This document shows positions 1-64,000 of a stretch of 64,000 bases of DNA, piece by piece; position 1 is the first letter of the stretch; each line of letters opens with the position of its first letter. The DNA lies in IMG/VR virus record IMGVR_UViG_3300035698_011757, positions 1 to 64,000 of that record. One strand, given 5' to 3'. The notes beneath the pieces were generated by a model. The model was not told the DNA's origin and did no database searches. It saw only the letters and a program-made list of their open reading frames with translations. The DNA comes from a virus. The position numbers were made by a program, and so were the translations under genes.

Positions 1-2
1 CT

Positions 3-899
3 GTATACTTGCATGGGCAAGGTTCATCCAGAACGACGACAACAATCAACCATCCATACTATGTAAGATCCTTCGAAAAAAGAGGGATAGATGAGAGTGG
101 CGTTTCGAGAAGATTTTTGTCAAAACCTCGCTGGGAAAAGGCGGGAGAACTCAAGTCTGGAGATTTTTTAGCAACACCAATAAATAAGGAACATAAAAAC
201 CCACTAAACCTAACGAAAGACGAGTGTTATGTTCTCGGATTGTATATGGGAGGCGGTCACACTAGAAAAGATTTTAAAAAAAGGAGCGGTAAGATTTCAA
301 ACGATAGACATTGGCAGTTAATAATCTCCGTAGGTAGTCACGAAAAGGAATCCTTTGAAAAATCTGTAGGTTTGAAGTTTGGAATGACAAAGCATACCAA
401 AAACGTTCTCAGAGCCACTTTTAGCAATAAAAGACTTGTTCAGATAGCTGAGTCGGAGATTGGCTGTGGGGCGAAATCAAAATCAGTTTCAAAAAATATT
501 CTAGATCTCCCTATAAATTTATTAGAGAGGTTTTTAGAAGGTTACGAGTTTGCAGGTGGAAGCGAAAGAGGTGAGGTTTTTAGAGCTACATCAATATCAA
601 AAAACTTAGTAGACTCAGTGTCTTTAGTAGTGGCGAAGTTATTCAAAACAACTTGCTGCGTGGAGTTTACAAAAAGACCAAAGACGACAGTAATAGAAGG
701 TAGAACTGTAAATCAAAATAACACTTTCACAATATCTTACAGAAAATCTCACCCGAAACAGTCAAGAGCTATTGTAGAAGATGGCTTTGTATGGAATCCA
801 GTAAAAAAGGTTGAAAAATCCAACAAAAAGAAAATGGTTTATAATATAGAGGTGGAGGAGGACAACTCCTACGTCGCTGGCAATCATGTAGTTCACAAC
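3..899 (+). other. Intein (C-terminal part) inside the methyltransferase, degenerate LAGLIDADG
   Basis: The left edge cuts this intein. Visible are a block B-like stretch ending in NHPYYV (about 50-65), a LAGLIDADG-like region (LGLYMGGGH, about 237-263, and EGYEFAGGS, about 537-563), and blocks F/G ending VVHN at 888-899. The next residue is Cys, the required +1 nucleophile and also the methyltransferase catalytic Cys. Both LAGLIDADG motifs lack the usual catalytic Asp (GGG and AGG instead of GDG-like), so the endonuclease is probably dead while splicing residues (His-Asn|Cys) are intact. Confidence 0.85.
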
Positions 900-2303
900 T
901 GTCAAGGGTTCAGTTTTTGCGGAAAGCAGTTGGCATTTGACGATCCACGATCTAAACTCTTTTTTGTTTTTACTGATATACTCAAGCATATTAGAAAGTT
1001 CAATCCAGATGTAAAATTTCTGCTTGAAAATGTTAATATGAAAAAAGAATCAATCAAAGTGATCAGCCAACTTCTTGGCGTTGATAACGTTCCAATAAAC
1101 TCTAATCTTGTTTCCGCCCAAAGCAGACTTCGCCATTACTGGACTAACATCTGCGATATTGAACAACCAAAAGATAAAAAGGTGATCTTGTACGACATTA
1201 TGGAGGACGATGTTGATGATGATTTGTTTATAGATTTAGATGAAGTTGAATATATCCCAAACAAAATGCGTTTAGCTAATGGGGGGCATACGAATTCAAG
1301 CTCAAGATCAAGTAGGGGTCTTATTATGATAGGCGGCTTAGTTAAACCTCAATACAAAAAACCAGACCAAACAACATTTTCTCAAGGGTGCAGGGTTTAT
1401 TCCGTTGGTGGAAAATCACCAACAATCAACGCTAGCAGCGGCGGGATAGCTGGAAAGACTGGAGCTTATTATATTTGCGGAACACCCTCATATAAAATAA
1501 GAAAACTAAACAGAGTAGAATGTGAAAGATTACAAACAGTACCAGAGACGAAAATAATAACAAAAATAGATATATGTGTAGACCATCAAAATAAAACTGT
1601 AGATGTGGAAACGTCAAATCGCAAGTCGCTAAAGTATGCTGGGGATGCCGATCTAGACAATTACAGTCCAACTGCGAAATATGCGGAGAATCATTTAAAG
1701 CAAAAAGGTCAAAAAATAAAAAAACCTGTTCAAAAGAGTGTGATTATAAACCTAGGGGACGAAAAACAGCTATATCAAATTTTAAAGGAGTTTGTAAAAA
1801 ATGCGAAAGGTGCGAAAAAGAATTTAAGCTACCCCAATGCGATTAAGAAAGAAGATTTTGTAGCACTAGCTGTTTTCATGCAGAAATGGTTGGAGAAAAA
1901 AGCTCTAGATGGAAAGTGGGACTTACAAAAGGGAGAAAGTATTTTAACTCAACAAGAGAATGGAAGGGTTGTGTTAAGTTTGTCTGGAGGAGAGATTACG
2001 CCACCTGTCAAAAATGTAAAGAAAGATTCAATCATACTCAAAAAACTTTTGAAGTCCATCACATTAAGCCGTATTCCAGTGGAGATAGACAGTCAGACGT
2101 ATCAAATCTTATCTTGCTATGTTATAAATGTCATAATTGGGTGCATTCCAGAAAAAACGAAAGGAGTGAGTTTATATCAGATTAAGTTAATGGGTTTAGC
2201 GGAAAGTTACACAAAAGCAGTTAGTCAAAACCAAGCTATTAAAATGCTAGGAAACGGATGGACTGTTGACGTAATAGCTCACATATTTAAAGAATTAAAA
2301 TAA
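3..2303 (+). CDS. DNA (cytosine-5) methyltransferase with intein and HNH insertion, 5' end outside window
   Basis: The reading frame is open from the left edge, so the gene starts outside the window. Residues encoded by 3-899 are the end of an intein; the C-extein starts at 900 with Cys-Gln-Gly-Phe, the catalytic PCQ motif of C5 cytosine methyltransferases. Motif VI (ENV, about 1030), motif VIII (QSRLR, about 1120) and motifs IX/X (RKLNRVE, then MLGNGWTVDV near the end) follow in order. The closest relative in the window is the uninterrupted methyltransferase at 45927-46883, which ends almost identically. Compared with it, about 657 bp are inserted between LQTVPE and SYTK (1548-2204); that insert codes for an HNH protein in another frame but keeps this frame open. 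It would methylate cytosines in phage DNA, probably as protection from restriction. Whether the enzyme tolerates the extra 219 residues cannot be judged. Confidence 0.85.
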   Translation, partial: VYLHGQGSSRTTTTINHPYYVRSFEKRGIDESGVSRRFLSKPRWEKAGELKSGDFLATPINKEHKNPLNLTKDECYVLGLYMGGGHTRKDFKKRSGKISNDRHWQLIISVGSHEKESFEKSVGLKFGMTKHTKNVLRATFSNKRLVQIAESEIGCGAKSKSVSKNILDLPINLLERFLEGYEFAGGSERGEVFRATSISKNLVDSVSLVVAKLFKTTCCVEFTKRPKTTVIEGRTVNQNNTFTISYRKSHPKQSRAIVEDGFVWNPVKKVEKSNKKKMVYNIEVEEDNSYVAGNHVVHNCQGFSFCGKQLAFDDPRSKLFFVFTDILKHIRKFNPDVKFLLENVNMKKESIKVISQLLGVDNVPINSNLVSAQSRLRHYWTNICDIEQPKDKKVILYDIMEDDVDDDLFIDLDEVEYIPNKMRLANGGHTNSSSRSSRGLIMIGGLVKPQYKKPDQTTFSQGCRVYSVGGKSPTINASSGGIAGKTGAYYICGTPSYKIRKLNRVECERLQTVPETKIITKIDICVDHQNKTVDVETSNRKSLKYAGDADLDNYSPTAKYAENHLKQKGQKIKKPVQKSVIINLGDEKQLYQILKEFVKNAKGAKKNLSYPNAIKKEDFVALAVFMQKWLEKKALDGKWDLQKGESILTQQENGRVVLSLSGGEITPPVKNVKKDSIILKKLLKSITLSRIPVEIDSQTYQILSCYVINVIIGCIPEKTKGVSLYQIKLMGLAESYTKAVSQNQAIKMLGNGWTVDVIAHIFKELK
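1595..2185 (+). pseudogene. HNH homing endonuclease remnant inserted in methyltransferase gene
   Basis: In the frame +2 relative to the methyltransferase there is a typical phage HNH endonuclease: zinc-ribbon Cys pairs (CRCG..CWGC, CEICG..CSKEC, CERCE..CSTSC), then the HNH core EVHHI ... N ... CHNWVH near 2075-2170. In-frame TAA codons at 1592-1594 and 1844-1846 break it; only the part after 1886 (ATG) could still be made as a 99-residue HNH domain. It fills almost the whole insertion in the methyltransferase, leaving no room for a group I intron core. Confidence 0.7.
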
Positions 2304-2306
2304 TAC

Positions 2307-2335
2307 TTGACATTTCTCTTAAAATATTGTACAAC
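2307..2335 (+). promoter_or_regulatory. Candidate promoter for recQ
   Basis: TTGACA at 2307-2312 is followed after 17 nt by TACAAC (2330-2335). Transcription would begin near 2342, at the ATG at 2343, giving a leaderless mRNA. No Shine-Dalgarno motif is present. Confidence 0.45.
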
Positions 2336-2342
2336 CAACTAC

Positions 2343-3842
2343 ATGAGTGAAATGAAAAAGATTTTAAAAGACTCGTTCGGGTATGATTCCTTTCGAACAG
2401 GTCAAGAAGCTATTATAAAAAGAATAGCAACAGGCAAAGATGGATTGGTCATTATGGCGACTGGTGCTGGAAAGTCTATAACATTCCAAGTTCCAGCTCT
2501 AATGTATGACGGATTAACTATTGTGGTTTCTCCCCTCGTATCGTTGATTAAAGATCAAGTCGACACACTTATTAAAAAAGGAATTCCAGCGGCTGGTCTT
2601 TCGTCCCAAATGACGCCAAAACAAGTTAATGAGGTAATTGACGGCATTAGAGAGGAAAAGTATAAGCTTTTGTATATCGCTCCAGAAAGATTATCAAATC
2701 AAAACTTCTTAGATCTAATCAAAACAGTAAAGGTTTCATTTATCGCCGTGGATGAAGCTCACTGCTTGAGTCAGTGGGGTCACGACTTCAGACCAGACTA
2801 CAGGAAGATCGGCTCATTACGACAGTTGGTTGGGAACCCACAATGCGTAGGTTTTACAGCGACAGCTACAGCTAAAGTTCGAGACGATATTAAAAAAAGC
2901 TTGCACATGACAAACCCTTTCGCTATTATTAAAGGGTTCAAAAGAGATAATCTAAGTATGAATGTGAACAAGTGTGCCGCAGCAAACAAGGTTGACAGAA
3001 TTTACGACATCGTAAAAGCACACAAAACAGGAATCATTTACTGCGCCACTGTTAAGCATGTCACCAAAGTAGCTATGGAGCTTAGGGACGAGTTTGGAGT
3101 AGACTGTATTGAGTATCACGCCCAATTAACAAAGAAACAGCGTGAGGAGGCTCAGAATGGCTTTATGGACGGTTCTATAGATGTTGTTGTAGCTACGAAC
3201 GCATTTGGTATGGGAATTGACAGATCTGATCTAAGATTTGTAGTTCATTACTCTATCTGTGGAAGTATCGAGGCACTAAGTCAAGAATGGGGAAGAGCGG
3301 GACGAGACGGAAAAGAATCTCACTGCGAATTACTCTTAAACGGTGCGGACATATCTACTCAAAACTTCTTTATCAGAGGGTCTAATCCATCTTATGAACT
3401 AATTCAACAAGTCTACGACCACCTACGACTTAAAGCTGGTGCGGAAAATAGAACTATCACAGCTACTATAAAGGAGCTTTGCGCTGAAATAGGAGCCAAA
3501 AGTGATATGCAAGTCTCCACAGCTATCTCAATCCTTTATAAGGAGGGTTATGTAAATAGAATCCAAAACGGAAGGAACAAACATACCGAGATAATCAATA
3601 GGGATGTCGAATTTATTGACAGAATCAAGAAAAAGACAATTCGAGATAAGTTAAAAGCTGACATGGAAAGACTCAAAAAACTAGAGGATTATACATACAA
3701 CTCAGAGACTTGTCGCCAAGAAGGTTTTATGCACCACTTCGGGCAGATAAAAAAATACGAGTGCGGAAAATGCGATAATTGCAAAACAAAAGCCTCAAGA
3801 AGAAAATTCACCTCCAAAACTGGAGAACAACCACCATTTTAA
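2343..3842 (+). CDS. recQ: RecQ-family ATP-dependent DNA helicase
   Basis: This 499-residue protein has the superfamily 2 order of RecQ: FRTGQEAI (motif 0), Walker A ATGAGKS, DEAH followed by CLSQWGHDFRPDY (the aromatic-rich RecQ loop), TATAT (motif III), and GMGIDRSD...QEWGRAGRDG (motifs V and VI). The C-terminus carries the RecQ zinc site with Cys residues in CRQEGF and CGKCDNC. There is no HRDC domain. The family unwinds DNA 3'-5' in recombination and fork repair. Start ATG 2343 is chosen over the upstream TTG (2307) because that TTG is part of the promoter -35 box and the first 12 residues would add nothing conserved. The gene follows the methyltransferase directly. Confidence 0.93.
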   Translation: MSEMKKILKDSFGYDSFRTGQEAIIKRIATGKDGLVIMATGAGKSITFQVPALMYDGLTIVVSPLVSLIKDQVDTLIKKGIPAAGLSSQMTPKQVNEVIDGIREEKYKLLYIAPERLSNQNFLDLIKTVKVSFIAVDEAHCLSQWGHDFRPDYRKIGSLRQLVGNPQCVGFTATATAKVRDDIKKSLHMTNPFAIIKGFKRDNLSMNVNKCAAANKVDRIYDIVKAHKTGIIYCATVKHVTKVAMELRDEFGVDCIEYHAQLTKKQREEAQNGFMDGSIDVVVATNAFGMGIDRSDLRFVVHYSICGSIEALSQEWGRAGRDGKESHCELLLNGADISTQNFFIRGSNPSYELIQQVYDHLRLKAGAENRTITATIKELCAEIGAKSDMQVSTAISILYKEGYVNRIQNGRNKHTEIINRDVEFIDRIKKKTIRDKLKADMERLKKLEDYTYNSETCRQEGFMHHFGQIKKYECGKCDNCKTKASRRKFTSKTGEQPPF

Positions 3843-3855
3843 CAAGCAAATAACA

Positions 3856-4181
3856 ACTAAAGTAATAAACTTATTCGCAGATCCTGCCGCAGGAAAATCA
3901 ACATGTGCTACTAGAGCGTCTACGGATACTTAAAATCAAAAGGCGTAAACTGCGAGTAATTACAGGAATATGCAAAAGACTTAACGTGGGATGGAAATCT
4001 CAGTGCGTTAAGGGATAAAATTCCAATTTTGGCAGAACAACGCGCGCGTATTAGGCGACTTGTTGGAAAGGTAGATGTGATCGTAACAGATTCACCTTTA
4101 TTGCTTCAACAAGCGTATGCCGAACCAGAAGAGCAAATCTTGAGAGATCTCATTGCGTATGAGTTCATAGAGTCTTTGTGA
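3856..4181 (+). pseudogene. Broken P-loop nucleotide kinase/ATPase gene
   Basis: The remains read VINLFADPAAGKST (P-loop) in one frame to a TAA near 3931, then YLKSKGVNCE, an in-frame TAA, and EYAKDLTWDGNLSALR ... VIVTDSPLLL in a second frame to TGA 4181. The pieces are collinear parts of one common phage P-loop protein, so there is at least one frameshift, one nonsense codon and no start codon. It is therefore a pseudogene. The substrate of the ancestral enzyme is unknown. Confidence 0.7.
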
Positions 4182-4622
4182 AGAACTTGTTACGAAGAGA
4201 TCGTTATTAGTGTAAACGCTAGTGAAGACAAAAATATAATAAAACTTGACAAATTCAAAAAGTATTTCACATACACAAAAAAATAATGTAACACATAACA
4301 ATAAATGAAAACCTATAGACACAACTTTACAGAACTCGGACAAGCTGATACAGCATGGTCGAATCCTTGTGGGCGATGTTAGTGGTTTTTTATTAGTATT
4401 CATTATTTTAAAAAGCCACCTAGTTTCGACTAAGTGGTTTTTTTGTTGGCTTTCGATTGAGGATGCGCCAGAAGCATTCGAAGAGCAGTTTACCTGTGGA
4501 ATCCCTTTTGGGAGGCTTACACAAAATTTATGGGCTGCGTGGTAACACGGGTGTTCAATTATAACTCCTTAACGAAAAAAATCTTTTAAAGGGCATTAGA
4601 GAAAACTTTCTTTAAAAAGTTC
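4182..4622. other. Gene-poor decayed stretch
   Basis: No convincing gene is visible here. It holds a weak TTGACA (4246-4251), a 25-codon ATG frame near 4305, one terminator (4410-4444) and some short hairpins. Fragments may be remnants of the broken kinase gene upstream or of lost tRNAs. Confidence 0.5.
4410..4444 (+). terminator. Rho-independent terminator
   Basis: The stem CCACCTAGT / ACTAAGTGG has one mismatch and a TTCG loop, is extended by A-T pairs and is followed by a run of T. Confidence 0.7.
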
Positions 4623-4651
4623 TTGACAAAAACTCTCTTTTAGAGTATAAC
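4623..4651 (+). promoter_or_regulatory. Strong consensus promoter
   Basis: TTGACA (4623-4628), 17-nt spacer, TATAAC (4646-4651). It would start transcription about 12 nt before the small HTH gene at 4670. Confidence 0.7.
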
Positions 4652-4669
4652 ATAAATAACAAAGCGAAA

Positions 4670-4783
4670 ATGAATCACGAAACGTTAAAACAAAAAGCAG
4701 AAGAGGGTCTTTCTCAAAGGCAATTAGCTAAACTGTTTAACCTTTCTCAGTCTGGGGTTAGACATAATTTAAAAAAAGCATAA
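4670..4783 (+). CDS. 37-residue helix-turn-helix protein
   Basis: This is a tiny frame placed just after a near-consensus promoter. The product has a helix-turn-helix shape (EGLSQRQLAKLFNLSQSGVRHNL), the type of HTH found at the start of many phage HNH endonucleases. It could be a small DNA-binding protein or a separated N-terminal domain of the HNH gene that follows at 4875. There is no Shine-Dalgarno sequence. Function not known. Confidence 0.5.
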   Translation: MNHETLKQKAEEGLSQRQLAKLFNLSQSGVRHNLKKA

Positions 4784-4874
4784 CTTAACAACAAAAAGAA
4801 AGAACTCTTAGATCCTATAGTAAAAATCAACACAACTATCTCGGTTTGAATCAGACAGGCGGTAATCATATCCA

Positions 4875-5432
4875 ATGAAAGGTGACATTTTGAAATTAAG
4901 AGCAGAAGGAAAAAGCTATAACGAAATAGTTGACATTCTTGGATGCTCAAAAGGAACCATCTCTTATCACTGTGGAGAAGGACAAAAAGAAAAAACAGCA
5001 AAAAGAAGAGATGATTTTAGAAAAAAGAACCCTTTAAGCAAAAAAATAGATAACTTCAAAAATAGAAAATTTAAAAAAAACAACAAAGGAGAATTAAAAT
5101 CCTCTAAAGAAAAAAGAAAGAGGAAAAAAGCTGCCGACTTTCAAAAAACAATAAAATTCGGAGATAGATTTTCTTTTGATGACATTGTCCGTGAGGAGGT
5201 CGAGTTTGAATGTTATTTAACTGGCGACGTTATAAATAAAAATGATTTAGCTTCATTTCACTTTGACCATGTAATTCCAAGATCAAAAGGTGGAAGTAGT
5301 TTAATAAGCAACTTAGGAATAGCGACTAGAGAAGCCAATTTTGCTAAAAGAGACATGAATCCACAAGAGTTTTTTGACTTGTGCGAAAAAGTTCTAAAAC
5401 ATCAAGGTTATGATGTAAAAAAACCAAAATAA
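4875..5432 (+). CDS. HNH homing endonuclease with N-terminal HTH
   Basis: The protein has 185 residues. Residues 1-32 form an HTH (AEGKSYNEIVDILGCSKGTI), followed by a Lys-rich linker (about 40-95) and an HNH nuclease core at about 130-165 with FHFDHVIPRSKGG, SNLGIA and AKRDM. This is a free-standing mobile endonuclease of the type common among phage tRNA clusters, with apparently intact catalytic His and Asn. It stands just upstream of tRNA-Gln. It would cut intron- or HEG-less alleles of a target site and spread itself. The target is unknown. Confidence 0.8.
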   Translation: MKGDILKLRAEGKSYNEIVDILGCSKGTISYHCGEGQKEKTAKRRDDFRKKNPLSKKIDNFKNRKFKKNNKGELKSSKEKRKRKKAADFQKTIKFGDRFSFDDIVREEVEFECYLTGDVINKNDLASFHFDHVIPRSKGGSSLISNLGIATREANFAKRDMNPQEFFDLCEKVLKHQGYDVKKPK

Positions 5433-5477
5433 TAAAGGGCTGTGCCTAGCGGCATTTCGCACAAATAGAGATATAAT

Positions 5478-5548
5478 GGAGGTGTTATGTAATAGTAGCA
5501 TGTGAGGCTTTGAACCTCAACGAGTGGGAGCGTAACCTACCGCCTCTA
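5478..5548 (+). tRNA. tRNA-Gln (anticodon TTG)
   Basis: Acceptor GGAGGTG pairs with CGCCTCT; the anticodon stem TGAGG/CCTCA encloses loop CTTTGAA (anticodon TTG); the T-arm is GTGGG/CCTAC with loop AGCGTAA. The D stem is weak (one G-T). The 3' CCA is not encoded, so it would need CCA addition. The T loop differs from the usual TTCGAAT. Confidence 0.75.
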
Positions 5549-5554
5549 CTAAAA

Positions 5555-5751
5555 ATGAGGAAGAAAACAAAAAAATCCAAAGAATGTGCTGAATACTCCT
5601 TAAAAAACAAAGCGAAAAAGTTCGACCCAACAAAAGAAGATCTTTGCAAAAAATACTGGAAGATAAGATTACATTTACAACTCTTGGCAAGTTTTACGGG
5701 GCAAGCGACAACGCTGTGAGGAAAAGATGTAAGAAATTTAAAATAATTTAA
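5555..5751 (+). pseudogene. Frameshifted small HTH protein
   Basis: The frame starting at ATG 5555 reads up to ...DLCKKYWKIR; the natural continuation, DKITFTTLGKFYGASDNAV, is in the next frame and ends at TAA 5751. The joined product would be a roughly 65-residue Lys-rich HTH protein like the DNA-binding ends of HNH endonucleases. A single frameshift separates the two parts, so it is probably a remnant. Confidence 0.5.
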
Positions 5752-5754
5752 AAA

Positions 5755-5841
5755 GCATGCGTGGTGAAATTGGCATACACTAGATGTCTAAACCCTCTCA
5801 GTCTTCGGACTGCGCAGGCTCGAATCCTGCCGCATGCACCA
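5755..5841 (+). tRNA. tRNA-Leu (anticodon TAA)
   Basis: This is a class II tRNA: acceptor GCATGCG/CGCATGC, D-arm GTG/CAC, extra arm CAGTC-TTCG-GACTG, T-arm GCAGG-CTCGAAT-CCTGC, discriminator A and encoded CCA. The anticodon arm AGATG-TCTAAAC-CCTCT has one mismatch and C instead of U at position 33. The other arms are perfect, so the call is firm but function may be impaired. Confidence 0.75.
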
Positions 5842-5901
5842 ATAATCAGATACGAGATAAGGACGTCCTCGATGAAAATCGAGTTAGCTGGTTTGATTAT
5901 T
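5841..5901 (+). other. Structured spacer element between two tRNAs
   Basis: Eight-base inverted repeat AATAATCA (5841-5848) / TGATTATT (5894-5901) encloses a second perfect hairpin CTCGAT-GAAA-ATCGAG and the palindrome GGACGTCC. It does not fold as a tRNA. It could be a processing signal, a tRNA remnant or a small structured RNA. Confidence 0.4.
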
Positions 5902-5905
5902 AAAA

Positions 5906-5992
5906 GTTAACGTAGCTAAGTGGACGACAGCACTGGTTTTGTAATCCAGTAGGGAAACCTCACCGTGAGTTCGAATCTCACCGTTAACTCCA
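5906..5992 (+). tRNA. tRNA-Thr (anticodon TGT) with long variable region
   Basis: Acceptor GTTAACG/CGTTAAC, T-arm GTGAG-TTCGAAT-CTCAC, discriminator T and encoded CCA. The anticodon loop TTTGTAA gives TGT, and the loop plus discriminator match bacterial tRNA-Thr. Unusually, about 15 nt lie between the anticodon stem and T stem, including a small AGG-GAAA-CCT hairpin, and the D stem has only three pairs, both class II traits not expected for Thr. Confidence 0.7.
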
Positions 5993-5994
5993 TA

Positions 5995-6096
5995 ATGAAA
6001 GAGCGAATATTAAAATTAAGAAAACGAGGATTTACATACAATCAAATATGCGACACTTTAAACAAAGGCAATGGAAGGCATTCGAGAATGGATAGA
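5995..6096 (+). CDS. 33-residue HTH-like fragment
   Basis: The short frame right after tRNA-Thr reads KERILKLRKRGFTYNQICDTL, resembling the N-terminal HTH of the HNH protein at 4875. The remainder is out of frame or missing. It is most likely the start of a lost endonuclease gene. Confidence 0.3.
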
Positions 6097-6123
6097 TACA
6101 AAAACGGCAAAAGCTATTAAAAC

Positions 6124-6288
6124 ATGTCTAGATCACACAAAAACAAATACAGCAAAAAACATTACTGCTGTCGGTGGTATGAATTATTACAAGCACACAA
6201 AGAAGGTCTTTATGTCAAATACGCTTTAAACGTAGCGTTTATTAGAACACCAAACCCACTTGACAATCATGCCGTATATAAAAGATAA
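6124..6288 (+). CDS. Hypothetical 54-residue basic protein
   Basis: A short basic protein (SRSHKNKYSKKHYCCRWYELL at the start). Its end overlaps the start of the next gene by 20 nt, as real gene pairs in this genome do. No family recognised. Confidence 0.4.
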   Translation: MSRSHKNKYSKKHYCCRWYELLQAHKEGLYVKYALNVAFIRTPNPLDNHAVYKR

Positions 6289-6580
6289 CACATGGAGAAA
6301 AGAATCTTTAGTCTACAGAAGAGTAAAGGGTCATAGCTGGGGAGATGCTTTTAAAATAGAGTATCCAGTCTTTCCGATACATAACGATCAATTAGAATGG
6401 GAGATATACAAATGCGACATTTTTAGAGAGCAGGAAGAACTTGGATGGAATAATGTAGATTCCGCAAGGGCTTTAATTGACTGGGACGATTTACATTATG
6501 TTTACCAAGAAAAAATAGGTAGGCATTACGGAAAACTTCAACCTAAATTTGAAAAAAGTTTAAAAAACATGTTAAAGTGA
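6269..6580 (+). CDS. Hypothetical protein, 103 residues
   Basis: ATG 6269 is chosen over the TTG at 6260. The product is aromatic-rich (SWGDAFKIEYPVFP, WDDLHYVYQEKIGRHYG) without recognised motifs, signal peptide or membrane segment. It overlaps the preceding small gene and is followed by a strong hairpin (6590-6613). Composition is like a soluble folded protein. Confidence 0.5.
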   Translation: MPYIKDNTWRKESLVYRRVKGHSWGDAFKIEYPVFPIHNDQLEWEIYKCDIFREQEELGWNNVDSARALIDWDDLHYVYQEKIGRHYGKLQPKFEKSLKNMLK

Positions 6581-6589
6581 CAACAACAT

Positions 6590-6613
6590 AAGGAGAGGCT
6601 AACGCTTCTCCTT
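6590..6613 (+). terminator. Strong hairpin after the hypothetical gene
   Basis: AAGGAGAGGC-TAAC-GCTTCTCCTT forms a 10-bp stem (one G-T). No T-run follows, so it may be an mRNA 3'-end stabiliser rather than a terminator. Confidence 0.4.
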
Positions 6614-6620
6614 AACAAAA

Positions 6621-6695
6621 ACTAGGCGCTGAGTAACGGCTGATCGCTTGCTTTGGAAGCAAGATATATTGTAGGTTCGATTCTTTTATGGTGTA
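6621..6695 (+). tRNA. Degenerate tRNA-Pro-like sequence (anticodon TGG)
   Basis: The anticodon arm CTTGC-TTTGGAA-GCAAG is perfect and a T-loop-like GGTTCGATTC follows at proper distance, but neither acceptor nor T stem pairs. It is likely a decaying tRNA. Confidence 0.35.
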
Positions 6696-6712
6696 TCTCA
6701 ATGCGTTCGTCG

Positions 6713-6778
6713 TCCAACAGGATGGGACTGATGGCTTCTAACCATCCAATCGGGGTTCGAGTCCCTGCGGACGCACCA
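6713..6778 (+). tRNA. tRNA-Arg (anticodon TCT)
   Basis: Acceptor GCGTTCG/CGGACGC, D-arm GTCC/GGAC, anticodon arm GATGG-CTTCTAA-CCATC, T-arm CGGGG-TTCGAGT-CCCTG, discriminator A and encoded CCA. The last A of CCA is also the first base of the ATG of the following HNH remnant. Confidence 0.92.
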
Positions 6779-7213
6779 TGAAAAATACGAAACACTCAAT
6801 GTGGTATTTTAAAATAATAAAAAACAGGAAGAGTAACCCTTACGAAGGTTACGCGGAATCTCATCACATAAATCCCAAATCCCTAGGAGGGATAGACGAT
6901 AAAGACAACTTAGTGAGCTTGTCAGATAGAGAGCATTATGATGTCGAATTGTCAATCAGAAAGTCAAAATAGGTATTTCTGATTAAGCAGAACTTATGAA
7001 AAGCGAAGATCTGAACACTATGAGATGATGAGAAGCTCGCAGTCTGGTAATAAAAATAGTCAATTTGGAAAAATCTGGATTTACAACGAACAATCAAAAA
7101 GAAATATAAAAAAATTCTGTAGCTACAAGTGTTGCAGAGAAAATAATTACCACAAAAACCCAAGTTTCGCAACCTCAGATCCAAAAAAAGTTAAAATAAA
7201 ACTTGACTTTTAG
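6778..7213 (+). pseudogene. Broken HNH endonuclease gene
   Basis: The first part (6778-6972) reads ESHHINPKSLGG...DNLVSLSDREHY, a canonical HNH core; the second part (about 7025-7213, shifted frame) reads GNKNSQFGKIWIYNEQ, the NUMOD3-like tail of the same endonuclease type. A frameshift near 6960-7020 separates them. The insertion point is the exact 3' end of tRNA-Arg. Confidence 0.65.
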
Positions 7214-7230
7214 TGAGTTTTAGGTATAAT
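7203..7230 (+). promoter_or_regulatory. Promoter upstream of tRNA-Glu/tmRNA cluster
   Basis: TTGACT (7203-7208), 16-nt spacer, perfect TATAAT (7225-7230). It is likely to drive the tRNA-Glu, tRNA-Gly and tmRNA unit. Confidence 0.65.
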
Positions 7231-7344
7231 ACAAACAAGAACATGGAGATAGTCCATTAAGCAATTGTTTTTCATCTGTTTTACAATTCATTGATCGCTC
7301 TGATATATAGCGAAAGACCTTACAACTATCAATATATCAAAAAC

Positions 7345-7420
7345 GTTCCCTTGGTCTATGCGGTTAGGACGGAAGACTTTCAATCTTCAAAAGCGAGTTC
7401 GAATCTCGCAGGGAATGCCA
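7345..7420 (+). tRNA. tRNA-Glu (anticodon TTC)
   Basis: Acceptor GTTCCCT/AGGGAAT, D-arm GTCT/GGAC (one mismatch-like G-T), anticodon arm GAAGA-CTTTCAA-TCTTC, T-arm GCGAG-TTCGAAT-CTCGC, discriminator G and encoded CCA. Confidence 0.93.
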
Positions 7421-7478
7421 AAGGCACACACAGCAATTTTTACTTTTATTATCAAAGAAACAAAACGTGCCTTGTTAT

Positions 7479-7554
7479 GTCGGTGTAGCTCAATTGGTAG
7501 AGTAGTTCCCTTCCAAGGAAAATGTTGCAGGTTCGATCCCTGTCACCGATACCA
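7479..7554 (+). tRNA. tRNA-Gly (anticodon TCC)
   Basis: Acceptor GTCGGTG/CACCGAT (first pair G-T), D-arm GCTC/GAGT, anticodon arm GTTCC-CTTCCAA-GGAAA, T-arm GCAGG-TTCGATC-CCTGT, discriminator A and encoded CCA. Confidence 0.9.
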
Positions 7555-7612
7555 GACTCAGATCATGTAGCCAGTTCGCTGGTTAAACTCTCCACTATTC
7601 ATGATCTGAGTC
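7555..7612 (+). repeat. Perfect 13-bp inverted repeat with inner hairpin
   Basis: GACTCAGATCATG (7555-7567) and CATGATCTGAGTC (7600-7612) are exact reverse complements; CCAG-TTCG-CTGG lies inside. The element starts immediately after the CCA of tRNA-Gly. No T-run follows. It may be a processing stem or the relic of a tRNA. Confidence 0.6.
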
Positions 7613-7621
7613 TACCATCAT

Positions 7622-7695
7622 CGAAAGATCGGCTAATGTAAGCCATGCCTCTCTGGAGAGGTAAAACGCAGAATCAAATCCTGCTCGTTCGACCA
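7622..7695 (+). tRNA. tRNA-like gene, damaged
   Basis: Acceptor CGAAAGA/TCGTTCG (6 of 7 pairs), D-arm GGC/GCC, anticodon stem GCCTC/GAGGT with only a 6-nt loop (TCTGGA), T-arm GCAGA-ATCAAAT-CCTGC with lost closing pair, discriminator A and CCA. The anticodon is ambiguous (CTG or TGG). Probably a decaying tRNA. Confidence 0.5.
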
Positions 7696-7718
7696 AGATC
7701 TGGAATTCAGATCGATAT

Positions 7719-8073
7719 GGGCTAGTGTAGATTCGACTTTAAGTCGCTCTTTACCCTGCTTCAACCTAAGATAGTCACTGACTTGCTGATAAGATCAAAA
7801 CAATTGACGAAAAACAAGTCGCATTAGCAGCCTAACCGCTGCACTCAACAATTAGCCGTAGAGACTAATGTTGGGATCAATGCAAATCTCTACTGACGAA
7901 TAGGAAATAGACTATAGTATCTAGCATTCAAGATACATAAAAAAAGAATGTTGGTTTCAGACGCCACTCACTGAATAGATTGGTAGTTACGAAGAAACTA
8001 CCTAAATGGTTGTAAAAAAGCGAGATAAGAAAACTTAAAGGACAGAGAGTGCGACCCTCTCTCTAGTCCACCA
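7719..8073 (+). ncRNA. ssrA: tmRNA (transfer-messenger RNA)
   Basis: The 5' end GGGCTAG pairs with CTAGTCC, followed by A and CCA (8063-8073), making a tRNA-like acceptor. The T-arm is AGAGAG-TGCGACC-CTCTCT; near the 5' end GATTCGAC matches the conserved tmRNA D-loop sequence. An internal tag frame reads ADKIKTIDEKQV-ALAA then TAA, ending like bacterial tags, with the stop codon inside a GCAGC/GCTGC hairpin exactly as in E. coli ssrA. Further hairpins (CAAC.ATTAG/CTAATGTTG, GGTAGTT/AACTACC) are candidates for pseudoknot stems. Length, 355 nt, is normal. It would free stalled ribosomes and tag unfinished proteins for proteolysis. The exact resume codon (GCT near 7800) is inferred. No SmpB gene is seen in the window. 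Confidence 0.9.
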
Positions 8074-8131
8074 ATTTCACATCGTAATTGATTTTGTGTA
8101 AGCATATATACACAATTAAGTAATAAACATT

Positions 8132-8389
8132 ATGCCAGATCAAAAAAAACCAGTAGCCAAAAAAGCTGCGAAGAAAAACGAAGAAGCGAAGCCTGTTGTT
8201 GAAGAAGCAAATCCAGCTCCAAAAAAAGAAGAGCCAAAAAAAGAAGAGCCAAAAAAAGAAGAGCCAAAATCAGAACTAGAATCTCTATGTGATTTCTACT
8301 TAGATAAGGTTCGCTCATCAACTCAAGCAAAAGCAGTAGCTATCGAAGCTCTCGTAAAAGTATTGGAACTAGTTAAGAAAAACAAGTAA
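8132..8389 (+). CDS. Lys/Glu/Pro-rich 85-residue protein
   Basis: Residues 1-48 are a low-complexity Lys-Ala-Glu-Pro region with three exact KKEEP repeats; residues 49-85 (ESLCDFYLDKVRSSTQAKAV...) look like a small helical domain. It ends at a strong terminator. The N-terminus resembles that of the protein at 33840. Its role is unknown; a structural or nucleic-acid-binding protein is possible. No Shine-Dalgarno motif. Confidence 0.6.
   Translation: MPDQKKPVAKKAAKKNEEAKPVVEEANPAPKKEEPKKEEPKKEEPKSELESLCDFYLDKVRSSTQAKAVAIEALVKVLELVKKNK
8219..8263 (+). repeat. Three tandem 15-bp repeats
   Basis: CCAAAAAAAGAAGAG occurs three times without change (8219, 8234, 8249), coding KKEEP units; copy number may vary between relatives. 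Confidence 0.9.
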
Positions 8390-8410
8390 TTCAATAAAAT
8401 ATATTTTTAA

Positions 8411-8442
8411 AAACCCACTAGTAATTAAACTAGTGGGTTTTT
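8411..8442 (+). terminator. Rho-independent terminator
   Basis: AAACCCACTAG / CTAGTGGGTTT is a perfect 11-bp stem with loop TAATTAAA and a following T-run. Confidence 0.88.
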
Positions 8443-8457
8443 AGTGTAAATACGTGT

Positions 8458-8817
8458 ATGGCTATTGTAAAATTCGACATACATGCGACTAAAGGCTCTA
8501 CTTTAAACGCTATCCAATTTAAGTTTGTTCAAACCAAAGAGCCAGAGGTTCTTCTGGATTTAACGGGGTGGTCTGTATATGCGGAAGTGAGAAAGAAGTC
8601 TGGAGACGTTGTTTTAATGGATCTTGAACCAACAATTACAGACGCGCCAAATGGACAAGTAACTATCCAAAAAACAGACGAGCAGATGCTCGAATTAGAC
8701 GCCGCAGTTTATAGATGGGACTTAATCCTAGAAGATGAAACTGGGCAAGCATTTCCTCCTTATATTGGGGGAAAATTCACTGTTTCAAAAAAAATAACAA
8801 ACAGCAACAGTGCCTAA
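8458..8817 (+). CDS. BppU-like N-terminal domain virion protein
   Basis: A 119-residue beta-rich protein with DLTGWSVYAEVRKKSG, DAPNGQVTI and YRWDLILEDETGQ, the pattern of the small Ig-like domain seen at the start of baseplate upper proteins and other phage tail proteins. It is likely a virion or tail-associated component. It overlaps the next gene (GTG 8810) by 8 nt, so both are probably co-translated. It could equally be a head or neck accessory protein. Confidence 0.6.
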   Translation: MAIVKFDIHATKGSTLNAIQFKFVQTKEPEVLLDLTGWSVYAEVRKKSGDVVLMDLEPTITDAPNGQVTIQKTDEQMLELDAAVYRWDLILEDETGQAFPPYIGGKFTVSKKITNSNSA

Positions 8818-9058
8818 TCAATCGTTCAACCCATGTGTGGTTGAGATAACTGTAAGCGACGCAATAGTTGACGTTAAGCTTATAGAGGTATCTAGCCAAA
8901 CTCCTAATATAGAGGTAATAGAAACAACAAGCTCGTTGCCAAGCATTGAGATTGTTGAAATTTCTGGCTTAATGCCGAACATAGCGGTTATTGAAACCTC
9001 CACACAGGCAGACCAGTCTATTGAGCTTATTGAGGTCGGGAATATAGCAGGAGAATGA
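8810..9058 (+). CDS. Repetitive beta-strand protein
   Basis: 82 residues starting at GTG 8810 inside the end of the preceding gene. The sequence consists of imperfect repeats of about 13-15 residues alternating hydrophobic and polar positions (NIEVIETTSSLPSIEIVEIS, NIAVIETST), suggesting stacked beta strands. No known family is recognised; the context suggests a structural protein. Confidence 0.5.
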   Translation: MPNQSFNPCVVEITVSDAIVDVKLIEVSSQTPNIEVIETTSSLPSIEIVEISGLMPNIAVIETSTQADQSIELIEVGNIAGE

Positions 9059-9211
9059 AACTTCAAGCTAAACAGGTCGAGGTTTATGAAAAACAGATTA
9101 AAGCAATATAAGAAATCAATCATTACTTCGTGAGATAAATATTCTCAAAAGAAAAAAGCAGACAAAAAGGACATTATCCCTCCATTTATCTAAAATTTAT
9201 TAAAAAACTTC

Positions 9212-9239
9212 TTGACAAAATGTATTTTGTGTGTATTAT
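9212..9239 (+). promoter_or_regulatory. Promoter for tRNA-Ile
   Basis: TTGACA (9212-9217), 16-nt spacer, TATTAT (9234-9239), 15 nt before the tRNA start. Confidence 0.65.
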
Positions 9240-9254
9240 AACATACAAGAAAAT

Positions 9255-9329
9255 GGTTCTGTAGCTCAAAGGAAGAGCAATCGCTCGATAAGCGATGTGT
9301 TGGGATTTCGAAATTCCCCAGAACTACCA
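9255..9329 (+). tRNA. tRNA-Ile (anticodon GAT)
   Basis: Acceptor GGTTCTG/CAGAACT, D-arm GCTC-AAAGGAA-GAGC, anticodon stem ATCGC/GCGAT with loop TCGATAA (GAT, but C at position 33), T-arm GGGAT-TTCGAAA-TTCCC with one mismatch, discriminator A and encoded CCA. Confidence 0.8.
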
Positions 9330-9369
9330 TAGTTCGTTCCCAGTGGGAGATGAATGAATAAAGGCTTAC

Positions 9370-9397
9370 TCGTAGAGCCAGCATAGCAAATCTACGA
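9370..9397 (+). repeat. Inverted repeat between tRNAs
   Basis: TCGTAGA (9370-9376) and TCTACGA (9391-9397) are exact complements with a 14-nt loop; an alternative hairpin GGCT/AGCC overlaps it. Confidence 0.4.
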
Positions 9398-9401
9398 TAA
9401 T

Positions 9402-9474
9402 TGCCCCATGATGTAGTGGTAGCATCCTGTTTTACATGCAGTGTGTCTGAGTTCGATTCTCAGTGGAGCTACCA
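9402..9474 (+). tRNA. tRNA-Val (anticodon TAC)
   Basis: D-arm GATG-TAGTGGTAG-CATC, anticodon arm CTGT-TTTACAT-GCAG, T-arm CTGAG-TTCGATT-CTCAG, discriminator A and CCA. The acceptor TGCCCCA/TGGAGCT pairs in only 5 of 7 positions. Confidence 0.7.
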
Positions 9475-9750
9475 ATGAAATGTGTTTATATAAAAACTGT
9501 AGAAGTGTCTTCAAAAAGGATTAGTGGAGGAACTGTGAAAACATCCAAGTATGCCGCGTTACTCATAAACGATTCTTTAAAAAACACAACAACGACCTTC
9601 TACATCGAAAGCTACTTTTACAAAAGGGGCGAGCTAAAATGTAAAAAAAATGAATTAACAATAAATCTCTCACCAAATGAACAAAAAATAATATTTGGAG
9701 AAGAAATGAACATTCTTGATTTTGGTGGCAAAATAAAATGTGTCCCATGA
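9475..9750 (+). CDS. Hypothetical protein, 91 residues
   Basis: ATG 9475 follows the CCA of tRNA-Val immediately. The sequence (KTSKYAALLINDSLKNTTTTFYIESYFYKRGELKC) looks like a small beta-rich soluble domain. It is not recognised. A location glued to a tRNA end is typical for mobile or accessory genes in this region, but no endonuclease motif is present. Confidence 0.45.
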   Translation: MKCVYIKTVEVSSKRISGGTVKTSKYAALLINDSLKNTTTTFYIESYFYKRGELKCKKNELTINLSPNEQKIIFGEEMNILDFGGKIKCVP

Positions 9751-9840
9751 GGTCAAAGAGTGTCAGATTCCCTTGTAGGTTGCAGGGTATTATATTTAGG
9801 GACTTTCGCTTTAAGCGACAATTTTCTATTAAAAAAAATT

Positions 9841-9926
9841 GGAAAGTAAACTAACGATGAGTTAGCACCGTTTGCTAAAGGTTGGGGGCTGAAAGGTCTG
9901 GATTTCGAGTATCCTGCTTTCCTCCA
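9841..9926 (+). tRNA. tRNA-Ser (anticodon GCT), imperfect
   Basis: Acceptor GGAAAGT/GCTTTCC, D-arm CTAA/TTAG, long variable region, T-arm GGAT-TTCGAGT-ATCC, discriminator T and encoded CCA. The loop TTGCTAA gives GCT, but the anticodon stem is poorly paired. The long variable arm supports Ser. Confidence 0.6.
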
Positions 9927-9944
9927 AAAAAGTTAAGATTTATC

Positions 9945-9971
9945 TTGACTTTTTTTGTGTTTAGATATAAT
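9945..9971 (+). promoter_or_regulatory. Promoter for MazG-like gene
   Basis: TTGACT (9945-9950), 15-nt spacer, perfect TATAAT (9966-9971). The start codon ATG lies only 11 nt after the -10 box, so the mRNA leader is just a few nt. Confidence 0.6.
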
Positions 9972-9981
9972 GGTCGTCACT

Positions 9982-10431
9982 ATGGATAAAGATCAAAAAA
10001 ACGTAAAAGAGTTTATGCTCGCAGCAGGACAGGAAGTAAAAGATTTAATTGAAGTTCCAGATTTTAAAACAAGATCATTAAGAGTGAGGCTTTTACTAGA
10101 AGAGGTTTTGGAATTCGCTAAAGCCAGCGCGGTTACGATTAATATTGGCGACGTGGAGGTTTTAGAGGTGGATGTTGAAATGTTTGATGATGGCTGGGAT
10201 AATGTCGACATGGTAGAAGTTGCTGACGGTCTTACGGATATAGATTATGTTAATAATGGTGCGGCGCTAGCTTACGGCATCGACCTTGAGCTATGCAAGA
10301 CAGAAGTTCATAGATCAAACATGAGCAAATTTATTGACGGGCATCGTCACGAAAATGGAAAGTGGATAAAAGGCCCTAGTTATTCGGAGGCTGACTTAAA
10401 AAGTGTGTTGGAAAAACAAAAAATAGTGTAA
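9982..10431 (+). CDS. MazG/PRA-PH-like nucleotide pyrophosphohydrolase
   Basis: 149 residues from ATG 9982 (the TTG at 9955 lies within the promoter). The sequence has the all-alpha NTP-PPase pattern: SLRVRLLLEEVLEFAKA (ExxE helix), then VEVADGLTDIDYVNNGAALAYGIDL (ExxD helix), then a typical phosphoribosyl-ATP pyrophosphohydrolase-like tail with VHRSNMSKF and KGPSYSEADL. Such phage enzymes hydrolyse nucleoside triphosphates or alarmone-like nucleotides; the substrate here is unknown. It stands alone under its own promoter after the tRNA region. Confidence 0.8.
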   Translation: MDKDQKNVKEFMLAAGQEVKDLIEVPDFKTRSLRVRLLLEEVLEFAKASAVTINIGDVEVLEVDVEMFDDGWDNVDMVEVADGLTDIDYVNNGAALAYGIDLELCKTEVHRSNMSKFIDGHRHENGKWIKGPSYSEADLKSVLEKQKIV

Positions 10432-10460
10432 ATATATGTAACAACATAACACTTTCACAA

Positions 10461-11045
10461 ATGTCAAAAAGTAACCACTCAAAAAAAGCTTTCACAAATA
10501 ATGATTACAGAAACGCTTATTGGGGCGGCGTAACTCACGGAGTCGCACACGCTTCGGTTGATGGTTATTTTTTAGACGTAAACGACGCATTTTGTTCTTT
10601 AGTGGGATACACAAGATCAGAACTGTTAGATTTGAGGTTTGAAGATATTACAGACACTATGGATTTAAGAGCTGACCTTGAAAGTGCCTTATCAACAATA
10701 AAAGGCGAAATTAGAGGTTACGGAATAGACAAAAACTACAAACATAAACAAAAATATCTAGTGTTCGTAAACCTTCAAGTAAGGAGAGTTCCAGTGAGTG
10801 AAGATTTACCTTTTGAGCATTTTGTAATACACGCCTATAGAAAGCCTCCAATCGTAAACGTAAAAACAGAAAAGTGCGCCAATGGCGAAAGTAAATTAAG
10901 GACAACAACTTCTTGGAAGGATTTCATTTTTGATAATAAAAAAGCTGCTATTTGGGCAGTAGTTCTTATTTGCTTAATGGGATTTGTTTCTGGAAATCTA
11001 CTAAACGTTCTCGAATTCATTATAAGGTTTAAACTTTCTAAATAA
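10461..11045 (+). CDS. PAS-domain protein with C-terminal membrane anchor
   Basis: 194 residues. Residues 25-125 form a PAS domain: HASVDGYFLDVNDAFCSLVGY, TRSELLDLRFEDIT, then a PAC-like region. A single hydrophobic segment near 158-180 (AAIWAVVLICLMGFVSG) should anchor it in the inner membrane with the PAS domain in the cytoplasm. There is no kinase, cyclase or HTH output domain, so it may act by binding a host sensor. Followed by a perfect terminator. PAS domains are rare in phages. Confidence 0.8.
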   Translation: MSKSNHSKKAFTNNDYRNAYWGGVTHGVAHASVDGYFLDVNDAFCSLVGYTRSELLDLRFEDITDTMDLRADLESALSTIKGEIRGYGIDKNYKHKQKYLVFVNLQVRRVPVSEDLPFEHFVIHAYRKPPIVNVKTEKCANGESKLRTTTSWKDFIFDNKKAAIWAVVLICLMGFVSGNLLNVLEFIIRFKLSK

Positions 11046-11101
11046 TTTTTTCTGCGTGGTAAAAACCTCACCATAGCGCGCATATATTACAAAGAGAGGT
11101 T

Positions 11102-11128
11102 AAAAAAGAGAGCTTTGCTCTCTTTTTT
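11102..11128 (+). terminator. Rho-independent terminator
   Basis: AAAAAAGAGAGC-TTT-GCTCTCTTTTTT is a perfect 12-bp stem with T-run. Confidence 0.9.
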
Positions 11129-11129
11129 A

Positions 11130-11157
11130 TTGACTTTGTTGAGAAAATTACTAAAGT
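11130..11157 (+). promoter_or_regulatory. Candidate promoter for gmd
   Basis: TTGACT (11130-11135), 16-nt spacer, TAAAGT (11152-11157). ATG at 11163 follows within 6 nt, implying a leaderless mRNA. Confidence 0.5.
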
Positions 11158-11162
11158 AGAGT

Positions 11163-13277
11163 ATGGGCAAGATTTTTATCACTGGCGTAACAGGTATGGA
11201 CGGATCATACTTGGCGGATTATTTACTAGAGTTGGGGCATGAAGTTTATGGTGGCATTAGGCGGCTATCGTCACCGAATACCCAGAATATCAAACAAGCC
11301 GTTAATCACAAAAACTTTCATAGTGTCGCGTTTGACCTTTCTGACACTCATTCAATCAACAAAGCGGTAGAAGAAATCCAACCAGACTTTTTTATTAATT
11401 TAGCCGCACAATCGTTTGTGGGGTCTAGTTGGGACATTCCAGAGCAGACGTTCGATATTAACGCTACAGGTGTCCTACGATGCCTTGAGGCGATCAGAAA
11501 GCACGCTCCTAAGTGCAGGTTCTACAACGCAGGGTCAAGCGAGGAAGTTGGAGACGTAGATTATTCCCCTCAAGACGAAAAACACCCATTAAAACCAAGA
11601 TCACCATATGGCGCGTCAAAAGCGGCAGCTAGACACTTAGTGAAGGTTTATAGAGAAAGTTATGGTCTATTTGCAATTCAAGGAATGTTGTATAATCACG
11701 AATGTTTCGACTCAAACACGCCAATAATCTTAAAAAACAAGTCGGGATCAATAACGATAGATTACATTAGAAACCTATGCCCAGAAAGATCAGATATAAC
11801 GAAGGACAATTCAGTGCTTACGAAAGACTTATCTTCAGAAAATCTTGACATTTGGGACGGAAGCGATTTTGTAAAATTAAAATTAATAACCAGAAGAAAA
11901 AGTAAAACAGTAAAAAATTACGAAAAAAAATCCTTAATCTCAAGACATGGAGAGTGCGTTGCGACTAACGGTCACAACTTCATACTAGAGGATGGATCTA
12001 AACGAAAGTGTGAAAAAATAAAGGAAAAGGACAGATTGAAACACGGAAAATTTCCAGAAACAAAAGAAACGATCAGTATAACAAATGAACTAGCAAAAGT
12101 GATGGGATTCATTTGTAGAGATGGTAGCATATCAAAAATGGGTAATAAATTCAATTTAGTGAATGCAGATGAGAGCATTTTAAAGGACTTTGAAGAGTCC
12201 TGCCTCAAATCATTTCCTAATGCTAAATTTAAAAGATCTAAAAATCCCTCTAGATTTAAACTTGGAAACTTTAGTCACAAAACTACAGTGAGCGGGGTAA
12301 ACTCTGGAACCGTTAATTATTTAAGAGAATCTTTATATGAAAAGAAAACAAGTCACAAAAAAATCCCAGATGAAATATTAAACTCCACAAAAGAAAAAAT
12401 GCTAACATTCTTCGATTCTTACTATAGATGTGGTGGACTCAAAAAAACAAAAGCAAAATACAAATATTCAAGCTTCAAAACTAGCTCCCCAATACTAGCA
12501 CAAGGTTTATTGTTTTTAATTAGCAAAATATCAGATCAAGATTTTTGTATAAATAGATACTACCACAACGACAAACTATATTACCAAATAAATTTAACAT
12601 CAACAACTAAAGATAAAAAAGGAGATCATCTCAAAAAAAACAATAACGAAGTTAAGAAAATCATCAACATTAAAAACGGGGATGGCTGCTTCGTATATGA
12701 CGTAGAGACTGAGACTGGAGTGTTGAATGCTGGGGTTGGAACAATGGTCGTGGGAAATTCGCCAAGAAGAGGCATTGAGTTTGTGACTCAGAAGATAGTT
12801 TCTTCGGCAAGAAGAATAAAAAACGACTTAGATTTAGCGTATTCACCACCAATATTATACTTGGGAAACATTTACGCAAAGAGGGATTGGAGTCATTCTA
12901 AAGATTTTGTAAGAGGAATCTGGGCAATGGTTAGTCAGCATAAGCCAGAAGAATATATTCTTGCTTCTGGAAAAACCCACACAGTTAAAGAGTTTGTAGA
13001 GGCGACATTTAAAGAGTTTAATATAAATTTAACATGGAAAGGAGATGGTTTGGATGAAGTGGGTTACTTAAGAGATGATAATCACCACGAAGGTGAATTT
13101 AAACATTGGTGTAGAGCGACAACAATCCCATTGATTAAGATTTCTGAAGAGTTTTATAGACCAGCGGAAGTGGATTTATTACACGGAGACGCAACGCTAG
13201 CGAGAGAGAATTTAGGATGGATTCCAGAGTATTCATTTACTGATTTAATTAAAGATATGGTTAAAGGTGATAAATAA
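11163..13277 (+). CDS. gmd: GDP-mannose 4,6-dehydratase with intein
   Basis: The 704-residue frame contains a 352-residue SDR enzyme interrupted by a 352-residue intein. N-extein: Rossmann GVTGMDGSYL, AAQSFVGSSW, GSSEEVG, and catalytic SPYGASKAA (Tyr149, Lys153). After the intein comes SPRRGIEFVT, which with the preceding NHE makes the GMD signature NHESPRRG, and then LGNIYAKRDW and YRPAEVDLLHGD. It converts GDP-mannose to GDP-4-keto-6-deoxymannose, the precursor of fucose-type sugars, possibly for modifying host surface glycans or phage DNA/virions. Glycosyltransferases occur at 30347-33853. Own promoter upstream. Confidence 0.93.
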   Translation: MGKIFITGVTGMDGSYLADYLLELGHEVYGGIRRLSSPNTQNIKQAVNHKNFHSVAFDLSDTHSINKAVEEIQPDFFINLAAQSFVGSSWDIPEQTFDINATGVLRCLEAIRKHAPKCRFYNAGSSEEVGDVDYSPQDEKHPLKPRSPYGASKAAARHLVKVYRESYGLFAIQGMLYNHECFDSNTPIILKNKSGSITIDYIRNLCPERSDITKDNSVLTKDLSSENLDIWDGSDFVKLKLITRRKSKTVKNYEKKSLISRHGECVATNGHNFILEDGSKRKCEKIKEKDRLKHGKFPETKETISITNELAKVMGFICRDGSISKMGNKFNLVNADESILKDFEESCLKSFPNAKFKRSKNPSRFKLGNFSHKTTVSGVNSGTVNYLRESLYEKKTSHKKIPDEILNSTKEKMLTFFDSYYRCGGLKKTKAKYKYSSFKTSSPILAQGLLFLISKISDQDFCINRYYHNDKLYYQINLTSTTKDKKGDHLKKNNNEVKKIINIKNGDGCFVYDVETETGVLNAGVGTMVVGNSPRRGIEFVTQKIVSSARRIKNDLDLAYSPPILYLGNIYAKRDWSHSKDFVRGIWAMVSQHKPEEYILASGKTHTVKEFVEATFKEFNINLTWKGDGLDEVGYLRDDNHHEGEFKHWCRATTIPLIKISEEFYRPAEVDLLHGDATLARENLGWIPEYSFTDLIKDMVKGDK
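11703..12758 (+). other. Intein in GDP-mannose 4,6-dehydratase
   Basis: Starts with Cys (CFDSNTPIIL, block A), has a block B-like ATNGHNF, LAGLIDADG-like MGFICRDGS and a degenerate second motif (SYYRCGG), and block F VYDVETETGVLNAG. It ends Val-Val-Gly-Asn before Ser. The penultimate residue is Gly rather than His, a known but uncommon variant. The second endonuclease motif lacks its Asp. Confidence 0.88.
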
Positions 13278-13279
13278 GC

Positions 13280-13307
13280 TTGACAATCTTAAATAAAGTG
13301 TTAATAT
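13280..13307 (+). promoter_or_regulatory. Promoter for the recombination/replication block
   Basis: TTGACA (13280-13285), 16-nt spacer, TAATAT (13302-13307). The next start codon is at 13315, so the transcript would be nearly leaderless. Confidence 0.6.
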
Positions 13308-13314
13308 AAACAAA

Positions 13315-13908
13315 ATGAGGAAAGGAAAGCATGCTCCAAGCACACAAGAGGAATACAATAAAATCCTATCGATTCTGCGTGCGAGCATAATAGATAGAAA
13401 AATTATTCGCGGAGCTGCAAAGCTAGCAGAAAGAGTCTCCAAGTACTCAATAGAGAACATTAATTTTGTTTTAAAGGATATGAAAGACGCCAAGGAATAC
13501 GACGGATTCCAAAAAGCGGTTAAGAAAGTTCCATACAAATACAACTTCAAAAGATTAAAACCGCCAGAACTTATTGAGATTTGGACGGATATTAGAAAAT
13601 CAGACCCAAGATACAGGAGCGGAAAGTTCTGGTCTACCGAAATGAAGTTTTTAAAAATACTATGCGATCAATATCCTCATGAATTTATTGAAAGCCTTAG
13701 ATTACCAATGCCAGTAAATTCGCTGGTAGTTCTTAGTAGCGACTTTCATCAAGAACATATTAAGAGAAAATTCAAAGAATACAACTTTCAAAGAAAAAAA
13801 GAAGAACCCCTAGTAATTGGGGATGAGAAGTTAGGCGAAAGACTAAAGACAAAAAAAAGAAAATCATTAAAATCATTTTTAAACAATGACAAAGAACCCA
13901 AAAGATAA
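13315..13908 (+). CDS. Hypothetical protein upstream of recA-like gene
   Basis: 197 residues, basic, mostly helical by composition (DPRYRSGKFWSTEMKFLKILCDQYP in the middle, Lys-rich end). First gene after a strong promoter and overlapping the RecA-like gene by 23 nt, so probably part of the recombination or replication operon. It could be a loader or accessory factor; no motif proves this. Confidence 0.65.
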   Translation: MRKGKHAPSTQEEYNKILSILRASIIDRKIIRGAAKLAERVSKYSIENINFVLKDMKDAKEYDGFQKAVKKVPYKYNFKRLKPPELIEIWTDIRKSDPRYRSGKFWSTEMKFLKILCDQYPHEFIESLRLPMPVNSLVVLSSDFHQEHIKRKFKEYNFQRKKEEPLVIGDEKLGERLKTKKRKSLKSFLNNDKEPKR

Positions 13909-15112
13909 AGAAAAGTATATAGACCCGACTAAAGCCGCAATGAACGCTTTCCTAAAAAACAATAAGGAATTTCATTACAACTATGAGGACTCAATAAGAT
14001 ATAAAGTTTCATTCGGAAGTTTGCTTCTGGATGCTGAGTTAGAGGGTATAGGTCCTGGCTTTCATAGGTTCGTAGGCCCTACTGAGAGCGGAAAAACATC
14101 AGAAGCTCTCAAGATCATGAAAAACATGTTCGAGACTGTTCCTAATTCAAAAGGGTATTTCGTTAAGGCGGAAGGTCGATTGTCAGACAATATGATAGAA
14201 AGGTCTGGTATCACATTCACAACAGATCCAGAAAAATGGGACGTGGGAACATGTTTTGTTTTAGAGTCAAACGTGTTCGAGACGGCTATGGAGGCAATGA
14301 AGACCTTGATTAACATCACAGACGCTTTGGTAAAACCAGAAGATAAGATTAAATTCTGCTTTATTGTCGATTCAGTAGACGGGCTTTGCCCGAAAGGTGA
14401 TTTAGACAAGCCATTCACGGACTCAGACAAGATCGCTGGAGGAGCTGTAATTACAAGCGCGTTCGCGAAAAGATGCTCTATTGGTTTGGAAAAACGTGGA
14501 CACATGGCTTTTTTCTTAGCTCAACATCGCGCGAAGATCGAAGTAACTAGAGGTTCTCATGACAAGCAAAAGCAAGACGGAGGCACTGGAGGTAACGCTG
14601 TAAAGCATTACTCAGACTTCATTATCGAGTTTAAAACAACATACGGCAAAGACTGGATAACGGACAATGGAATTGGCGAGCAAGTGACACCAAAAAACAG
14701 AATCCAAGGAAGGATGTCAACCATCGTAATCCACAAAAGCCCAAATGAAAAAACTGGAATGACGTTAGCTTACCCAGTTAAAAGAGGGCGCACTTGCGGA
14801 AAATCAATTTGGGTGGAAAGAGAGGTTGTTGATTTCTTGCTTAATTGGGAACTTATTACAAAAAAGTCAGCTTGGTTCTCCTTTACGGAAGAAATGAATG
14901 ACCAATGGACTAAATTTCACAAGGAAATATTCAACAAAGAAGAGGCTAATAGAAAAAAAATCGAAAAGAAAGATTTTAAATCTGGGGAGTTTGAAGCTCC
15001 AGAAGAATTAAAACAAATCCAAGGAATAAAGTCTGTGTATGACTTTTTTGAAAATAACGAACCATTTACTGATCATATAGTAGAGTTCTGTAAGGATTTA
15101 ATAACTTCATAA
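13886..15112 (+). CDS. RecA/UvsX-like recombinase
   Basis: 408 residues. Walker A GPT-ESGKT at residues 64-71, Walker B FCFIVDSVDGL (about 152-162), and an L2/motif-like LAQHRAKIEVTRGSHDKQKQDGGTGGNAVKHYSD region, where RecA proteins bind single-stranded DNA and contact neighbours. The family forms filaments on ssDNA for strand exchange. It overlaps its neighbours by 23 nt and 1 nt (TAATG), placing it in one operon with DnaB and primase. Divergent from bacterial RecA, closer in style to phage UvsX types. Confidence 0.88.
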   Translation: MTKNPKDKEKYIDPTKAAMNAFLKNNKEFHYNYEDSIRYKVSFGSLLLDAELEGIGPGFHRFVGPTESGKTSEALKIMKNMFETVPNSKGYFVKAEGRLSDNMIERSGITFTTDPEKWDVGTCFVLESNVFETAMEAMKTLINITDALVKPEDKIKFCFIVDSVDGLCPKGDLDKPFTDSDKIAGGAVITSAFAKRCSIGLEKRGHMAFFLAQHRAKIEVTRGSHDKQKQDGGTGGNAVKHYSDFIIEFKTTYGKDWITDNGIGEQVTPKNRIQGRMSTIVIHKSPNEKTGMTLAYPVKRGRTCGKSIWVEREVVDFLLNWELITKKSAWFSFTEEMNDQWTKFHKEIFNKEEANRKKIEKKDFKSGEFEAPEELKQIQGIKSVYDFFENNEPFTDHIVEFCKDLITS

Positions 15113-15525
15113 TGAAATTTATTGATCTAAATGGAAATCTAAGAACGCTTAAAAAAGCGTCAGAGAATTGCGTAGACTGGGAAGGTGAATGTAGGAGCAA
15201 ATTTCAAAAGAAAGTGAAGGAATTCTTGTTTGAATACTGGAAATACGATTTAGTTCTTGAGGAAATGAAGGTCGTTGGTACAGCTTTATCTATCGACATT
15301 TACAACGCAACACAAAAGGTTGCGATAGAAGTTCAAGGGGAGCAGCATACAAAACACGTATCCTTCTTTCACGGATCTAAATCGCAAAGGGGATTATCAA
15401 AACAGTTTGAGAGAGACGAAAAAAAGCTAAAGTTCTGCAAGCTAAACGACATAACAATGATAGAGATTTACAAAATAGAAGAATGCACGATAGAATTCTT
15501 CGCAGAACATGGGATTATTTTATAA
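15112..15525 (+). CDS. Vsr-like / PD-(D/E)XK nuclease-fold protein
   Basis: 137 residues with the core SIDIYNATQKVAIEVQGEQH (Asp...Glu-x-Gln, as in Vsr-type nucleases) and the following RDEKKLKFC...MIEIYKIEE. The same core (LDFGF...AIEVQGQ) appears in the homing endonuclease at 23875, but this protein lacks NUMOD repeats and fits tightly in the operon (start overlaps upstream stop). It may be a domesticated nuclease used in replication or repair, or a former homing enzyme. Confidence 0.65.
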   Translation: MKFIDLNGNLRTLKKASENCVDWEGECRSKFQKKVKEFLFEYWKYDLVLEEMKVVGTALSIDIYNATQKVAIEVQGEQHTKHVSFFHGSKSQRGLSKQFERDEKKLKFCKLNDITMIEIYKIEECTIEFFAEHGIIL

Positions 15526-15526
15526 A

Positions 15527-15799
15527 ATGAAAAAAAATGAAGAAGATTATGTAATATCAGAAAAAACACTAAATAAGATTTTTGACTTGACAGGAGACGG
15601 AAAAAACTATAAAGGTTTCATTCTGTTTCACACCTCATCACAGGGAAATGTAGTCATATCACAAAAAGTGGAAAATGAGGTAGTTCATCTGGGGTTACAA
15701 AAAGCAATAGACGACTATGTAAAGAAAGACCCTTTCGAGGATGAAGTTGAAACTATAATAGTTGAAGAATACGAAGACGACGAAGAAGATAGAAATTAA
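15527..15799 (+). CDS. Hypothetical acidic protein, 90 residues
   Basis: Start ATG 15527 is chosen since it is the first after the upstream stop. The protein has a compact N-terminal part (YKGFILFHTSSQGNVVISQK) and a strongly acidic tail (VEEYEDDEEDRN). Located just before dnaB; acidic tails are common in proteins that contact ssDNA-binding proteins or helicases, but function is not known. Confidence 0.6.
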   Translation: MKKNEEDYVISEKTLNKIFDLTGDGKNYKGFILFHTSSQGNVVISQKVENEVVHLGLQKAIDDYVKKDPFEDEVETIIVEEYEDDEEDRN

Positions 15800-15804
15800 T
15801 TAAC

Positions 15805-18336
15805 ATGTTGTATAACTACGATATTGAAAAACAAGTCCTAGCAGGACTACTAAGATACCCAGACGACGTATTTGAAAAAATACAAGATTACGTTAAGCCA
15901 GAGCATTTTTATGAAGAAAGTAGTGTTAATAAAACTCTATTCTTTATTATCACGGCTAGACTAGAAAAGCAGGAGAGTTTAGATCCATTCATCATTACGC
16001 AAAAAGTAACTGAGTCTGGCATTACGTTCGAAGAGCATTTGGACGTTTATGACTATCTAAAAAACTTAAATTTCAGAAAAGTTTCCGTCGAGGCGGCGGT
16101 AGACTCAGCCAAGGAGTTGATTTCGCTCTATTTCAAGAGGAGAATGTGCAAAACTGCGGACGATCTAAAAAGAACAATCAAGCAAAAGAGTTTTAGTTCA
16201 TTCCAATCCATGATTGATGAGTGTGACCAAATTTATAACGACAGCGTCAACGTATTTGATGGTGGAGATAGGGATGAAGTTGCAAACATCTACGATGATC
16301 TTGAAGACGTTATTGAAGGTTTGGGTGAAGAAGGGTTAAATGATCCAGTAGGACCTCATAAAAAGCTCTATAGCATCTATGGTAGTCAAGTTAAGGCTGG
16401 CAACATCACAATCATCTCAGCGCGCGCGGGGTGTGGAAAAATGATGCCTCATTACAGTAAAATCAAAACAAGGATAGGATGGACTAATCATGGGGATATT
16501 AAAATTGGTGATGAAGTGTCCTGTCCAGATGGCACGTTTTCTTTGGTTGATGGCGTGTTTAAAAAGGGAGTTCAAGATGTTTACAGAATTACATTTACAG
16601 ATGGAAGAGTAGCGGACTGTGGCTTGGATCACTTATGGAAGGTAAGATCCAGAAATCCTCATAAGAAAAAAACCTCTTACGAAGTGAAAGACACGACTCA
16701 AATGATTGAAGAATTAAAAACCCTCAGTCTATATGTCCCCTTAACGGAAGCTCAAAATAATAAGGATAAATCCGTAAGCGTAGACCCTTATGTTTTAGGA
16801 ATCCTACTTGGTTATGGGTGCTTGAAAAAATCAAATTACTTAAAGATAACTACGAACGATGATGAAATTTACAATAAAATCAGCAATACTTATTCCTGCG
16901 GAAAGAAAGTTTTAGACAAAAGAACGAAAAATACATACTCATTCTCTATTTTAGACAAGAATGTAAAAAAAGCTATCGAAGAATTGGGTCTTTTAAACAC
17001 GTCAAGCTCTACTAAGTTTATTCCAAGCGAATATAAGGAAGGTCTATCGAAAAGTCAAAAACTAAACTTAATTAAAGGTTTAATGGATTCATATGGACAC
17101 GTATCACTTAGCTTGGAATATTCAACATTTAGCAAAAAACTATCTGATGATTTCAGAGAGTTAGTGTGGAGTATTGGAGCTGTATGCAAACAAAGAATAA
17201 AAGAAACATCGTATAAAACAAAAGAAGGCGAAAAAGTAAAATGCGAACAAACTTATATTCACGCAATTAGATATTCATCCCCAAAAGACTTGTTCTCCTT
17301 GATTAGAAAAAAGAACAAATGTCCAGAAAATTATCAATATTCAGACTTGGATTTGAAGATTGAAAAAATCGAATTCCTATCAAGAGAAGAGTGTTCTTGC
17401 ATATCCATCAATCATGAGGATCACTTGTATTTATGCGATGATTATGTAGTAACACACAACACAACATACGCCTTAGATTACTCAACAGCGATAACTGATG
17501 AGACTGCATGCCCAGTGATTCACTTCGATAATGGAGAGATGAGCAAGAAGGAACTTCAAATTCGCCAAATGGCGGCTTTGAGCGGAGTTTCTACATTTAA
17601 TATTGAGAGTGGCAGGTGGAGAAATTGTGAGATATTAACCAAGAAAATTAGAGATGTTTACAAAAAAATTAAGAATTTTAAGTTCTTCTACATAAATGTT
17701 GGTGGTAAATCCTCAACAGAAATGATGAGTATATTTAAGAGAACTTATTATTCAAAAGTTGGACGCGGAAATTATTGTGTGTTCTCTTTTGATTATATTA
17801 AAACATCGTCTGAGAAGCTAGGTAATAAACAAGAACACCAAATCGTAGGAGATATGCTTGATGGATTCAAAACTTTAATCCAAAGAACAATCCAAGACGA
17901 AGAAAAAGAGCCTTGCGTGGCAATGATAACTTCAGTTCAAAGTAATAGATCTGGAATCGTTGGGAGCCAAAGGGGTTCTCATGAGATTATGGATGACGAG
18001 GGAAGTATTTCTTTGTCAGATAGAATTATTCAAATTGCCTCGCACGTCTATATCCTAAGAAAGAAGACGATAGAAGAAATGGCGCGAGACACTGAGAAGT
18101 TTGGGACTCATTACCTCATTAACCTAAAAGCTCGTCACATGGGCGAAGATAAAGAGCTGGATTACATCACAGTTAAGGTTGAAGGAGCCAGACATAGAAA
18201 TAAAATCTGCCTTGAACTTAAAAACTTTGTTGTAGTGGAGAAGGGCGATTTAAACGATGTCGCAGAACACCTAGAAACAATGAATGATGTCATCGAAAAC
18301 GAAAGAACCACAGACCCTTCAATCGCAGGATTATAA
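15805..18336 (+). CDS. dnaB: Replicative DNA helicase DnaB with class 3 intein
   Basis: Extein residues 1-150 match the DnaB N-terminal domain (DIEKQVLAGLL, HFYEESSVNKTLF); the RecA-like ATPase starts near 195 with Walker A ARAGCGK, interrupted by an intein, then resumes with TTYALDYSTAI, FDNGEMSKKELQIRQMAAL (motif 1a/2), FSFDYIKTSS (Walker B), SVQSNRSG and SDRIIQIASHVYIL (motifs 3/4). The spliced product would have about 503 residues, normal for DnaB. It unwinds the replication fork. It overlaps the primase gene by 53 nt. Confidence 0.92.
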   Translation: MLYNYDIEKQVLAGLLRYPDDVFEKIQDYVKPEHFYEESSVNKTLFFIITARLEKQESLDPFIITQKVTESGITFEEHLDVYDYLKNLNFRKVSVEAAVDSAKELISLYFKRRMCKTADDLKRTIKQKSFSSFQSMIDECDQIYNDSVNVFDGGDRDEVANIYDDLEDVIEGLGEEGLNDPVGPHKKLYSIYGSQVKAGNITIISARAGCGKMMPHYSKIKTRIGWTNHGDIKIGDEVSCPDGTFSLVDGVFKKGVQDVYRITFTDGRVADCGLDHLWKVRSRNPHKKKTSYEVKDTTQMIEELKTLSLYVPLTEAQNNKDKSVSVDPYVLGILLGYGCLKKSNYLKITTNDDEIYNKISNTYSCGKKVLDKRTKNTYSFSILDKNVKKAIEELGLLNTSSSTKFIPSEYKEGLSKSQKLNLIKGLMDSYGHVSLSLEYSTFSKKLSDDFRELVWSIGAVCKQRIKETSYKTKEGEKVKCEQTYIHAIRYSSPKDLFSLIRKKNKCPENYQYSDLDLKIEKIEFLSREECSCISINHEDHLYLCDDYVVTHNTTYALDYSTAITDETACPVIHFDNGEMSKKELQIRQMAALSGVSTFNIESGRWRNCEILTKKIRDVYKKIKNFKFFYINVGGKSSTEMMSIFKRTYYSKVGRGNYCVFSFDYIKTSSEKLGNKQEHQIVGDMLDGFKTLIQRTIQDEEKEPCVAMITSVQSNRSGIVGSQRGSHEIMDDEGSISLSDRIIQIASHVYILRKKTIEEMARDTEKFGTHYLINLKARHMGEDKELDYITVKVEGARHRNKICLELKNFVVVEKGDLNDVAEHLETMNDVIENERTTDPSIAGL
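16441..17460 (+). other. Class 3 intein in the DnaB P-loop
   Basis: 340 residues placed between GCGK and T of Walker A. It begins with Met, not Cys/Ser/Thr. It has DHLW in block B, a Cys in block F (ECSCISINHEDHLYL) and ends THN before Thr. Trp-Cys-Thr is the hallmark of class 3 inteins, which start splicing with the block F Cys. The LAGLIDADG motifs (LLGYGCL, MDSYGHV) have lost their Asp, so homing activity is likely gone. Confidence 0.85.
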
Positions 18337-19432
18337 GTCAATATTACAGGAGTTAGGGTATAGGTTAGAGGATAACGGAGCTACTTGGAGAACCAAAGCT
18401 CTTTATAGAAAAGGCGAGAACAAAAGCGCATTACTCATCTATAAGGATACTGGTGTGTGGGTAGATTTCGGATCTGGTGATGATAACTACCAAGGATTCA
18501 TAAAGCTAGTAGAGTTTACAACTGGGAAAAAAAGCGACGTATATTCAAAAGTAAAAAGAAAAATCTTCAATAACGAAGACGCTCTTGATGATTTGGACTT
18601 CGAAGACCAAGAACCCTTAAAAAAGAATTTATTACAAATGAAAAAAACATATAACCCGTCATGCCTAAAAGCATTGTTGCCCCATTACAAGTTTTATGTG
18701 AGCAAAGGGTATAAACAATCAACATTAAAGTCCTTATTCGGCGGCTTGGCAATGTCAAGCGATATGAGAAACAGGTTTGTTTTCCCAATATTCAACGAAG
18801 AGGGATCTATAGATGGATTCAATGGAAGGCTAATTATAGAATCAGACAAATACCCAAAATGGAAACTCAAAGGAGCAAAGTCTGGGTTTATTTATCCTGC
18901 GTTCGTTCCAGATGAGAATATGGAGCTTCCGTTTTTAAAAGCAATAGAAGATTCAAGCGAGGTTTTTTTGGTGGAGTCTATTGGGGATAGCGTAAGAATG
19001 ATCGATTTTGATTATAAAAATAATCTAGTGGCGTTCGGTGCGTCTGTGTCTGACAAAATGCTTTCGTTTCTAAGTAGGTTTTGCAATTTAAAAATAAACA
19101 TATGTATGAACAACGATACAGAGAAGGATGTAAATACTGGACTAATTAGCTGTATTAAAATTTACCTAACATTGGTTATGTTTTACGATATGGACGCCAT
19201 AAGAATTTGCGTGCCAGTAAGAAATGACTTTGGAGACATGGAAAACAAATCCTGCTTTGACGAATGGGAAGCTAAGAGAAAAATCATCTGGTCTGCGGAC
19301 TCAACATTAGTGGCTAAAAAAGTATTAAAGATGGCAGAATCAATGATATGCAAGCCGACAAAAACAGGAGGTATCCCAAAAAAATATGCAACAAACATCA
19401 AAAAACTAAAGAAAAAAATAAATGAGCAATAA
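18284..19432 (+). CDS. TOPRIM-type DNA primase
   Basis: 382 residues. An N-terminal region (ALLIYKDTGVWVDFGSGDDNYQGF) resembles the core domain preceding TOPRIM in phage primases; FVFPIFNEEGSIDGFNGR (about 166-183) is typical of DnaG; the TOPRIM Glu is in VFLVESIGDSVRM (about 228) and the acidic pair region is ICMNNDTEKD. There is no obvious zinc finger at the start. It would make RNA primers with DnaB. The start at 18284 overlaps dnaB by 53 nt; a later start is possible. Confidence 0.8.
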   Translation: MMSSKTKEPQTLQSQDYKSILQELGYRLEDNGATWRTKALYRKGENKSALLIYKDTGVWVDFGSGDDNYQGFIKLVEFTTGKKSDVYSKVKRKIFNNEDALDDLDFEDQEPLKKNLLQMKKTYNPSCLKALLPHYKFYVSKGYKQSTLKSLFGGLAMSSDMRNRFVFPIFNEEGSIDGFNGRLIIESDKYPKWKLKGAKSGFIYPAFVPDENMELPFLKAIEDSSEVFLVESIGDSVRMIDFDYKNNLVAFGASVSDKMLSFLSRFCNLKINICMNNDTEKDVNTGLISCIKIYLTLVMFYDMDAIRICVPVRNDFGDMENKSCFDEWEAKRKIIWSADSTLVAKKVLKMAESMICKPTKTGGIPKKYATNIKKLKKKINEQ

Positions 19433-20585
19433 AGAAGAGATGACGCCACTATCAGCGTCAAGAATTAAAGTCGCGCAATCATGTTCTTGGTTATACTGGG
19501 GAAAATATAAACTAAAACTACCAGAAAAGGGAAATTCTGGATCTGGTCAAGGTTGGATTTGTCACTTAGTATTTGAATGTTTGGGAAACCCAAGGCACGA
19601 ACATCACAAAAAAGAAATCGAAAGGACTGGCGATGTTAGAAGCGTTCCCGCCGTTCACAGAATGATGAGAAAGCACTCTGGATACTTAAATGTAAACGAA
19701 GACGAAAACTTCGACATTATGAACACTATGATCTTGAACGGGTTGCAGTATGACTTCTTTGGTGAAATGAGAAAGGTGGATGGATCAAGACCAGACCATT
19801 CCATTTCTGAACAAAGCTTTGAGATAATCAAGGACGAAGGTTTTTACAAGAGGTATAGGGTGAGAGGTTCTATCGACAAACTCTTTATGTATGAGAAAGA
19901 AAAGCTCGCTATCATTCGAGACTTCAAATCAAGCAAGAACACATTCGAAGGAAAAGATAAAACCGAAAACCTACAGGATCTTATTTATGCCCTAGCTGTA
20001 AAATATTTGTTTCCAGAATACGAAAGGATTCGCTCGGAGTTTATTTTCTTAAAGTTTCCATTGATCGAGGGGTTGTCTCAAAACAACGAAGATATTAAAA
20101 AGATTCAAGTGACAAATTACGCCGAAACATCAGAAGGTGAATTTGTAGAAGAGTATGATACGAAGCGCGGCGAACCACCAAGTGGAGCGATCTACATGGA
20201 GCATAGAAACCAAGCTCAAATGGACGGTCTTGAAGCTTATCTTTCAGAAATTCAAAGATATATCGACACTTTTGACGAAAAGAAGGCTAGAAGCAACTTT
20301 GCGAAAAAAAAAGGAATGCCTAAAGATAAATCGTTTTCTGGAAAACTTTTATGCGCTCCATATTGTAGTAAAAAAGGTCAAATAAAAAAAGACGGAACTG
20401 TGATGTGGCACTGCCCTTTAAGATTTCCTTTCGATTACTTTAAAATCGTAAACGAAGACGATGTAACCATAAAAACATTCTTCTTTGAAGATGTGGAAGA
20501 TTTCGAAAAATATTTCGCTAAATTGGATCAAAAAAAACACTCCTTCACTATCGAAAGTTACGAAGGTTGCCCAGTTTGGAAATAA
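19422..20585 (+). CDS. RecB/Cas4-like PD-(D/E)XK exonuclease
   Basis: 387 residues. The nuclease core includes RGSIDKLF, AIIRDFKSSKN (catalytic DxK) and QDLIYALAVKYLF (Gln-x3-Tyr motif). One Cys near residue 18 (VAQSCSWLYWGKY) and three near the end (CAPYC...CPLRFPF) look like the four iron-sulfur ligands of AddB/Cas4-type nucleases. Likely a 5'-3' or end-processing exonuclease in recombination. It overlaps the primase by 11 nt. Confidence 0.8.
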   Translation: MSNKEEMTPLSASRIKVAQSCSWLYWGKYKLKLPEKGNSGSGQGWICHLVFECLGNPRHEHHKKEIERTGDVRSVPAVHRMMRKHSGYLNVNEDENFDIMNTMILNGLQYDFFGEMRKVDGSRPDHSISEQSFEIIKDEGFYKRYRVRGSIDKLFMYEKEKLAIIRDFKSSKNTFEGKDKTENLQDLIYALAVKYLFPEYERIRSEFIFLKFPLIEGLSQNNEDIKKIQVTNYAETSEGEFVEEYDTKRGEPPSGAIYMEHRNQAQMDGLEAYLSEIQRYIDTFDEKKARSNFAKKKGMPKDKSFSGKLLCAPYCSKKGQIKKDGTVMWHCPLRFPFDYFKIVNEDDVTIKTFFFEDVEDFEKYFAKLDQKKHSFTIESYEGCPVWK

Positions 20586-20589
20586 TATG

Positions 20590-20618
20590 TTGACAAGAGA
20601 TGGGTTTTATGCTATCTT
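20590..20618 (+). promoter_or_regulatory. Promoter for the replicase genes
   Basis: TTGACA (20590-20595), 17-nt spacer, TATCTT (20613-20618); ATG of the PHP gene is at 20625, at the expected transcription start. Confidence 0.6.
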
Positions 20619-20624
20619 ATTGTC

Positions 20625-21419
20625 ATGGTAATTCCAATCTTTAAAACAGACTGCTCGTTTGGTAAGAGCGTCTTAACAGACGCTCACCCAAACAAAGTAA
20701 AAGAAGGCGGCGCGAATAGCGTATTTAAAATTGCAAAGGATAACGGTATGGAGCAATTATGCATCATCGAAGATTCTTTCGTTAGTTTTTTTAGCGCTCA
20801 CAGAACAGCAAAAGACCTAGGCATTACCCTTGCTTATGGCATCTACTTTAAAATTGATGACCCTCAGAATGAAAAGCATTGGAGCAAGGTCGCTGTTGTA
20901 GCTAAAAACGATGCTGGACTAGAGCATCTTCGAAACCTATATTCTAAAATTCACACCAAAACCAGTGAAGACCCAAAGAAAAAAGGTCAACAAAAACCTA
21001 ATCCAAAAATGACAAATGAAGAATTGCTAGCTTTTGGAAAAGAAGCTGGTAAAGATGTTCATATTTGCATTCCGTTTTATGATTCATTCATTCATTGGAA
21101 TATCGAAAACTTCACAGCTCTCACTATGGACTTTGGGGATCTAGATATTACATTTTTTCTAGATGACAAGGGACACTCTTTCGATGACTTAATCAGATCC
21201 AAGGTTCTTGAATATTGTAAAAACAATAAAATAAAAACTCAAGAAACTCACACAATTTACTACGAAAACGATAGTGACGTTACAAGCCTACAGGTCTACA
21301 AAATGATCTGTAGTAGAAGCTATTCTGGCAAAAAAGCTAGTTTGGGAAACCCAAACCTTGAGCATTTCTGCTCAAACCAGTTTAGTTTCGAATCATACAA
21401 AAAAAAGATCAATGGATAG
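20625..21419 (+). CDS. Separate PHP domain of DNA polymerase III alpha
   Basis: 264 residues resembling only the N-terminal PHP domain of DnaE/PolC: SVFKIAKDNGMEQLCIIEDSF, AHRTAKDLGITLAYGIYF, KVAVVAKNDAGLEHLRNLYS and, near the end, SLQVYKMICSRSYSGKKA. In bacterial replicases this is fused to the polymerase; here it is a separate gene followed by exonuclease and polymerase genes. Metal-binding His residues of active PHP domains are mostly missing, so it probably plays a structural role. Confidence 0.7.
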   Translation: MVIPIFKTDCSFGKSVLTDAHPNKVKEGGANSVFKIAKDNGMEQLCIIEDSFVSFFSAHRTAKDLGITLAYGIYFKIDDPQNEKHWSKVAVVAKNDAGLEHLRNLYSKIHTKTSEDPKKKGQQKPNPKMTNEELLAFGKEAGKDVHICIPFYDSFIHWNIENFTALTMDFGDLDITFFLDDKGHSFDDLIRSKVLEYCKNNKIKTQETHTIYYENDSDVTSLQVYKMICSRSYSGKKASLGNPNLEHFCSNQFSFESYKKKING

Positions 21420-22071
21420 GCAATTATTACGACACAAATACGGACAAATTTATATGGTGTTCGATACCGAGACAGAAGGACTTAATTTGATTAACTCGCG
21501 ACCTTGGCAATGTGCTTGGGCGTTAATTAAAGTTAATGTTGACGGGATCGAGATCATAAAAGATAATGACAGGCTAATTGCTTGGGACAAATTAAACATA
21601 CCGACGTTTGTAAAAAAACTAACTGGTTTTAATCAAGTTAAATATAACAAGCTAAAAGAGCCTCCAGAGGACGTTTTTAAAGACTTCTGGGCTGATTTGA
21701 CGAATCCAGACCACATTATCGTGGGACAGAACCTTTTAGGTTTTGATATTTACATGGTCAACGTTTGGCGTCGAATGATAGGTCTGCCTTCAGATTTTTC
21801 ATACTGCAAAAATATCTTAGACACAAGAGCTTTAGCTATTGCTCATAAAACTGATGTAAAGTACAGAGAAATGTCTAAAGAAGATAGACTGTCTTGGCAA
21901 TTTAAATTAATTAAAGGGTCAAGATTCAACAGAAAGTTAAAAGTTTCCCAAATTCAACTACTAAAGGACTTCGAAATCGACTTTGTAGAGGCAATGCTAC
22001 ACGACGCCAAGTATGATAACTTGAAGTGTGCGGAGATTTTCGCCAAACTACTATACTGTTTGGAAATTTAA
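21412..22071 (+). CDS. DnaQ-like 3'-5' proofreading exonuclease
   Basis: 219 residues from ATG 21412, which overlaps the PHP gene by 8 nt. DEDDh motifs are visible: VFDTETEGL (Exo I, about 17), VGQNLLGFDIYM (Exo II), and HDAKYDNLK (Exo III). It would proofread for the polymerase encoded directly downstream. The order PHP-exonuclease-polymerase is like the domain order in PolC, but as separate proteins. Confidence 0.85.
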   Translation: MDRQLLRHKYGQIYMVFDTETEGLNLINSRPWQCAWALIKVNVDGIEIIKDNDRLIAWDKLNIPTFVKKLTGFNQVKYNKLKEPPEDVFKDFWADLTNPDHIIVGQNLLGFDIYMVNVWRRMIGLPSDFSYCKNILDTRALAIAHKTDVKYREMSKEDRLSWQFKLIKGSRFNRKLKVSQIQLLKDFEIDFVEAMLHDAKYDNLKCAEIFAKLLYCLEI

Positions 22072-22091
22072 AAACAAAAATACAATAAAAT

Positions 22092-23873
22092 ATGACAACA
22101 TTCATGAATGATTGTGAGGGATACATAGAACCATACCCAGTTGGAGTTCTACTTCCTAGCATTAAAATAACCGAAAAGGACAAAGCTCAGAATGAAGTTT
22201 CTGGAGAAATGACCAATGCCGAGTTTCTGCGAGCTGTTTGCAGAAAAAAGTTTAAAGATTTAAAAATCGACCAAAAACCAAACTCAAAAGATTACGCTGA
22301 CAGAATTAAAATGGAACTAGGCATCTTTGAAGAGCTTGACTTCGTAGACTATATTTTGCTTAACTGGGATATTATTGGAAAATCAAAAGAAAAAGGCATT
22401 CCAATTGGTGCTGGTCGTGGTTCAGCCGCAGGTTCGTTGGTTCTTTATCTTCTAGGGGTCACAGCTATTGACAGCCTCAAGCACGAACTGTTCTTCGAAA
22501 GATTCGTGTCAAGATCGAGAGCGCGAAAGATCGAGCATAATGGCGTCACATATCTAGATGGAGGCTTATTGCCCGATGTTGATAATGATATTGCTTACGA
22601 CAGACGACAAGAGGTTATTGATTATGTTGAAACCGAATATGCTGGACGAACAGCAAAAATATTAACAATCAACACATTAACAGGAAAACTTTGCATTAAA
22701 GAGTGTGGAAAGATTGTTGCAGAACTATCAGAGGAAGATGTAAACGAAATTAGTTCGTCTATTCCAAAAAATGGTGGATCAGTGTTTCCACTAGCAGAAG
22801 CTTACGAGGAAAGCCTTAAATTTCAAGGATTTATGGATGACCACCCAGAAGTGTTTAGAATCGCAAAAACACTAGAAGGGCTAAAAAAGAACTTCGGTGT
22901 TCACCCAAGCGGAATCGCTATTTCAAGACAAGATATTAAAGAGGTAATGCCTTTGCAGTTGACAGGAGATTGTGAGATCGTCACAGGTTACGACATGAGA
23001 GCTGTGGCGGAGCTTGTTGTTAAGTTTGATGTTCTAGGTCTAAGAACCCTATCTGTCGTTTACGACACGTTAAAACAAGTAGGATTGAAGCTAGAAAACA
23101 TAGATGTAAACGACGAATGTATCTATAGACATTTGCAAACACTAAAAGATCCACAAGGATTATTTCAGATTGAAGCTGACACAAACTTTAGGGTTTGTCA
23201 GTTGGTAAGACCTATGAATTTAGAGCATTTAAGTGCCATTTTAGCACTAGCGAGGCCCGGGGCCTTGGATTATGTGGAAGACTTCGTAAAGTATAGGGAT
23301 ACAGGGGAATCTCAACTCAAGCACGAAATCTTTAAGGACGTTTTAGACTACACTGGAGGCACTGCGCTTTACCAAGAACAGTTGATGAAAATGGCAAACA
23401 ATATCGGCTTTTCGTTAGACGAATCAGAAATGCTTCGAAGAGTAACGGCTAAGAAAAAACCAGAAGAGGTTAAAAAGTGGAAAGGTTTAATTAAAGACAA
23501 AGTAAAAGAAAACAACCTAGACGAAGAAGTGGGAGATATTCTATGGAAAGTCGCGGAAGATTCTGCAAATTATAGCTTTAATAAATGCTTGGCTTTAGAT
23601 ACTATAGTAGAAACGGAGCATGATTTTAAAATGATGTATGAAATATCTAAAGGTGATTTCATAAAAGCTTACGACGTAGATGGCGACAAAAATATCCTTG
23701 TTGAAGTTTTAGATATAATTAACGGACAGAAAGAGCTTTTTGAATTCGAAATGTTCGACGGAAACACAGTAACATGCTCAATGGATCATAAATTTTTATG
23801 CAGTCACGATAAAAAAATGCACCCAATTAGAAATATTATAGAGAATGATTGGGAAATAGTGTGTAATAGTTAG
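22092..23873 (+). CDS. DNA polymerase III alpha, N-terminal part fused to N-intein
   Basis: Residues 1-498 are the palm/thumb/fingers of a C-family polymerase: GAGRGSAAGS at about 106-115 and LLPDVDND (Asp162, Asp164) near 160, then FGVHPSGIA, FDVLGLRTL, PQGLFQIE, LARPGALDYVEDFVKYRD and YQEQLMKMANNIGF...LRRVTAKKK. The extein ends in SYSFNK, then 95 residues of N-intein end at TAG 23871. The remaining polymerase is at 24906-25976. Both halves must be joined by protein trans-splicing for a whole enzyme. A free-standing homing endonuclease lies between. Confidence 0.92.
   Translation: MTTFMNDCEGYIEPYPVGVLLPSIKITEKDKAQNEVSGEMTNAEFLRAVCRKKFKDLKIDQKPNSKDYADRIKMELGIFEELDFVDYILLNWDIIGKSKEKGIPIGAGRGSAAGSLVLYLLGVTAIDSLKHELFFERFVSRSRARKIEHNGVTYLDGGLLPDVDNDIAYDRRQEVIDYVETEYAGRTAKILTINTLTGKLCIKECGKIVAELSEEDVNEISSSIPKNGGSVFPLAEAYEESLKFQGFMDDHPEVFRIAKTLEGLKKNFGVHPSGIAISRQDIKEVMPLQLTGDCEIVTGYDMRAVAELVVKFDVLGLRTLSVVYDTLKQVGLKLENIDVNDECIYRHLQTLKDPQGLFQIEADTNFRVCQLVRPMNLEHLSAILALARPGALDYVEDFVKYRDTGESQLKHEIFKDVLDYTGGTALYQEQLMKMANNIGFSLDESEMLRRVTAKKKPEEVKKWKGLIKDKVKENNLDEEVGDILWKVAEDSANYSFNKCLALDTIVETEHDFKMMYEISKGDFIKAYDVDGDKNILVEVLDIINGQKELFEFEMFDGNTVTCSMDHKFLCSHDKKMHPIRNIIENDWEIVCNS
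23586..23870 (+). other. N-half of split intein (polymerase III alpha)
   Basis: 95 residues starting with Cys (CLALDTIVE, block A), with CSMDHKFL as block B (the Cys-Ser-Met-Asp-His form of TxxH-like), and ending in a stop codon after about the length usual for N-halves of split inteins (around 100). Confidence 0.9.
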
Positions 23874-23874
23874 T

Positions 23875-24828
23875 ATGCTATCTATTAAAATACAAGATTT
23901 TAAAAAAATCATTCCAACAAGCATGTTCGAAAATTGCCTACTAGACAATGTTTCAAAAAAAGATATAATAAATAAATTTCCAACTAGAGATGGAGGAGCT
24001 TATTATTTAGATAAATTCGAGAACCATTTAATTGAAAATCACAACATAGATTTAAAAAAATACATAAAAGAATTCTTAAATGAGGACTACCCAAAATGCC
24101 CAGTCACAAATAAAGACGTTGGCTTTGTCAAAAATGGAAAGGGGGTAGTTTTTTCAACTAGAGCTAGAGGGTCCGTGACCAAAGATAGTTGCGAAAACTT
24201 TAAAATAGCTTGCGAAAAATTATCTAAAGAAAGAATGGGGGATAAAAATCCAATGTTCGGAAGAATACCTTGGAATAAAGGGAGTGAAGAATGGGCTAAA
24301 GAAGTGTCTAAAAGATTCAAAGGGAAGCCGCTCTCAGAAGATCATAAAAAAAAGCTATCTGAATCTGCAAAAGTTAGGGAGGTTCACGGAAACACTGGAA
24401 ACAAACATTCTGAGGAATCAAAACAAAAAATGAGAATAGCCACAGCGAAGAGGTTAAAAAAGGGAGATTTCAACAAAACTTCAAAAATACAAATAAAAGT
24501 GAGAGAGTTTTTGCAAACCCTAGACCTAAAAGAGCCTTTTGAAGAAGAGTTTCATTTAAAATATTATTCTCTTGACTTTGGTTTTAAAACAGCTAAACTA
24601 GCTATTGAAGTTCAAGGTCAGTATTTTAATATAGATCCTAGATTTTACCCAAACGGAGCAGAAGACGCTATTCAAAGAAGGAACTCTGGAAGAGATAAAG
24701 CTAAAAGATCTTTTTTGAAAAATAAAGGATGGCACATGGAGGAAGTGTGGGAAAAAGAAATAAATGAAAACAAATTCAAACAACAAATACTATGTATTCT
24801 ACAAAAATTAAATATTTTAAATCAATAG
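23875..24828 (+). CDS. Free-standing Vsr-like homing endonuclease with NUMOD3 repeats
   Basis: 317 residues. Middle: NUMOD3-like repeats GDKNPMFGRIPWNKG, FKGKPLSEDHKKKLSES, GNKHSEESKQKM (about 120-190) that bind DNA. C-terminal (about 200-300): Vsr-type nuclease fold with YYSLDFGFKTAKLAIEVQGQ and RDKAKRSFLKNKGWHMEEVW. The start codon follows the N-intein stop by one base and the end overlaps the C-intein ORF by 37 nt. This is the arrangement described for fractured genes, where such an endonuclease sits between split-intein halves. Confidence 0.88.
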   Translation: MLSIKIQDFKKIIPTSMFENCLLDNVSKKDIINKFPTRDGGAYYLDKFENHLIENHNIDLKKYIKEFLNEDYPKCPVTNKDVGFVKNGKGVVFSTRARGSVTKDSCENFKIACEKLSKERMGDKNPMFGRIPWNKGSEEWAKEVSKRFKGKPLSEDHKKKLSESAKVREVHGNTGNKHSEESKQKMRIATAKRLKKGDFNKTSKIQIKVREFLQTLDLKEPFEEEFHLKYYSLDFGFKTAKLAIEVQGQYFNIDPRFYPNGAEDAIQRRNSGRDKAKRSFLKNKGWHMEEVWEKEINENKFKQQILCILQKLNILNQ

Positions 24829-24905
24829 GGACAAAACCTACGATAGATTTCGAAGTAAATCACAAAGATCATAACTTTTACGCACATGGGTTAGTTACAT
24901 CAAAC
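24792..24905 (+). other. C-half of split intein (polymerase III alpha)
   Basis: 38 residues with block F (IDFEVNHKDHNFYAHG) and block G LVTSN before Ser. The terminal Asn is present; the penultimate residue is Ser instead of His. Confidence 0.9.
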
Positions 24906-25976
24906 TCTCACTCAATTTCCTATGCTTATCTATCCGCTTATACGGTCTGGTTAAAAGTCAATTATCCGCAACAATTCTATGTGAGTTTATTAAAGATGGC
25001 TAAAAGTGAACCAGATCCATATTCTGAAATCCAAAAAGTTTCCCAAGAATTATCTAGAGGTGATGTAAAACTACTCCGACCAGACTTAATGAAATCTAAC
25101 ATGGACTTCTCAGTAGAGGGAAAAGATATTAGATTCGGTCTTAATTGCATTAAAGGCGTTGCTGAGAAAACTCTAAAAGCTTTAGTTGAATTAAGAAGCT
25201 CTGAAATAAAAAACAAGTTCGACTTATTTTCATGCGCCAAAGAGGCTGGCTTAAATATTGGAGTCTTTTCTGCTTTAATCTACGCTGGTGCGTTAGATCA
25301 AATAAAATTAGATTCAAAATCAAGATGTTACTTAGCTTTAGAAGCTCAAGCTTTCAATATATTGACTGATAGAGAAAAGAGATTGTTCTACGATTTCGGA
25401 GAGGAATTCGAATATATGATCTTAGATATGATCAAAGAATCGCAGGATGAAATGCTAAAAGACGAAAACGGAAAAAGAATTATGAAAGATTCAAGATTTG
25501 AAACTTTTAAAAAGAAGTTTGTAAACTATAAAGCAATCTATGCACAAAACATCAAGAAGCAAGACTTTGCTCATTGGTATTTTGAAAACTCTTTGCTTGG
25601 TTATTCTTACTCAAAGCCACTAAGAGAGCTAATGAAAGATAAAAGTTTAATGAGCATCGAAGAGGTGGATAAGATGGATGGTTGTAAAGTAAATATAGTC
25701 GCAAGTATCTCAGACACAAAGAGAGCCAAAGCTCAAGCTAGTGGAAATCTTTATTATAGAATGGATATTCATGATGAGACAGGAAATTGCTCTTGCATGC
25801 TAATGGATAACAAACGAAGAAAGAACTTGACTATTTACGAAGATTCTGGTAAGGTTCTGCCAGAAAAGGGAGGAATCATAAAGATTCAAGGGTCAAAATC
25901 GGGAGATATGATCTTTGTAGACTCAATCGACATAATCGACAGAGACGTTTTCCTCAAATTCAGCGAAATGAAATAA
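24792..25976 (+). CDS. DNA polymerase III alpha, C-intein plus C-terminal part
   Basis: Residues 1-38 are the C-half of the split intein; Ser39 starts the C-extein SHSISYAYLSAYTVWLK, which follows SFNK of the N-part exactly as in uninterrupted DnaE (FNKSHS). Then a helix-hairpin-helix region (FGLNCIKGVAEKTLKAL, about 115-132) and an OB fold (CKVNIVASISDTKRAKA, RMDIHDETGNCSCM) near the end. Together with the N-part the polymerase has about 854 residues. The start ATG overlaps the homing endonuclease. Confidence 0.9.
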   Translation: MYSTKIKYFKSIGTKPTIDFEVNHKDHNFYAHGLVTSNSHSISYAYLSAYTVWLKVNYPQQFYVSLLKMAKSEPDPYSEIQKVSQELSRGDVKLLRPDLMKSNMDFSVEGKDIRFGLNCIKGVAEKTLKALVELRSSEIKNKFDLFSCAKEAGLNIGVFSALIYAGALDQIKLDSKSRCYLALEAQAFNILTDREKRLFYDFGEEFEYMILDMIKESQDEMLKDENGKRIMKDSRFETFKKKFVNYKAIYAQNIKKQDFAHWYFENSLLGYSYSKPLRELMKDKSLMSIEEVDKMDGCKVNIVASISDTKRAKAQASGNLYYRMDIHDETGNCSCMLMDNKRRKNLTIYEDSGKVLPEKGGIIKIQGSKSGDMIFVDSIDIIDRDVFLKFSEMK

Positions 25977-25982
25977 AAAATA

Positions 25983-28553
25983 ATGCAAAACCACAAATTA
26001 ACGCCATTAACTAAAAAGATCCTATCAGACGCCACTACAGAAGCCTCGCACTTAGGCAACAAAGAAGTAAACCTATTGTTTTTAACTTTAGGTATAGTGT
26101 CTCAAAATTCAGACTGTTTGCATTTAGATCTATTGACCGAATTGGGGGTTAATTTAAACCAATTAGAGTTAAACGTGAGAGCTTGCTGCGACGAATACGT
26201 TATCAGTAATGCAAAAAAAGACGGCAACAAATCCACAAAACCAATCAAAAGGTCTGAAGTAAGAATATCAAAATCCACAAAAAGTGTTATCGACACGGCG
26301 TTCAAGCTTGCCGAGAGTCATGGAGTGGACGAAGTTTCTCCAGACTACTTAATGTGCGCTCTTTTAAATTCTTCAGCACAGGCTTTTCTAGACGACTTGT
26401 TTACTCCTTACGGATTTAATTGTGGATACGCTTACGGAATGATTGCTTATGCAATTAAAGCCATCTTCGACAAAAGCGAAGGTAGGGAGCCTATGGACGA
26501 ACAGGATCATAACGACGAACAGTCACTAGATCAATTTTTAGTTAAAGAAGTTGAAGTTTCAGCATCAAATAAAGAGAACAAAATGAAAGAAAGGCAAACT
26601 CCTTTAGAAAAGTATGGAACAAACCTAACCAAACAAGCTAAAGACGGTTATATTGAACCAGTCTTTGGTAGAGATGAAGAGATTTTAGCTCTCGTTGAAA
26701 TCTTACTAAGGAAGAAAAAGTCAAATCCAATGATTCTTGGTGAAGCTGGGGTTGGAAAGACAGCCCTTGTTGAAGGACTAGCCCTTTCCTTAACGCAGGA
26801 CTGCGGAAAATTCTCGGACTTGCTTTCGAATGTTCAGATTATTTCTATTGATTTAGCTAAAATTGTAGCTGGAACTAAATATCGCGGTCAGTTCGAAGAA
26901 AGGATGGACGAGATTATTGCCGAAGTTGAAGATTTGGAAAAAAACGACAAGAGAATAATCTTATTTATTGATGAAGTTCATATGCTCACGGCGTCTGGAG
27001 ATTCAGAATCGGGAATGGACGGCGCAAACATACTAAAGCCAGCGCTCGCAAAAGGCATCGTGACATGTATTGGAGCTACAACATTTAAAGAATATAAGAA
27101 AACATTCGAAAAGGATGCGGCGCTAGAGCGTAGGTTCGAAATCGTTATGTTAGAAGAGCCATCTAAAGAAGAAACTTTAAAAATCTTAACTAGAGTAGCA
27201 AAAACATACGAAGAACACCACTTGGTTGAATATCCGAAAGAGGTACTAAAGAACATTGTTGACCTTACGGATACATATATTAACGATAAGCATTTTCCAG
27301 ACAAAGCTATTGATATTCTTGACCAAGTCGGAGCTACTGTAACAAATAAAGCCTTCACAAAGCCAAAAAAAGTTAGGGACGCACAAAAGAAAATTAGGAA
27401 TTTCTACGACTCCGAGTATGGAAATATAGAAGATGAGAAAGCTTTTAACGTTGCTCTAGAAAAAATGGAAAAGCTAGAATTAAACTCGTTAGCTGATTAT
27501 AAAACCTACGCAGATAAATTTTTAGAGAATAAACAAGTCGTCACAGAAGATGATATTGTTGATGTTATCGCAAAGAAGACTAAAATTCCAAAAGACAAGA
27601 TAAAAAGCTCTGGCTTCGACAGGATCTCGTCTTTAGAGTCTGGTATCAATAGTATAGTGTTTGGGCAAGAAAACGCCATACAGAGAGTCTGTGACGCAAT
27701 TCAAGTATCGTACTTAGGTTTATCGCATCCAAGAAAGCCTATTGCTTCATTTTTGTTTGCAGGAACTACTGGCGTAGGGAAAACATACCTAGCAAAACAG
27801 CTATCTTCTCATATGTTCGGAACGGAAGATAAAATGATCAGATTCGACATGTCAGAATTCTCAGATAAGACTTCTGGAAGCAAACTTATAGGTGCGGATC
27901 CAGGATATGTAGGTTATGAAGAGGGAGGATTATTAATCGAACAGGTCAAAAAAAACCCTTCATGCGTCATATTGTTTGACGAAATCGAAAAGAGTCACGA
28001 TTCTGTTAAGAACGTTCTTTTGCAGATCCTAGATGATGGTCGACTCACTGACAATACAGGAAAGACGGTTAGTTTTAAAAACTGCATTGTAATCCTTACA
28101 ACTAACGCTGGAAGCACTCAAGAGCTTGATAAGGGCATCGGAATGATTAAAAATTCTGAGTCCACAATGAACAAAAACAGAGAAAAGGCTATCAAACAAG
28201 CCTTCGCTCCAGAGTTTATTAGTCGAGTTTCTGATATTATATTCTTTAATTCATTGGATGAGGCTAGTATGAAGCGTGTAGCGAACAAAGAATTAACCGA
28301 AATCAAGAAAATTATCAAAGAAAAGCACGATATTAACTTAACATTTCCCAAAAGTTTGTTAAACTACCTTATCAAAGAGGATAGTGTGCAGGCTGGAGCA
28401 AGATCTGTAATCAATAAGATCAACAAACAACTCAAGCCTTCTTTAGTCAAGCATGTGTTTGAGGCTAAGAAAAACGGCACAAAATCCCTATCGGTAACAG
28501 AAAAAAATAACAAAATACTAATAAAAACAAATGACAAAGCAAAAGCAAAATAA
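25983..28553 (+). CDS. clpA: ClpA/ClpC-type AAA+ unfoldase
   Basis: 856 residues: an N domain (about 1-150), first ATPase module with Walker A GEAGVGKT (residue 253) and DEVH, second module with GTTGVGKT (residue 594) and DEIEKSH, and a D2-small domain with GARSVINKINKQLKPSLVKHVF. There is no long ClpB-type coiled middle domain. The motif GIGMIKNSES (about 717-726) lines up with the ClpP-docking IGL loop of ClpA (SIGLIHQ). Hence it likely feeds substrates to ClpP, which the phage encodes at 47491. Follows the polymerase directly. Confidence 0.9.
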   Translation: MQNHKLTPLTKKILSDATTEASHLGNKEVNLLFLTLGIVSQNSDCLHLDLLTELGVNLNQLELNVRACCDEYVISNAKKDGNKSTKPIKRSEVRISKSTKSVIDTAFKLAESHGVDEVSPDYLMCALLNSSAQAFLDDLFTPYGFNCGYAYGMIAYAIKAIFDKSEGREPMDEQDHNDEQSLDQFLVKEVEVSASNKENKMKERQTPLEKYGTNLTKQAKDGYIEPVFGRDEEILALVEILLRKKKSNPMILGEAGVGKTALVEGLALSLTQDCGKFSDLLSNVQIISIDLAKIVAGTKYRGQFEERMDEIIAEVEDLEKNDKRIILFIDEVHMLTASGDSESGMDGANILKPALAKGIVTCIGATTFKEYKKTFEKDAALERRFEIVMLEEPSKEETLKILTRVAKTYEEHHLVEYPKEVLKNIVDLTDTYINDKHFPDKAIDILDQVGATVTNKAFTKPKKVRDAQKKIRNFYDSEYGNIEDEKAFNVALEKMEKLELNSLADYKTYADKFLENKQVVTEDDIVDVIAKKTKIPKDKIKSSGFDRISSLESGINSIVFGQENAIQRVCDAIQVSYLGLSHPRKPIASFLFAGTTGVGKTYLAKQLSSHMFGTEDKMIRFDMSEFSDKTSGSKLIGADPGYVGYEEGGLLIEQVKKNPSCVILFDEIEKSHDSVKNVLLQILDDGRLTDNTGKTVSFKNCIVILTTNAGSTQELDKGIGMIKNSESTMNKNREKAIKQAFAPEFISRVSDIIFFNSLDEASMKRVANKELTEIKKIIKEKHDINLTFPKSLLNYLIKEDSVQAGARSVINKINKQLKPSLVKHVFEAKKNGTKSLSVTEKNNKILIKTNDKAKAK

Positions 28554-28755
28554 ACTAACAAAAGTTCTAGCCACAACAGGGGGTAGATTCTTCGGTATCG
28601 TAATGAAGCAGGGCAATATTTATAATGCTCAACTACGAGGGCATACGGATCATTTTATCACATTCCGTGATAATAACACAAACGACGAAGTTAAAGTAGC
28701 CAAAAAGAGTGTTTCTACAATCTCAATCGGCGGAGCGGTAGCATTTAAAGCTTAA
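28531..28755 (+). CDS. Small SH3-like phage protein (DUF2693-type)
   Basis: 74 residues overlapping clpA by 23 nt. The pattern KVLATTGGRFFGIVMKQGNI...HFITFRDNN resembles small phage proteins with a beta-barrel (GRFxxVxxxKxDG). The role of the family is unknown. Confidence 0.5.
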   Translation: MTKQKQNKLTKVLATTGGRFFGIVMKQGNIYNAQLRGHTDHFITFRDNNTNDEVKVAKKSVSTISIGGAVAFKA

Positions 28756-28760
28756 TTAAA

Positions 28761-29837
28761 ATGAGTGGATTTTCAAAAATAATCCACCTCGCACACAGTT
28801 TACCCTCACCCCGCGACGAAACGTGGGCTGGGGGTGAAAATGTTTCAGAGGTGTTTGTTAGAAATCTTTTAAAGGAATTTATAGATGATAGCGAAAAAGT
28901 AACTATAGATAGTTATAAGCTTCCATTTTTAGGCATACCAGAAGTTACATTAACAATCAACGAAAAAAAGTTCATCCTAAAGCTCCCAATAGATAAAGAT
29001 GATAAAAAAACACTATCTGAAGAGGCTTCTTTTTTAAATTTATTTCAGACAGAGGATTCAAAAGACCCTGTAGTTCAATTAATGTGTCATGAAAATGGAA
29101 AATATTCTTTATTTACGTGTGATGAAAATTCCTCCCTATGGAATGAAAATCATGTTGATAGAAGTTTATACTCACACTCAGACATTAAGAAGGTGCTAGT
29201 TTCAACTATATCCAATCTTCATAGAAGACCTTCTAAAAAAACACCAGCAAAATCTGTCGATAAAAAAAACATCGACTTCTTTTACAAAGAGGGGGAGAAG
29301 GTTCTTTCTACGTTAAGCTCTTCAGCGGCAAGGCTATTTACGAGCTTGTATAAAAAACCTTTAGAAAGAATAACCACAAGCCAAAAAGAATCTGGTCTTA
29401 AAAAGGTATTTAATTTAGGGGGATTTTCCAACCAGAGCTTATTATCAAAAAAAGACCCGCAATCAAGATCAATTAGAGATGTGGAGTTTAAGTTTAAAAA
29501 CTTGTATTCCATAAATTTAGATTACCCTCTTGTAGATCTTGTATTCTTGCTTTTAGATAAGGGAATTTATATTGGCAACGAGGAGTCTTTAACTGTTGTC
29601 GTTGAAGCTTACAATGAAGATTCAAAAAACAAAATATCAGCAAAGCAAATTGTAGAACTTAAAGATGATTTCTTAAAACTATACCTTGCTCGCGACCTAG
29701 CATTTCTTTGTTTAGACATGAATAAAAAAGCTTGCATATTCAATTTTGTTGATACATGTGGAATTTATCAGTTAAATTCAAGGGCAATCAAAAAATACTG
29801 CGAAATTATAGAAAAATTTGTGGATAAAACCTACTAG
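28761..29837 (+). CDS. Hypothetical protein, 358 residues
   Basis: No clear family. The C-terminal half (LDYPLVDLVFLLLDKG, VVEAYNEDSKNKI, LKDDFLKLYLARDLAFLCLD) resembles the helical lobe of aminoglycoside-phosphotransferase-like kinases, but the catalytic HxD...D residues are not evident. The protein is Lys-rich with no membrane segment. It lies between a DUF2693-like gene and a gene block of glycan enzymes. Confidence 0.6.
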   Translation: MSGFSKIIHLAHSLPSPRDETWAGGENVSEVFVRNLLKEFIDDSEKVTIDSYKLPFLGIPEVTLTINEKKFILKLPIDKDDKKTLSEEASFLNLFQTEDSKDPVVQLMCHENGKYSLFTCDENSSLWNENHVDRSLYSHSDIKKVLVSTISNLHRRPSKKTPAKSVDKKNIDFFYKEGEKVLSTLSSSAARLFTSLYKKPLERITTSQKESGLKKVFNLGGFSNQSLLSKKDPQSRSIRDVEFKFKNLYSINLDYPLVDLVFLLLDKGIYIGNEESLTVVVEAYNEDSKNKISAKQIVELKDDFLKLYLARDLAFLCLDMNKKACIFNFVDTCGIYQLNSRAIKKYCEIIEKFVDKTY

Positions 29838-29853
29838 AACGCTATAATAAAGC

Positions 29854-30360
29854 ATGAGCAACAACTTAAAAGACCTATACAAATTCAGCCCAAGCGGAAA
29901 AGGAAGCGCATTATTTATCAAATGCAGCAAAGACTTTAAAAAGAATGATTTGCAATTATTCTTTCACATCGTCAAACAGTCGAGCTGGAACGACAAAACT
30001 AAAACTGGATCTTGTAAAGACTCACTTGGAGATGAACTAAAGGAGGTTTATGTAAAAATAGGAGAAGACGAAATCGGTCAGATCATCGCCTTTTTTGATG
30101 GCAAGCTTCCCAAGTGTGACTTTTACCACCAAAACGCTAACGGAAACACTCAGATTGGATTCTCCAAAAACGCTGAGAGAAAATGTTACGCGCTAAGTAT
30201 TAGAAAGAATTCAGCTACGAGCTTTTTTGTTGGAAATATTAAAATAGAGGAGGCTGTTACGATTAAATTATCGTTGATGGCTTTTCTAGATACTCATTAC
30301 AAGCAGAGAATTAGAAAATCGTTGGACTACCAACAAAAACAATACAATGACAAAGAATAA
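29854..30360 (+). CDS. Hypothetical protein, 168 residues
   Basis: A possible -10 box TATAAT lies at 29843-29848, 6 nt before the ATG. The sequence (KFSPSGKGSALFIKCS, FFDGKLPKCDFYHQNANGNTQIGF, KCYALSIRKN) suggests a beta-rich domain like ssDNA- or transcript-binding proteins, but this is only a guess. It overlaps the glycosyltransferase gene by 14 nt. Confidence 0.55.
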   Translation: MSNNLKDLYKFSPSGKGSALFIKCSKDFKKNDLQLFFHIVKQSSWNDKTKTGSCKDSLGDELKEVYVKIGEDEIGQIIAFFDGKLPKCDFYHQNANGNTQIGFSKNAERKCYALSIRKNSATSFFVGNIKIEEAVTIKLSLMAFLDTHYKQRIRKSLDYQQKQYNDKE

Positions 30361-32269
30361 GAAAACTGTTGTAATTCACAGCAACTTTTTTAGAGAGTTT
30401 ACAGGATTTGGAGTCAACAAAAAACACTTGTTGACTTACTTGTTTAAAACAGGAAAATATAATATCGTTGAACTAGCTAATGGGAAAATGAGAGAGGAAG
30501 AGGAATACGAAAATATTCCTTGGAAAGTTTATGGAACTATACCAGAAGACGAAATAACTCTATCAAAAATAAAAAACGATGACGCGTTAAAGCGTCAAGC
30601 TTATTACGGAAGGTTCACGATAAATAACCTTATAAACGAGATAAAACCAGACGTTTATATGGGCATTGAGGACGTTTGGGCGTTTAACGGGTTCACTGAC
30701 ACTCAATGGTGGAATAAGATAACCTCATGTATCTGGACGACTTTGGATAGCTTGCCAATATCTGACATAACGATAGATATAGCAGACAAGACGGACAATT
30801 TTTTTGTTTGGAGTTCTTTCGCTAAAAAAGCCATGCACGAAATCGGTGCTAACCATACAGAAATGTTAAGAGGGATCGTAGACGCCAAAACTTTTAAAAA
30901 TTTAGGAAAAGAGAAAAAAACTAAATTAAGAAAAAAATATGGAATAGATAAGGACGCCAAAGTAATCGGATTCGTTTTTAGAAACCAATTAAGAAAGGGG
31001 CTTCCAAACCTACTTGAAGGATTTAAATCTTTAAAAGATAAATATCCAAAAGAAAACTTAAAACTACTACTTCACACTTACTGGTCTGAAATCGGCGGGT
31101 GGGACATTAAAGACCAAGCAAAAAGCAAGGGTGTAGATTTAAGTGATATACTAACATCTTACAAATGCAAAAGCTGCGGCGAAAGTGCTGTGGAGAGCTA
31201 TATAAAAGATGATATTGACTGCACTATTTGCGGTTCTAAAGATTCTGTTTCAACTTGCTCAATAAGCCACGGTCTTCCCCCAAAGAGATTGAACGAAGTT
31301 TATAACTTGATGGACATTTACTGTCACCCGTTTACGAGTGGCGGTCAAGAAATACCAGTTCAAGAAGCCAAGTTATGCGAATTGGTGACACTAGTAACCG
31401 ACTATTCTTGCGGTGAAGATTTCAGCAATCCAGACTCTGGAGGCGTCCCTTTGGATTGGACAAAGTATGAGGAAAGTGCATCTAAATTTATCAAAGCATT
31501 CACAAAGCCAGAAAGTATATCCAAACAACTTGAAGAGTATCTTGTTTTAGATGTTTATGGCGAAAACGAAAAAATGGGAAAGACTGCTAGGCAGTTTGTT
31601 CTTGACAATCTCGCGCCAAATGTTATATGTAAGAAAGTTGAAGATTGGTTGGACTCACTACCATTCACGAAGCATGATTTTATTGACATAGAACCAACTG
31701 AAAGAAAAATAAAAAACAAACACCTATCAATTAACGACAACTTAAAATGGGTGAGAGCAATCTACGACGAATATTACGGACATAATATATCCAAATATAG
31801 TGAAGAAATAAAACAACTTATTGGAGATTTAAAGTCTGGAAAAGTAACGAGAGAAGATCTTATTGACCACTTCTCGTCAAAAAACGAATCAATAAAAGAA
31901 AAAAAAGAACTCGAAGATTTTTTGGGAGACGAATCACCCAAAGAAAGGTTAGCTATTTTCTTGCCAAGGAGCGCTGGAGATGTTTACATGGCATCATCAT
32001 TACTAAAAGGAATAAAAGAAACTTACCCAAATCACAAAATATACTTTTTCACAACACAAAGCAACTTCGAACTACTAGACGAGTCGGAGTATATTGACAC
32101 CCTAATCCCTTACCATTACTTGCTTGACGATAACTTCTATATGGAAGGTCGCGGCGAAAAGCAGAGAATATTTGACGTATCATTTCACCCTGCTTGGTTC
32201 ACCCAAAAACTCAGCCACTACACGCACGGCGGCAGAGACAAAATACAACTAGATTTAAATTATGATTAA
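30347..32269 (+). CDS. Glycosyltransferase fusion: GT4-like plus N-half of GT9
   Basis: 640 residues. Residues 1-440 form a GT-B transferase with RNQLRKGLPNLLEGF and SGGQEIPVQEAKLC (GT4-like E-x7-E area); a zinc-ribbon CKSCGES...CTICGS is inserted near 268-292. The last 110 residues (LAIFLPRSAGDVYMASSLLKGI, YFFTTQSNFELL) match the N-terminal half of GT9 heptosyltransferases (RLSAIGDVV-type). The GT9 C-half is encoded separately at 32639, after a small inserted gene. All three genes overlap. It probably modifies a surface glycan or the virion. Confidence 0.8.
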   Translation: MTKNKKTVVIHSNFFREFTGFGVNKKHLLTYLFKTGKYNIVELANGKMREEEEYENIPWKVYGTIPEDEITLSKIKNDDALKRQAYYGRFTINNLINEIKPDVYMGIEDVWAFNGFTDTQWWNKITSCIWTTLDSLPISDITIDIADKTDNFFVWSSFAKKAMHEIGANHTEMLRGIVDAKTFKNLGKEKKTKLRKKYGIDKDAKVIGFVFRNQLRKGLPNLLEGFKSLKDKYPKENLKLLLHTYWSEIGGWDIKDQAKSKGVDLSDILTSYKCKSCGESAVESYIKDDIDCTICGSKDSVSTCSISHGLPPKRLNEVYNLMDIYCHPFTSGGQEIPVQEAKLCELVTLVTDYSCGEDFSNPDSGGVPLDWTKYEESASKFIKAFTKPESISKQLEEYLVLDVYGENEKMGKTARQFVLDNLAPNVICKKVEDWLDSLPFTKHDFIDIEPTERKIKNKHLSINDNLKWVRAIYDEYYGHNISKYSEEIKQLIGDLKSGKVTREDLIDHFSSKNESIKEKKELEDFLGDESPKERLAIFLPRSAGDVYMASSLLKGIKETYPNHKIYFFTTQSNFELLDESEYIDTLIPYHYLLDDNFYMEGRGEKQRIFDVSFHPAWFTQKLSHYTHGGRDKIQLDLNYD

Positions 32270-32648
32270 AATACCAGTATCGGCAGGAGAGTTGACGGAC
32301 AAAATGTCCATTTTAACAATCAAGCTGCAAAAATTCGAGGATAGGAAGAGGTTAGATAGCGTAGAATTTGAACACGCTCTACTAGAGATGAGCATGGCAG
32401 AATTGGCGGCAAATTCTGACAAAAAAGATTGGAAGAAGTTTGAAAAACTAAATAACAAACTCACAACAGTAAACAAAGATATTTGGGACTTGATCGACGA
32501 AATGAAAATAGCTTCAGATAAAGAAGGCGTCTTCGCCTCTGACGTTGGATTAGCAATTTTCAGAAAAAACAATAAAAGATTCAAAATTAAGAAAAAGATC
32601 GACAAGCTCTTTGGTTCTCAATTAACAGAAGAAAAAGGATGCACTTAA
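32262..32648 (+). CDS. DUF6165-like protein inside a split GT9 gene
   Basis: 128 residues, reading IKIPVSAGELTDKMSILTIKLQKF, the pattern of DUF6165 (KVPVSYGELIDKITILEIK), a small helical protein often found beside glycosyltransferases. Start overlaps the upstream gene by 8 nt and stop overlaps the downstream gene by 10 nt. It sits exactly at the break of the GT9 domain. Function unknown. Confidence 0.65.
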   Translation: MIKIPVSAGELTDKMSILTIKLQKFEDRKRLDSVEFEHALLEMSMAELAANSDKKDWKKFEKLNNKLTTVNKDIWDLIDEMKIASDKEGVFASDVGLAIFRKNNKRFKIKKKIDKLFGSQLTEEKGCT

Positions 32649-33853
32649 TTGAACAATATAGCCTAGCGATGGGCGTAAAAATAGATAAACCCCAAGTCTC
32701 CTTGTCATACTTCTCAATCCCGTTTGATAAGTATATCGTAATTCACGCAGGGAGCAGCTCAGAAGCTCGCAAGTATGATTACTTTACTGAAGTATTGGAT
32801 GTAATGTCAAGCTCTCTTGGAGATAGCGGAATAAGCGTCGTACAGGTCGGCGGAGAAGACGAGGCGTTATTACCTTCTGTTTTTGACGCAAGATCAGCTA
32901 CTAAAAAGCAAATGCAATTCATTATTAAAAACTCGTTAATGGTAATAACGAACGACACATGCTCATCACATTTTGCTTCTGGTTTAAATAAACCTAGCGT
33001 GGTAGTCTTTGGATGCTCTGACCCGCAAAATTCAAAACCCTATTGGACTAGCGCGGACAAAGTTTCAATTCTTAGTCCAGACTATTCTGATATTGGAGCT
33101 TCTTATTCTGACAATGAAAAGAAAAAAAGAATAAACGAAGTAACGCCAGACAAAATAGCCATCGAATCACTCGCAAAATTAGGAATAAACTTAGAACATG
33201 AGATGGAAACCGTTTACATTGGCAGTGAGTTTAACACTTTTAACGCTAAAGTAATACCAAACTTCCATATAGAGCCTTCAAAAATAAAACAAAAATATCA
33301 AAAGGTGACTTTATTACTCGATAGGGTTAGCATATCTACGTTAAATTTGCATAACATCATCTTTTGGTTGCAAAACTTTCATGAAGTTGGTATAGAATAC
33401 TCTGGAAGTTTCGATCATGACCATGTTAGAAAATGCTTCGAGCTAATTTCTAGATTCGCGAAAGAATCAAAAAAAGTAATATCATTAAAATACGAGGTAA
33501 AAGACGGCTTCTCGGAAAGCGATTCAGAGTTTCTTGATTATTTAAGGATGCCAGTTGAATTTCACTCCAATTTAGATCTAGAATCATTAAATATCATCAG
33601 ATGCGACTTTATAGACCTAGTGATAAGCAAAAACGAAGAAAAAATACAAATAAATGAAGAAAATTCATTCAAATCAAACATGGATTTCTTCGCAGATGGA
33701 AGTTTTTTCTTGACAGAAGATCATTGGTGCGCTAATATTACATCAGTAAAAGAATACTACAATGAAAAAACAAGAGCATTTAGCGTCCCAGAAGGATTTT
33801 CTCTAAAAAACGATATTGAAAATTTAATTATCAAAAAACATGCCAGAACCTAA
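32639..33853 (+). CDS. GT9-like glycosyltransferase C-half with extra domain
   Basis: 404 residues. It begins MHLIEQYSLAMGVKIDKPQ, a stretch that normally lies in the middle of GT9 heptosyltransferases, and continues YIVIHAGSSSEARKYDYF, VQVGGEDE, MVITNDTCSSHFASGLNKPSVVVFG (GT9 nucleotide-sugar binding). Residues 200-404 are an extra domain (SISTLNLHNIIFWLQNF...) that I cannot assign. It should pair with the N-half at the end of the 30347 gene product. Overlaps the next gene by 14 nt. Confidence 0.75.
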   Translation: MHLIEQYSLAMGVKIDKPQVSLSYFSIPFDKYIVIHAGSSSEARKYDYFTEVLDVMSSSLGDSGISVVQVGGEDEALLPSVFDARSATKKQMQFIIKNSLMVITNDTCSSHFASGLNKPSVVVFGCSDPQNSKPYWTSADKVSILSPDYSDIGASYSDNEKKKRINEVTPDKIAIESLAKLGINLEHEMETVYIGSEFNTFNAKVIPNFHIEPSKIKQKYQKVTLLLDRVSISTLNLHNIIFWLQNFHEVGIEYSGSFDHDHVRKCFELISRFAKESKKVISLKYEVKDGFSESDSEFLDYLRMPVEFHSNLDLESLNIIRCDFIDLVISKNEEKIQINEENSFKSNMDFFADGSFFLTEDHWCANITSVKEYYNEKTRAFSVPEGFSLKNDIENLIIKKHART

Positions 33854-34754
33854 AAAGAAAGTAGCTAAAAAAGCTACAAAAAAAACCGCTGCCAGAAAAG
33901 TAGCGAAGAAAGTTGTAGTTAAAGCGGAGGCGGTAGACCCTATTGAACTCCCAAACGAAACTACGTTTAGTGCTATCCCTCCAACATCTAGAAGTAGAAA
34001 TAAATACGGTCTTATTGAGACTGTTAATCACACTTTTAATACAGATGGAACTGTTGATTGGAAATCAATGATTGACAAAAATAACATTATCGTCAATACA
34101 AAATGGTTTGAAGAAAATGCTAGCGACGATCCAATCCCAAGATCCACAGACGGACTCAAGGATCACCAATTAATTATCAAACTGGCTGGGTTTAAAAGCA
34201 TCGCTAAGATCCGAGGGTTTTCTTCCGTGAGTTTTGAGTGTTTATATACAGACGCAGCTTGCGTGGTTATGAAATGCCGAATTGAGTGGAAACCAAATTA
34301 CGAATCAGACGATCAAGTTGTCGTTCAAGAAGAGGTCGCAAACGCATCCATCGTCAACACCAGCGAATTCGCGCAAGTGTTCTTAGAAACCATCGCGGCA
34401 AACAGAGCTTTCGCTCGTTGCGTTCGAAATTCATTAGGAATCGAGATTGTTTCATCAGATGAAATGTCAGCAGGTTCTGGAATACCTCTATCTGTCCCAC
34501 AAGCAGTCGAGGCGGGTGTTGTAGCCAGTTCTGGTGAAGCTGGTTCAATTACTCCTGTTGGAGCGTTAAAGAACATCATGAAGGATAAATTAGGAGACTC
34601 TAATTGGGACACATTAAAATCAACATTAAGGGAGATGTGGTCAACAGAAGCTTATAGGCATCCAGAAACAAAAAATTGGAATTCATTTGAAGACGTTCCT
34701 GTTAAAGATTTATTCCAAATCGTCAGCGCAATCAAAAAACACACAGAAGTTTAA
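33840..34754 (+). CDS. Conserved phage protein, possible recombination mediator
   Basis: 304 residues. The first 35 are Lys/Ala-rich (histone-like tail). The core has KLAGFKSIAKIRGFSSVSFECL, VVMKCRIEWKPNYESDD and FLETIAANRAFARCVRNSLGIEIVSSDEM; the last motif looks like the Rad52/Sak-type conserved helix but I cannot confirm homology. C-terminal part ends with a winged-helix-like EMWSTEAYRHPETKNW. Followed by a small gene and terminator. Confidence 0.5.
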   Translation: MPEPKKKVAKKATKKTAARKVAKKVVVKAEAVDPIELPNETTFSAIPPTSRSRNKYGLIETVNHTFNTDGTVDWKSMIDKNNIIVNTKWFEENASDDPIPRSTDGLKDHQLIIKLAGFKSIAKIRGFSSVSFECLYTDAACVVMKCRIEWKPNYESDDQVVVQEEVANASIVNTSEFAQVFLETIAANRAFARCVRNSLGIEIVSSDEMSAGSGIPLSVPQAVEAGVVASSGEAGSITPVGALKNIMKDKLGDSNWDTLKSTLREMWSTEAYRHPETKNWNSFEDVPVKDLFQIVSAIKKHTEV

Positions 34755-34756
34755 TT

Positions 34757-34957
34757 ATGGGAAAAGCAGCAAAAAAAATAAGAAAAGGTCTTGAGGCTAT
34801 GGGCATCGACGTTAAATCAAAAAAGGGTCGTTCTCATTACCAAAAGATGAAAAAAGAATACAGCACTTGGACGGCTTGCCAAAAAAGCCAGTTCGACACG
34901 TTAGTAAAAAACGCGGTAGCTGAACAAGCCGCTGCGAAAGAAGCTCAAGAAGCTTAA
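34757..34957 (+). CDS. Small basic protein, 66 residues
   Basis: Lys-rich start (GKAAKKIRKGLEAMGI) and Ala-rich helical end. It starts 2 nt after the preceding gene and ends before a bidirectional terminator. No family recognised; probably nucleic-acid-binding by charge. Confidence 0.55.
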   Translation: MGKAAKKIRKGLEAMGIDVKSKKGRSHYQKMKKEYSTWTACQKSQFDTLVKNAVAEQAAAKEAQEA

Positions 34958-34972
34958 ATTGAATAAAGAATC

Positions 34973-35003
34973 AAAAGCCCTCCTATAAACGGAGGGCTTT
35001 TTT
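34973..35003. terminator. Bidirectional terminator between convergent genes
   Basis: AAAAGCCCTCC-TATAAAC-GGAGGGCTTTT has T-runs in both directions and separates the plus-strand genes from the minus-strand tail genes. Confidence 0.9.
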
Positions 35004-35004
35004 A

Positions 35005-38000
35005 TTATAACTCAATAGGAATATTATCAAAGTAAACTGATTCTATAGTGTTCGACTGAACTGCTCCAGCAGCACTACTTTTAGACCAGCACTGAAGACC
35101 GTTTAGGTTATTTCCAGAACCGTAGTCTCCAGAAAATTCAGTAGGAAGCTCAACAGCAATTATGATCGTGTAATTAGTATCGTCATCAACGGAGTTAATT
35201 ATAATCTGATCTTGCTTTATAATAAGTAGGAAGTTATTTGTTTTTGTGCTTGAAAGAACAGACTGGTTTACTACCGCTGTATTTACATTACCTATAATAC
35301 CATCACCAAAAGAAGTGATTAGAGAAACTTTTTCCACTCCAGATTCAATATATATTTTTAATTCAACCCCAAAGCTATTCTCATCAAGTGTTGGGATAAT
35401 AGTTGTAGTCTCAAACAGGTCAGAGTCGGCTCCTATTCTAAATCCTATTTCAAAATCCTGCGTCGGCAAAGTTCCGCCAATTTCGAAAAACAAATTAGTC
35501 TCCATCTGGTCGAATCTACTACTGCTATTTGAAAATATAGGACACGCCACGTTCTTGGCTAAATCGCATCGAATAAACTCGTTAGCGTTAACGTCCAATT
35601 GCAACCTAGAATATGAAGTTTGGAAAGTGGAGCTTCCAGCCCCTATTTCAAAATTAGATTCAGCAAAATCAATAGCCTTTCCCCTAGAGTCAATCTTTAA
35701 GATGACCTCGTTATTTAAATTTTGAACCCCTTCTGCATTTTCATTAACTCCAGAACCAGAACTGCTAGAAAGCAATAATGTTCCAGAATTTGGTGTTGCA
35801 AAAATAACACCTTGACCAATACTATCAAACAATGCAGCTTTATAAAACAGAAAACCTTTTGGGTAAAGCTCTTCTCCAGAGGCTGGAGTATAAGCGAAAT
35901 CTGTTAAAGAGTCTCCCGTCGGGTGGCCATCATACTTGGTTAAAGAAACCGTTGCTGAAGTTGCAGAAGAAGCTAGGGATAGAGATGATATAATATTTGC
36001 CGAAGACGGAACGAAAGATGCGCTATCACCAGAGTATATTTCTAAGTAGTCTAAATCTTGTCCGCCTTGATTGTCAAATGTGAATTGCAAATCTACAGAT
36101 CCCGTATTTGGAGTGTTCGCATCCAAAACAATTAGGTTAGATATTTCTGGTTTAGGGTTTGTTATATTTATAACGGTATCGAAAGGGTCAACATCCAAAT
36201 CAGAAAAAACCTCCAGCTTTAACTTGAAATCTCTCATAGCGTCCTCAGACCCAAGAGCAGAAACTAAGTTCGCTTTTGTGTTTGAATAAGACAGTCCATA
36301 AACTAATTCATCTGCAATGGTTGTGGCTTCACTTGCCGCAGTTAGTATGCTTACTTTTTGGACAATATTAAATCCAGCGTTAGAGTATTCTAATGAAGTT
36401 GAAATTCCTTGGTTTGCAGGGTCAATGAGAGTCCATTTAGTAGACAAGTAAGATGTGTTAGAAACGAAATTACCTTGACCGTTATGTGCTGAAGTGTTTA
36501 AATTGTAACTTCCAGACTCTTTGCTTGTGACGTCGAACGAATCAACCAAAAAGAAGTTTTCAGAAATTAAATTAGTAGATATTTCCAAAAATTCAGACAT
36601 AATATTTTCATCTGATGGGGTAAAATAAGGAGCTTTCGTTACTGCTTTTATAATCATCTTGTAATTACCATATTCGTAGGAAGATATATCTTCAGATAAG
36701 TCTGTGAAAGTCATACTGTAAAGATGGTCGCCGCTTACTATAGAGTCAAAATCTGGTGCGTTTTTCGAAAAGTATCGAGTAGACCCGCTAGGCGTAATTA
36801 AAGTAATGTCAAATCTTTCGATAGAGTCGTATGGACTACTAAACTTCCATTCAAAATCAAACTGAAAGTCAGAAACAGAAGGCGACACGCTTGATTCTAA
36901 AATATCGAACAATGTAAACTGAGGCGTTGTTGGTTGAGATATGCCAAGATTCACGGACGACACTCCGCCAAAGTTATATTCGCTAGTGTCATCAACAAAT
37001 TCACCCTCAATAGCGTTAAATTTAGCTACGTTATAAGCCGCTGCATTCACGTTATATTCATTTTTTTCTGATTCAGCAACACTAATAACCTTAAAGAATA
37101 AATCTTTTAAGTTTTGAGAATGAAGTTTGATGGTGTAAGAATAATCTCCACATTCAAACCTATCTCTAAGCTCCCATATGGAAACATCCTCCCCATTTAC
37201 ATCCAGCGCTTGGAATCCATAATTGAGTTCGTGAATACCAACACTAACATCAATAAATAAATCTTCTTCAACTTCTCCCCACCATCCAGCACCAACATAA
37301 TCAATAAGAATGTCGTTAATATCAATAATAGTTCCGTTAATATCTCTAACGATCCCAGTGTATCCATTCCAAGCATCTCTAATCATCTGCCCAGTTAGGT
37401 CGACTTCAGCTCCGCCTACATATATAGGATCATCAAAAGTTACGGTATAAGAAGTTCCGCACTTATTTAAAATAGCTCCAAATAAAATAGCATTACTAGC
37501 TAAAGGAACAATCAAATTAAGGTCGTCGCAATCCATCTCGAACGTTTTAACTTCGCCTTTTCTAATAGACCCAACCTTATATTCAGAAAACTGCTTTGTT
37601 CGCAAATCTTTAATTGATTGAATTTGTTCCTCAACCGTAGATCCGAAGAAATTTCCGAAATCCTTATAATCATTATGAGTAGATGGAGTGGAAAATTTAA
37701 TAGAAGATATTGAGGTTCCAGTTAAATCTTGATCCACCAATACACCAAGAGTAAATTCGCTATTCTTTTTAACACCTAAAATCTTCCCATCGTTTCTAAC
37801 GATACTTTTTAATTGGTCGGAAATAGAAATAACATCATTAGGTTTTAAATATAAAGCTTTCTGGTTTGTTGTAAACGAAACGGTTTCAGTTTCTAATCTT
37901 GAAGAGAAAAGCATGTGTCTGCCAAGCCTTCTGGCTTGACCTTCGTTCGTTATTCCAAGACCCTCAACTCTTTTGATTATAGGCCCTTGTTGAGATATTC

Positions 38001-39561
38001 CCTCTGGGTCTTCAATAGATGAAATTTTAGGGGTGTAGTTATCGTCGGCATCGTTGTATTGAATTTCAGCGATATTAAACCTCGTATTTTTAGCAGCCTC
38101 TGAATAATAAAACTGACCGTCTTTAGCATCAACGTTAGAGAAATGAACTAAAGCTTCTCTAGGGGAGTCTGATGCAAAATGAATACTCCCATCTTGCCAG
38201 TATAAAAACCCTCTAAAAATTGCAGCTATTTGATTAACAAGTTCAAAAGCTTGTTGGGGCTGAGTAATAATTAAGTTGCAGGAAAATCTTGGAAGACCAT
38301 CTATACCAACAAACCCCCCAGACTCATTAACTCCATCGCAATATCTTCCAATTTTGTATAACGTCCACTTATCAATAAAGTCTGCGTCTACAAAATCTCC
38401 AACCCCATAAGAATTATTTACCAAAATATCATAAAGAACCCAAACTGGATTATCCGTCCAAGACCATTTAAAAGATCCGTCCCAAATTCCAGAATAAGAA
38501 TGACCAGTAGCGTCATAATTAACTGGAACTCTAACTATTTTAAGTTTGCAGTCAAAAGTTCTTTGTGGTAAGGATGAGAATGTTCTAGCGTCATATCGAG
38601 AAGCTAACATAGCTGAAAATGGATAGTTCATCCTTGGAGAAACAATCCTTTCTGTGATTTTTGCCACAGAAGCGCTTCTAGACACCAAAGGTGATAAAGT
38701 TTCAGCAGATAGTTTTCTAACGCTTATCCATTTCTTGCTAGTGTTTTTATCGCTACCAACATCAACCGTCACGGTAATGCCGTAAGGAGATGCTGTAATT
38801 AAACCAGTTACGGACTCTTCAATTTCAGTAACGATTACGGCGTTATTGCTAGAGTCAAAATAACCACCCTTTATTTCAAAGTTTACAGTTGCTGATACTT
38901 TAACGCCAATATCTCCACCATCTCCAGATCCAGCACCTCTAGAAACTGTATCTGACAATTGAGATATGGAAATATTCACATCTATCTCGCTAACAAAAGA
39001 GTTTTCCGCAGTGTGCGTAAATATATAAGGATCTTCCTCTGGAAATTCCCCCTCGTCAATCTGACCCCTCCACGTTCCAAACTGTCGCTCGGCATTAGTT
39101 GGATCGTTAGCACGAACATCTCTACTAGACTCTCCATCATGAAAGTCGTCAGAACTCCCCTCGCTTTCGCTCCAATCCCAAGAACCAACAAGTGCTTGGC
39201 TTGAGTTTATAGCTTGCTCTATTTGATTGAATCCGCTCTCTTCTGAAAACTGGCTAGGGTCTTTTATTCCAGATCTAAATTCCGCAAAGGTTCTTCTAAA
39301 GTTAAATTCTCCACCTTCGTTTATAATAGGTGTATCGTTTAAGTAAATACCTTTACCCAAATTAAGACCGCTCATAATATTTCCTTGCTTATCTACTATT
39401 CCAGCAATTGGGCCTTCGCAAAGTAAATCGATAACCTCTAAAGACTGGGTGCTACGTCTAGCATCTTTTGAGTTAGGTGGTAAAAGCAAAGGTGTAGGAG
39501 GTTTAGGCGTGCTAAATAATCCAGATCCTTTTAAGTTTTTTTGTTTATTTTTCTTGAACAT
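35005..39561 (-). CDS. J: Tail tip protein, lambda J-like host-specificity protein
   Basis: 1518 residues. The N-terminus reads DARRSTQSLEVIDLLCEGPIAGIVDKQGNI...GIYLNDTPIIN, the conserved start of lambda J homologues (STQxLxVIDAISEGPI). The middle has the attachment region (FRGFLYWQDGSIHFASDSP) and repeated fibronectin-like domains (VSDFQFDFEWKF, DLQFTFDNQGGQDLDYLEI); the end looks lectin-like (DFEIGFRIGAD..., LQCWSKSSAAG) and probably binds the host receptor. Last gene of the L-K-I-J order. Confidence 0.93.
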   Translation of the reverse strand: MFKKNKQKNLKGSGLFSTPKPPTPLLLPPNSKDARRSTQSLEVIDLLCEGPIAGIVDKQGNIMSGLNLGKGIYLNDTPIINEGGEFNFRRTFAEFRSGIKDPSQFSEESGFNQIEQAINSSQALVGSWDWSESEGSSDDFHDGESSRDVRANDPTNAERQFGTWRGQIDEGEFPEEDPYIFTHTAENSFVSEIDVNISISQLSDTVSRGAGSGDGGDIGVKVSATVNFEIKGGYFDSSNNAVIVTEIEESVTGLITASPYGITVTVDVGSDKNTSKKWISVRKLSAETLSPLVSRSASVAKITERIVSPRMNYPFSAMLASRYDARTFSSLPQRTFDCKLKIVRVPVNYDATGHSYSGIWDGSFKWSWTDNPVWVLYDILVNNSYGVGDFVDADFIDKWTLYKIGRYCDGVNESGGFVGIDGLPRFSCNLIITQPQQAFELVNQIAAIFRGFLYWQDGSIHFASDSPREALVHFSNVDAKDGQFYYSEAAKNTRFNIAEIQYNDADDNYTPKISSIEDPEGISQQGPIIKRVEGLGITNEGQARRLGRHMLFSSRLETETVSFTTNQKALYLKPNDVISISDQLKSIVRNDGKILGVKKNSEFTLGVLVDQDLTGTSISSIKFSTPSTHNDYKDFGNFFGSTVEEQIQSIKDLRTKQFSEYKVGSIRKGEVKTFEMDCDDLNLIVPLASNAILFGAILNKCGTSYTVTFDDPIYVGGAEVDLTGQMIRDAWNGYTGIVRDINGTIIDINDILIDYVGAGWWGEVEEDLFIDVSVGIHELNYGFQALDVNGEDVSIWELRDRFECGDYSYTIKLHSQNLKDLFFKVISVAESEKNEYNVNAAAYNVAKFNAIEGEFVDDTSEYNFGGVSSVNLGISQPTTPQFTLFDILESSVSPSVSDFQFDFEWKFSSPYDSIERFDITLITPSGSTRYFSKNAPDFDSIVSGDHLYSMTFTDLSEDISSYEYGNYKMIIKAVTKAPYFTPSDENIMSEFLEISTNLISENFFLVDSFDVTSKESGSYNLNTSAHNGQGNFVSNTSYLSTKWTLIDPANQGISTSLEYSNAGFNIVQKVSILTAASEATTIADELVYGLSYSNTKANLVSALGSEDAMRDFKLKLEVFSDLDVDPFDTVINITNPKPEISNLIVLDANTPNTGSVDLQFTFDNQGGQDLDYLEIYSGDSASFVPSSANIISSLSLASSATSATVSLTKYDGHPTGDSLTDFAYTPASGEELYPKGFLFYKAALFDSIGQGVIFATPNSGTLLLSSSSGSGVNENAEGVQNLNNEVILKIDSRGKAIDFAESNFEIGAGSSTFQTSYSRLQLDVNANEFIRCDLAKNVACPIFSNSSSRFDQMETNLFFEIGGTLPTQDFEIGFRIGADSDLFETTTIIPTLDENSFGVELKIYIESGVEKVSLITSFGDGIIGNVNTAVVNQSVLSSTKTNNFLLIIKQDQIIINSVDDDTNYTIIIAVELPTEFSGDYGSGNNLNGLQCWSKSSAAGAVQSNTIESVYFDNIPIEL

Positions 39562-40139
39562 TATTCTGAAATGTTTTCGTTGGCGTCTGGAACATCGTAG
39601 TTCGTAACCGCTGAGTGAATTATATAAGATCCTATTTTTAGTCTACCATAAGCGAGGGGAAGGATATTACCCTGTTGAGCCGTATTAGTTCGACCTCCGA
39701 AGAAATAAGAGCTAACACCAGCACTAACCGTTTGAGTTGACGTTGGTTGCCTTGGAGTTTCGGCAAATAATGATATTAGACCAGAAACCGCAATAGTAAG
39801 ACCAAGCTGAACCAAAAACGGAAGAGGAGTAAAAAAACCAACCAATGCGATGGCAGCTCCAATAGCTATCTGAAGAAATCCAGCACCTAAAATAACAGGC
39901 ATAATATAAATAGTAGAGTTAGCGTTTAGGTTTTCAAACTCTGACTGGTCAGAAATTTCTTTACCGTCCACCATAACGCGATAATGCTTACCCTCTTTCT
40001 CAGCCTCCAACAAGAACTTTTCAAAATTCTTTAAGTTTGCTTTTAGAGCTTGATAAGCTTCTTTGCTAGTTTTGATCATAAACGAGAACTCGTTACCAAA
40101 AACCTTTCCTATTTCTCCCATTAGTTTTACTTTTATCAT
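39561..40139 (-). CDS. I: Tail assembly protein, lambda I-like
   Basis: 192 residues. Ubiquitin-like N-terminal region (MIKVKLMGEIGKVFG...FKMIKTSKEAYQAL type), two hydrophobic segments (GAGFLQIAIGAAIALVGFF, LGLTIAVSGLISLF; about 103-145), and the conserved end GNILPLAYGRLKIGSYII. This matches lambda gpI/TipI. Stop and start of neighbours overlap by one base. Confidence 0.9.
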   Translation of the reverse strand: MIKVKLMGEIGKVFGNEFSFMIKTSKEAYQALKANLKNFEKFLLEAEKEGKHYRVMVDGKEISDQSEFENLNANSTIYIMPVILGAGFLQIAIGAAIALVGFFTPLPFLVQLGLTIAVSGLISLFAETPRQPTSTQTVSAGVSSYFFGGRTNTAQQGNILPLAYGRLKIGSYIIHSAVTNYDVPDANENISE

Positions 40140-40468
40140 TATATTGCTTTTAAAGTTTTAAAGTCATCTTCTTCGATACTGTATATTAAAAAGTCCAAAC
40201 AGGTGTGTTTAACCATAAGCTTGTCGAAATCCGAAGGGTCTGCTGAACCTTTTATGTGAGAGTGGTAAACGCATTCGACCTTCTCGTTCCCCATTATCGC
40301 GGAAAGGTATTGTTTAGGACCTATCTCAAAGAAGTTTTCAGTATCTTGAGCTTCATTTATAGCTTCGATCACTGAGAATTTTCCAGCATTACTCACCACA
40401 AACCCACACACTTCAACAGTTGGTGTTTTTAAGCAAATATCCTTTATTTTGTTAAGTTCCGTATCCAC
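40139..40468 (-). CDS. K: Tail assembly protein K, JAMM peptidase domain only
   Basis: The JAMM motif is visible: VEVCGFVVS (Glu), then CVYHSHIKGSADPSDFD (His-x-His-x10-Asp). Start GTG 40468 is preferred: the longer frame (ATG 40573) overlaps L by 121 nt, whereas this GTG gives a 17-nt overlap and begins DTELNKIKDICL. Lambda K also has an NlpC/P60 domain; that domain is missing here (109 residues only). Confidence 0.8.
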   Translation of the reverse strand: MDTELNKIKDICLKTPTVEVCGFVVSNAGKFSVIEAINEAQDTENFFEIGPKQYLSAIMGNEKVECVYHSHIKGSADPSDFDKLMVKHTCLDFLIYSIEEDDFKTLKAI

Positions 40469-41390
40469 TTGTCCCAGGAAATCCTCCGAATCTAATGTTC
40501 TCTCCAAACCTCGCCATGCAACCACCCAGCTTCTTTGAGCAGGAATCTCTAGACCATAAGTTCTCATAATCAAAAGGGTTTTTATTTACAATGCCATCCG
40601 CACTTTTGCATACAAAAAATATCTTCGCGTAGGTTGGCGATAAGTGATCGTTTGGGTTGCTTAAACTATTGTTTGGTGAAATTCCCATCTTATGTTTCGA
40701 AAACCTATAAACAGTATCTCCGTAGTTGTAGGTTTTATCTTCAGCCCATTCTCCCTTTATTCTTTGCGACGGCAACCTAACGCTATTCTCATCATACAGA
40801 TTGTTTGACGAGTTATGCGAGCAAGATTCTCCCCTATAAAAGAACGGACAATACTTGGATAGCATTATTTTTCTTGGAATCTCAATATTCTCAAGCTCCA
40901 AAGGGCTAACCAACTCAAATTCCACAAAAGTTTTAGTTTCAGTGGACTTTCTATTAATGTAGAAAACTTCATCTTGAAAACCCATAGAAGGATCTGCACC
41001 ATTCACAAATGGATTGACGCCTTCTGGCTGGAAATTGACGTCATCTAAATATTTGGCGTAAACCTTTTTTCTGAAAACCTTTGCTCCAGCGAACCCGTCG
41101 TGAATTTGCAACCACTGAGATATAATATAATCAATGTTTGCTATTTTGATTTTTGGTCGAACTAAGGTTCCATCGCCTTTTGTTTTAAAATCTGAAACTT
41201 CAATTGGAATTGGCATATAGGAAATACCCTGCCAAACTATTGGTTCATAAAAACCGTTTGTTCCTCCATGAAAATCTATAGAAAAAGTTGGATCATTGAC
41301 GTCGTCTGGGAAGATTCTAAAAAAGTCAAGAATCGCCGTTGATTCTAACTCGTATAAGTCTTCTATAATTTTCTTTTCCTTTTCTCCCAT
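40452..41390 (-). CDS. L: Minor tail protein, lambda L-like
   Basis: 312 residues. The N-terminal half is a beta-sandwich typical of gpL (TAILDFFRIFPDD, YEPIVWQGISYMPIPIEVSDF, GTLVRPKIKIANID). The second half has the conserved Cys set, KYCPFFYRGESCSHN and RDSCSKKLGGCMARFG, which binds an iron-sulfur cluster in lambda L. An extra stretch (about 215-275, KTYNYGDTVYRFSK) is inserted before the last Cys pair. First gene of the minus-strand L-K-I-J block. Confidence 0.88.
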   Translation of the reverse strand: MGEKEKKIIEDLYELESTAILDFFRIFPDDVNDPTFSIDFHGGTNGFYEPIVWQGISYMPIPIEVSDFKTKGDGTLVRPKIKIANIDYIISQWLQIHDGFAGAKVFRKKVYAKYLDDVNFQPEGVNPFVNGADPSMGFQDEVFYINRKSTETKTFVEFELVSPLELENIEIPRKIMLSKYCPFFYRGESCSHNSSNNLYDENSVRLPSQRIKGEWAEDKTYNYGDTVYRFSKHKMGISPNNSLSNPNDHLSPTYAKIFFVCKSADGIVNKNPFDYENLWSRDSCSKKLGGCMARFGENIRFGGFPGTSGYGT

Positions 41391-41447
41391 AATAATTTAC
41401 CTTGTTCCAATATTGTTTACACTATTATTATAGTTTTTTAAGTAAGA

Positions 41448-42119
41448 ATGACCGAAAAAAGTGTAAAAAAAGATATGAAATGGGACGCAGACACATATCT
41501 TAAACAAATAGCCCTCAACGAATTAGGCTTTAATGCGGGAAAGGCAGACGGAATCGACGGAAGAAAAACACAGTGGGCGGAAATCTCTTGGAAGAAAAGT
41601 TTAGAAACTCCATCTAAAAATAAATCCACATCAACAAAACCGCCAAAAGCTGATTACGACTCAATGGTTAAATTCTACGGAAAAGTTGGAAGTGAAGCTA
41701 ATTTAGTTTTAGTTCCAGCGCCATATCCAATGAAGTTGGCTTGGGATAAAAGCGTAAAGGTAAAAAACATCAGATGCCACAAAAAGATCGCCGAACCACT
41801 CAAGAACGCTCTCAAGGAAATTTATGACACATACGGCATGGATTGGATAAGAAAGCATGGACTAGACCTTTACGGCGGCGTATTTAACAACAGAAACGTA
41901 AGAAATGGCAACACAAAGTCAAAGCACGCATGGGGAGCAGCAATTGACTTAAACCCTTCTGAAAACGGCAACAGAACACCTTGGAATGAAGACAGGGTTG
42001 GCTACAGGGGATACGGAAGCATGCCAGTAGAAGCTGTTGAGATATTTGAAAAGCACGGATTTAAGCATGGTGGGCGAGCTTGGGGTCGCGATGCCATGCA
42101 CTTTCAGTATACTCAGTAA
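41448..42119 (+). CDS. VanY-type M15 peptidase, probable endolysin
   Basis: 223 residues. Residues 10-45 resemble a peptidoglycan-binding helix bundle (LNELGFNAGKADGIDGRKT), then the M15 peptidase with KSKHAWGAAIDLNPS (metal His and Asp) and GRDAMHFQYT (second metal His). It should cleave the peptide stem of peptidoglycan. No signal peptide is seen, so it needs a holin or spanin-associated pathway. A TTTACA box lies 27 nt before the ATG. Divergent from the L gene. Confidence 0.85.
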   Translation: MTEKSVKKDMKWDADTYLKQIALNELGFNAGKADGIDGRKTQWAEISWKKSLETPSKNKSTSTKPPKADYDSMVKFYGKVGSEANLVLVPAPYPMKLAWDKSVKVKNIRCHKKIAEPLKNALKEIYDTYGMDWIRKHGLDLYGGVFNNRNVRNGNTKSKHAWGAAIDLNPSENGNRTPWNEDRVGYRGYGSMPVEAVEIFEKHGFKHGGRAWGRDAMHFQYTQ

Positions 42120-42138
42120 TCTTTTTTACATATTTTTT

Positions 42139-42167
42139 AAAAAGCTCACATTTAGTGGGCTTTTTTT
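42139..42167. terminator. Bidirectional terminator
   Basis: AAAAAGCTCAC-ATTTA-GTGGGCTTTTT (one T-G pair) lies between the convergent peptidase and LAGLIDADG genes. Confidence 0.85.
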
Positions 42168-43014
42168 ATTGCTTAGGAAAAGATTTGTGAAATAAATCTT
42201 GTTTTTCCAAAGCTTCCTCTAAACTTGGGAATGTTCCAATGTATTTGATTCCCCTTCTGCACTTGCTTTGTAGAGATGTGGTTTTAAAGTCGCCATACTT
42301 ACTTCTTATGATCCCAGAAGATACAGTCTCTTCATTCCCAAATAAAACTTTTCTGGAAGAGTCCTCTCTCTTTTTTAAATATTTTTTGTAATCATAAAAT
42401 TTTTCCACCTTTCTAGATAAGCCTATAGGAAAATCAATAGACTCGCAAAATTTTATTTTGTCAGAATTTTTTGTGACTTCTACTACAGAGTATTCGTGGT
42501 GTGCTTTTTTATGAGACTTGTGGTGAGAGGGGCGGGATTTTCTATACACCTTACAATCAATACCTATATCATCAAAGTAGTCTTCCAAAAATGTATATTT
42601 CTGAAGCTTAGATCCATTAAAAGAAACTCTGAATAGATTATTTTTATCAAGAGATATAGATCCATCTCCATCCAAAAACCCTTTTATAAAGAATTTTCTA
42701 TTCTTTTTGTTGATTTTAAAATACAAGGGGCAATCAGAACCATCTTTATTATCGAACTGATACTCTTCAAAAAAAGAGAGATTTTTAGAAGAGCGAGCGC
42801 AACTCTGGGGTTTGCTTGAGTTTTTTCTTATTCTGGTTGTGAATTTTTCGAAACCTAAAAAATCTCTCAGTATATACCAAACTTTGTCAAAATCATCTTT
42901 TTTAACTTCAAAGCTAAAGGAGGAATACCCCCTCTTACACTTGCCGAAATAACAATCTGCCCAAAAATAACCCAACATATAGCAAGTTTCTGCTTGACTT
43001 AAATCAATATTCAT
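42166..43014 (-). CDS. Free-standing LAGLIDADG homing endonuclease
   Basis: 282 residues from ATG 43014 (a longer frame to 43149 would run through the start of the divergent phosphoesterase). First motif YMLGYFWADCYFG, second motif FIKGFLDGDGSISL, both with acidic residues. The C-terminal part (SKYGDFKTTSL...GIKYIGTFPSLEEALEK) looks like an AP2-type DNA-binding domain. It is the only complete free-standing LAGLIDADG protein in the window and stands on the strand opposite to its neighbours. Confidence 0.85.
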   Translation of the reverse strand: MNIDLSQAETCYMLGYFWADCYFGKCKRGYSSFSFEVKKDDFDKVWYILRDFLGFEKFTTRIRKNSSKPQSCARSSKNLSFFEEYQFDNKDGSDCPLYFKINKKNRKFFIKGFLDGDGSISLDKNNLFRVSFNGSKLQKYTFLEDYFDDIGIDCKVYRKSRPSHHKSHKKAHHEYSVVEVTKNSDKIKFCESIDFPIGLSRKVEKFYDYKKYLKKREDSSRKVLFGNEETVSSGIIRSKYGDFKTTSLQSKCRRGIKYIGTFPSLEEALEKQDLFHKSFPKQ

Positions 43015-43036
43015 AATAGTGTTTACACACAAAATC

Positions 43037-43738
43037 ATGAAAACCACGAAAAATATTACAGGGACTGTCATTTTATTAGGAGATATACATGGAGATTTCG
43101 CTTTTTTAAAGAGATTTTTGCACAGAAATGCAACAAACGATTCAACCATTATTCAATTGGGAGATTTTGGTTTGGGGTTTTCAAATAATGATAAAAACGA
43201 AATGGCAAGTTTAAACAAAAAACTCTCAAATCACAACGTCAAGCTAATAGTTATTAGAGGCAATCATTGCAAGCCCGACTATTATGAAAACGATAATATT
43301 AGAAACGAATTCAACTCAGTTTACTCCAATATAGAATTGATAAAAAATCAAACCTACAAAATATTAAATGGTAAAAAAACCTTATTTTTAAACGGAGCTA
43401 TATCTATCGATAGATCAACCCGAAAAGAGGGGGAGAGTTATTGGAAAGACGAAGCTCTTAATGTTGATATTCCATCTTTGGAAAAATCTGACATTATATT
43501 ATCACATACATGCCCAAATCACTTCAATGTAGGGAAGAATATTTTAGCATACTGGCTGAATAAAGACCCTAAACTTGAAAAAGATTTAAAAGTTGAGCGC
43601 AACATAATGGACGAAGTTATGGAAAAAGTTCAACCTGTAACGTGGCATTTCGGACATTTTCATGAGTCAACTAGCGGCGAATACGAAAAATGTTATTGGA
43701 GATGTATAGATATTAACGAAGGATTTGAACTTATTTAA
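43037..43738 (+). CDS. Calcineurin-like metallophosphoesterase
   Basis: 233 residues. Metal-binding motifs in order: LGDIHGD (about 14-20), LGDFGLG, IRGNHCKPD, LSHTCPNHF and WHFGHFHES, the complete set for a dimetal phosphoesterase. The family includes protein phosphatases, nucleotide hydrolases and 2',3'-cyclic phosphodiesterases. The substrate is unknown. Start ATG 43037 follows a TTGACT box by 38 nt. Confidence 0.88.
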   Translation: MKTTKNITGTVILLGDIHGDFAFLKRFLHRNATNDSTIIQLGDFGLGFSNNDKNEMASLNKKLSNHNVKLIVIRGNHCKPDYYENDNIRNEFNSVYSNIELIKNQTYKILNGKKTLFLNGAISIDRSTRKEGESYWKDEALNVDIPSLEKSDIILSHTCPNHFNVGKNILAYWLNKDPKLEKDLKVERNIMDEVMEKVQPVTWHFGHFHESTSGEYEKCYWRCIDINEGFELI

Positions 43739-43757
43739 AATATGAAAAAAATAAACA

Positions 43758-43785
43758 TTGACAAATTTCAAAAATCTGTCATATT
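43758..43785 (+). promoter_or_regulatory. Candidate promoter for the macro-domain gene
   Basis: TTGACA (43758-43763), 16-nt spacer, CATATT (43780-43785). The ATG at 43796 comes 11 nt later, which argues for that start instead of ATG 43742. Confidence 0.4.
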
Positions 43786-43795
43786 CCAATTAGAA

Positions 43796-44296
43796 ATGAA
43801 AACAAAAACACTAAACATTAAAGGCGACTTATTAACTTTCCCAGCGGGAATCAATACAATTATCCATTGTGCTAACGCATTCTGCACAATGAGTGGTGGA
43901 ATTGCGGCTCAAATTAAGGTGAAGTTTCCAGAAGCTTATCGAGCTGACCAAAAAACAGAACCTGGAGACGAAGCTAAAATGGGCGGATACACATTCGCAA
44001 AAGTAAATGGCAAAGGATACGTGGTAAACGTATACGGTCAATACAACTTTGGAACTAACCAACGAATGGTTAATTACGAATACCTATTCAGTGGCGTCGA
44101 AAAGATCTTCAAAAAAGCAAAAGACCATAATAACAAAGAAGTCGCTGACGGTAAAGAAAACTTCATGGTTTTAGGTTTTCCTAAACTAATGGGCTGCGGT
44201 TTGGCTGGTGGAGATTGGAATATTGTGGAAGCAATGATCAAATCATACACCGTTAAATACGGAGTCGAATCAGTAATTGTAGAATTTAATCAATAA
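43796..44296 (+). CDS. Macro-domain protein (ADP-ribose-binding)
   Basis: 166 residues from ATG 43796. Conserved features: NIKGDLLTFPAG, IIHCANAFCTMSGGIAAQI (the substrate loop, with Asn and GG), AKVNGKGYVVNVYGQYN and LGFPKLMGCGLAGGDW. Macro domains bind or remove ADP-ribose or ADP-ribose-1''-phosphate. Its position before NMN adenylyltransferase and NADAR supports a role in NAD/ADP-ribose metabolism. The longer form from 43742 would lie on the promoter. Confidence 0.88.
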   Translation: MKTKTLNIKGDLLTFPAGINTIIHCANAFCTMSGGIAAQIKVKFPEAYRADQKTEPGDEAKMGGYTFAKVNGKGYVVNVYGQYNFGTNQRMVNYEYLFSGVEKIFKKAKDHNNKEVADGKENFMVLGFPKLMGCGLAGGDWNIVEAMIKSYTVKYGVESVIVEFNQ

Positions 44297-44301
44297 AAAC
44301 A

Positions 44302-45417
44302 ATGGAAGATATAATCAAAACATTCAAAGAAAAAGATTTAAAACTAGGAACCGTTATTACTGGCGGCGGGACTGGATTTGTTGATGGATTATTATCCAAA
44401 GGTGGATGCTCAAGCTTTTTTGTTGAGGCTTTAACCCCATACAGTCAATCCTCCTTAGTTGATTTTTTAGGAAGAGACCCTAGCTTTAAATACTGCTCAA
44501 ATATGACAGCTAGAGAAATGGCTTCTAAAATGCGAGATCGTGTAGATAAGCTATCTGCCACCAAAAGTGGAGTGGGTTTGGGCGTGACAGCCTCTTTGAG
44601 TAACGGTTTGCTCGAAAGGGAAGATCGAGTAAATCAAATCTTCGTCTGTATAACATCTAGCGAGATGACGTCAGAATATCACTATGTTTTTCCAAATACG
44701 GTTCACACCAATACAACAAGATGTTTACAAGAATCAAAATGTTCAGAATTTATTGAACAATCGCTAAACGACTTTGTCAACCTATGCTGCTCAGAAGGTC
44801 ATTCTGTTTCTAACAACGACATTAAAAACTTTTTCGACGACGTAGACAACTTTTGCAGCGCCGAAGAAATAAATAACGTAGTAATTTACTCTGGAAGTTT
44901 TAACCCTTTTCACGATGGTCACAGAATGATCTTGGAAAAGTGCTTAAAAATGCCAGAAAACGACATGGTAATCTTAGAAGTATGCACTGAATCTTACAAA
45001 AAATCTCCAGTTGACCACATTTCTCTCCTAGATAGGTATGAAATCATTATCGAGGGAGGGTTTGTTCCATCAAGCGTTCCAATTACACATTTTAATGAAG
45101 GTATTTTTACTGAAAAATTCAAATACTACTCAAAAAAACTCGACAGTGCAAAAATAATTTTCGCTATTGGAGATGATGTTTTTAATAAACTTTGTGCTTA
45201 TATCGAAAAAAGCAAACTATCTATGGAAAAATTCTTCCAAAACGAAGGTATCATGCACTCCCAAATGCAATTCCTAGTATTCCCAAGGTTAAAAAGCGAA
45301 GTGGAGTATACTGACGACCAAATGCTCTTCATTTACGAAGAATCCTTCAATCTAGATCGCTGCCAATTCACACACGGCATCAGCAGCACAAAAATAAGAA
45401 ACTCGCATGAAGCATAA
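44302..45417 (+). CDS. CinA/PncC-like domain fused to NMN adenylyltransferase
   Basis: 371 residues. Residues 1-150 resemble the CinA C-terminal domain (LKLGTVITGGGTGFVDGLLS, SGVGLGVTAS) found in NMN deamidase. Residues 195-371 form a NadD/NMNAT-type nucleotidyltransferase: VIYSGSFNPFHDGHRMIL (the HxGH motif) and GISSTKIRNS (ISSTxxR). It would make NAD+ from NMN and ATP, and with NAMPT at 48265 completes nicotinamide salvage. Confidence 0.88.
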   Translation: MEDIIKTFKEKDLKLGTVITGGGTGFVDGLLSKGGCSSFFVEALTPYSQSSLVDFLGRDPSFKYCSNMTAREMASKMRDRVDKLSATKSGVGLGVTASLSNGLLEREDRVNQIFVCITSSEMTSEYHYVFPNTVHTNTTRCLQESKCSEFIEQSLNDFVNLCCSEGHSVSNNDIKNFFDDVDNFCSAEEINNVVIYSGSFNPFHDGHRMILEKCLKMPENDMVILEVCTESYKKSPVDHISLLDRYEIIIEGGFVPSSVPITHFNEGIFTEKFKYYSKKLDSAKIIFAIGDDVFNKLCAYIEKSKLSMEKFFQNEGIMHSQMQFLVFPRLKSEVEYTDDQMLFIYEESFNLDRCQFTHGISSTKIRNSHEA

Positions 45418-45937
45418 AAACGAAGACTACGGATATGTAACGAAAAACAAAGTTCTTGCTTTTCAAAAAGGGCCTTTGAGTCAATGGTTCGGCGCTTACA
45501 AAGGTCAGAACGGAAGCTTTAGAAATCAAGATATGTTTATAAATTGTGCGGAACAGTATATGATGCTAGGGAAAGCTTCTTTGTTTAAAGATAAATTAAG
45601 CTTCGAAAGGATTAAGCACGAACTAAACCCAAAAGAGCAAAAATATTTAGGTCGAAAAATAAAAAACTTCGATCCAAAAGTTTGGGACGAAAAGAAATTC
45701 AGCATTGTTTGCAAGGCAAATCTACTAAAATTCTCACAAAACGTCGACGAGAGAGAATTTCTCATTGACACTGGAGACTTAATTTTGGTAGAAGCAGCAC
45801 CGTGGGATAAGATTTGGGGCTGCGGAACTGGACTTGAAGATGAAACAACATACCAGCCAGAAAATTGGCAGGGAGAAAATTTATTAGGCAAAGCTTTAAT
45901 GCAGGTAAGAAAAACACTAAAACAATATGGATATTAA
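45407..45937 (+). CDS. NADAR-family protein (YbiA-like)
   Basis: 176 residues with FQKGPLSQWFG, CAEQYMMLGKASLFKD, VEAAPWDKIWGCG and ENLLGKALMQVR, the full NADAR pattern. Members act as N-glycosidases or remove ADP-ribose from guanine in DNA. In a phage this could counter ADP-ribosylating defence or act on NAD metabolites. Overlaps both neighbours by 11 nt. Confidence 0.9.
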   Translation: MKHKNEDYGYVTKNKVLAFQKGPLSQWFGAYKGQNGSFRNQDMFINCAEQYMMLGKASLFKDKLSFERIKHELNPKEQKYLGRKIKNFDPKVWDEKKFSIVCKANLLKFSQNVDEREFLIDTGDLILVEAAPWDKIWGCGTGLEDETTYQPENWQGENLLGKALMQVRKTLKQYGY

Positions 45938-46883
45938 AAAAGGAATAAACGTTTTATCATTATTTGATGGCATGAGTTGTGGGCAGATTGCTCTTGATAG
46001 ATTAGGAATTAAGGTAGATAATTACTATGCAAGTGAAATAGATAAAAACGCTATAAAAGTAACAAAAGATAACTACCCAACAACAAATCATATTGGAGAA
46101 GTTCAAAAAATCTCATCAAAAGATTTTAAAAAAATAGACCTCTTGATCGGCGGATCGCCATGTCAATCCTTCAGTTTTGCGGGAAAAAAAGAAGGAATGG
46201 TAACAGAAAGTAATGAAGAGATTACAAGTTTAGACGGTTATTTAAAACTTAAAGAGGACGGGTTTATTTTTAAAGGGCAATCATATTTATTCTGGGAGTA
46301 TATAAGACTATGGAAAGAGATTAATCCAAAATACTTCCTACTTGAGAATGTGAGGATGGCAAAAAAATGGAAAGATTTAATATCAAAAATATTAGGAGTA
46401 GAACCCGTCTTTATCAACTCAAAATTAGTGTCTGGGCAGAATAGACCTAGACTTTATTGGACGAACATTCCGAACGTAGATGTCCCTCAAGATAAGGGAA
46501 TTAAACTAACTGATGTTTTAAACGACGTAGAAGAAGAGGGGTCTGTGTTCGATATTAAGAAAAGTGTTCGAAAAAACGCTTTAGATCAATACGATGAGGT
46601 GTTAAATAGTGATTCCACCATTCATTTGTTAAAATGCAAAAGTGGGTGGCAAGATAATAGAGTTGGAATTAAAAAATCCGCATGCTTGAGAGCTGGTAAT
46701 TCATCATGTTTTGTTCTTGATAATCAAAAAAATATCAGAAAAATAAGCATACACGAAGCAGAAAAGTTACAGACCGTCCCTGTTGATTATACGAAATTAG
46801 CAAGCGACCCCCAGAGATACAAAATGCTAGGAAACGGCTGGACAGTTGATGTAATCGCGCACATATTCAAAAAAATAAAATAA
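45927..46883 (+). CDS. DNA (cytosine-5) methyltransferase, intact
   Basis: 318 residues with all motifs: VLSLFDGMSCGQIAL (I), IDKNAI (II), IGGSPCQSFSFAGK (IV, catalytic Cys), LENVRM (VI), QNRPRLYW (VIII) and MLGNGWTVDVIAHIF (X). It has no intein or insertion and is a paralogue of the interrupted enzyme at the left edge. Methylates cytosines, probably to protect phage DNA. Overlaps NADAR by 11 nt and Nudix by 1 nt. Confidence 0.93.
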   Translation: MDIKKGINVLSLFDGMSCGQIALDRLGIKVDNYYASEIDKNAIKVTKDNYPTTNHIGEVQKISSKDFKKIDLLIGGSPCQSFSFAGKKEGMVTESNEEITSLDGYLKLKEDGFIFKGQSYLFWEYIRLWKEINPKYFLLENVRMAKKWKDLISKILGVEPVFINSKLVSGQNRPRLYWTNIPNVDVPQDKGIKLTDVLNDVEEEGSVFDIKKSVRKNALDQYDEVLNSDSTIHLLKCKSGWQDNRVGIKKSACLRAGNSSCFVLDNQKNIRKISIHEAEKLQTVPVDYTKLASDPQRYKMLGNGWTVDVIAHIFKKIK

Positions 46884-47497
46884 TGAACTTAAAAAAATTA
46901 ATCAAAGCGGCTGAAGACTTAAAAAACGTAGCTCTTGAAAAAATGCTTAAAAAAGCTGACTTGGTGACATCTAAAATAAACGGAAAAGTCATTCGCGGAA
47001 TGGTTGAAAGACCCTCATTTAATAATGTTGAAAATAAAAAGATAGAGCAGGACGGTAAAGAATACTGGATCAGTAGAGTAATGGCAACATGCGTCACGCT
47101 AATATCAGCAGATGGCGAGCGAGTATTGATTACTCAAAGAGCGGCGTCAATGAACCACGGCGGCGAATGGTGTTTGCCTTGCGGCTATGTAGATTGGAAC
47201 GAAGATGTTTACGAGGCGGCTTCTAGGGAGCTTTCTGAAGAGGTTGGTATCTATATTAAACCATCAGTATTCGAAGACCTTGGAATATTCGAAGTTCAAT
47301 CAAAACCAGAAAAGGTAACCTTTCACTTTGTGGTAAATTTAAATCACTCAAGAACTGAGAATGAAAAAGAAATTCCGATTGTTCTTGACAAAAACGAAGT
47401 TTCCGACCATAAGTGGGTAAGTAAAAGCGAGCTTGATGATTACGAGTTCGCATTTGGTCACAAAGCAAAAATAAAATCAAAACTAACAAAATGGTAA
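46883..47497 (+). CDS. Nudix hydrolase
   Basis: 204 residues. The Nudix box GYVDWNEDVYEAASRELSEEVGI (about 99-121) is complete with its metal-binding REx2EE residues. The N-terminal 50 residues are an extra helical region. Likely substrates are nucleoside diphosphates linked to another group; given the neighbours, ADP-ribose or NAD(H) is plausible. It overlaps clpP by 7 nt. Confidence 0.9.
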   Translation: MNLKKLIKAAEDLKNVALEKMLKKADLVTSKINGKVIRGMVERPSFNNVENKKIEQDGKEYWISRVMATCVTLISADGERVLITQRAASMNHGGEWCLPCGYVDWNEDVYEAASRELSEEVGIYIKPSVFEDLGIFEVQSKPEKVTFHFVVNLNHSRTENEKEIPIVLDKNEVSDHKWVSKSELDDYEFAFGHKAKIKSKLTKW

Positions 47498-48072
47498 TCC
47501 CAACAGTAATTATTAAAGAAGGCGGTCGTGAGCAAGCATATGATATTTATTCTATGCTCTTGCGTAAGAGAATTATCATGATCGACGGCGAGATTAATAC
47601 AGCGATGCAGTCGGTTGTTGTAGCGTCATTACTATATTTAAATAGCGAAGATAGCAAAGCCGACATTAACGTATATGTGAATTCTGGAGGCGGATCTGTA
47701 ACCGCTGGATTGGCGATTATTGACACAATGGACATCATTTCTAATGAAGTTTCAACCTTTTGTAATGGAATGTGTGCCTCGATGGGGGCTGCGGTCCTAT
47801 CAGCAGGAACTAAAGGTAAGCGTTTTGTAATGCCAAGCGCAAGTGTGATGATCCATTCTGTTTCTAGCGGAACTAGCGGAACCGTACAAGACATGCAAGT
47901 AAGCCATGACGAAACGGTTAGGTTGCAAAAATTCCTCATGGGGATGATTGCTAAAAACTGCAACAAAGACTACGAAGAGGTTGAAAAAGACTGCCAGCGA
48001 GATTATTATATGACAGCTCAAAAAGCTGTTGATTACGGCATTGTTGATTCAATCGTCAAATCTCATGGATAA
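47491..48072 (+). CDS. clpP: ClpP protease
   Basis: 193 residues with the ClpP fold. The catalytic triad has the same numbers as in E. coli ClpP: Ser97 (MCASMGA), His122 (MIHSVSSG), Asp171 (QRDYYMT). The oligomer and substrate channel motif VNSGGGSV is present. It forms tetradecamers working with a Clp unfoldase; the phage encodes a ClpA-type partner at 25983 and a tmRNA at 7719. Whether it assembles with host subunits is unknown. Confidence 0.95.
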   Translation: MVIPTVIIKEGGREQAYDIYSMLLRKRIIMIDGEINTAMQSVVVASLLYLNSEDSKADINVYVNSGGGSVTAGLAIIDTMDIISNEVSTFCNGMCASMGAAVLSAGTKGKRFVMPSASVMIHSVSSGTSGTVQDMQVSHDETVRLQKFLMGMIAKNCNKDYEEVEKDCQRDYYMTAQKAVDYGIVDSIVKSHG

Positions 48073-48268
48073 ATTTATAGCAAAAAAGGACTTCTCTCTC
48101 GAAGCGATAGAAATTAAAGATCCTTTTACCTTGACAAAAGGTGAAACTCTTACTAGAATATCCAAGATGACAGAGACGTCCTTCTTTCAAATCGGAGACA
48201 AAACGTTCTGGTTAGAAAATGCTGAATTCGAAACAATAGAAAAAAACTTAAAAATAATTACAAAATGA
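48065..48268 (+). CDS. Hypothetical protein, 67 residues
   Basis: ATG 48065 overlaps the clpP stop by 8 nt, the common overlap here. The sequence (KKDFSLEAIEIKDPFTLTKGETLTRISKM) predicts a small beta domain like an SH3-like fold. Ends overlapping NAMPT by 4 nt (ATGA). Function unknown. Confidence 0.6.
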   Translation: MDKFIAKKDFSLEAIEIKDPFTLTKGETLTRISKMTETSFFQIGDKTFWLENAEFETIEKNLKIITK

Positions 48269-49710
48269 ATACAAATAACCTAATTTTTACATTAGACGCC
48301 TACAAATGGGATCACGAAAGACTTTATCCAGATGGATTTGAAAACAGCTATTCCTACCTAACATGTAGAAGTGACGAGACTCACAAAACATCAATATTCT
48401 TTGGTTTGCAAGGAATTATTAAACGATGGTTACTTCCATTAATTACGCAAGAAATGCTTGACGAAGCAAAATCAATAGCTGTCCATGCGTTTGGCAGCGA
48501 TGAATGTATTAATTCTAATTCTTGGCAAAAAATAATTGACGAAAAAGGCGGAAAACTACCCCTTCTTATCAAAGCCTTGCCAGAAGGAACAAGAACTAAA
48601 AAACTAACTTGTCTAGCCACGGTAGAAGCGACAGAAGATGGTTATGGATGGCTAGCTTCGGCTATGGAAACTGTAATTCAAACTGGATGGTATACAATGC
48701 AAGTAGCTACAAGATCAAACGAAATCGCATCTAAAATCAAGAAATATTTTCATAAAGCGTCAAACAACGAATTCTTAGCTGATTATAGTTTGGTGGATTT
48801 TGGTCAGAGAGGAACGACTTGCATGGAGCAAGCTGGATTAGGGGGAATGAGCGTTTTGCTAAACACCATTTCTTCAGACACTATGATGGCTATACCATAT
48901 GCGGTAAATTATTATAACGCAGACGTATCTAATTTATTAAAAGCCGTTAGAGCTACTGAACATGCGGTGAGTATGCCTTACGGAGATGGATTAGGAGAGC
49001 TTGAATACGTGAGAAATATTCAAAAAAAAGTCAAAGGGGGTATAGTGTCTTTCGTTGGAGATACTAACGGAATCGTTCAACTTGTAGAAGATAAACTACC
49101 ATTACTCAAGGATGATATTATGTCTTTCTGGAAAAACGGATCTGGAGAAATAAACAAAACGGTTATTCGTCCAGACTCAAAGAGGTTTGATGAAGATACT
49201 CCTTCAAAGCAATGCTTGTGGTTAGTGAGAAAACTTGGAGAAATATTTGGATATTCCACAAACGACAAAGGTTACAAAGTCCTTCATCCATGCGTAGGAG
49301 GTATTTTTGGTGATTCACTAACCACTTCTGATATTGATGAAGTTTATTTAAGATTGATAAATTCTGGCTGGAGTCCAGAAAATATGCTTGTGGGAATGGG
49401 AGGGGGGCTACTTCAAAAGGATTACCATAGAGACGTTTTAGCTACAGCGTTCAAGGCTAGTTGTCAAAAATTTAATGGAAAATGGATTGACATCAAAAAA
49501 AACACGACAGAAGATTTTAAAAAGAGTATGTCTGGAAAATTCTCAACAGTGAAACGCGATGGATTTTTCGTAACCGTTCCTCAATTAAAGGGAGATTCAA
49601 AAGAGAGGGATTATCTCGAACCTGTATTTTTAAACGGAAACCTCGTAAGAGAGCAAACATTTGAAGAGGTCAAAAACATCATCTGGGACGGTAAAAACGA
49701 ATTCATCTAA
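48265..49710 (+). CDS. nadV: Nicotinamide phosphoribosyltransferase (NAMPT)
   Basis: 481 residues. Matches NAMPT throughout: FTLDAYKWDHERLYPDG at the start, SLVDFGQRGTTCMEQAG, VRATEHAVSMPYGD (catalytic His), VIRPDSKRF, FGDSLTTSDIDEVY and LVGMGGGLLQKDYHRDV (phosphate binding and product release). It converts nicotinamide and PRPP to NMN. With the NMN adenylyltransferase at 44302 it would rebuild NAD+ from nicotinamide, useful against NAD-depleting defence. Confidence 0.95.
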   Translation: MNTNNLIFTLDAYKWDHERLYPDGFENSYSYLTCRSDETHKTSIFFGLQGIIKRWLLPLITQEMLDEAKSIAVHAFGSDECINSNSWQKIIDEKGGKLPLLIKALPEGTRTKKLTCLATVEATEDGYGWLASAMETVIQTGWYTMQVATRSNEIASKIKKYFHKASNNEFLADYSLVDFGQRGTTCMEQAGLGGMSVLLNTISSDTMMAIPYAVNYYNADVSNLLKAVRATEHAVSMPYGDGLGELEYVRNIQKKVKGGIVSFVGDTNGIVQLVEDKLPLLKDDIMSFWKNGSGEINKTVIRPDSKRFDEDTPSKQCLWLVRKLGEIFGYSTNDKGYKVLHPCVGGIFGDSLTTSDIDEVYLRLINSGWSPENMLVGMGGGLLQKDYHRDVLATAFKASCQKFNGKWIDIKKNTTEDFKKSMSGKFSTVKRDGFFVTVPQLKGDSKERDYLEPVFLNGNLVREQTFEEVKNIIWDGKNEFI

Positions 49711-49754
49711 GAAGACGCTAAAATAAACAACAACCAAGGACTTTTAAACCTATA

Positions 49755-50942
49755 ATGAAAGCATTCACATCAACAATCGAACAGATTTCCTTTGAGACGA
49801 GACTTGATCCAAAGAAAATCATCACAGAAAAACATAAAGAACTAGATGGAAACTGGAATCAAATCGATTTTAGAGAATCTAAAAAAGCACACTTGCATCA
49901 TGGATTGTTAATTGATGGGAGTTATTTCTCCAAACTACTAAATGAATGCAATACTGTCTTAAAAGAAACAACGGTAAAATCATCTGGAACAAGAATAACT
50001 CAAAGAATGATTCAAATAAAAGAAGCGGACGATGGCCAGCCATTTTATGTAATCACTTATGAATCTCACCAGACGAAAGAGGGAATGGAAGAATCAAAGG
50101 AAAATCGCAGCTCTAGGAGTGCGGACGACCTTCATTTAAGCAAGGACATTTATTACATCACCTCTGCTTTTTATATCGAAACTTTAGAAAGTCAAGCTCA
50201 AGAATTCTCAAATGTTGTTTTAAAAAATAAACTAAACGTCAAAGAAGACAAGGAGTGTTCTATTTATACTGTCGACTATAACAGGTATGAGGGATATATA
50301 AAGGATCGCCAAGTTGTTAAGTGGGGAAATATTAAAATCAATCACAAATTTTACAACAGTGGGTTTGCCGCGTTCGAAGCTAAAATGGAAACGTTTTTCG
50401 ATGCCGATCAAGCTCTAACCTTAATTCACGGAATACCAAGAACTGGCAAGACGTATTTTATTAAGAAATACATCTCAAACCAACAAAGTAGGAAGTTCTA
50501 TTACATGAGTAGCGATCTAGTGTCTCAGTTTGGTAAGCCAGAGTTCACTACGTTTTTAAAATCTATCAAAGGTGGATGTTTAGTAATTGAAGATGCGGAA
50601 AAAGCTCTCGCTAAAAGAGAAAACAACCAACTTGGAGACGCTATTAGCAACATACTAAACCTAACTGACGGGATGCTTTCTGATATTTATGACATTAAGA
50701 TTATCGCGACATTTAATTGCGATATTGATTACATTGACTCAGCAGCTCTTGGGAAAGGTAGATTGTTTGCTCAGTTTGAGTTTACAAAATTATCTATAGA
50801 AGAAGGAAAGGCGGCGGCTATTGAAATTGGAGTAGATCCAAAAAAAATAACCAAAGAATTATCTTTAGCTGAAGTCTTCTTGATTGATGAAGAGAAGGAT
50901 TTTTCTAAAAAGAAAAATAAAACCATAGGATTTGGCGGCTAA
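49755..50942 (+). CDS. AAA+ ATPase
   Basis: 395 residues. Residues 210-345 form an AAA domain: HGIPRTGKTYFIKKY (Walker A), CLVIEDAEKAL (Walker B), then LNLTDGML and IATFNCDIDYID (sensor 1 region), AALGKGRLF (arginine-finger-like). The first 200 residues are an unassigned N-terminal domain. It resembles small BCS1/CbxX-type phage ATPases; the remodelled target is unknown. Confidence 0.75.
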   Translation: MKAFTSTIEQISFETRLDPKKIITEKHKELDGNWNQIDFRESKKAHLHHGLLIDGSYFSKLLNECNTVLKETTVKSSGTRITQRMIQIKEADDGQPFYVITYESHQTKEGMEESKENRSSRSADDLHLSKDIYYITSAFYIETLESQAQEFSNVVLKNKLNVKEDKECSIYTVDYNRYEGYIKDRQVVKWGNIKINHKFYNSGFAAFEAKMETFFDADQALTLIHGIPRTGKTYFIKKYISNQQSRKFYYMSSDLVSQFGKPEFTTFLKSIKGGCLVIEDAEKALAKRENNQLGDAISNILNLTDGMLSDIYDIKIIATFNCDIDYIDSAALGKGRLFAQFEFTKLSIEEGKAAAIEIGVDPKKITKELSLAEVFLIDEEKDFSKKKNKTIGFGG

Positions 50943-51661
50943 TGAAAAAAAGGCGCACAAAAATTAATTCCAGAACTTTCCAAGGATTGTTAAAAAGAGA
51001 CTCGTCAATACATGATGGTTCATTGAGCCATTCTGGGGAATGCTTTTATGAATATGAATCTTATATTTTAGAAGAGGTAGATAACGGAAGAGATGAAATA
51101 ATAGCTCTAGATAAAAACGGCAACGAAGAGAATTGCTACTATGCAAATAACGCTTTTGTTAAAATGAGTCGCGATGGAAGTTATATATTTTTCCCAAGTC
51201 TCTTTGGCGAATATCCATTAAATCCAAAGACGGCAAATGAAGCTTTAGACTTCTCTTCTCACATAAACGGGTGTTTTGACACTAATAATTTCTTCTCTTT
51301 AGATATTTTAAAGGTAATAACGATACAAAACACCGAAAAATTACAAGATAATTTAGGGCGACTCAGACACGACAACGGTTGCTTGAAAAGTCACACAACA
51401 TCTCTTCTTCAACACGAAGTGTATAAAAGAGAATCTGAAGACTTTAGGAAAGTTATGCTAAATAATGGCTTTAAAATACACGCAAGTGAAGATGGAGTGT
51501 CTTTAGAGGTAAATAATGACAGAATAACATTGACAGATGATCAAATATATGACACTATAAGTCTGTTGGAAAGTTTTTTAAACGGAGATCTAGACAATAC
51601 AAAAAAAACTAAACATTGCGAATTTATCAAACTACAACAAAAAGGAATCAATCATGAATAA
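50942..51661 (+). CDS. Hypothetical protein, 239 residues
   Basis: The start overlaps the ATPase stop by one base (TAATG). The protein begins with a basic stretch (KKRRTKINSRTFQGLLKR), then a beta-rich region (YESYILEEVDNGRDEIIALDKNG), then a helical end. No known family. It may work with the ATPase. Confidence 0.6.
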   Translation: MKKRRTKINSRTFQGLLKRDSSIHDGSLSHSGECFYEYESYILEEVDNGRDEIIALDKNGNEENCYYANNAFVKMSRDGSYIFFPSLFGEYPLNPKTANEALDFSSHINGCFDTNNFFSLDILKVITIQNTEKLQDNLGRLRHDNGCLKSHTTSLLQHEVYKRESEDFRKVMLNNGFKIHASEDGVSLEVNNDRITLTDDQIYDTISLLESFLNGDLDNTKKTKHCEFIKLQQKGINHE

Positions 51662-52154
51662 AAAAATATGCTACATCATGGTGTCGCCAAGCGGCAGCGG
51701 AAAATCAACAGTTGCTAGAAAATTAGTAAACGAGGACAGAATATTTTCCGCCGACTCATACTTTATGGAAGATGGCGTTTACAATTTCGACTTCAAAAAA
51801 TTAGGGTCAAATCACAACAAAAACTTCAAAGCTTTTTGCAAAGCCCTTGAAGACAATAGACCGTTGTGTTGCGACAACACCAACCTACGCCAATCCGACA
51901 TTAACAAATATAGTCGTGCTGCTAAAAAGGCTGGATACCAAATAATCCTAAAAACTGGAGGTCATCCTATTTGGCAAGCTTATGTAAAATATAAACTTGT
52001 AAAATATAAACTTGGGGAAATAGATGAAAATGAGTTGTCGTTCTCAGTAGATGAAGATAAGGTTGTAAAATTCTTGCATGAAAATAGCGTGCATGGCGTG
52101 CCAAGAGACGTAGTCGCTCAAATGGTAAAAAACTTCTGGAAAGTCTGGAAATAA
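51654..52154 (+). CDS. P-loop kinase, polynucleotide-kinase/NEDD4BP2-like (AAA_33)
   Basis: 166 residues. Walker A VSPSGSGKSTVARK (about 9-22), SADSYFMEDGVYNFD, then CDNTNLRQSDINKYSRAAKKAGYQI, the typical pattern of small kinases related to T4 PNK and NEDD4-binding protein. It may phosphorylate 5' ends of nucleic acid, working with the RNA ligases downstream. It overlaps the previous gene by 8 nt. Contains a 15-bp duplication (51984-52013). Confidence 0.75.
   Translation: MNKKICYIMVSPSGSGKSTVARKLVNEDRIFSADSYFMEDGVYNFDFKKLGSNHNKNFKAFCKALEDNRPLCCDNTNLRQSDINKYSRAAKKAGYQIILKTGGHPIWQAYVKYKLVKYKLGEIDENELSFSVDEDKVVKFLHENSVHGVPRDVVAQMVKNFWKVWK
51984..52013 (+). repeat. Tandem 15-bp duplication in kinase gene
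   Basis: GTAAAATATAAACTT occurs twice in tandem (51984-51998, 51999-52013), giving VKYKLVKYKL in the protein. Confidence 0.95.
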
Positions 52155-52166
52155 TAAAAACAAAAA

Positions 52167-52784
52167 ATGAATAAAATTGAAAACCTAAAAAAAGCTGGAC
52201 ATAAAGTGTCAGTAGAGCATCATCGCTTCATGGAAGCTAATGTAAATCTAAATGATATGTATTTGTTCTCTGGGGGAAAAATGCCAAAGAACTCTGGAAT
52301 CGTCTTAAAAAACTTGTGCCAAAAACAAGAGGGAGACAAGTGGATCGCGGAAGGGTTATCTAAAGGCTATTTTGCTTTTGGAGGAATGACTATCGTTAAT
52401 ATTTTCGATGGCGAGCAAATTATCGCTTCTCAAGTGGCAATCTGCCACAGAAAAGATCGTTATGATAAAAAACTTGGCGTAGAAACGGCGCTGCGAAAAA
52501 TCTTCAAAGAGAACGATTCCGCTTTATGGATGCAATCTCTAGGCTTGGACGTTTCGTTATTGCCAGAAGGTTGTGATTTTATGGGAGTTTTAAAAGACAG
52601 ACATAATAAGTATCCAAAAGATTTAGTTAGAGACGCTCACGAAACAAAAGTGTCTCAAAAAGATGTTATGTTTGACGAAAAAGGGGAGTCTTGGGATGTC
52701 AAAACAATACTTAAAGAAAAAACTTTTCCATGCGAGTTAATTCAAAAATCAAGCCTAATGTTCTTATCTAGAAAGAAAAGCTAA
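52167..52784 (+). CDS. Hypothetical protein, 205 residues
   Basis: Contains AICHRKDRYDKKLGVETALRKIF, similar to a pattern found in other phage proteins of unknown role, and FGGMTIVNIFDGEQIIASQ. No catalytic motif is evident. It overlaps the next gene by one base. Confidence 0.55.
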   Translation: MNKIENLKKAGHKVSVEHHRFMEANVNLNDMYLFSGGKMPKNSGIVLKNLCQKQEGDKWIAEGLSKGYFAFGGMTIVNIFDGEQIIASQVAICHRKDRYDKKLGVETALRKIFKENDSALWMQSLGLDVSLLPEGCDFMGVLKDRHNKYPKDLVRDAHETKVSQKDVMFDEKGESWDVKTILKEKTFPCELIQKSSLMFLSRKKS

Positions 52785-53104
52785 TGGGAAACTTTTTTAA
52801 ATTAATACTCCTACTTCTTGAATTGGTCGTGGCTAAACTAAAGAAGCAGATCGTGTTTTCGAGCACAAAACAACTCAAAGACTCCAGAGAGCATTTAATG
52901 CTCTGTTATGACAAAGTTCAAAAAGAAAGACTCAACCCAAACTCCGCACTAGACGGCTCAATTAACTTTCATATAAAAATGTTAGACCAAGCGATGGAAG
53001 AGCATAACATCTTAACCGCTGACGCAAAGTCACAAAGAGTAGAAAAAGAAAGAATCGAAAAGGAAAAACTCGAACTAGAAAAACAAAATGAAGAACTTAA
53101 TTAA
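52784..53104 (+). CDS. Candidate inner-membrane spanin (i-spanin)
   Basis: 106 residues: a hydrophobic segment at the start (FFKLILLLLELVVAKL, about 4-19) followed by a charged periplasmic-like stretch that ends in a long coiled-coil (QRVEKERIEKEKLELEKQ). This is the architecture of i-spanins such as Rz. The adjacent overlapping gene encodes a lipoprotein, as expected for an Rz/Rz1-type pair. Sequence homology is not claimed. Confidence 0.5.
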   Translation: MGNFFKLILLLLELVVAKLKKQIVFSSTKQLKDSREHLMLCYDKVQKERLNPNSALDGSINFHIKMLDQAMEEHNILTADAKSQRVEKERIEKEKLELEKQNEELN

Positions 53105-53342
53105 ATTACTATCACTAACAATCTTTTGCTTTGCTGTCGTCTCATGCGTAATCGGCAAAGGCAAGGAAATACCTCAAGAGGTAATCAATATGCACTACGG
53201 TAAGAAGTTTATCAAAGTTCCTAAAGGAACTCCGATACAGACAACTGAAGGTAAAGTCATGTTTGATCACGAAACCATTTGGTGGGCTGAGTGGACACGA
53301 CAAGACTGGATAACGGAACAGATAAAGAAAGTTGGCAAATAA
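53088..53342 (+). CDS. Candidate outer-membrane lipoprotein spanin (o-spanin)
   Basis: 84 residues with a lipoprotein signal: basic start, hydrophobic LLSLTIFCFAVV and lipobox VVSC (Cys20). The mature part is 64 residues and ends in basic Lys. It overlaps the coiled-coil membrane protein upstream by 17 nt. Together they would disrupt the outer membrane in the last step of lysis. It could also be an unrelated lipoprotein. Confidence 0.55.
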   Translation: MKNLIKLLSLTIFCFAVVSCVIGKGKEIPQEVINMHYGKKFIKVPKGTPIQTTEGKVMFDHETIWWAEWTRQDWITEQIKKVGK

Positions 53343-53433
53343 TGACAGTAAGCCTGTATATTTTTTTGATTTTTTCTTTTTGGTCATCCGATTTTAGGAA
53401 TAATATTCTTGGTAATAGCCTTGAGCGAATAAC

Positions 53434-53886
53434 ATGAAAGCTACAAATAAAATTGTCGACAAGATCGAGGCGGAAAATTGCTTGACAAAAAAATCTATAA
53501 TGGATCTTGTTTTTTGCGAGCAGGTCGAGATTGAGTGCTACGCCTTAAAAGTGTGTGATGTTCAGCTCTTATGTTTAATAGCTGAATTTGCCAATACAAC
53601 TGGAAACGTTCCAGCCCCAAAACTCCTATTGGCATTCTTAAAAGGTCTTCATGAGTCATCGAATAAAAAAAATAAGTTTAACATATTTGAAATATGCGAA
53701 TCTTTGGAGAAAAAAATAAATTTTATTAACGCTTGCGAAACGGTAACAAAGTTAAATGATACTTTTTTATCAGAGTATTCTATACCATGCTTGAAGCTAG
53801 TTAAATGTGTAGCTAACGCAAAAAAAATAAAAAAGAACTTGACAAAAAAAGAAATAAATGTTAAGTTGCGTGCAGATGAAACATAA
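53434..53886 (+). CDS. Hypothetical helical protein, 150 residues
   Basis: Mostly helical with eight Cys residues. No motif recognised. Its end overlaps the RNA ligase start by 11 nt and contains that gene's candidate promoter. Confidence 0.5.
   Translation: MKATNKIVDKIEAENCLTKKSIMDLVFCEQVEIECYALKVCDVQLLCLIAEFANTTGNVPAPKLLLAFLKGLHESSNKKNKFNIFEICESLEKKINFINACETVTKLNDTFLSEYSIPCLKLVKCVANAKKIKKNLTKKEINVKLRADET
53839..53867 (+). promoter_or_regulatory. Candidate promoter for RNA ligase 1
   Basis: TTGACA (53839-53844), 17-nt spacer, weak -10 TAAGTT (53862-53867). ATG 53876 is 9 nt further on. Confidence 0.4.
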
Positions 53887-55435
53887 AGCACATACTTACG
53901 AATATAAAGACCTTATAGCTCTCCTAGAGGAAGAGGTGTCTAAAGGTTATATTGATAAGATTCAATCCGAAGAATTTCCAGATTTATTTATTTACAACTA
54001 TACAAGAAAGTGTATGACTGAAAATTACTGGAATGACGCTGTATGTATGGCAAGAGGAATCGTTCTAGATTTAAAAAATAAATCTATCGTAGCTACGCCA
54101 TTTTTTAAGTTTCACAACCTATCAGAAGGTAAAGTCAAAATCTCAAGCAAAGACTCTTTCGAGGTTTACGAAAAAATGGATGGGTGTTTTCCGCACAATG
54201 CAACTTTAAACTTGTGGGATGGAGGAACTGTAAAAATAGCAGATGTAGTAAAAGGAAAATTGTCCCCCACTCTAATCGGAATGAATAAAGATGGAAAATT
54301 AATTCCCTCTAAAGTTGTTGGGTGGCACGATAATGGAACAAAAGATAACTGGGTTTCTGTAGCTTTGGATTGTCATGTTAGCGAAAAAACAGGAACGGGA
54401 GCCTCATCTAATAAAATGAGAGTAACCACAAATCATGAAGTTTTTGTAAACGGTTCTTGGAAAATAATTGCAGATGTTAAAGTGGGTGATTTAATGGTCA
54501 ATTTTGAATCAACAGCATGCGAATACACTAAAAAAAGAATATATGACATGCTACTTGGAGACGGAAGCATGTGCAAATCCCATAATTCGTTTAGCTTTTC
54601 AAATTCATGCAAATTATCACACGAACCATTCTTAGATATTAGAAATAAATGTTTGGGTGATTTATTTTTAGATAAAGATTACCAAATATCTGGATATGGA
54701 TCAAAAATGGCAAGATCAAGATTCAAAAAGTTAAAAAGTTTTAAGAAAATACATGAAGAATGGTATCCAAAAGGGATAAAAGTTATACCTAAAGATTTGT
54801 CATGGGTGGATGATTTAACAGTAGCAACTTTGTATATGGAAGATGGATCTTTAAGTTGTTCTAAAAAACAAAATGACAGGGCTGTATTTCACACCAATGC
54901 TTTTGAAAAAGCTGACGTTGTTAGGTTTGCTAAAAAATTGGAAAAAATGTATAAAGTATCAACAACTGTTTTTGAAAGCAAAGGCTGGTCTATCAGAGTC
55001 AACTTTAATCGGGGAACTTTAAACTTTATGTGGAAGTCTATTAGGTGCTATTTTCCAGAATGTATGCAATATAAATTACCAAAAGAGCATAGAGGATTTT
55101 TTGATAAAAAATTATACTCTAAGTCGGGAAATATATCGAAAACAAAAAAACTTGTCAAAATATTATCAATAACAAAGTTGGACAACAATAAAAAAACATT
55201 CCCTAATGGTCGTCGCGGGTTTGACATCTCTACAGAAACTGAGAATTATTTTTGCAAAGGCGTTTTGGTTCACAATAGCTTAGGTGTAATTTATCACTAC
55301 AAAGACGAATGGAGAGTAAATACTAGAGGAAGTTTTTCTTCTGATCAAGCTATTTGGGCGAAAAACTTACTAGATAAGTGTGACGTTTCTAATTTAACCA
55401 TTGGAAATACTTATTTGGTAGAGATAATTTATTAA
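53876..55435 (+). CDS. rnlA: RNA ligase 1 (T4 Rnl1-like), N-terminal part with intein
   Basis: Exteins are residues 1-103 and the last 52. The adenylation motif I, KMDG-S, is interrupted by a 364-residue intein between Gly and Ser. Before it come YNYTRKCMTENYWNDAVCMARGIV and FFKFHNLSEG, typical of Rnl1; after it SLGVIYHYKDEWRVNTRGSF. The frame stops at TAA 55433-55435 after YLVEIIY, and the rest of the ligase is at 55438. Start ATG 53876 (MKHKAHTYEY) is preferred over 53858 because of the promoter spacing. Confidence 0.88.
   Translation: MKHKAHTYEYKDLIALLEEEVSKGYIDKIQSEEFPDLFIYNYTRKCMTENYWNDAVCMARGIVLDLKNKSIVATPFFKFHNLSEGKVKISSKDSFEVYEKMDGCFPHNATLNLWDGGTVKIADVVKGKLSPTLIGMNKDGKLIPSKVVGWHDNGTKDNWVSVALDCHVSEKTGTGASSNKMRVTTNHEVFVNGSWKIIADVKVGDLMVNFESTACEYTKKRIYDMLLGDGSMCKSHNSFSFSNSCKLSHEPFLDIRNKCLGDLFLDKDYQISGYGSKMARSRFKKLKSFKKIHEEWYPKGIKVIPKDLSWVDDLTVATLYMEDGSLSCSKKQNDRAVFHTNAFEKADVVRFAKKLEKMYKVSTTVFESKGWSIRVNFNRGTLNFMWKSIRCYFPECMQYKLPKEHRGFFDKKLYSKSGNISKTKKLVKILSITKLDNNKKTFPNGRRGFDISTETENYFCKGVLVHNSLGVIYHYKDEWRVNTRGSFSSDQAIWAKNLLDKCDVSNLTIGNTYLVEIIY
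54185..55276 (+). other. Intein in RNA ligase 1 motif I
   Basis: 364 residues. Starts with Cys (CFPHNATLNLW), block B VTTNHEVFV, LAGLIDADG motifs DMLLGDGSM and TLYMEDGSLS with intact Asp, block F FDISTETENYF, and ends LVHN before Ser. It seems fully functional for splicing and homing. Confidence 0.92.
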
Positions 55436-55437
55436 AA

Positions 55438-56100
55438 ATGAAAAATAAAGGAAAAAATAGAATCGTTGTTTCTTACGAGGATGAGTTTCTAGGCGTTATT
55501 GGCGGATTTGCTAGCAACGGCGAAGAACTCGACCTTAAAGAGGCTCACAGCCACTTTGGAGAGCAAAAACACGTAAAGGTTGCGAAGACATACTCTGGGA
55601 AAACAATCAACGACTTAATTTATCTTGCTGAGAACGAATTAGACATGAATGACGAAGGTTATGTTGTCAAATTTAACGACGGCGAGCGAGTAAAGATCAA
55701 GAGCGCGGCTTATGTCGCTATGCACAAAGTTTTATCCCACTTCTCAAAACGAGCTGTGTATGACTTTTTTGCTGAACATCCATCAACGAATCCATTCACG
55801 GACGAATGTTTTGCAAACTTACCAGAGGAATTTTATGTAGAGTTTTGCTCATTCTATTCAGAAGTATCTACTTTGTTTAACATTTGGATAGCTGAAGGAA
55901 TTAAATTCACAAAACAGAATATTAATCTTGACAATAAGCAAATCGGCATTATGATGAAGGAAGGTAAAGTTAGTAAAAGAATCGCAACAACGTTCTTTTC
56001 CATCAGAAACAGAAAAATCAGTGGTCTTTTCGAGAACACTACAGAAAGAAAGAGTATTGTAAAACAAATTTATGAAGAAACATCAAGTTCTAAAGCTTAA
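55438..56100 (+). CDS. rnlA: RNA ligase 1, C-terminal part
   Basis: 220 residues continuing the upstream ligase in a different frame, 2 nt after its stop. KGKNRIVVSYEDEFLGVIGGF, DEGYVVKFNDG (motif IV) and RVKIKSAAYVAM (motif V) match Rnl1, and the C-terminal helical domain follows. The total of both parts without intein, 375 residues, equals T4 Rnl1 length (374). Either two subunits are made and assemble, or the break is a frameshift mutation. Confidence 0.85.
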   Translation: MKNKGKNRIVVSYEDEFLGVIGGFASNGEELDLKEAHSHFGEQKHVKVAKTYSGKTINDLIYLAENELDMNDEGYVVKFNDGERVKIKSAAYVAMHKVLSHFSKRAVYDFFAEHPSTNPFTDECFANLPEEFYVEFCSFYSEVSTLFNIWIAEGIKFTKQNINLDNKQIGIMMKEGKVSKRIATTFFSIRNRKISGLFENTTERKSIVKQIYEETSSSKA

Positions 56101-56399
56101 TAAAGCATACTTTCCAGTTTGTGTGCAGGATTGGCAATCAGTAATGATTAATGTCTTTTCTGGCGCTGCAAAACCCATCCGAACAAGAATCTGTGCGGAC
56201 GTAAGATTAAACACGATCAAACGCCCATTACCCTATTTTCGTATGGACAACTAGAGAGGACTTCGGCAGCATGATGGGTGACGCAGACATCACCCATTTT
56301 AAAGAGATACCAAAAAAAGAATTAAAAAAGAAAAGACTAAAAACTTGGATAAGGGGTTTTAGTTTAGGTTTAAATTCTCATCCAAATAAATATTTATAA
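56072..56399 (+). pseudogene. Frameshifted phage HNH-type or related gene
   Basis: The first frame (ATG 56072) reads VLKLNKAYFPVCVQDWQSVMINVFSGAA, the conserved start of a common phage HNH protein family, to TAG 56254. A second frame continues VWTTREDFGSMMGDADITHF to TAA 56399. At least one frameshift separates the parts and no HNH catalytic core remains. Confidence 0.55.
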
Positions 56400-56405
56400 A
56401 AAATC

Positions 56406-56858
56406 ATGGAACACAAATCATTCAGAAAAATCGGTCAATTCAAAGATGCGATCAGAGATATTCGCCTACGCGCTCAATACGCTGGTCTAGACGAAAATGG
56501 AGACGCTATTTACGACGAAAGCAAAGACTTGCCTTCAGTAACCTTTGTTGGAACTGTGAAATTGCATGGCTGCGTATCTGAGGATACTTCAGTCACAATG
56601 TCTGATGGAAGTCAAATTCCAATTTCACATCTTAGGGTTGGAGATTCAATACTAAGTTACGACACTAAAAATCAAAAAGAAGAATTTGATATAATAACCA
56701 ACGTTCTGTCTGACGACTTGGATAAAGATTGGTTAAGATTGACATTTGAAAACGGAGTAATTTTAGAATGCACGGGATGCCATCCTATTTTTACTAAGAA
56801 TAAAGGTTACGTCAAAGCTGTAGAATTAACTAATGACGACGAATTAGTTTTGTTTTAA
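56406..56858 (+). CDS. rnlB: RNA ligase 2 (T4 Rnl2-like), first fragment fused to N-intein
   Basis: Residues 1-55 are the N-terminus of an Rnl2-type ligase (FRKIGQFKDAIRDIRLRAQY...FVGTVKLHG). The adenylation motif KLHG-SN is interrupted after Gly by a 95-residue N-intein that ends at a stop codon. The following extein is on the next frame (57068). Joining requires trans-splicing. Confidence 0.85.
   Translation: MEHKSFRKIGQFKDAIRDIRLRAQYAGLDENGDAIYDESKDLPSVTFVGTVKLHGCVSEDTSVTMSDGSQIPISHLRVGDSILSYDTKNQKEEFDIITNVLSDDLDKDWLRLTFENGVILECTGCHPIFTKNKGYVKAVELTNDDELVLF
56571..56855 (+). other. N-half of split intein (RNA ligase 2)
   Basis: 95 residues starting CVSEDTSVTMSDG (block A) with CTGCHPIF as block B; ends ELVLF then TAA. 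The length equals that of the N-intein in the polymerase. Confidence 0.88.
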
Positions 56859-56893
56859 GTCCACGCCACCATTAGATCCGTGTAAATATCATC

Positions 56894-57102
56894 ATGGAAC
56901 CAATAATAGAATATAAAAAACAAGTCACAAAAGCAAACGAAGGTCTTCAAAAAAAATTAAAAGATATTGCTAGAAAAAAACATTGACAAAAATGGGATAT
57001 TCTGTCATAGTTGTGTGGGATTCAGATTGGGAGGTTAATAAGAAAAAATACATAAAAAGAATAGAAGGTGAAATTATTAAAAAAAGAAAAAATCAATCGT
57101 AA
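56894..57102 (+). pseudogene. Remnant of Vsr-like homing endonuclease between intein halves
   Basis: Two small frames: 56894-56986 (EPIIEYKKQVTKANEG...) and 56992-57102 reading MGYSVIVVWDSDWEVNKKKY, the typical last segment of Vsr-type nucleases (GWxVxxVWExDW). The catalytic core is gone. As in the polymerase locus, its end overlaps the C-intein ORF. A TTGACA (56983-56988) may serve as promoter for the downstream part. Confidence 0.7.
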
Positions 57103-57169
57103 AAAATGCTGGGACATTACTGTTCAAAAAAATAGTAATTTTTATGCGAATGGAGTTTTAGTTCACAAT
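57068..57169 (+). other. C-half of split intein (RNA ligase 2)
   Basis: 34 residues with block F CWDITVQKNSNFYANG and block G VLVHN, followed by Ser. His and Asn are canonical. Confidence 0.88.
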
Positions 57170-58477
57170 TCTAACGCTGGTCTACTATACGATCATGCGA
57201 CACAAGAAATCGTCCCTCAGAGCAGGAATAACATTCTTAGTGGAGATGCAGGTCACATGGGATTTGTAGAACACGTAAAGGAACACAAAGAATTCTACAA
57301 AGAAAAACTTGCAGAAGTTTGCGAGAAAGCCGAAATCAATACCGTCTGCGTGTTTGGTGAATGGTGTGGTTGTTTTGAGTATTCTACTCCTATTTTACTA
57401 TCCGACGGAACGACAAAATCTATAGGAAGTATTGTGAAAAATAGAGAACCTGTCGAGGTGATGTCTTATAATTTAGAGAATCAAAAATTAGAACCTAAAA
57501 AAATAACGAATTGGTTTAATAATGGGACAACTAACGACTGGTTAAGAATAGAATATAAAAAAAGAGGGCGAGGTGGTCGTAGTTGCCAATTAAGAGTAAC
57601 CCCAAACCATAAAGTTTTTACAAAAAAAGAAGGAAAATTAGTAGAAGTGAAGGCTTCAGATTTAAAAGTCGGAGACTGCGTATTTACCTGCGGGGATGTT
57701 TTAAAAACGAACCATATAGATTTCATAAGAGGTTTTATTTTGGGATATGAATTAGGCGAGGGCAAAGAATCTAGTGTTAAGTTTTCAAACAAATTAAACC
57801 AAAAATCTTTAGCCTCTTGGCATATGGATTATGGGAATATTATAAAATCAAGAGGGGGACAATATCAGTGCGAATTAAATACCCAAGGTTGGGATGAGCA
57901 ATCAATACTAGAAACTGAAGTTACAAAAATACAAAAATTTACACCCAAAGAAAACCATAAAAAAGTAAAATACGACATACAAGTAGATGGAAATTCAAAT
58001 TACTTTGCTAATAGAATGCTTGTTCATGACTCTGGCGTGCAGAAAAAAGTAGCTATCTCAGAGTTATCAAAGAGGCTTGTTATTTTTGAAGCGTGGAGCT
58101 TGGAGAAAGATGGTTATATTGATTCTGAATTCCTAGACAACTTTAGGGATCACAGTAAAAGGTGTTACAATATTCGCGATTACAAACAGTTCTCTGTAGA
58201 GATCGACACAAGATACCCAGAGCTATCTGTTGAAAAATTGAACGACATTATCGACGAAGTTGAAAAGGTTTGCCCAGTTTCAAAAGCGATGCTTTTGGAG
58301 GAAAATCCAGAAAAATGCGTAGATAGAGAAGATTACCTTGGAGAAGGCGTTGTTTTTAAAGCGAGCTTTATTAATTTAAGTAAAGAAGATTTGTTAAGTT
58401 GCGACTCTATAAGCGAAAATGCAAAATCTTTTATTGAGAAAAACTTTAAAAAGGGAAACAATAGGCTATCATTCTAA
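57068..58477 (+). CDS. rnlB: RNA ligase 2, middle fragment with C-intein and a second intein
   Basis: GTG start at 57068. Residues 1-34: C-half of split intein, ending VLVHN. Residues 35-101: ligase extein SNAGLLYDHATQEIVPQSRN ... VFGEWCG (motifs Ia/III). Residues 102-321: second intein (cis). Residues 322-469: SGVQKKVAISELSKRLVIFEAW and GEGVVFKA (motif IV). The frame stops after NRLSF; in T4 Rnl2 the motif V (xKxK) should follow here, and it is found at 59327 after a GIY-YIG insertion. Confidence 0.88.
   Translation: MKLLKKEKINRKKCWDITVQKNSNFYANGVLVHNSNAGLLYDHATQEIVPQSRNNILSGDAGHMGFVEHVKEHKEFYKEKLAEVCEKAEINTVCVFGEWCGCFEYSTPILLSDGTTKSIGSIVKNREPVEVMSYNLENQKLEPKKITNWFNNGTTNDWLRIEYKKRGRGGRSCQLRVTPNHKVFTKKEGKLVEVKASDLKVGDCVFTCGDVLKTNHIDFIRGFILGYELGEGKESSVKFSNKLNQKSLASWHMDYGNIIKSRGGQYQCELNTQGWDEQSILETEVTKIQKFTPKENHKKVKYDIQVDGNSNYFANRMLVHDSGVQKKVAISELSKRLVIFEAWSLEKDGYIDSEFLDNFRDHSKRCYNIRDYKQFSVEIDTRYPELSVEKLNDIIDEVEKVCPVSKAMLLEENPEKCVDREDYLGEGVVFKASFINLSKEDLLSCDSISENAKSFIEKNFKKGNNRLSF
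57371..58030 (+). other. Second intein in RNA ligase 2, ends in Asp
   Basis: 220 residues between GEWCG and SGVQKK. Block A CFEYSTPILLSDG, block B VTPNHKVF, block F YDIQVDGNSNYFANR. It ends LVHD; Asp replaces the usual Asn. Only a rest of one LAGLIDADG helix (FIRGFILGYELGEG) remains, so it is on the way to a mini-intein. Confidence 0.85.
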
Positions 58478-58522
58478 ACATGCTTTTTCCCTTTGGGTTT
58501 GTTGTGTGTAAAAGTAATCAGA

Positions 58523-59256
58523 ATGAAATATAAAGTGTACAAAATCACAAACAAAATAAATGGAAAAATATATATTGGCAAAACAAAAAACAGTCTGGAG
58601 CAAAGATTTTCAGAACACAAATCAAAATCTAAATTAGACTCAAAAACTTATTTAAGCAGGGCTATTAAAAAACATGGTGACGAAAATTTCAAAATAGAAT
58701 CATTAAGCTTTCACTCAAAAGAGAAAGAGAGTCTTGATGCAGAAATCCTGTATATAAAAAAGTTCAACTCTAACGATAAGAAGCTGGGTTACAATTTAAC
58801 AAGGGGTGGGGAAGGGGTTTCTGGATGGAGTCCTACACAAGAGACTAAAGATAAAATATCAAAATCACTTAATAGAATTTTACCTAGTGGAAAAACAGTA
58901 GCTCAAGAAGCTTACAAAAAAAGAAACGAGACGTTAAAAAATAAAGATCTAGACTTTTTAAAAAACATCGGAAAGAAAAGTTCAGAAACTCAAATTAAAA
59001 ACGAAAAAAGCAAAGGGGTAATAATGCTAACGCAAAAAAAGCGTCGCTATTCGACAGTTTTGGAAATCTACTTTTCGAAGCTGAATGTGGAGAGGATTTA
59101 ATAGCTTTTTGCTTAGAAAATTCAATTCCAGAAAGGGTCATTAAGCAGTCATTAATGAGGGGTGGAACTCCAATATACACAAGTAAAAATACACCAAAAA
59201 AATTAAAAGAAAGTAAATTCGCAGGATATTATGCAAAATATAAGAATAAACAATAG
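58523..59256 (+). pseudogene. GIY-YIG homing endonuclease, frameshifted, inserted in RNA ligase 2
   Basis: Starts MKYKVYKITNKINGKIYIGKT, a perfect GIY-YIG domain with EQRFSEH (catalytic Arg area) and AEILYIKKFNS (Glu). The C-terminal part (GNNANAKKASLFDSFGNLL, MRGGTPIYTSK) is in another frame, so a frameshift lies near 59010. The element of about 850 bp lies between NRLSF and KSKGNKHSE of the ligase. Flanks of about 50 nt are too small for a group I intron. Confidence 0.8.
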
Positions 59257-59653
59257 AGAAGTTGAGATTAGCGAGGAAGTTTTCTTCGAACTATCTAAAA
59301 AAGGTAATATAGATATAATACTTTTTAAATCAAAAGGAAACAAGCACAGCGAGGGCGGCGGAAAAAGAGTTTCAGTAGATCCAATTAAAGCAGGAAACGT
59401 AAAGGAATTTATTGACGCTGTCATTACAGAGGATAGGCTCAAACAATGCTTTTCCGTTATTGAGCAGGAGGTCGGATCTGGAAACGTCACGACAAAAAAT
59501 ATCGGAGACTTGATGCGTTGGATTTTCAAAGACGTTATGGAAGAAGAGGGAGACGCCCTTGTTCATAATGATCTTTACAAAAAAGATGTGAGCGGTGCTA
59601 TCGCAAACACAGCTCGCCCTTGGTTCATTAGAAAAATAAACAGCTCGTATTAG
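59231..59653 (+). CDS. rnlB: RNA ligase 2, C-terminal fragment
   Basis: 140 residues. From Lys33 on (KSKGNKHSEGGGKRVSVDP) the sequence continues the ligase exactly where 58477 stopped; it aligns with RVAIKCKNSKFSEKK of T4 Rnl2 and then with the Rnl2 C-terminal helical domain (NIGDLMRWIFKDVMEEEG, ARPWFIRKI). The first 32 residues come from the inserted element. It is in the same frame as the middle fragment (852 bp apart). May reassemble non-covalently. Confidence 0.8.
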   Translation: MQNIRINNREVEISEEVFFELSKKGNIDIILFKSKGNKHSEGGGKRVSVDPIKAGNVKEFIDAVITEDRLKQCFSVIEQEVGSGNVTTKNIGDLMRWIFKDVMEEEGDALVHNDLYKKDVSGAIANTARPWFIRKINSSY

Positions 59654-60129
59654 TGAAGAGAGTAAACGTCTCCCCTAAACAATTAACTCGCGCCAGAAAA
59701 CTATTTGATTTTAAAGAGTTAAATAATAGCATCACAAAAGGCGAGGGAAACCTTGCTGGCGCACTTGGAGAAATCGTCGTCGTAGATTTTTACGACGGCG
59801 AACAAGCCAACACATACGATTACGACTTAATCCTTAATGGCAAAAAAGTAGACGTAAAAACAAAAAAATATACAGACAAATTTAAGCCAAATGTAAACTG
59901 GAACTTAAACATTTCAGACTTTAACACAAAACAAGACTGTGACTACTATTGTTTTGTAGGAGTAAACGAATCTTTATCAGAGGCTTTTATATATGGATTT
60001 ATGGAAAAGGAAAAGTTTTACAGCTCTTCTATTTTTTACAAAAAGGGGCAAATAGATCCAAACGGAAACGGCTCTTGGGCATTTAAGTCAGACTGCCACA
60101 ACCTACCAATAAAACAATTACTAATATGA
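59653..60129 (+). CDS. Restriction-endonuclease-like protein
   Basis: 158 residues, GTG start overlapping the previous stop by one base. Core: GNLAGALGEIVVVDFY, then YDYDLILNGKKVDVKTKKYT, a PD-(D/E)XK-like pattern (D...DxK), and YYCFVGVNESLSEAFIYGF. Many phages carry such small nuclease-fold proteins of unknown role. An enzymatic function is likely but not proven. Confidence 0.65.
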   Translation: MKRVNVSPKQLTRARKLFDFKELNNSITKGEGNLAGALGEIVVVDFYDGEQANTYDYDLILNGKKVDVKTKKYTDKFKPNVNWNLNISDFNTKQDCDYYCFVGVNESLSEAFIYGFMEKEKFYSSSIFYKKGQIDPNGNGSWAFKSDCHNLPIKQLLI

Positions 60130-60364
60130 GAACAGACACAAACATAAAACACTTACGATTACTAGGCATTAAAAGCCCAGTAATTGGAATTCTTTCTAAG
60201 AATTTGTTTGACATTTTATCTTATTTACTATACATTACAGAGAGAGAGAGAGAGACTTTCACAGGAAAGTTGTTCAACTAGACGACATACAAGCTAAACA
60301 CTACATATATTTCAGAACAATCAAAAAAGAATACCATAAAAAACAACATGAAGAACATAAATAA
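60126..60364 (+). pseudogene. Gene interrupted at an (AG)8 repeat, possibly phase-variable
   Basis: From ATG 60126 (overlapping the previous gene by 4 nt) the frame reads RTDTNIKHLRLLGIKSPVIG through the AG repeat and stops at 60281. In the next frame, right after the repeat, DFHRKVVQLDDIQAKHYIYF continues to TAA 60364, overlapping the next gene by 17 nt. Loss of exactly one AG unit would join them to a 78-residue protein. Could also be a plain pseudogene. Function unknown. Confidence 0.5.
60239..60254 (+). repeat. (AG)8 dinucleotide repeat
   Basis: Eight AG units inside a coding stretch; the only such microsatellite noticed in the window. Confidence 0.95.
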
Positions 60365-60743
60365 ATTAAGAATGTATAGCCTCACATTAACTCAGTTTAA
60401 CGGAATGAACGCCGCTATCCAAAGCGCTCATGGATGGGTTGAGTATGGGAGAGTATGTCAAGATGCAGAATTATATGAAGATTGGGCGGATAACCACAAG
60501 ACGGTTATTGTCTTGAATGGTGGAACATCAAAAACGTTAAACGATTTTGCTGATCAACTTATGGAGCTAGGAAACGATGTCGTTTGCTTCGTCGAACCCG
60601 ACCTTTATAATCAAATTACTAGCTGGTCACTAATTGTAAGTGAGCGAGTGTTTGATGAAGAGAGCTTCCCAGAATCATTAATCAGCCAGAATGAAAGGGA
60701 CACTAGAGCGATCTTAAATGGGTTGAATTTACATATGGGATAA
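60348..60743 (+). CDS. Peptidyl-tRNA hydrolase 2-like protein
   Basis: 131 residues. RMYSLTLTQFNGMNAAIQSAHGWVEYG, KTVIVLNGGTSKTLNDFADQLMELG and CFVEPDLYNQITSWSLIV follow the order of PTH2-type proteins (Ala-x-Gln-x2-His helix, then a beta-alpha unit, then EPDL-x-Gln-x-T). PTH2 frees tRNA from dropped-off peptides, which fits the phage's tmRNA and tRNA genes. The assignment is from motif pattern only. Confidence 0.55.
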   Translation: MKNINKLRMYSLTLTQFNGMNAAIQSAHGWVEYGRVCQDAELYEDWADNHKTVIVLNGGTSKTLNDFADQLMELGNDVVCFVEPDLYNQITSWSLIVSERVFDEESFPESLISQNERDTRAILNGLNLHMG

Positions 60744-60752
60744 AAACAACCC

Positions 60753-61556
60753 ATGAAAACTAAAGACAAAATAAAAGTCCTAATGGGAAGCAAGGCTGCG
60801 AAGTTTTATTACCCAGAGTTCCGCGAAGGAAAAGATTCGGACTATATCTGCAATTACGATTCGTCCATCAGTAGGAAAGAGGAAAATCATTGGATGCCAG
60901 AATTTAACGTCTTGCTTGAAATGAATTCTGGTGGGATTATTTTAGATCCAAACTGCCTGTTAACATTAAAGGCGGCACATTGCAACTGGAACGTTCAGTG
61001 GCAAAAAACAATAAATGACATTCTATTCTTTAAATCTAAAGGGCATAAGATTAACAGGCTTGTTTACGAAACTCTCGTAAGAGGTTTTAGAAAGATTCAC
61101 GGCAAAGAATCAGCACCTCTTGTTGGAAAAACAAAAGAGACGTTTTTTGATGACGCTGTGACAAGAAAGTATATTCACGACGACATTCACAAAGCTATTG
61201 CTTTTTATGCAAAGCCTATTTTTGAAAATATTTTGGTTGACAATGAGTCTGGATCTGTTATGTGTAGTGAGAGCAAATTCAACCAATTACCATTCGAGGA
61301 TCAACTCAAAATGTGCAAGGAAGAAATTTATGTAACCGCTTTGGAGCGATACTTAATACCTAATGATTTTGAATATTCTCAAGGATTAGCTTACATAAAA
61401 TCTCTCAAAAAATTCGTGACAACAATGTCCAGCGGGTGGATGAGCTATTTTTTAATAGACAATTACAAGGATTTAATCTACGATAGATTTGATTACGTGT
61501 CAAAGTTCAAGAAAAATGAACACAACTGCAAACAAACAAAACAAAAAAATGAATAA
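60753..61556 (+). CDS. Conserved phage protein, nucleotidyltransferase-like start (DUF7275-type)
   Basis: 267 residues. Begins KVLMGSKAAKFYYPEFREGKDSDYIC, reminiscent of phage proteins with a MGSxALxxxxP...DxD-like start, and has HWMPEFNVLLEM and AAHCNWNVQWQKTINDILFFKSKG. Catalytic function unproven. Ends overlapping the next gene. Confidence 0.6.
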   Translation: MKTKDKIKVLMGSKAAKFYYPEFREGKDSDYICNYDSSISRKEENHWMPEFNVLLEMNSGGIILDPNCLLTLKAAHCNWNVQWQKTINDILFFKSKGHKINRLVYETLVRGFRKIHGKESAPLVGKTKETFFDDAVTRKYIHDDIHKAIAFYAKPIFENILVDNESGSVMCSESKFNQLPFEDQLKMCKEEIYVTALERYLIPNDFEYSQGLAYIKSLKKFVTTMSSGWMSYFLIDNYKDLIYDRFDYVSKFKKNEHNCKQTKQKNE

Positions 61557-62019
61557 AGCACCAAGAACGCTAGCTGAAATCGAGCAATTTAAAATCGATT
61601 TAGAAGAAGGGAATTTAGTTCCTAAAGAAGAATGGACTAGATATAATGCAGAAACTAAAAATTTTGAAAAAGAACATTCTTGGCAGCCAGCAAAGCCAGT
61701 AAGTAGTTGCGAAGCATTCCTACAACGCTTATGCGAAGAAACAAAAAAACTAAAATTTGAAGGTTTTAAGTTTGAAGTGGAAGATGTTTGCGGCGGGGAA
61801 GGAGACGGTGAAGAATACTTCATAGTATTTTCTATCAAACCAAAAGGCGAAAGTAAAATCTTCTTCTGTTACAGCGGTTATTACGCCAGTTACAGCGGCG
61901 GATACCTAGATAGACTTTCTGTCGTTTATCCAAAATACTCTATTAGTTTAGACTGGGGAGACGACAAGCAAGACAAGACAGAATTCGATTTGCTCAAAAA
62001 ACTTCTTGACAAAAAGTAA
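61549..62019 (+). CDS. Hypothetical protein, 156 residues
   Basis: Start ATG 61549 gives an 8-nt overlap with the preceding gene; longer alternatives start at 61516 or 61489. N-terminal part APRTLAEIEQFKIDLEEGNLVPKEEWTRYN, then a beta-rich region with SKIFFCYSGYYASYSGGYLDRLS. No family recognised. Confidence 0.6.
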   Translation: MNKAPRTLAEIEQFKIDLEEGNLVPKEEWTRYNAETKNFEKEHSWQPAKPVSSCEAFLQRLCEETKKLKFEGFKFEVEDVCGGEGDGEEYFIVFSIKPKGESKIFFCYSGYYASYSGGYLDRLSVVYPKYSISLDWGDDKQDKTEFDLLKKLLDKK

Positions 62020-62040
62020 ATTATTTGCTGCACTTCAATC

Positions 62041-62414
62041 ATGAACTTACTAAAGAACATACGAATCTATTTAATTGGATCTATCGAAGACTCAGATGAT
62101 GCTGGCGATCAGACTTATCAAAAGAATTCGATAAAATGGGAATCAAAACATTTGACCCATGCAATAAGCCATTTATTAAGGATTTGGACGAAACTATCGA
62201 AACATAAAACCTTTTGAAGGATTTGAATACCAATCATGAGTGGGATAAACTATCTGCACTAATGAAAGAAATTCGAGTTCATGATTTGAAGTTGGTAGAT
62301 ATTTCAGACGCGGTATTCGTGTATCTTGACGCTGAAAAAATGACTTGCGGAAGTTGGGAAGAGATCAAGTTTGACAATTCGCTATGGAAGTTATTAAAAG
62401 ATGAAATGCGATAA
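62041..62414 (+). pseudogene. Nucleoside 2-deoxyribosyltransferase-like pseudogene
   Basis: The parts read NIRIYLIGSIEDSDDAG (frame 1), then SDLSKEFDKMGIKTFDPCNKPF, TAA (62205), then EIRVHDLKLVDISDAVFVYLD and MTCGSWEEI. Together they match phage nucleoside 2-deoxyribosyltransferase-like proteins. One frameshift and one stop codon break it. A TTGACA (62006-62011) 30 nt before the ATG indicates the former promoter. Confidence 0.65.
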
Positions 62415-62420
62415 AATACT

Positions 62421-62714
62421 ATGAAAAATTATTTAAGAAAACCAGCCAAACTAGAGGCTATTCAACACGACGGTAATATCGAAAGCTTTGTTCAAAAGTT
62501 GGTAGATTTCGCTGGCGTTTCAGAAATAGCAATCAAGTGCGACGCTACATGCGAAGAGGAGATTAATAAAGATACCGTATCTTTCATCGCCACCACTATC
62601 GACGAAATCGAAGTTAATATTTTTGAAGGCGATTACGTCGCAAAAATGGAAAGTGGAAGATACCTAGTCTTTGAAAAATACATATTCGAATCAATTCACG
62701 TTGAAAAGAGATAA
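62421..62714 (+). CDS. Conserved small phage protein
   Basis: 97 residues. The pattern YLRKPAKLEAIQHDGN ... EGDYVAKMESGRYLVFEKYIFESIH is widespread in phages (KKPVVIEAVQF...GDYIIKG...F...Y) with no known function. The start follows the upstream pseudogene by 6 nt. Confidence 0.7.
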   Translation: MKNYLRKPAKLEAIQHDGNIESFVQKLVDFAGVSEIAIKCDATCEEEINKDTVSFIATTIDEIEVNIFEGDYVAKMESGRYLVFEKYIFESIHVEKR

Positions 62715-62843
62715 ATTTCTACTATTACGTTAATAGCAAAAAAACAAAAAACAAAAAAATAAATAAATCCAAAAGGGATCATCGTAGAAGAAGTTCTCCT
62801 CCGTCGCGTGGATTTCCCTAAACAAGTAGCTCATGGAGTTATT

Positions 62844-64000
62844 ATGAAAAAAGAAGCTTACAACATAACAAAAAGACTTCAAGATAATGGATTTGTAGCG
62901 TATTTTTGCGGCGGGTGTGTGAGAGACACTTTGATGGGTATTGAGCCTCACGATTACGATGTTGCCACAAACGCCCTACCTCACGAAATCAAAGAAATAT
63001 TCTCGGACAAAAAAGTAGATTTAGTTGGAGAGAGTTTTGGCGTAGTTATTGTAAAATGGGAAAACCATATAACAGAAGTAGCTACATTTCGCCGTGACAG
63101 CGTCGAATCTGACGGACGAAGACCAGATAGCGTTGAGTTTTTAAACTCAGCAGAAGAGGACGCAAAAAGGCGCGACCTAACTATCAACGGAATGTTTTTA
63201 AATCCAATCACGAACGAACTCATCGACTTTGTAGGCGGACAGATAGACCTTCAAGATAAAATTATTCGCTTTATCGGAAAAGCAAGCAAGAGAATTGACG
63301 AGGATCACCTTAGAATTCTTAGAGCTTTCCGTTTCGCGGCGAGGTTTGGTTTTAGAATCGCAGAAAAAGATAACTGCACACTATTATTAAAAGCTCACCT
63401 CCTAGAGGAAGTGGCTCAAGAAAGGGTGGTTATTGAATTTGAGAAGATCCTTTCCTACGAGAATGAAAATATCCTTCGCGCTATTTCGCATGCTTGCATC
63501 CTATACACAATCGTCGGACACAATCTATTCAAGGGTTGCGACAACAGCAATCATGAAATCTTTTGCTCTTCAAAAAACATCTCGGTAGAAGTTCGAGTAG
63601 CGTCTCTAATCTGGAAGTCTCTTAAAAAAGGAGAACTCATCAAAAAAACTTTGATCGAGAAGGGATTTTCTAACGACTTCGCTAAAAAAGTGCAGGAAAG
63701 CAGCGAGATTCTGCTAGCTATTCATGGAAAAGTATCTAAAGTTGAATCAAAAATTATCGTAGCCAAGCCATTATTTGATCAGTGCGTTGAGGTTTGTAAT
63801 AATCCTCTACTAAGGTTTAATTGGAAGAATTTTAAAAAACAATACCCTAGCCTTCCAGCTCCATTAATCAACGGACATGAACTTCAAGAACACTTGTCCT
63901 TGACTTCTGGCGAAATTATTGGTAAGATCCTAAATGAAGTGAGAAAGCAACAGTTAGAAGAAAAAATCTCATCTAAAAAACAAGCACTAAGCTTGGCAAA
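62844..64000 (+). CDS. cca: CCA-adding tRNA nucleotidyltransferase, 3' end outside window
   Basis: The frame is open to the right edge (385 codons visible). YFCGGCVRDTLMG, EPHDYDVATNA (catalytic DxD-type), FRRDSVESDGRRPDSVEF, KRRDLTINGMF, GQIDLQDKIIRFIG and EDHLRILRAFRFAARFGF are the class II CCA-adding motifs A-E in order. The C-terminal part has INGHELQEHLSLTSGEIIGKIL. It adds or repairs CCA ends; the tRNA-Gln gene here lacks encoded CCA. Frame extends upstream to a stop near 62760 without an ATG, so ATG 62844 is taken as the start. Confidence 0.93.
   Translation, partial: MKKEAYNITKRLQDNGFVAYFCGGCVRDTLMGIEPHDYDVATNALPHEIKEIFSDKKVDLVGESFGVVIVKWENHITEVATFRRDSVESDGRRPDSVEFLNSAEEDAKRRDLTINGMFLNPITNELIDFVGGQIDLQDKIIRFIGKASKRIDEDHLRILRAFRFAARFGFRIAEKDNCTLLLKAHLLEEVAQERVVIEFEKILSYENENILRAISHACILYTIVGHNLFKGCDNSNHEIFCSSKNISVEVRVASLIWKSLKKGELIKKTLIEKGFSNDFAKKVQESSEILLAIHGKVSKVESKIIVAKPLFDQCVEVCNNPLLRFNWKNFKKQYPSLPAPLINGHELQEHLSLTSGEIIGKILNEVRKQQLEEKISSKKQALSLA

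Follow-up and report, generated by a model that had tools for sequence, protein, structure and literature searches.

A probable one-piece tmRNA gene with a six-base-pair T-stem in a phage genome that also encodes ClpP and a ClpA/ClpC-like unfoldase

The stretch of DNA analysed here (the window) comprises bases 1-64,000 of a 65,480-base IMG/VR virus record, IMGVR_UViG_3300035698_011757, and has a GC content of 36%. Its phage genes include a relative of tail tip protein J, a DnaE-type polymerase, a UvsX-like recombinase and a DnaB-type helicase. The region from 5.7 to 9.5 kb is a tRNA cluster, as identified using ARAGORN and Rfam. Within it, flanked by a tRNA-Gly gene and a small lysine-rich ORF, lies a candidate tmRNA gene that is overlapped by no ORF of at least 80 aa. 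The genes considered below are as follows.

7345-7420, plus strand: tRNA-Glu(ttc), upstream of the tmRNA and in the same orientation
7479-7554, plus strand: tRNA-Gly(tcc), upstream of the tmRNA and in the same orientation
7622-7692, plus strand: weak tRNA-like gene upstream of the tmRNA (Rfam 33.7 bits, no ARAGORN call)
7719-8073, plus strand: candidate one-piece tmRNA gene, 355 nt with encoded CCA, identified by anatomy, descriptor, fold and class membership
25983-28553, plus strand: ClpA/ClpC-like double AAA+ unfoldase, 856 aa, with two Walker A/B sets and pore loops KYRG and GYVG
47491-48072, plus strand: ClpP of the housekeeping type, 193 aa (PF00574, 209 bits; S97, H122 and D171 conserved)
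62808-63998, plus strand: CCA-adding tRNA nucleotidyltransferase, its reading frame continuing beyond the window end

The weak gene at 7622-7692, whose anticodon loop is enlarged and whose T-loop (ATCAAAT) is altered, is possibly a divergent or decayed tRNA; a second weak tRNA match at 5755-5838 (Rfam 35.7 bits) was also missed by ARAGORN. RNA ligase parts are encoded on the record as well and, together with the CCA-adding enzyme, fit an effort by the phage to keep the translation machinery in repair. The DNA polymerase III alpha gene (22092-25976) is apparently split: the first ORF ends with an intein-like N-part, an ORF at 23875-24828 amid the polymerase parts has NUMOD3 motifs of the kind found in homing endonucleases, and the third ORF holds an intein-like C-part followed by the remaining polymerase. 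The arrangement resembles a split intein accompanied by a free-standing homing endonuclease, the polymerase and NUMOD3 being assigned from domain matches and the split intein by eye. A DNA methyltransferase, a GDP-mannose dehydratase, the DnaB-type helicase and two RNA ligases (3-2303, 11163-13277, 15805-18336, 53858-55435 and 57068-58477) also look intein-interrupted, from Pfam intein or LAGLIDADG matches for the RNA ligases and by eye from split domain matches for the others.

Protein, pattern, blastn and tblastn searches found no close relatives of the phage or of its tmRNA. The helicase at 2307-3842 and the protein at 11163-13277, used as queries, had no relatives among viral contigs, and an exact 5′-end pattern gave 0 matches. 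Matches from blastn of 5700-9500 against phages were limited to tRNAs and short stretches, and tblastn of the window ORFs against the collected loci (L002-L174) gave scattered single-gene matches at most. As no close relative was found, there is no covariation for the middle part of the tmRNA. The RNA has the following parts.

7719-7725, plus strand: acceptor 5′ strand GGGCTAG, pairing with 8063-8069
7726-7737, plus strand: D-loop region TGTAGATTCGAC, a 3-nt linker, AG (the A equivalent to position 18) and ATTCGAC
7737-7747, plus strand: helix 2, 5′ strand (7737-7743 with 8034-8040; 7744-7747 with 8020-8023)
7785-7835, plus strand: tag reading frame ADKIKTIDEKQVALAA, GCT to GCC at 7785-7832, with stop codon TAA at 7833-7835
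7827-7842, plus strand: H5-type hairpin GCAGC (7827-7831)/GCTGC (7838-7842), 5/5 paired, containing the stop codon
7846-7893, plus strand: pseudoknot PK2, S1 7846-7850 and 7852-7855 with 7865-7873 (A7851 bulged), S2 7858-7864 with 7887-7893
7917-7950, plus strand: pseudoknot PK3, S1 7917-7922 with 7931-7936, S2 7925-7929 with 7946-7950
7956-8002, plus strand: two hairpins at the PK4 position, 7956-7960 with 7971-7975 and 7982-7988 with 7996-8002
8034-8040, plus strand: helix 2, outer part, 3′ strand
8044-8062, plus strand: T-arm, 6-bp stem AGAGAG/CTCTCT (8044-8049/8057-8062) with loop TGCGACC
8063-8073, plus strand: acceptor 3′ strand CTAGTCC (8063-8069) and ACCA (8070-8073)

An earlier note on this DNA, made from the sequence alone, had proposed a phage-encoded tmRNA with a tag ending in ALAA, and the anatomy and the alanine identity of the acceptor support that proposal. 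The coordinates given there for the acceptor GGGCTAG/CTAGTCC with ACCA, spanning 355 nt, were confirmed with 7/7 pairs. The third pair is G-U, corresponding to G3-U70, the alanine identity pair, so the alanine-tRNA check suggested there gave a positive answer. The T-arm and D-loop that it had described are indeed present, at 8044-8062 and 7730-7737, respectively. The D-loop, GATTCGAC at 7730-7737, is of the reduced kind, with TTCGAC and no D-stem; the loop reads AGATTCGAC, with AG rather than the usual GG before ATTCGAC. The T-arm differs from that of standard tmRNA, for which a 5-bp stem and a 7-nt TTCRANY-type loop are expected, in having 6 bp and TGCGACC. With a T-stem of 6 bp, the acceptor/T stack amounts to 13 bp instead of the usual 12. 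Helix 2 (7+4 bp, 11/11 paired) connects the tRNA-like domain to the remainder of the molecule.

The resume codon would be GCT at 7785, with A at position -4 as in the one-piece relatives introduced below; this position matters in E. coli. The tag ADKIKTIDEKQVALAA has 16 residues and ends in ALAA, a ClpXP/ClpAP-type C-terminus, and its stop codon lies in the GCAGC/GCTGC hairpin as had been claimed (TAA 7833-7835 within 7827-7842). The commonest tag length reported in PMC11915505 is 10. Two pseudoknots follow, of which the inner coordinates of S1 in PK2 were placed by eye. PK1 could not be recognised 5′ of the tag. The longest helix upstream has 4 bp, with a small hairpin possible at 7773-7776/7780-7783, and since no longer helix occurs there, PK1 appears to be missing or reduced. 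Tagging has been described as needing PK1, though a small stable hairpin can substitute, and contact between the D- and T-loops as required for SmpB binding (PMC3968760).

These features were compared with chance expectation. Searching both window strands with a descriptor of the tRNA-like domain (TTCGAC D-loop, 7-bp acceptor, CCA, 5- or 6-bp T-stem and 7-nt TNCRANY loop) gave one match, and 300 Markov sequences of 64 kb, each searched on a single strand, gave none. Shuffling the sequence 3′ of the tag 2000 times produced at least two non-overlapping H-type pseudoknots in 13 cases, and a helix 2 of at least 7 bp was seen in 100 of 5000 shuffles. The fold z-score was -2.5, with 0/100 shuffles folding as stably as the tmRNA.

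Standard tools did not report the gene. ARAGORN found six tRNAs and no tmRNA in the window, and Rfam at gathering thresholds found eight tRNAs and no tmRNA. Relaxing Rfam to E values up to 10 over 641 bases produced a single tmRNA-type match, to tmRNA_permuted, which scored 14.6 bits where the cut-off is 47; RF00023 alone, also at E up to 10, gave 0 matches to the tmRNA. A tmRNA covariance hit and an ARAGORN call had been set beforehand as one of two tests of the proposal, and neither was obtained. The visible reasons are the 6-bp T-stem, the T-loop TGCGACC, the D-loop AGATTCGAC and the lack of a recognisable PK1. We read the missing Rfam hit as divergence rather than refutation, because Rfam does recognise relatives that share this unusual T-arm.

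Those relatives were identified by scanning viral contigs with the pattern GGAC-6-TGCRANY-10-TCCACCA. The scan returned 55 viral stretches, 52 of which had 6/6 T-stem pairs, in both one-piece and permuted gene orders; with the window included there were 56 matches and 53, respectively, 3 having been dropped because their T-stems had under 5 pairs. Of the 52, 34 (19 one-piece, 15 permuted) passed a filter that also asked for a 7/7 acceptor and a TTCGAC D-loop, or 35 with the window (20 one-piece); in 18/53 the filter found no D-loop with matching acceptor. The window shares the 6-bp T-stem, the TGCRANY loop, the AGNTTCGAC D-loop and the 7-bp acceptor of this long-T-arm class. The 20 one-piece genes, window included, represent 15 different sequences; tags of the relatives, with starts assigned by eye, include AEDNVVSYDFSYDDVVALAA and ANFNDSAYALAA, and end in ALAA, AIAA, AVAA or AVA. 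The extra pair, outermost in the T-stem, was compared across 14 unique tRNA-like domains: 10 have GC, 3 have AT and 1 has TA, so that the pair is compensated. G3-U70 occurs in 14/14, T at position 70 being fixed by the search pattern and G3 left free.

ARAGORN reported a tmRNA at 1/52 of the viral long-T-arm loci (L230) and missed 51/52, as it did the window; its call in L228 was located elsewhere and is excluded from this count. By contrast, RF00023 recognised 11/11 one-piece loci tested (64-112 bits) and RF04321 recognised 13/13 permuted loci tested (73-120 bits), these 24 being drawn from the 34 filtered loci. As Rfam recognises all 24, the long-T-arm class is real tmRNA, of which the window is the most divergent member among those examined. 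The 6-bp T-stem therefore marks a variant and is no ground for exclusion from tmRNA, as 34 relatives share it and Rfam recognises every one tested. For three members searched with their flanks, blastn against 50,697 phage records gave no match. Adjoining one long-T-arm tmRNA, on the minus strand of L216 (3670-3745), is a match to the CyVA-1 sRNA family at 43.6 bits, barely above the cut-off.

The elbow of the window tmRNA is also unusual, with A and G (AG...TGC) in place of the usual GG...TTC. We take these two positions to correspond to tRNA 18 and 55, which touch in the tRNA elbow, so that the two change together. In 125 viral loci ARAGORN found 102 tmRNAs, 54 one-piece and 48 permuted. The 54 one-piece genes without exception combine G before GATTCGAC with a TTC T-loop, and the permuted ones comprise 23 A/TGC, 11 G/TTC, 3 G/TGC, 2 A/TTC and 2 G/TAC, with the T-loop unread by the pattern in 7. 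A scan for one-piece A/TGC genes gave 7 viral and 41 bacterial stretches, with a 7/7 acceptor and paired T-stem in 7/7 and 27/41, respectively, so that this elbow type in itself is no novelty among one-piece genes. The idea that an AG/TGC elbow in a one-piece gene might mark the reversal of a permuted gene was rejected, the combination being ordinary in those 27/41 bacterial stretches. The T-stem was of 5 bp in 7/7 viral and 25/27 bacterial cases. In the other two, one-piece tmRNAs of Bacillota MAGs (L143 and L166), the T-stem has 6 bp (GGGGGG/CCCCCC) and the tag is ANDNYALAA; ARAGORN detects L143. A virus-only 6-bp T-stem was accordingly rejected (2/27 bacterial one-piece AG/TGC genes). In 398 Pseudomonadota genomes, 239 of them with a match, no 34-base (6-bp) match was present among the matches listed. 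In a limited search of the open-access literature, no account of a tmRNA with a 6-bp T-stem was found.

The ClpP of the window scores 225.8 bits with PRK00277 (housekeeping) against 78.9 for head-maturation proteases. When it is aligned with ClpPs of three other phages, Ser97, His122 and Asp171 do not vary. With scores under the NCBIfam curated cut-offs (249 and 308.6), it is a divergent ClpP; PHROGs label families related to it as head maturation. The gene adjoins nucleotide-metabolism genes, and a NADAR-domain protein, a Nudix hydrolase and a nicotinamide phosphoribosyltransferase clustered nearby (45407-45937, 46883-47497 and 48265-49710) form a possible NAD/ADP-ribose module. The unfoldase carries the loop GIGMIKN (IGM) at the ClpP-docking (IGF/IGL) position of ClpA/ClpC. 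It was assigned as ClpA/ClpC-like, and not to ClpA or ClpC alone, because its ClpA (635 bits) and ClpB (624) model scores are both below curated cut-offs; the closest solved relative is ClpC. SmpB is absent from the 65-kb record.

Similar combinations occur elsewhere. Record G034 (328 kb), whose long-T-arm tmRNA is permuted, encodes ClpP (261 bits) and ClpA (850 bits) and no SmpB, and a 90-kb record with the same tmRNA type (G467) encodes both at 264.5 and 868.5 bits. A third long-T-arm record (G460) has ClpP, and a fourth (G033) has neither. The huge phage record LR756504 carries a tmRNA (65 bits), ClpP, a ClpC-like protein and SmpB. Across the long-T-arm records, many of which are fragments, ClpP was found in 2/50 and full-length ClpA in 1/50, and a general tmRNA-Clp association was rejected. 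When strong ClpP and full ClpA were sought in 40 other viral records (32 of metagenomic origin, ARAGORN confirming 29/32, with L121, L125 and six one-piece AG/TGC records), only G034 had both. Among 44 viral records of 50 kb or longer that had been selected for ClpP regardless of tmRNA, 8 contained a tmRNA 3′ end, ARAGORN confirming 8/8; these were 6/8 of the records of at least 200 kb and 2/36 of those below. The difference may be a genome-size effect, the set consisting of ClpP-bearing records. Large phages thus carry tmRNA together with Clp genes recurrently but not invariably.

The reading we prefer, at a probability of roughly 0.85, is that 7719-8073 is a genuine one-piece phage tmRNA with a divergent tRNA-like build, charged and delivered by the host and tagging stalled products. 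The RNA anatomy, the class of relatives and the Clp genes can be read directly from the sequence; from them we infer that the RNA is expressed, charged, used with SmpB and active in tagging. During infection, messages would be cut and ribosomes would stall. Host AlaRS would charge the phage tmRNA with alanine through G3-U70, and host SmpB and EF-Tu would deliver the alanyl-tmRNA into the stalled ribosome. Translation would resume at GCT 7785, ADKIKTIDEKQVALAA would be appended to the unfinished protein, and the ribosome would be freed. A tag ending in ALAA would send such proteins to ClpP led by ClpA or ClpX; the earlier remark that ALAA-type tags target proteins to ClpAP/ClpXP fits a phage with ClpA-like and ClpP genes of its own. 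Because both are encoded, the phage may run the degradation branch itself, and the pair could add or replace capacity when host proteolysis fails or saturates. We suggest degradation by the phage's own Clp pair tentatively, as a possibility that falls somewhat short of an even chance.

Several points count against this reading: no tool hit, no PK1, a 16-residue tag, no close relative, no SmpB, and the scarcity of Clp genes in the class. The missing SmpB and the unrecognisable PK1 would suit a decoy, in which the tRNA-like domain binds SmpB, AlaRS or the ribosome and blocks host tmRNA instead of carrying out full tagging. Mycobacteriophage DS6A has an RNA consisting of the tRNA-like domain only, and a similar molecule has been reported to inhibit tmRNA (PMC4131195, PMC11915505). 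However, an open tag frame with a normal ALAA end, a stop-codon hairpin and pseudoknots are parts that a decoy would not need, and the relatives also retain tag frames; we consider a decoy quite improbable.

The failure to find PK1 could equally belong to a decaying, non-functional copy of a host or phage tmRNA, as could the position of this RNA as the most divergent one-piece tmRNA examined, with 0 RF00023 matches against 86-115 bits in 7/7 viral one-piece AG/TGC relatives. Decay would break pairs rather than replace them, yet the stems are intact and the changes compensated (acceptor 7/7, T-stem 6/6, helix 2 11/11, H5 5/5, PK2 and PK3), and the encoded CCA and open tag frame are retained, leaving this explanation very improbable. 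That two standard tools give no tmRNA match might even suggest a chance resemblance, for which the likelihood is negligible: the descriptor was not found in 300 random 64-kb samples, and Rfam recognises independent viral RNAs whose T-arm has the same odd build. Starting from a genuine phage tmRNA, one may go further and propose a separate phage tmRNA architecture (13-bp stack, AG-TGC elbow, both gene orders, largely unseen by ARAGORN surveys), paired in some large phages with ClpA and ClpP as a virus-controlled tagging-proteolysis branch. Delivery may then follow modified rules, because a 13-bp stack sets tRNA-Sec apart from EF-Tu substrates. This wider proposal is speculative and, as a whole, rather unlikely.

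The rarity of phage tmRNAs that the earlier note had asserted holds as a frequency, ARAGORN having found them in 402 of 18,146 phage genomes (PMC9004378), but they are a kind already known, in mycobacteriophages and Bacillus phage G (PMC4131195) and in huge phages with tmRNA and SmpB (PMC7162821). It is the long-T-arm build that appears to have been largely overlooked. A curated set of 97,179 sequences, for which the main search was by ARAGORN and BLASTN, holds 79 unique phage sequences (PMC11915505). Since ARAGORN missed the build in 51/52 viral cases, phage counts based on it are lower bounds, and phage tmRNAs are structurally more varied than those 79 sequences suggest. With the extra base pair, the strictness with which EF-Tu and SmpB gauge the acceptor/T stack can be tested directly, and the co-presence of tmRNA, ClpA and ClpP makes testable why phages carry a ribosome-rescue RNA. 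The 6-bp T-stem and 13-bp stack, the AG...TGC elbow, helix 2, the two pseudoknots, the absence of PK1, the invisibility to the tools and the Clp genes had not been part of the earlier note.

Compared with known systems, the window RNA shares with standard one-piece tmRNA (ssrA; RF00023) the gene order, the 7-bp acceptor with G3-U70, the TTCGAC D-loop, helix 2, the tag, H5, pseudoknots and CCA. It differs in having a 6-bp rather than 5-bp T-stem, TGCGACC rather than TTC, AG rather than GG, no PK1 seen and no RF00023 score. Permuted two-piece tmRNAs (RF04321, RF01849, RF01850) have AG...TGC as their commonest elbow (23/48), as in the window, and many viral ones also have its 6-bp T-stem; in the window, however, the 5′ half precedes the 3′ half, with the pseudoknots between. 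Bacterial and viral one-piece AG/TGC tmRNAs have the same gene order and elbow, with a T-stem mostly of 5 bp. Published phage tmRNAs (mycobacteriophages such as Bxz1, Bacillus phage G, Melnitz and huge phages) are likewise complete on the phage genome, and the phage tmRNA records examined here mostly lack SmpB. The published ones were found by ARAGORN, BLASTN or Rfam (PMC9004378, PMC7162821, PMC11915505), whereas the long-T-arm build escapes ARAGORN in 51/52 cases. The jumbo Sinorhizobium phage AP-J-162 is reported to combine a tmRNA and several Clp ORFs on one genome, its ClpX being linked there to replication and not to the tmRNA tag (PMC11242549).

Follow-up and report, generated by a model that had tools for sequence, protein, structure and literature searches.

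Organization of the fractured polymerase III alpha locus

The window (the whole 64,000-nt stretch of DNA that was analyzed) derives from a metagenomic virus record of an uncultured phage. It contains a DNA polymerase III alpha core gene that is broken in two at YSFNK/SHS (the slash marks the break), with a split intein and a nuclease gene lying in the gap (Table 1). The three ORFs that a previous sequence-only reading had located in this region were all found. The first (22092-23873) codes for 593 aa, the last 95 of which form the N-intein; the ATG of the nuclease gene is 1 nt past its stop codon; and the third (24792-25976), with which the nuclease ORF has 37 nt in common, codes for 394 aa and begins with the C-intein. 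The N-extein shares about 60% identity with phage relatives that lack the interruption and in which the core is a single ORF of 853-861 aa; the predicted spliced product of the window would have 854 aa and include the stretch ...YSFNKSHSISYAY.... An ORF of comparable size occupies the position of the PHP-like gene in the relatives inspected. Both the anatomy and the profile matches agree with the central claim of that reading, and they support a pol III alpha gene fractured by a split intein whose halves flank the gene of a Vsr-type homing endonuclease.

Table 1. Features of the interrupted pol III alpha region in the window.
Feature	Position	Strand	Length (aa)	Evidence
PHP-like N-terminal region of pol III alpha, own gene	20625..21419	+	264	NCBIfam PRK05673 positions 26-245, E=2e-5
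DnaQ-like 3'-5' exonuclease gene	21358..22071	+	237	Pfam RNase_T 3.4e-6; PHROG polymerase exonuclease subunit 1e-8
N-extein, pol III alpha catalytic core and fingers, end ...ANYSFNK	22092..23585	+	498	PF07733 (DNA_pol3_alpha) 5e-61; PF17657 (finger) 1.4e-27
N-intein (CLALDT...CSMDHKFL...VCNS) and stop TAG (23871-23873)	23586..23873	+	95	Alignment to related alleles
Free-standing NUMOD3 and Vsr/EDxHD-like endonuclease gene	23875..24828	+	317	NUMOD3 1.4e-10; vsr 1.3e-4
C-intein (MYSTKIK...DHNFYAHGLVTSN), end VTSN	24792..24905	+	38	HNF and terminal Ser-Asn conserved
C-extein, HhH and C-terminal part of pol III alpha, start SHSISYAY	24906..25976	+	356	PF14579 (HHH_6) 1.9e-17; PRK05673 positions 751-1033

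Rfam at the gathering threshold recovered only tRNAs in the window, and interruption of the gene by a group I intron or any other known RNA element was therefore rejected. The C half has no ribosome-binding site, which is uninformative because a Shine-Dalgarno-like motif was present at only 4 of the 42 starts in the window. A promoter scan returned 10 promoter-like sites against a shuffle mean of 6.9, not clearly above the shuffles, and a terminator scan found none.

Intein identity and alleles at the insertion site

Taken alone, the intein halves of the window gave weak scores (TIGR01445, E=0.014; TIGR01443, E=0.054), both below cut-off. Their assignment is backed by the 14 further alleles found at this site, one of which (L088) is contiguous, 130 aa long, and similar to the Npu DnaE intein (phmmer 1.5e-8; Foldseek 1.4e-8). 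The AlphaFold2 model of this contiguous allele is one HINT fold (pLDDT 84) with Npu DnaE and gp41-1 as top Foldseek matches; the modelling was done on this homolog, and the window halves were placed by alignment to other alleles. The doubt whether the two halves belong to a single HINT fold was answered in this way. Cys1 and the block-B SxxH motif are conserved among the related split alleles aligned, and in the window the residues for splicing (Cys1, SxxH, the terminal Asn, and Ser+1) are all present.

Public contigs contained the uninterrupted FNK/SHS site in 252 loci (180 distinct 180-nt haplotypes), and a related intein exactly at this site in 15 distinct alleles (22 records, window included). 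Besides the contiguous allele, which lacks a nuclease, there were three split alleles without a nuclease (L102, L109, and L175), one with an antisense GIY-YIG nuclease, two with an HNH nuclease fused to the N-intein, and one with a LAGLIDADG nuclease. Vsr-type alleles other than that of the window comprised five intact and one decayed, the latter (L097/L098) reduced to the final 240 nt of the nuclease gene, over which identity to the intact L099 is 98.75%. The existence of the four nuclease-free alleles indicated that the nuclease is not required for persistence of the intein. The Rhodococcus phages Grayson and Dorin (MH153812, PQ114736) also carry pol III alpha inteins at exactly FNK/SHS, contiguous and without a nuclease in contrast to that of the window, to which the Grayson intein is approximately 27% identical over the N part.

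The insertion lies after FNK and before SHS, not before CFNKSHS. The sequence-only reading had put it three residues past the cyanobacterial DnaE split site; that site being Y/CFNKSHS, the distance is four residues. The cyanobacterial split DnaE inteins (Ssp and Npu) reside in the same host protein family, have a homologous HINT domain and, like the window intein, are split where a nuclease usually inserts. They differ in their upstream site with Cys+1 and in having halves that are far apart in the genome and without a nuclease, whereas those of the window flank a nuclease gene.

The nuclease gene

The product of the gap gene is predicted to combine a Vsr-like catalytic fold with a NUMOD3 DNA-binding motif. 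A direct protein search with the nuclease returned NUMOD3 fragments only, and sequence searches with the protein or its domain did not recover the I-Bth0305I structure (3r3p); this was found only by fold comparison, in which it was the best PDB match to the AlphaFold2 model of the nuclease (E=1.6e-4, TM (target) 0.79), with Vsr among the next nucleases. The predicted fold of the nuclease domain is the same as that of I-Bth0305I and the EDxHD homing endonucleases. In the alignment with E. coli Vsr, D51 is kept as D234, and E25, H64, and H69 correspond to Q206, Q247, and N252, respectively. By this alignment to Vsr, the window copy differs from the EDxHD enzymes in having Gln and Asn at the Vsr Glu25 and His69 positions. 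Gln occupies the H64 position in all six intact copies, and His the His69 position in the five other than the window; the Glu25 position is also changed, to His, in L099-L101. Asp234, Glu245, Gln247, Asn270, and Asp274 are invariant in the six copies, window included. The endonuclease had previously been described as intact. This holds only for its frame, open over 317 codons; since Q206 and N252 stand at positions aligned to Vsr active-site residues, the activity of the window nuclease is uncertain.

Horizontal movement of the cassette

On a polymerase tree for which the empty alleles had been chosen as nearest relatives, the intein was gained or lost at least 10 times. The intein tree, which has poor support, and the polymerase tree conflict in AU tests: the polymerase data rejected the groupings L099+L101 (p=0.003) and window+L175 (p=0.019), and the intein data rejected L099+L175 (p=8e-4). 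In the pair L100 and L101, the 1.3-kb cassette is approximately 90% identical (85-95% throughout) and the polymerase flanks approximately 70% (mostly 55-83%), with the step in identity at both intein ends; identical fourfold sites numbered 84 of 117 versus 56 of 144 (p=1e-7). L111 and the empty L273 are 94% identical, but only 63% within 30 nt of the site (p=1e-9). Clear local divergence of the flanks was found in only two of eight sister pairs (strong in L111, weak in L021). A serine codon at position -4 was AGY with the intein and TCN without it in 7 of the 8 pairs, a footprint for which the overall figures, with versus without the intein, were 10/13 and 8/179. These comparisons of sequences support horizontal movement of the whole insert between phages.

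Proposed mechanism and alternative explanations

The sequences themselves establish the anatomy, the empty sites, the homologous inteins at one site, the alternative nucleases, and the horizontal transfer of the cassette; beyond them, we infer trans-splicing, cleavage, and nuclease-driven mobility. Very probably, the split intein trans-splices the polymerase core, and the gap gene codes, or did so until recently, for a homing endonuclease spreading the cassette. Two precursors would be made from one strand, pol-N plus Int-N (593 aa) and Int-C plus pol-C (394 aa), which would associate and trans-splice through Cys1, the block-B SxxH, the terminal Asn, and Ser+1 to give the 854-residue core. The product of the gap gene would, now or until recently, cut the uninterrupted site in co-infecting relatives, and the cassette would then be copied into the cut site.

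It is possible, although we hold it somewhat doubtful, that the intein splices while the window endonuclease is already inactive, the cassette being a degenerating former mobile element kept by the need of the polymerase for splicing. The substitutions at the Glu25 and His69 equivalents would fit this explanation, as would the decay in L097/L098 and the absence of the nuclease from three split alleles. Against it, the window frame remains open and its five invariant residues are kept, and Glu25 is also lost in L099-L101, although purifying selection acts on their nuclease (L100/L101 dN/dS of approximately 0.05). It appears unlikely that selfish free-standing nucleases entered an already split intein serving as a passive safe site. 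Four nuclease families in the same gap, in varied orientations and fusions, and the split alleles without a nuclease would be expected from such entry, but in L100/L101 intein and nuclease move as one unit that is bounded by the intein ends, and the flanking codon marker tracks the intein and not any particular nuclease. We consider it very improbable that the halves act as a two-subunit polymerase without splicing, in the manner reported for the genes-in-pieces NrdA of phage Aeh1: these phages already encode pol III alpha as separate PHP, exonuclease, and core genes, but the residues for splicing are retained even among alleles that have diverged strongly, purifying selection acts on the intein (L100/L101 IntN, dN 0.036, dS 0.64), and no break without an intein was seen at FNK/SHS. 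Finally, an artefact of assembly, by joining of two genes or breakage of a contiguous intein, has a negligible chance even for a metagenomic record, because the same split arrangement recurs in many independent contigs from different samples, with coherent frames and related sequences; this answered the earlier concern about a misassembled single-gene intein, and the locus was confirmed as a fractured gene as the literature uses the term.

Relation to known systems and significance

Fractured genes are an already known class; examples that combine a split intein with a Vsr-type homing endonuclease were reportedly described by Dassa et al. 2009. In common with these genes as reported, the window has a conserved replication gene broken in two with intein halves at the break, a free-standing Vsr-type gene in the gap, and a phage setting; it differs in that the gene is a phage pol III alpha and that contiguous, split-empty, decayed, and four-nuclease states occur at one site. 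The jumbo phage MIJ3 has a split PolB intein with an HNH gene (PMC6892783), so that, as in the window, an intein divides the replicative polymerase and a nuclease gene fills the gap; its polymerase belongs to family B, its nuclease is HNH, and its site is unrelated. In Campylobacter phages (CP20, CPt10, and others), the interrupted nrdA has an N-intein related to that of the window over its full length (35-40% identity) and a hypothetical gene annotated adjoining, although the host gene is a ribonucleotide reductase. No precedent was found in the accessible literature for a pol III alpha gene in which a single site accommodates four families of nuclease.

These alleles add about a dozen new pairs of naturally split intein halves, a kind of reagent in demand for ligation. 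We give even weight to the proposal that one split-intein lineage at one phage replicase codon may be a reusable dock, into which unrelated Vsr, GIY-YIG, HNH, and LAGLIDADG nucleases would have been loaded and from which they would have been lost, while the intein keeps moving with a short co-converted flank that carries the serine codon switch. The origin of split inteins and the entry of nucleases into inteins have so far been argued from scattered loci. Here, a single site in a single gene is found empty, contiguous, split without a nuclease, decayed, and in four armed versions, many of them with close empty relatives, and with so many states at one site the order of events, the replacement of nucleases, and homing become directly testable.

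The fractured polymerase locus

The three ORFs proposed in the sequence-only reading were found in place, and its claim of a pol III alpha core gene fractured by a split intein, with a nuclease gene between the halves, was borne out by these ORFs, by profile searches and by homologous alleles. Profiles assign pol III alpha and finger domains to the first ORF and HHH_6 to the last. The nuclease ORF, which overlaps the last ORF by 37 nt, contains NUMOD3 together with a Vsr-like domain. The window covers nearly all of the 65,480-base source record.

Features of the window
Feature	Positions	Remarks
Pol III alpha N part and N-intein	22092-23873	498 residues to ANYSFNK, then 95 from CLALDT
Nuclease ORF	23875-24828	Starts 1 nt past the stop of the N-part ORF
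C-intein and pol III alpha C part	24792-25976	38 residues to VTSN, then SHSISYAY
PHP-like and exonuclease genes preceding the core	20625-22071	Pol III alpha apparently in three separate genes; order recalls PolC
Interrupted cytosine methylase	9-2303	Intein profile match
Interrupted GDP-mannose dehydratase	11163-13277	Judged by eye
Interrupted DnaB-like helicase	15805-18336	Judged by eye
Interrupted RNA-ligase-like gene	53858-55435	Intein profile match; LAGLIDADG
RNA-ligase-like gene with second split intein	56406-56858, 57068-58477	Interrupted at KLHG|SNAG
Vsr-type nuclease, free-standing	15112-15525	Between RecA-like and DnaB-like genes
GIY-YIG, free-standing	58493-59101
LAGLIDADG-like, free-standing	42166-43149 (minus)
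HNH, free-standing	4875-5432

Since the window intein halves matched general intein profiles weakly (E=0.014 and 0.054), homologs were required to support them. The N-intein aligned over its length with the contiguous intein of locus L088, and the C-intein with other C-inteins. The L088 intein, aligned with ten N-halves, gave a predicted structure (pLDDT 84) whose Foldseek matches include the Npu DnaE intein (E=1.4e-8) as well as gp41-1, and its sequence matched Npu DnaE constructs (2.3e-9 and 1.5e-8). These alignments agree with the reading, the single HINT fold having been modelled in the L088 homolog.

Scanning viral contigs yielded 80 core relatives at 57-62% identity, of which 78 read uninterrupted ...YSFNKSHS; with additional scans the empty site was found at 252 loci, 180 distinct over 180 nt. 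Uninterrupted core ORFs that were inspected have 853-861 codons from stop to stop, against 854 (498+356) predicted after splicing. Since inspected relatives carry PHP-like and exonuclease ORFs of similar size upstream of the core, the three-gene layout appears to be a group property, separate from the fracture.

Allele states and mobility of the cassette

A related intein was found at exactly FNK|SHS in 15 distinct alleles (22 records, window counted), every nuclease type being backed by Pfam. At position -1, 13 alleles have Lys, while L087 has Ala and L088 has Arg. The L175 contig was binned as Verrucomicrobiales; because a Clp-like gene follows its polymerase as in the window, it is probably a phage contig.

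Allele states at FNK|SHS
Loci	State
L088	Contiguous, 130 residues, within a 979-codon ORF
L102, L109, L175	Split, without nuclease, 13-27 nt between ORFs
Window, L086, L087, L099, L100, L101	Split, Vsr-type gene in sense orientation
L097/L098	Split, Vsr-type gene reduced to last 240 nt, 98.75% identical to L099
L018/L021	Split, GIY-YIG gene antisense
L085, L090/L091	NUMOD4-HNH fused in frame to N-intein, C half separate
L110-L113	Split, free-standing LAGLIDADG gene

A polymerase tree built from 13 intein-bearing alleles and 12 empty ones has well-supported branches that force at least 10 changes of intein presence; this is a count of events and no frequency, the empties having been picked as nearest relatives. 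As clades, the polymerase data rejected L099+L101 (p=0.003), window+L175 (p=0.019) and L086+L087+L088+L102 (p=4e-5), and the intein data rejected L099+L175 (p=8e-4) and L102+L109 (p=0.019), p values that are optimistic because the groups were chosen after identities were known; these tests indicate that the two trees conflict.

Between L100 and L101 the cassette is 85-95% identical in each 60-nt bin, whereas identity in the flanking polymerase sequence, left and right, falls mostly in the range 55-83% and changes stepwise at the ends of the intein; fourfold sites are identical at 84/117 against 56/144 positions (p=1e-7). L111 and the empty L273 share 94% identity 30-240 nt off the site, but in the nearest 30 nt identity drops to 63% (p=1e-9), a pattern that imported donor flanks would give. 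Of the 13 intein-bearing alleles that have Ser four residues ahead of the site (L097, which nearly duplicates L099, was omitted), 10 encode it by AGY, against 8 of the 179 empty haplotypes. Seven of eight sister pairs have AGY in the occupied and TCN in the empty allele, the eighth TCN in both. This two-base synonymous switch leaves the protein unchanged and so marks DNA history; co-conversion is its most economical explanation, the alternative being that resistance to cutting was selected. Biochemistry apart, the mechanism for the fractured pol III alpha, as read from sequence, is well supported.

The nuclease

The endonuclease had been called intact. Its ORF is present and the equivalent of Vsr Asp51 is kept as Asp234, but in the alignment Gln206 stands at Vsr Glu25 and Asn252 at Vsr His69. 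All five other intact copies have His at the latter position; since the Glu position is also replaced, by His, in L099-L101, N252 is the only change peculiar to the window. Activity of the window nuclease should not be assumed. Its model (pLDDT 70.6; N-terminal and catalytic parts good, linker poor) was closest in the PDB to I-Bth0305I (E=1.6e-4, target TM 0.79), and Vsr was one of the nucleases that followed. Because dN is 0.025 against a dS of 0.53, the L100/L101 nuclease branch is read as under purifying selection.

Other inteins and nucleases in the window

The window phage is intein-dense. The RNA-ligase-like halves of the second split intein lie about 210 nt apart, and in the gap sits what appears to be the remnant of a Vsr-type nuclease, GYSVIVVWDSDWE... 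(hmmsearch 2.9e-5 for the gap alone, 0.034 window-wide), and the C half contains a further contiguous intein (CFEYST...LVHD). The free-standing Vsr-type nuclease is related to that of the fractured polymerase (hmmsearch 1.1e-8). Because Shine-Dalgarno-like motifs precede just 4 of 42 start codons and upstream regions are A-rich, a host with SD-independent initiation is suggested.

Relation to known systems

Fractured genes with the same arrangement were reportedly described by Dassa et al. in 2009. No description of a pol III alpha fractured this way was found in the literature searched, whose coverage was limited. A published parallel is phage MIJ3 (PMC6892783), in which, however, the split polymerase is PolB and the nuclease HNH, instead of pol III alpha and Vsr-type. 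Rhodococcus phages Grayson and Dorin share the window's site, but their inteins are unsplit. Among annotated phages, the N-intein search matched only Campylobacter phage nrdA loci. Gordonia phage Wojtek (L187, 3092-7132) apparently has a contiguous HNH intein in pol III alpha at YSF|N, by eye near, yet different from, FNK|SHS. The fractured polymerase adds to an already described class of locus, and its set of evolutionary states is unusually complete.
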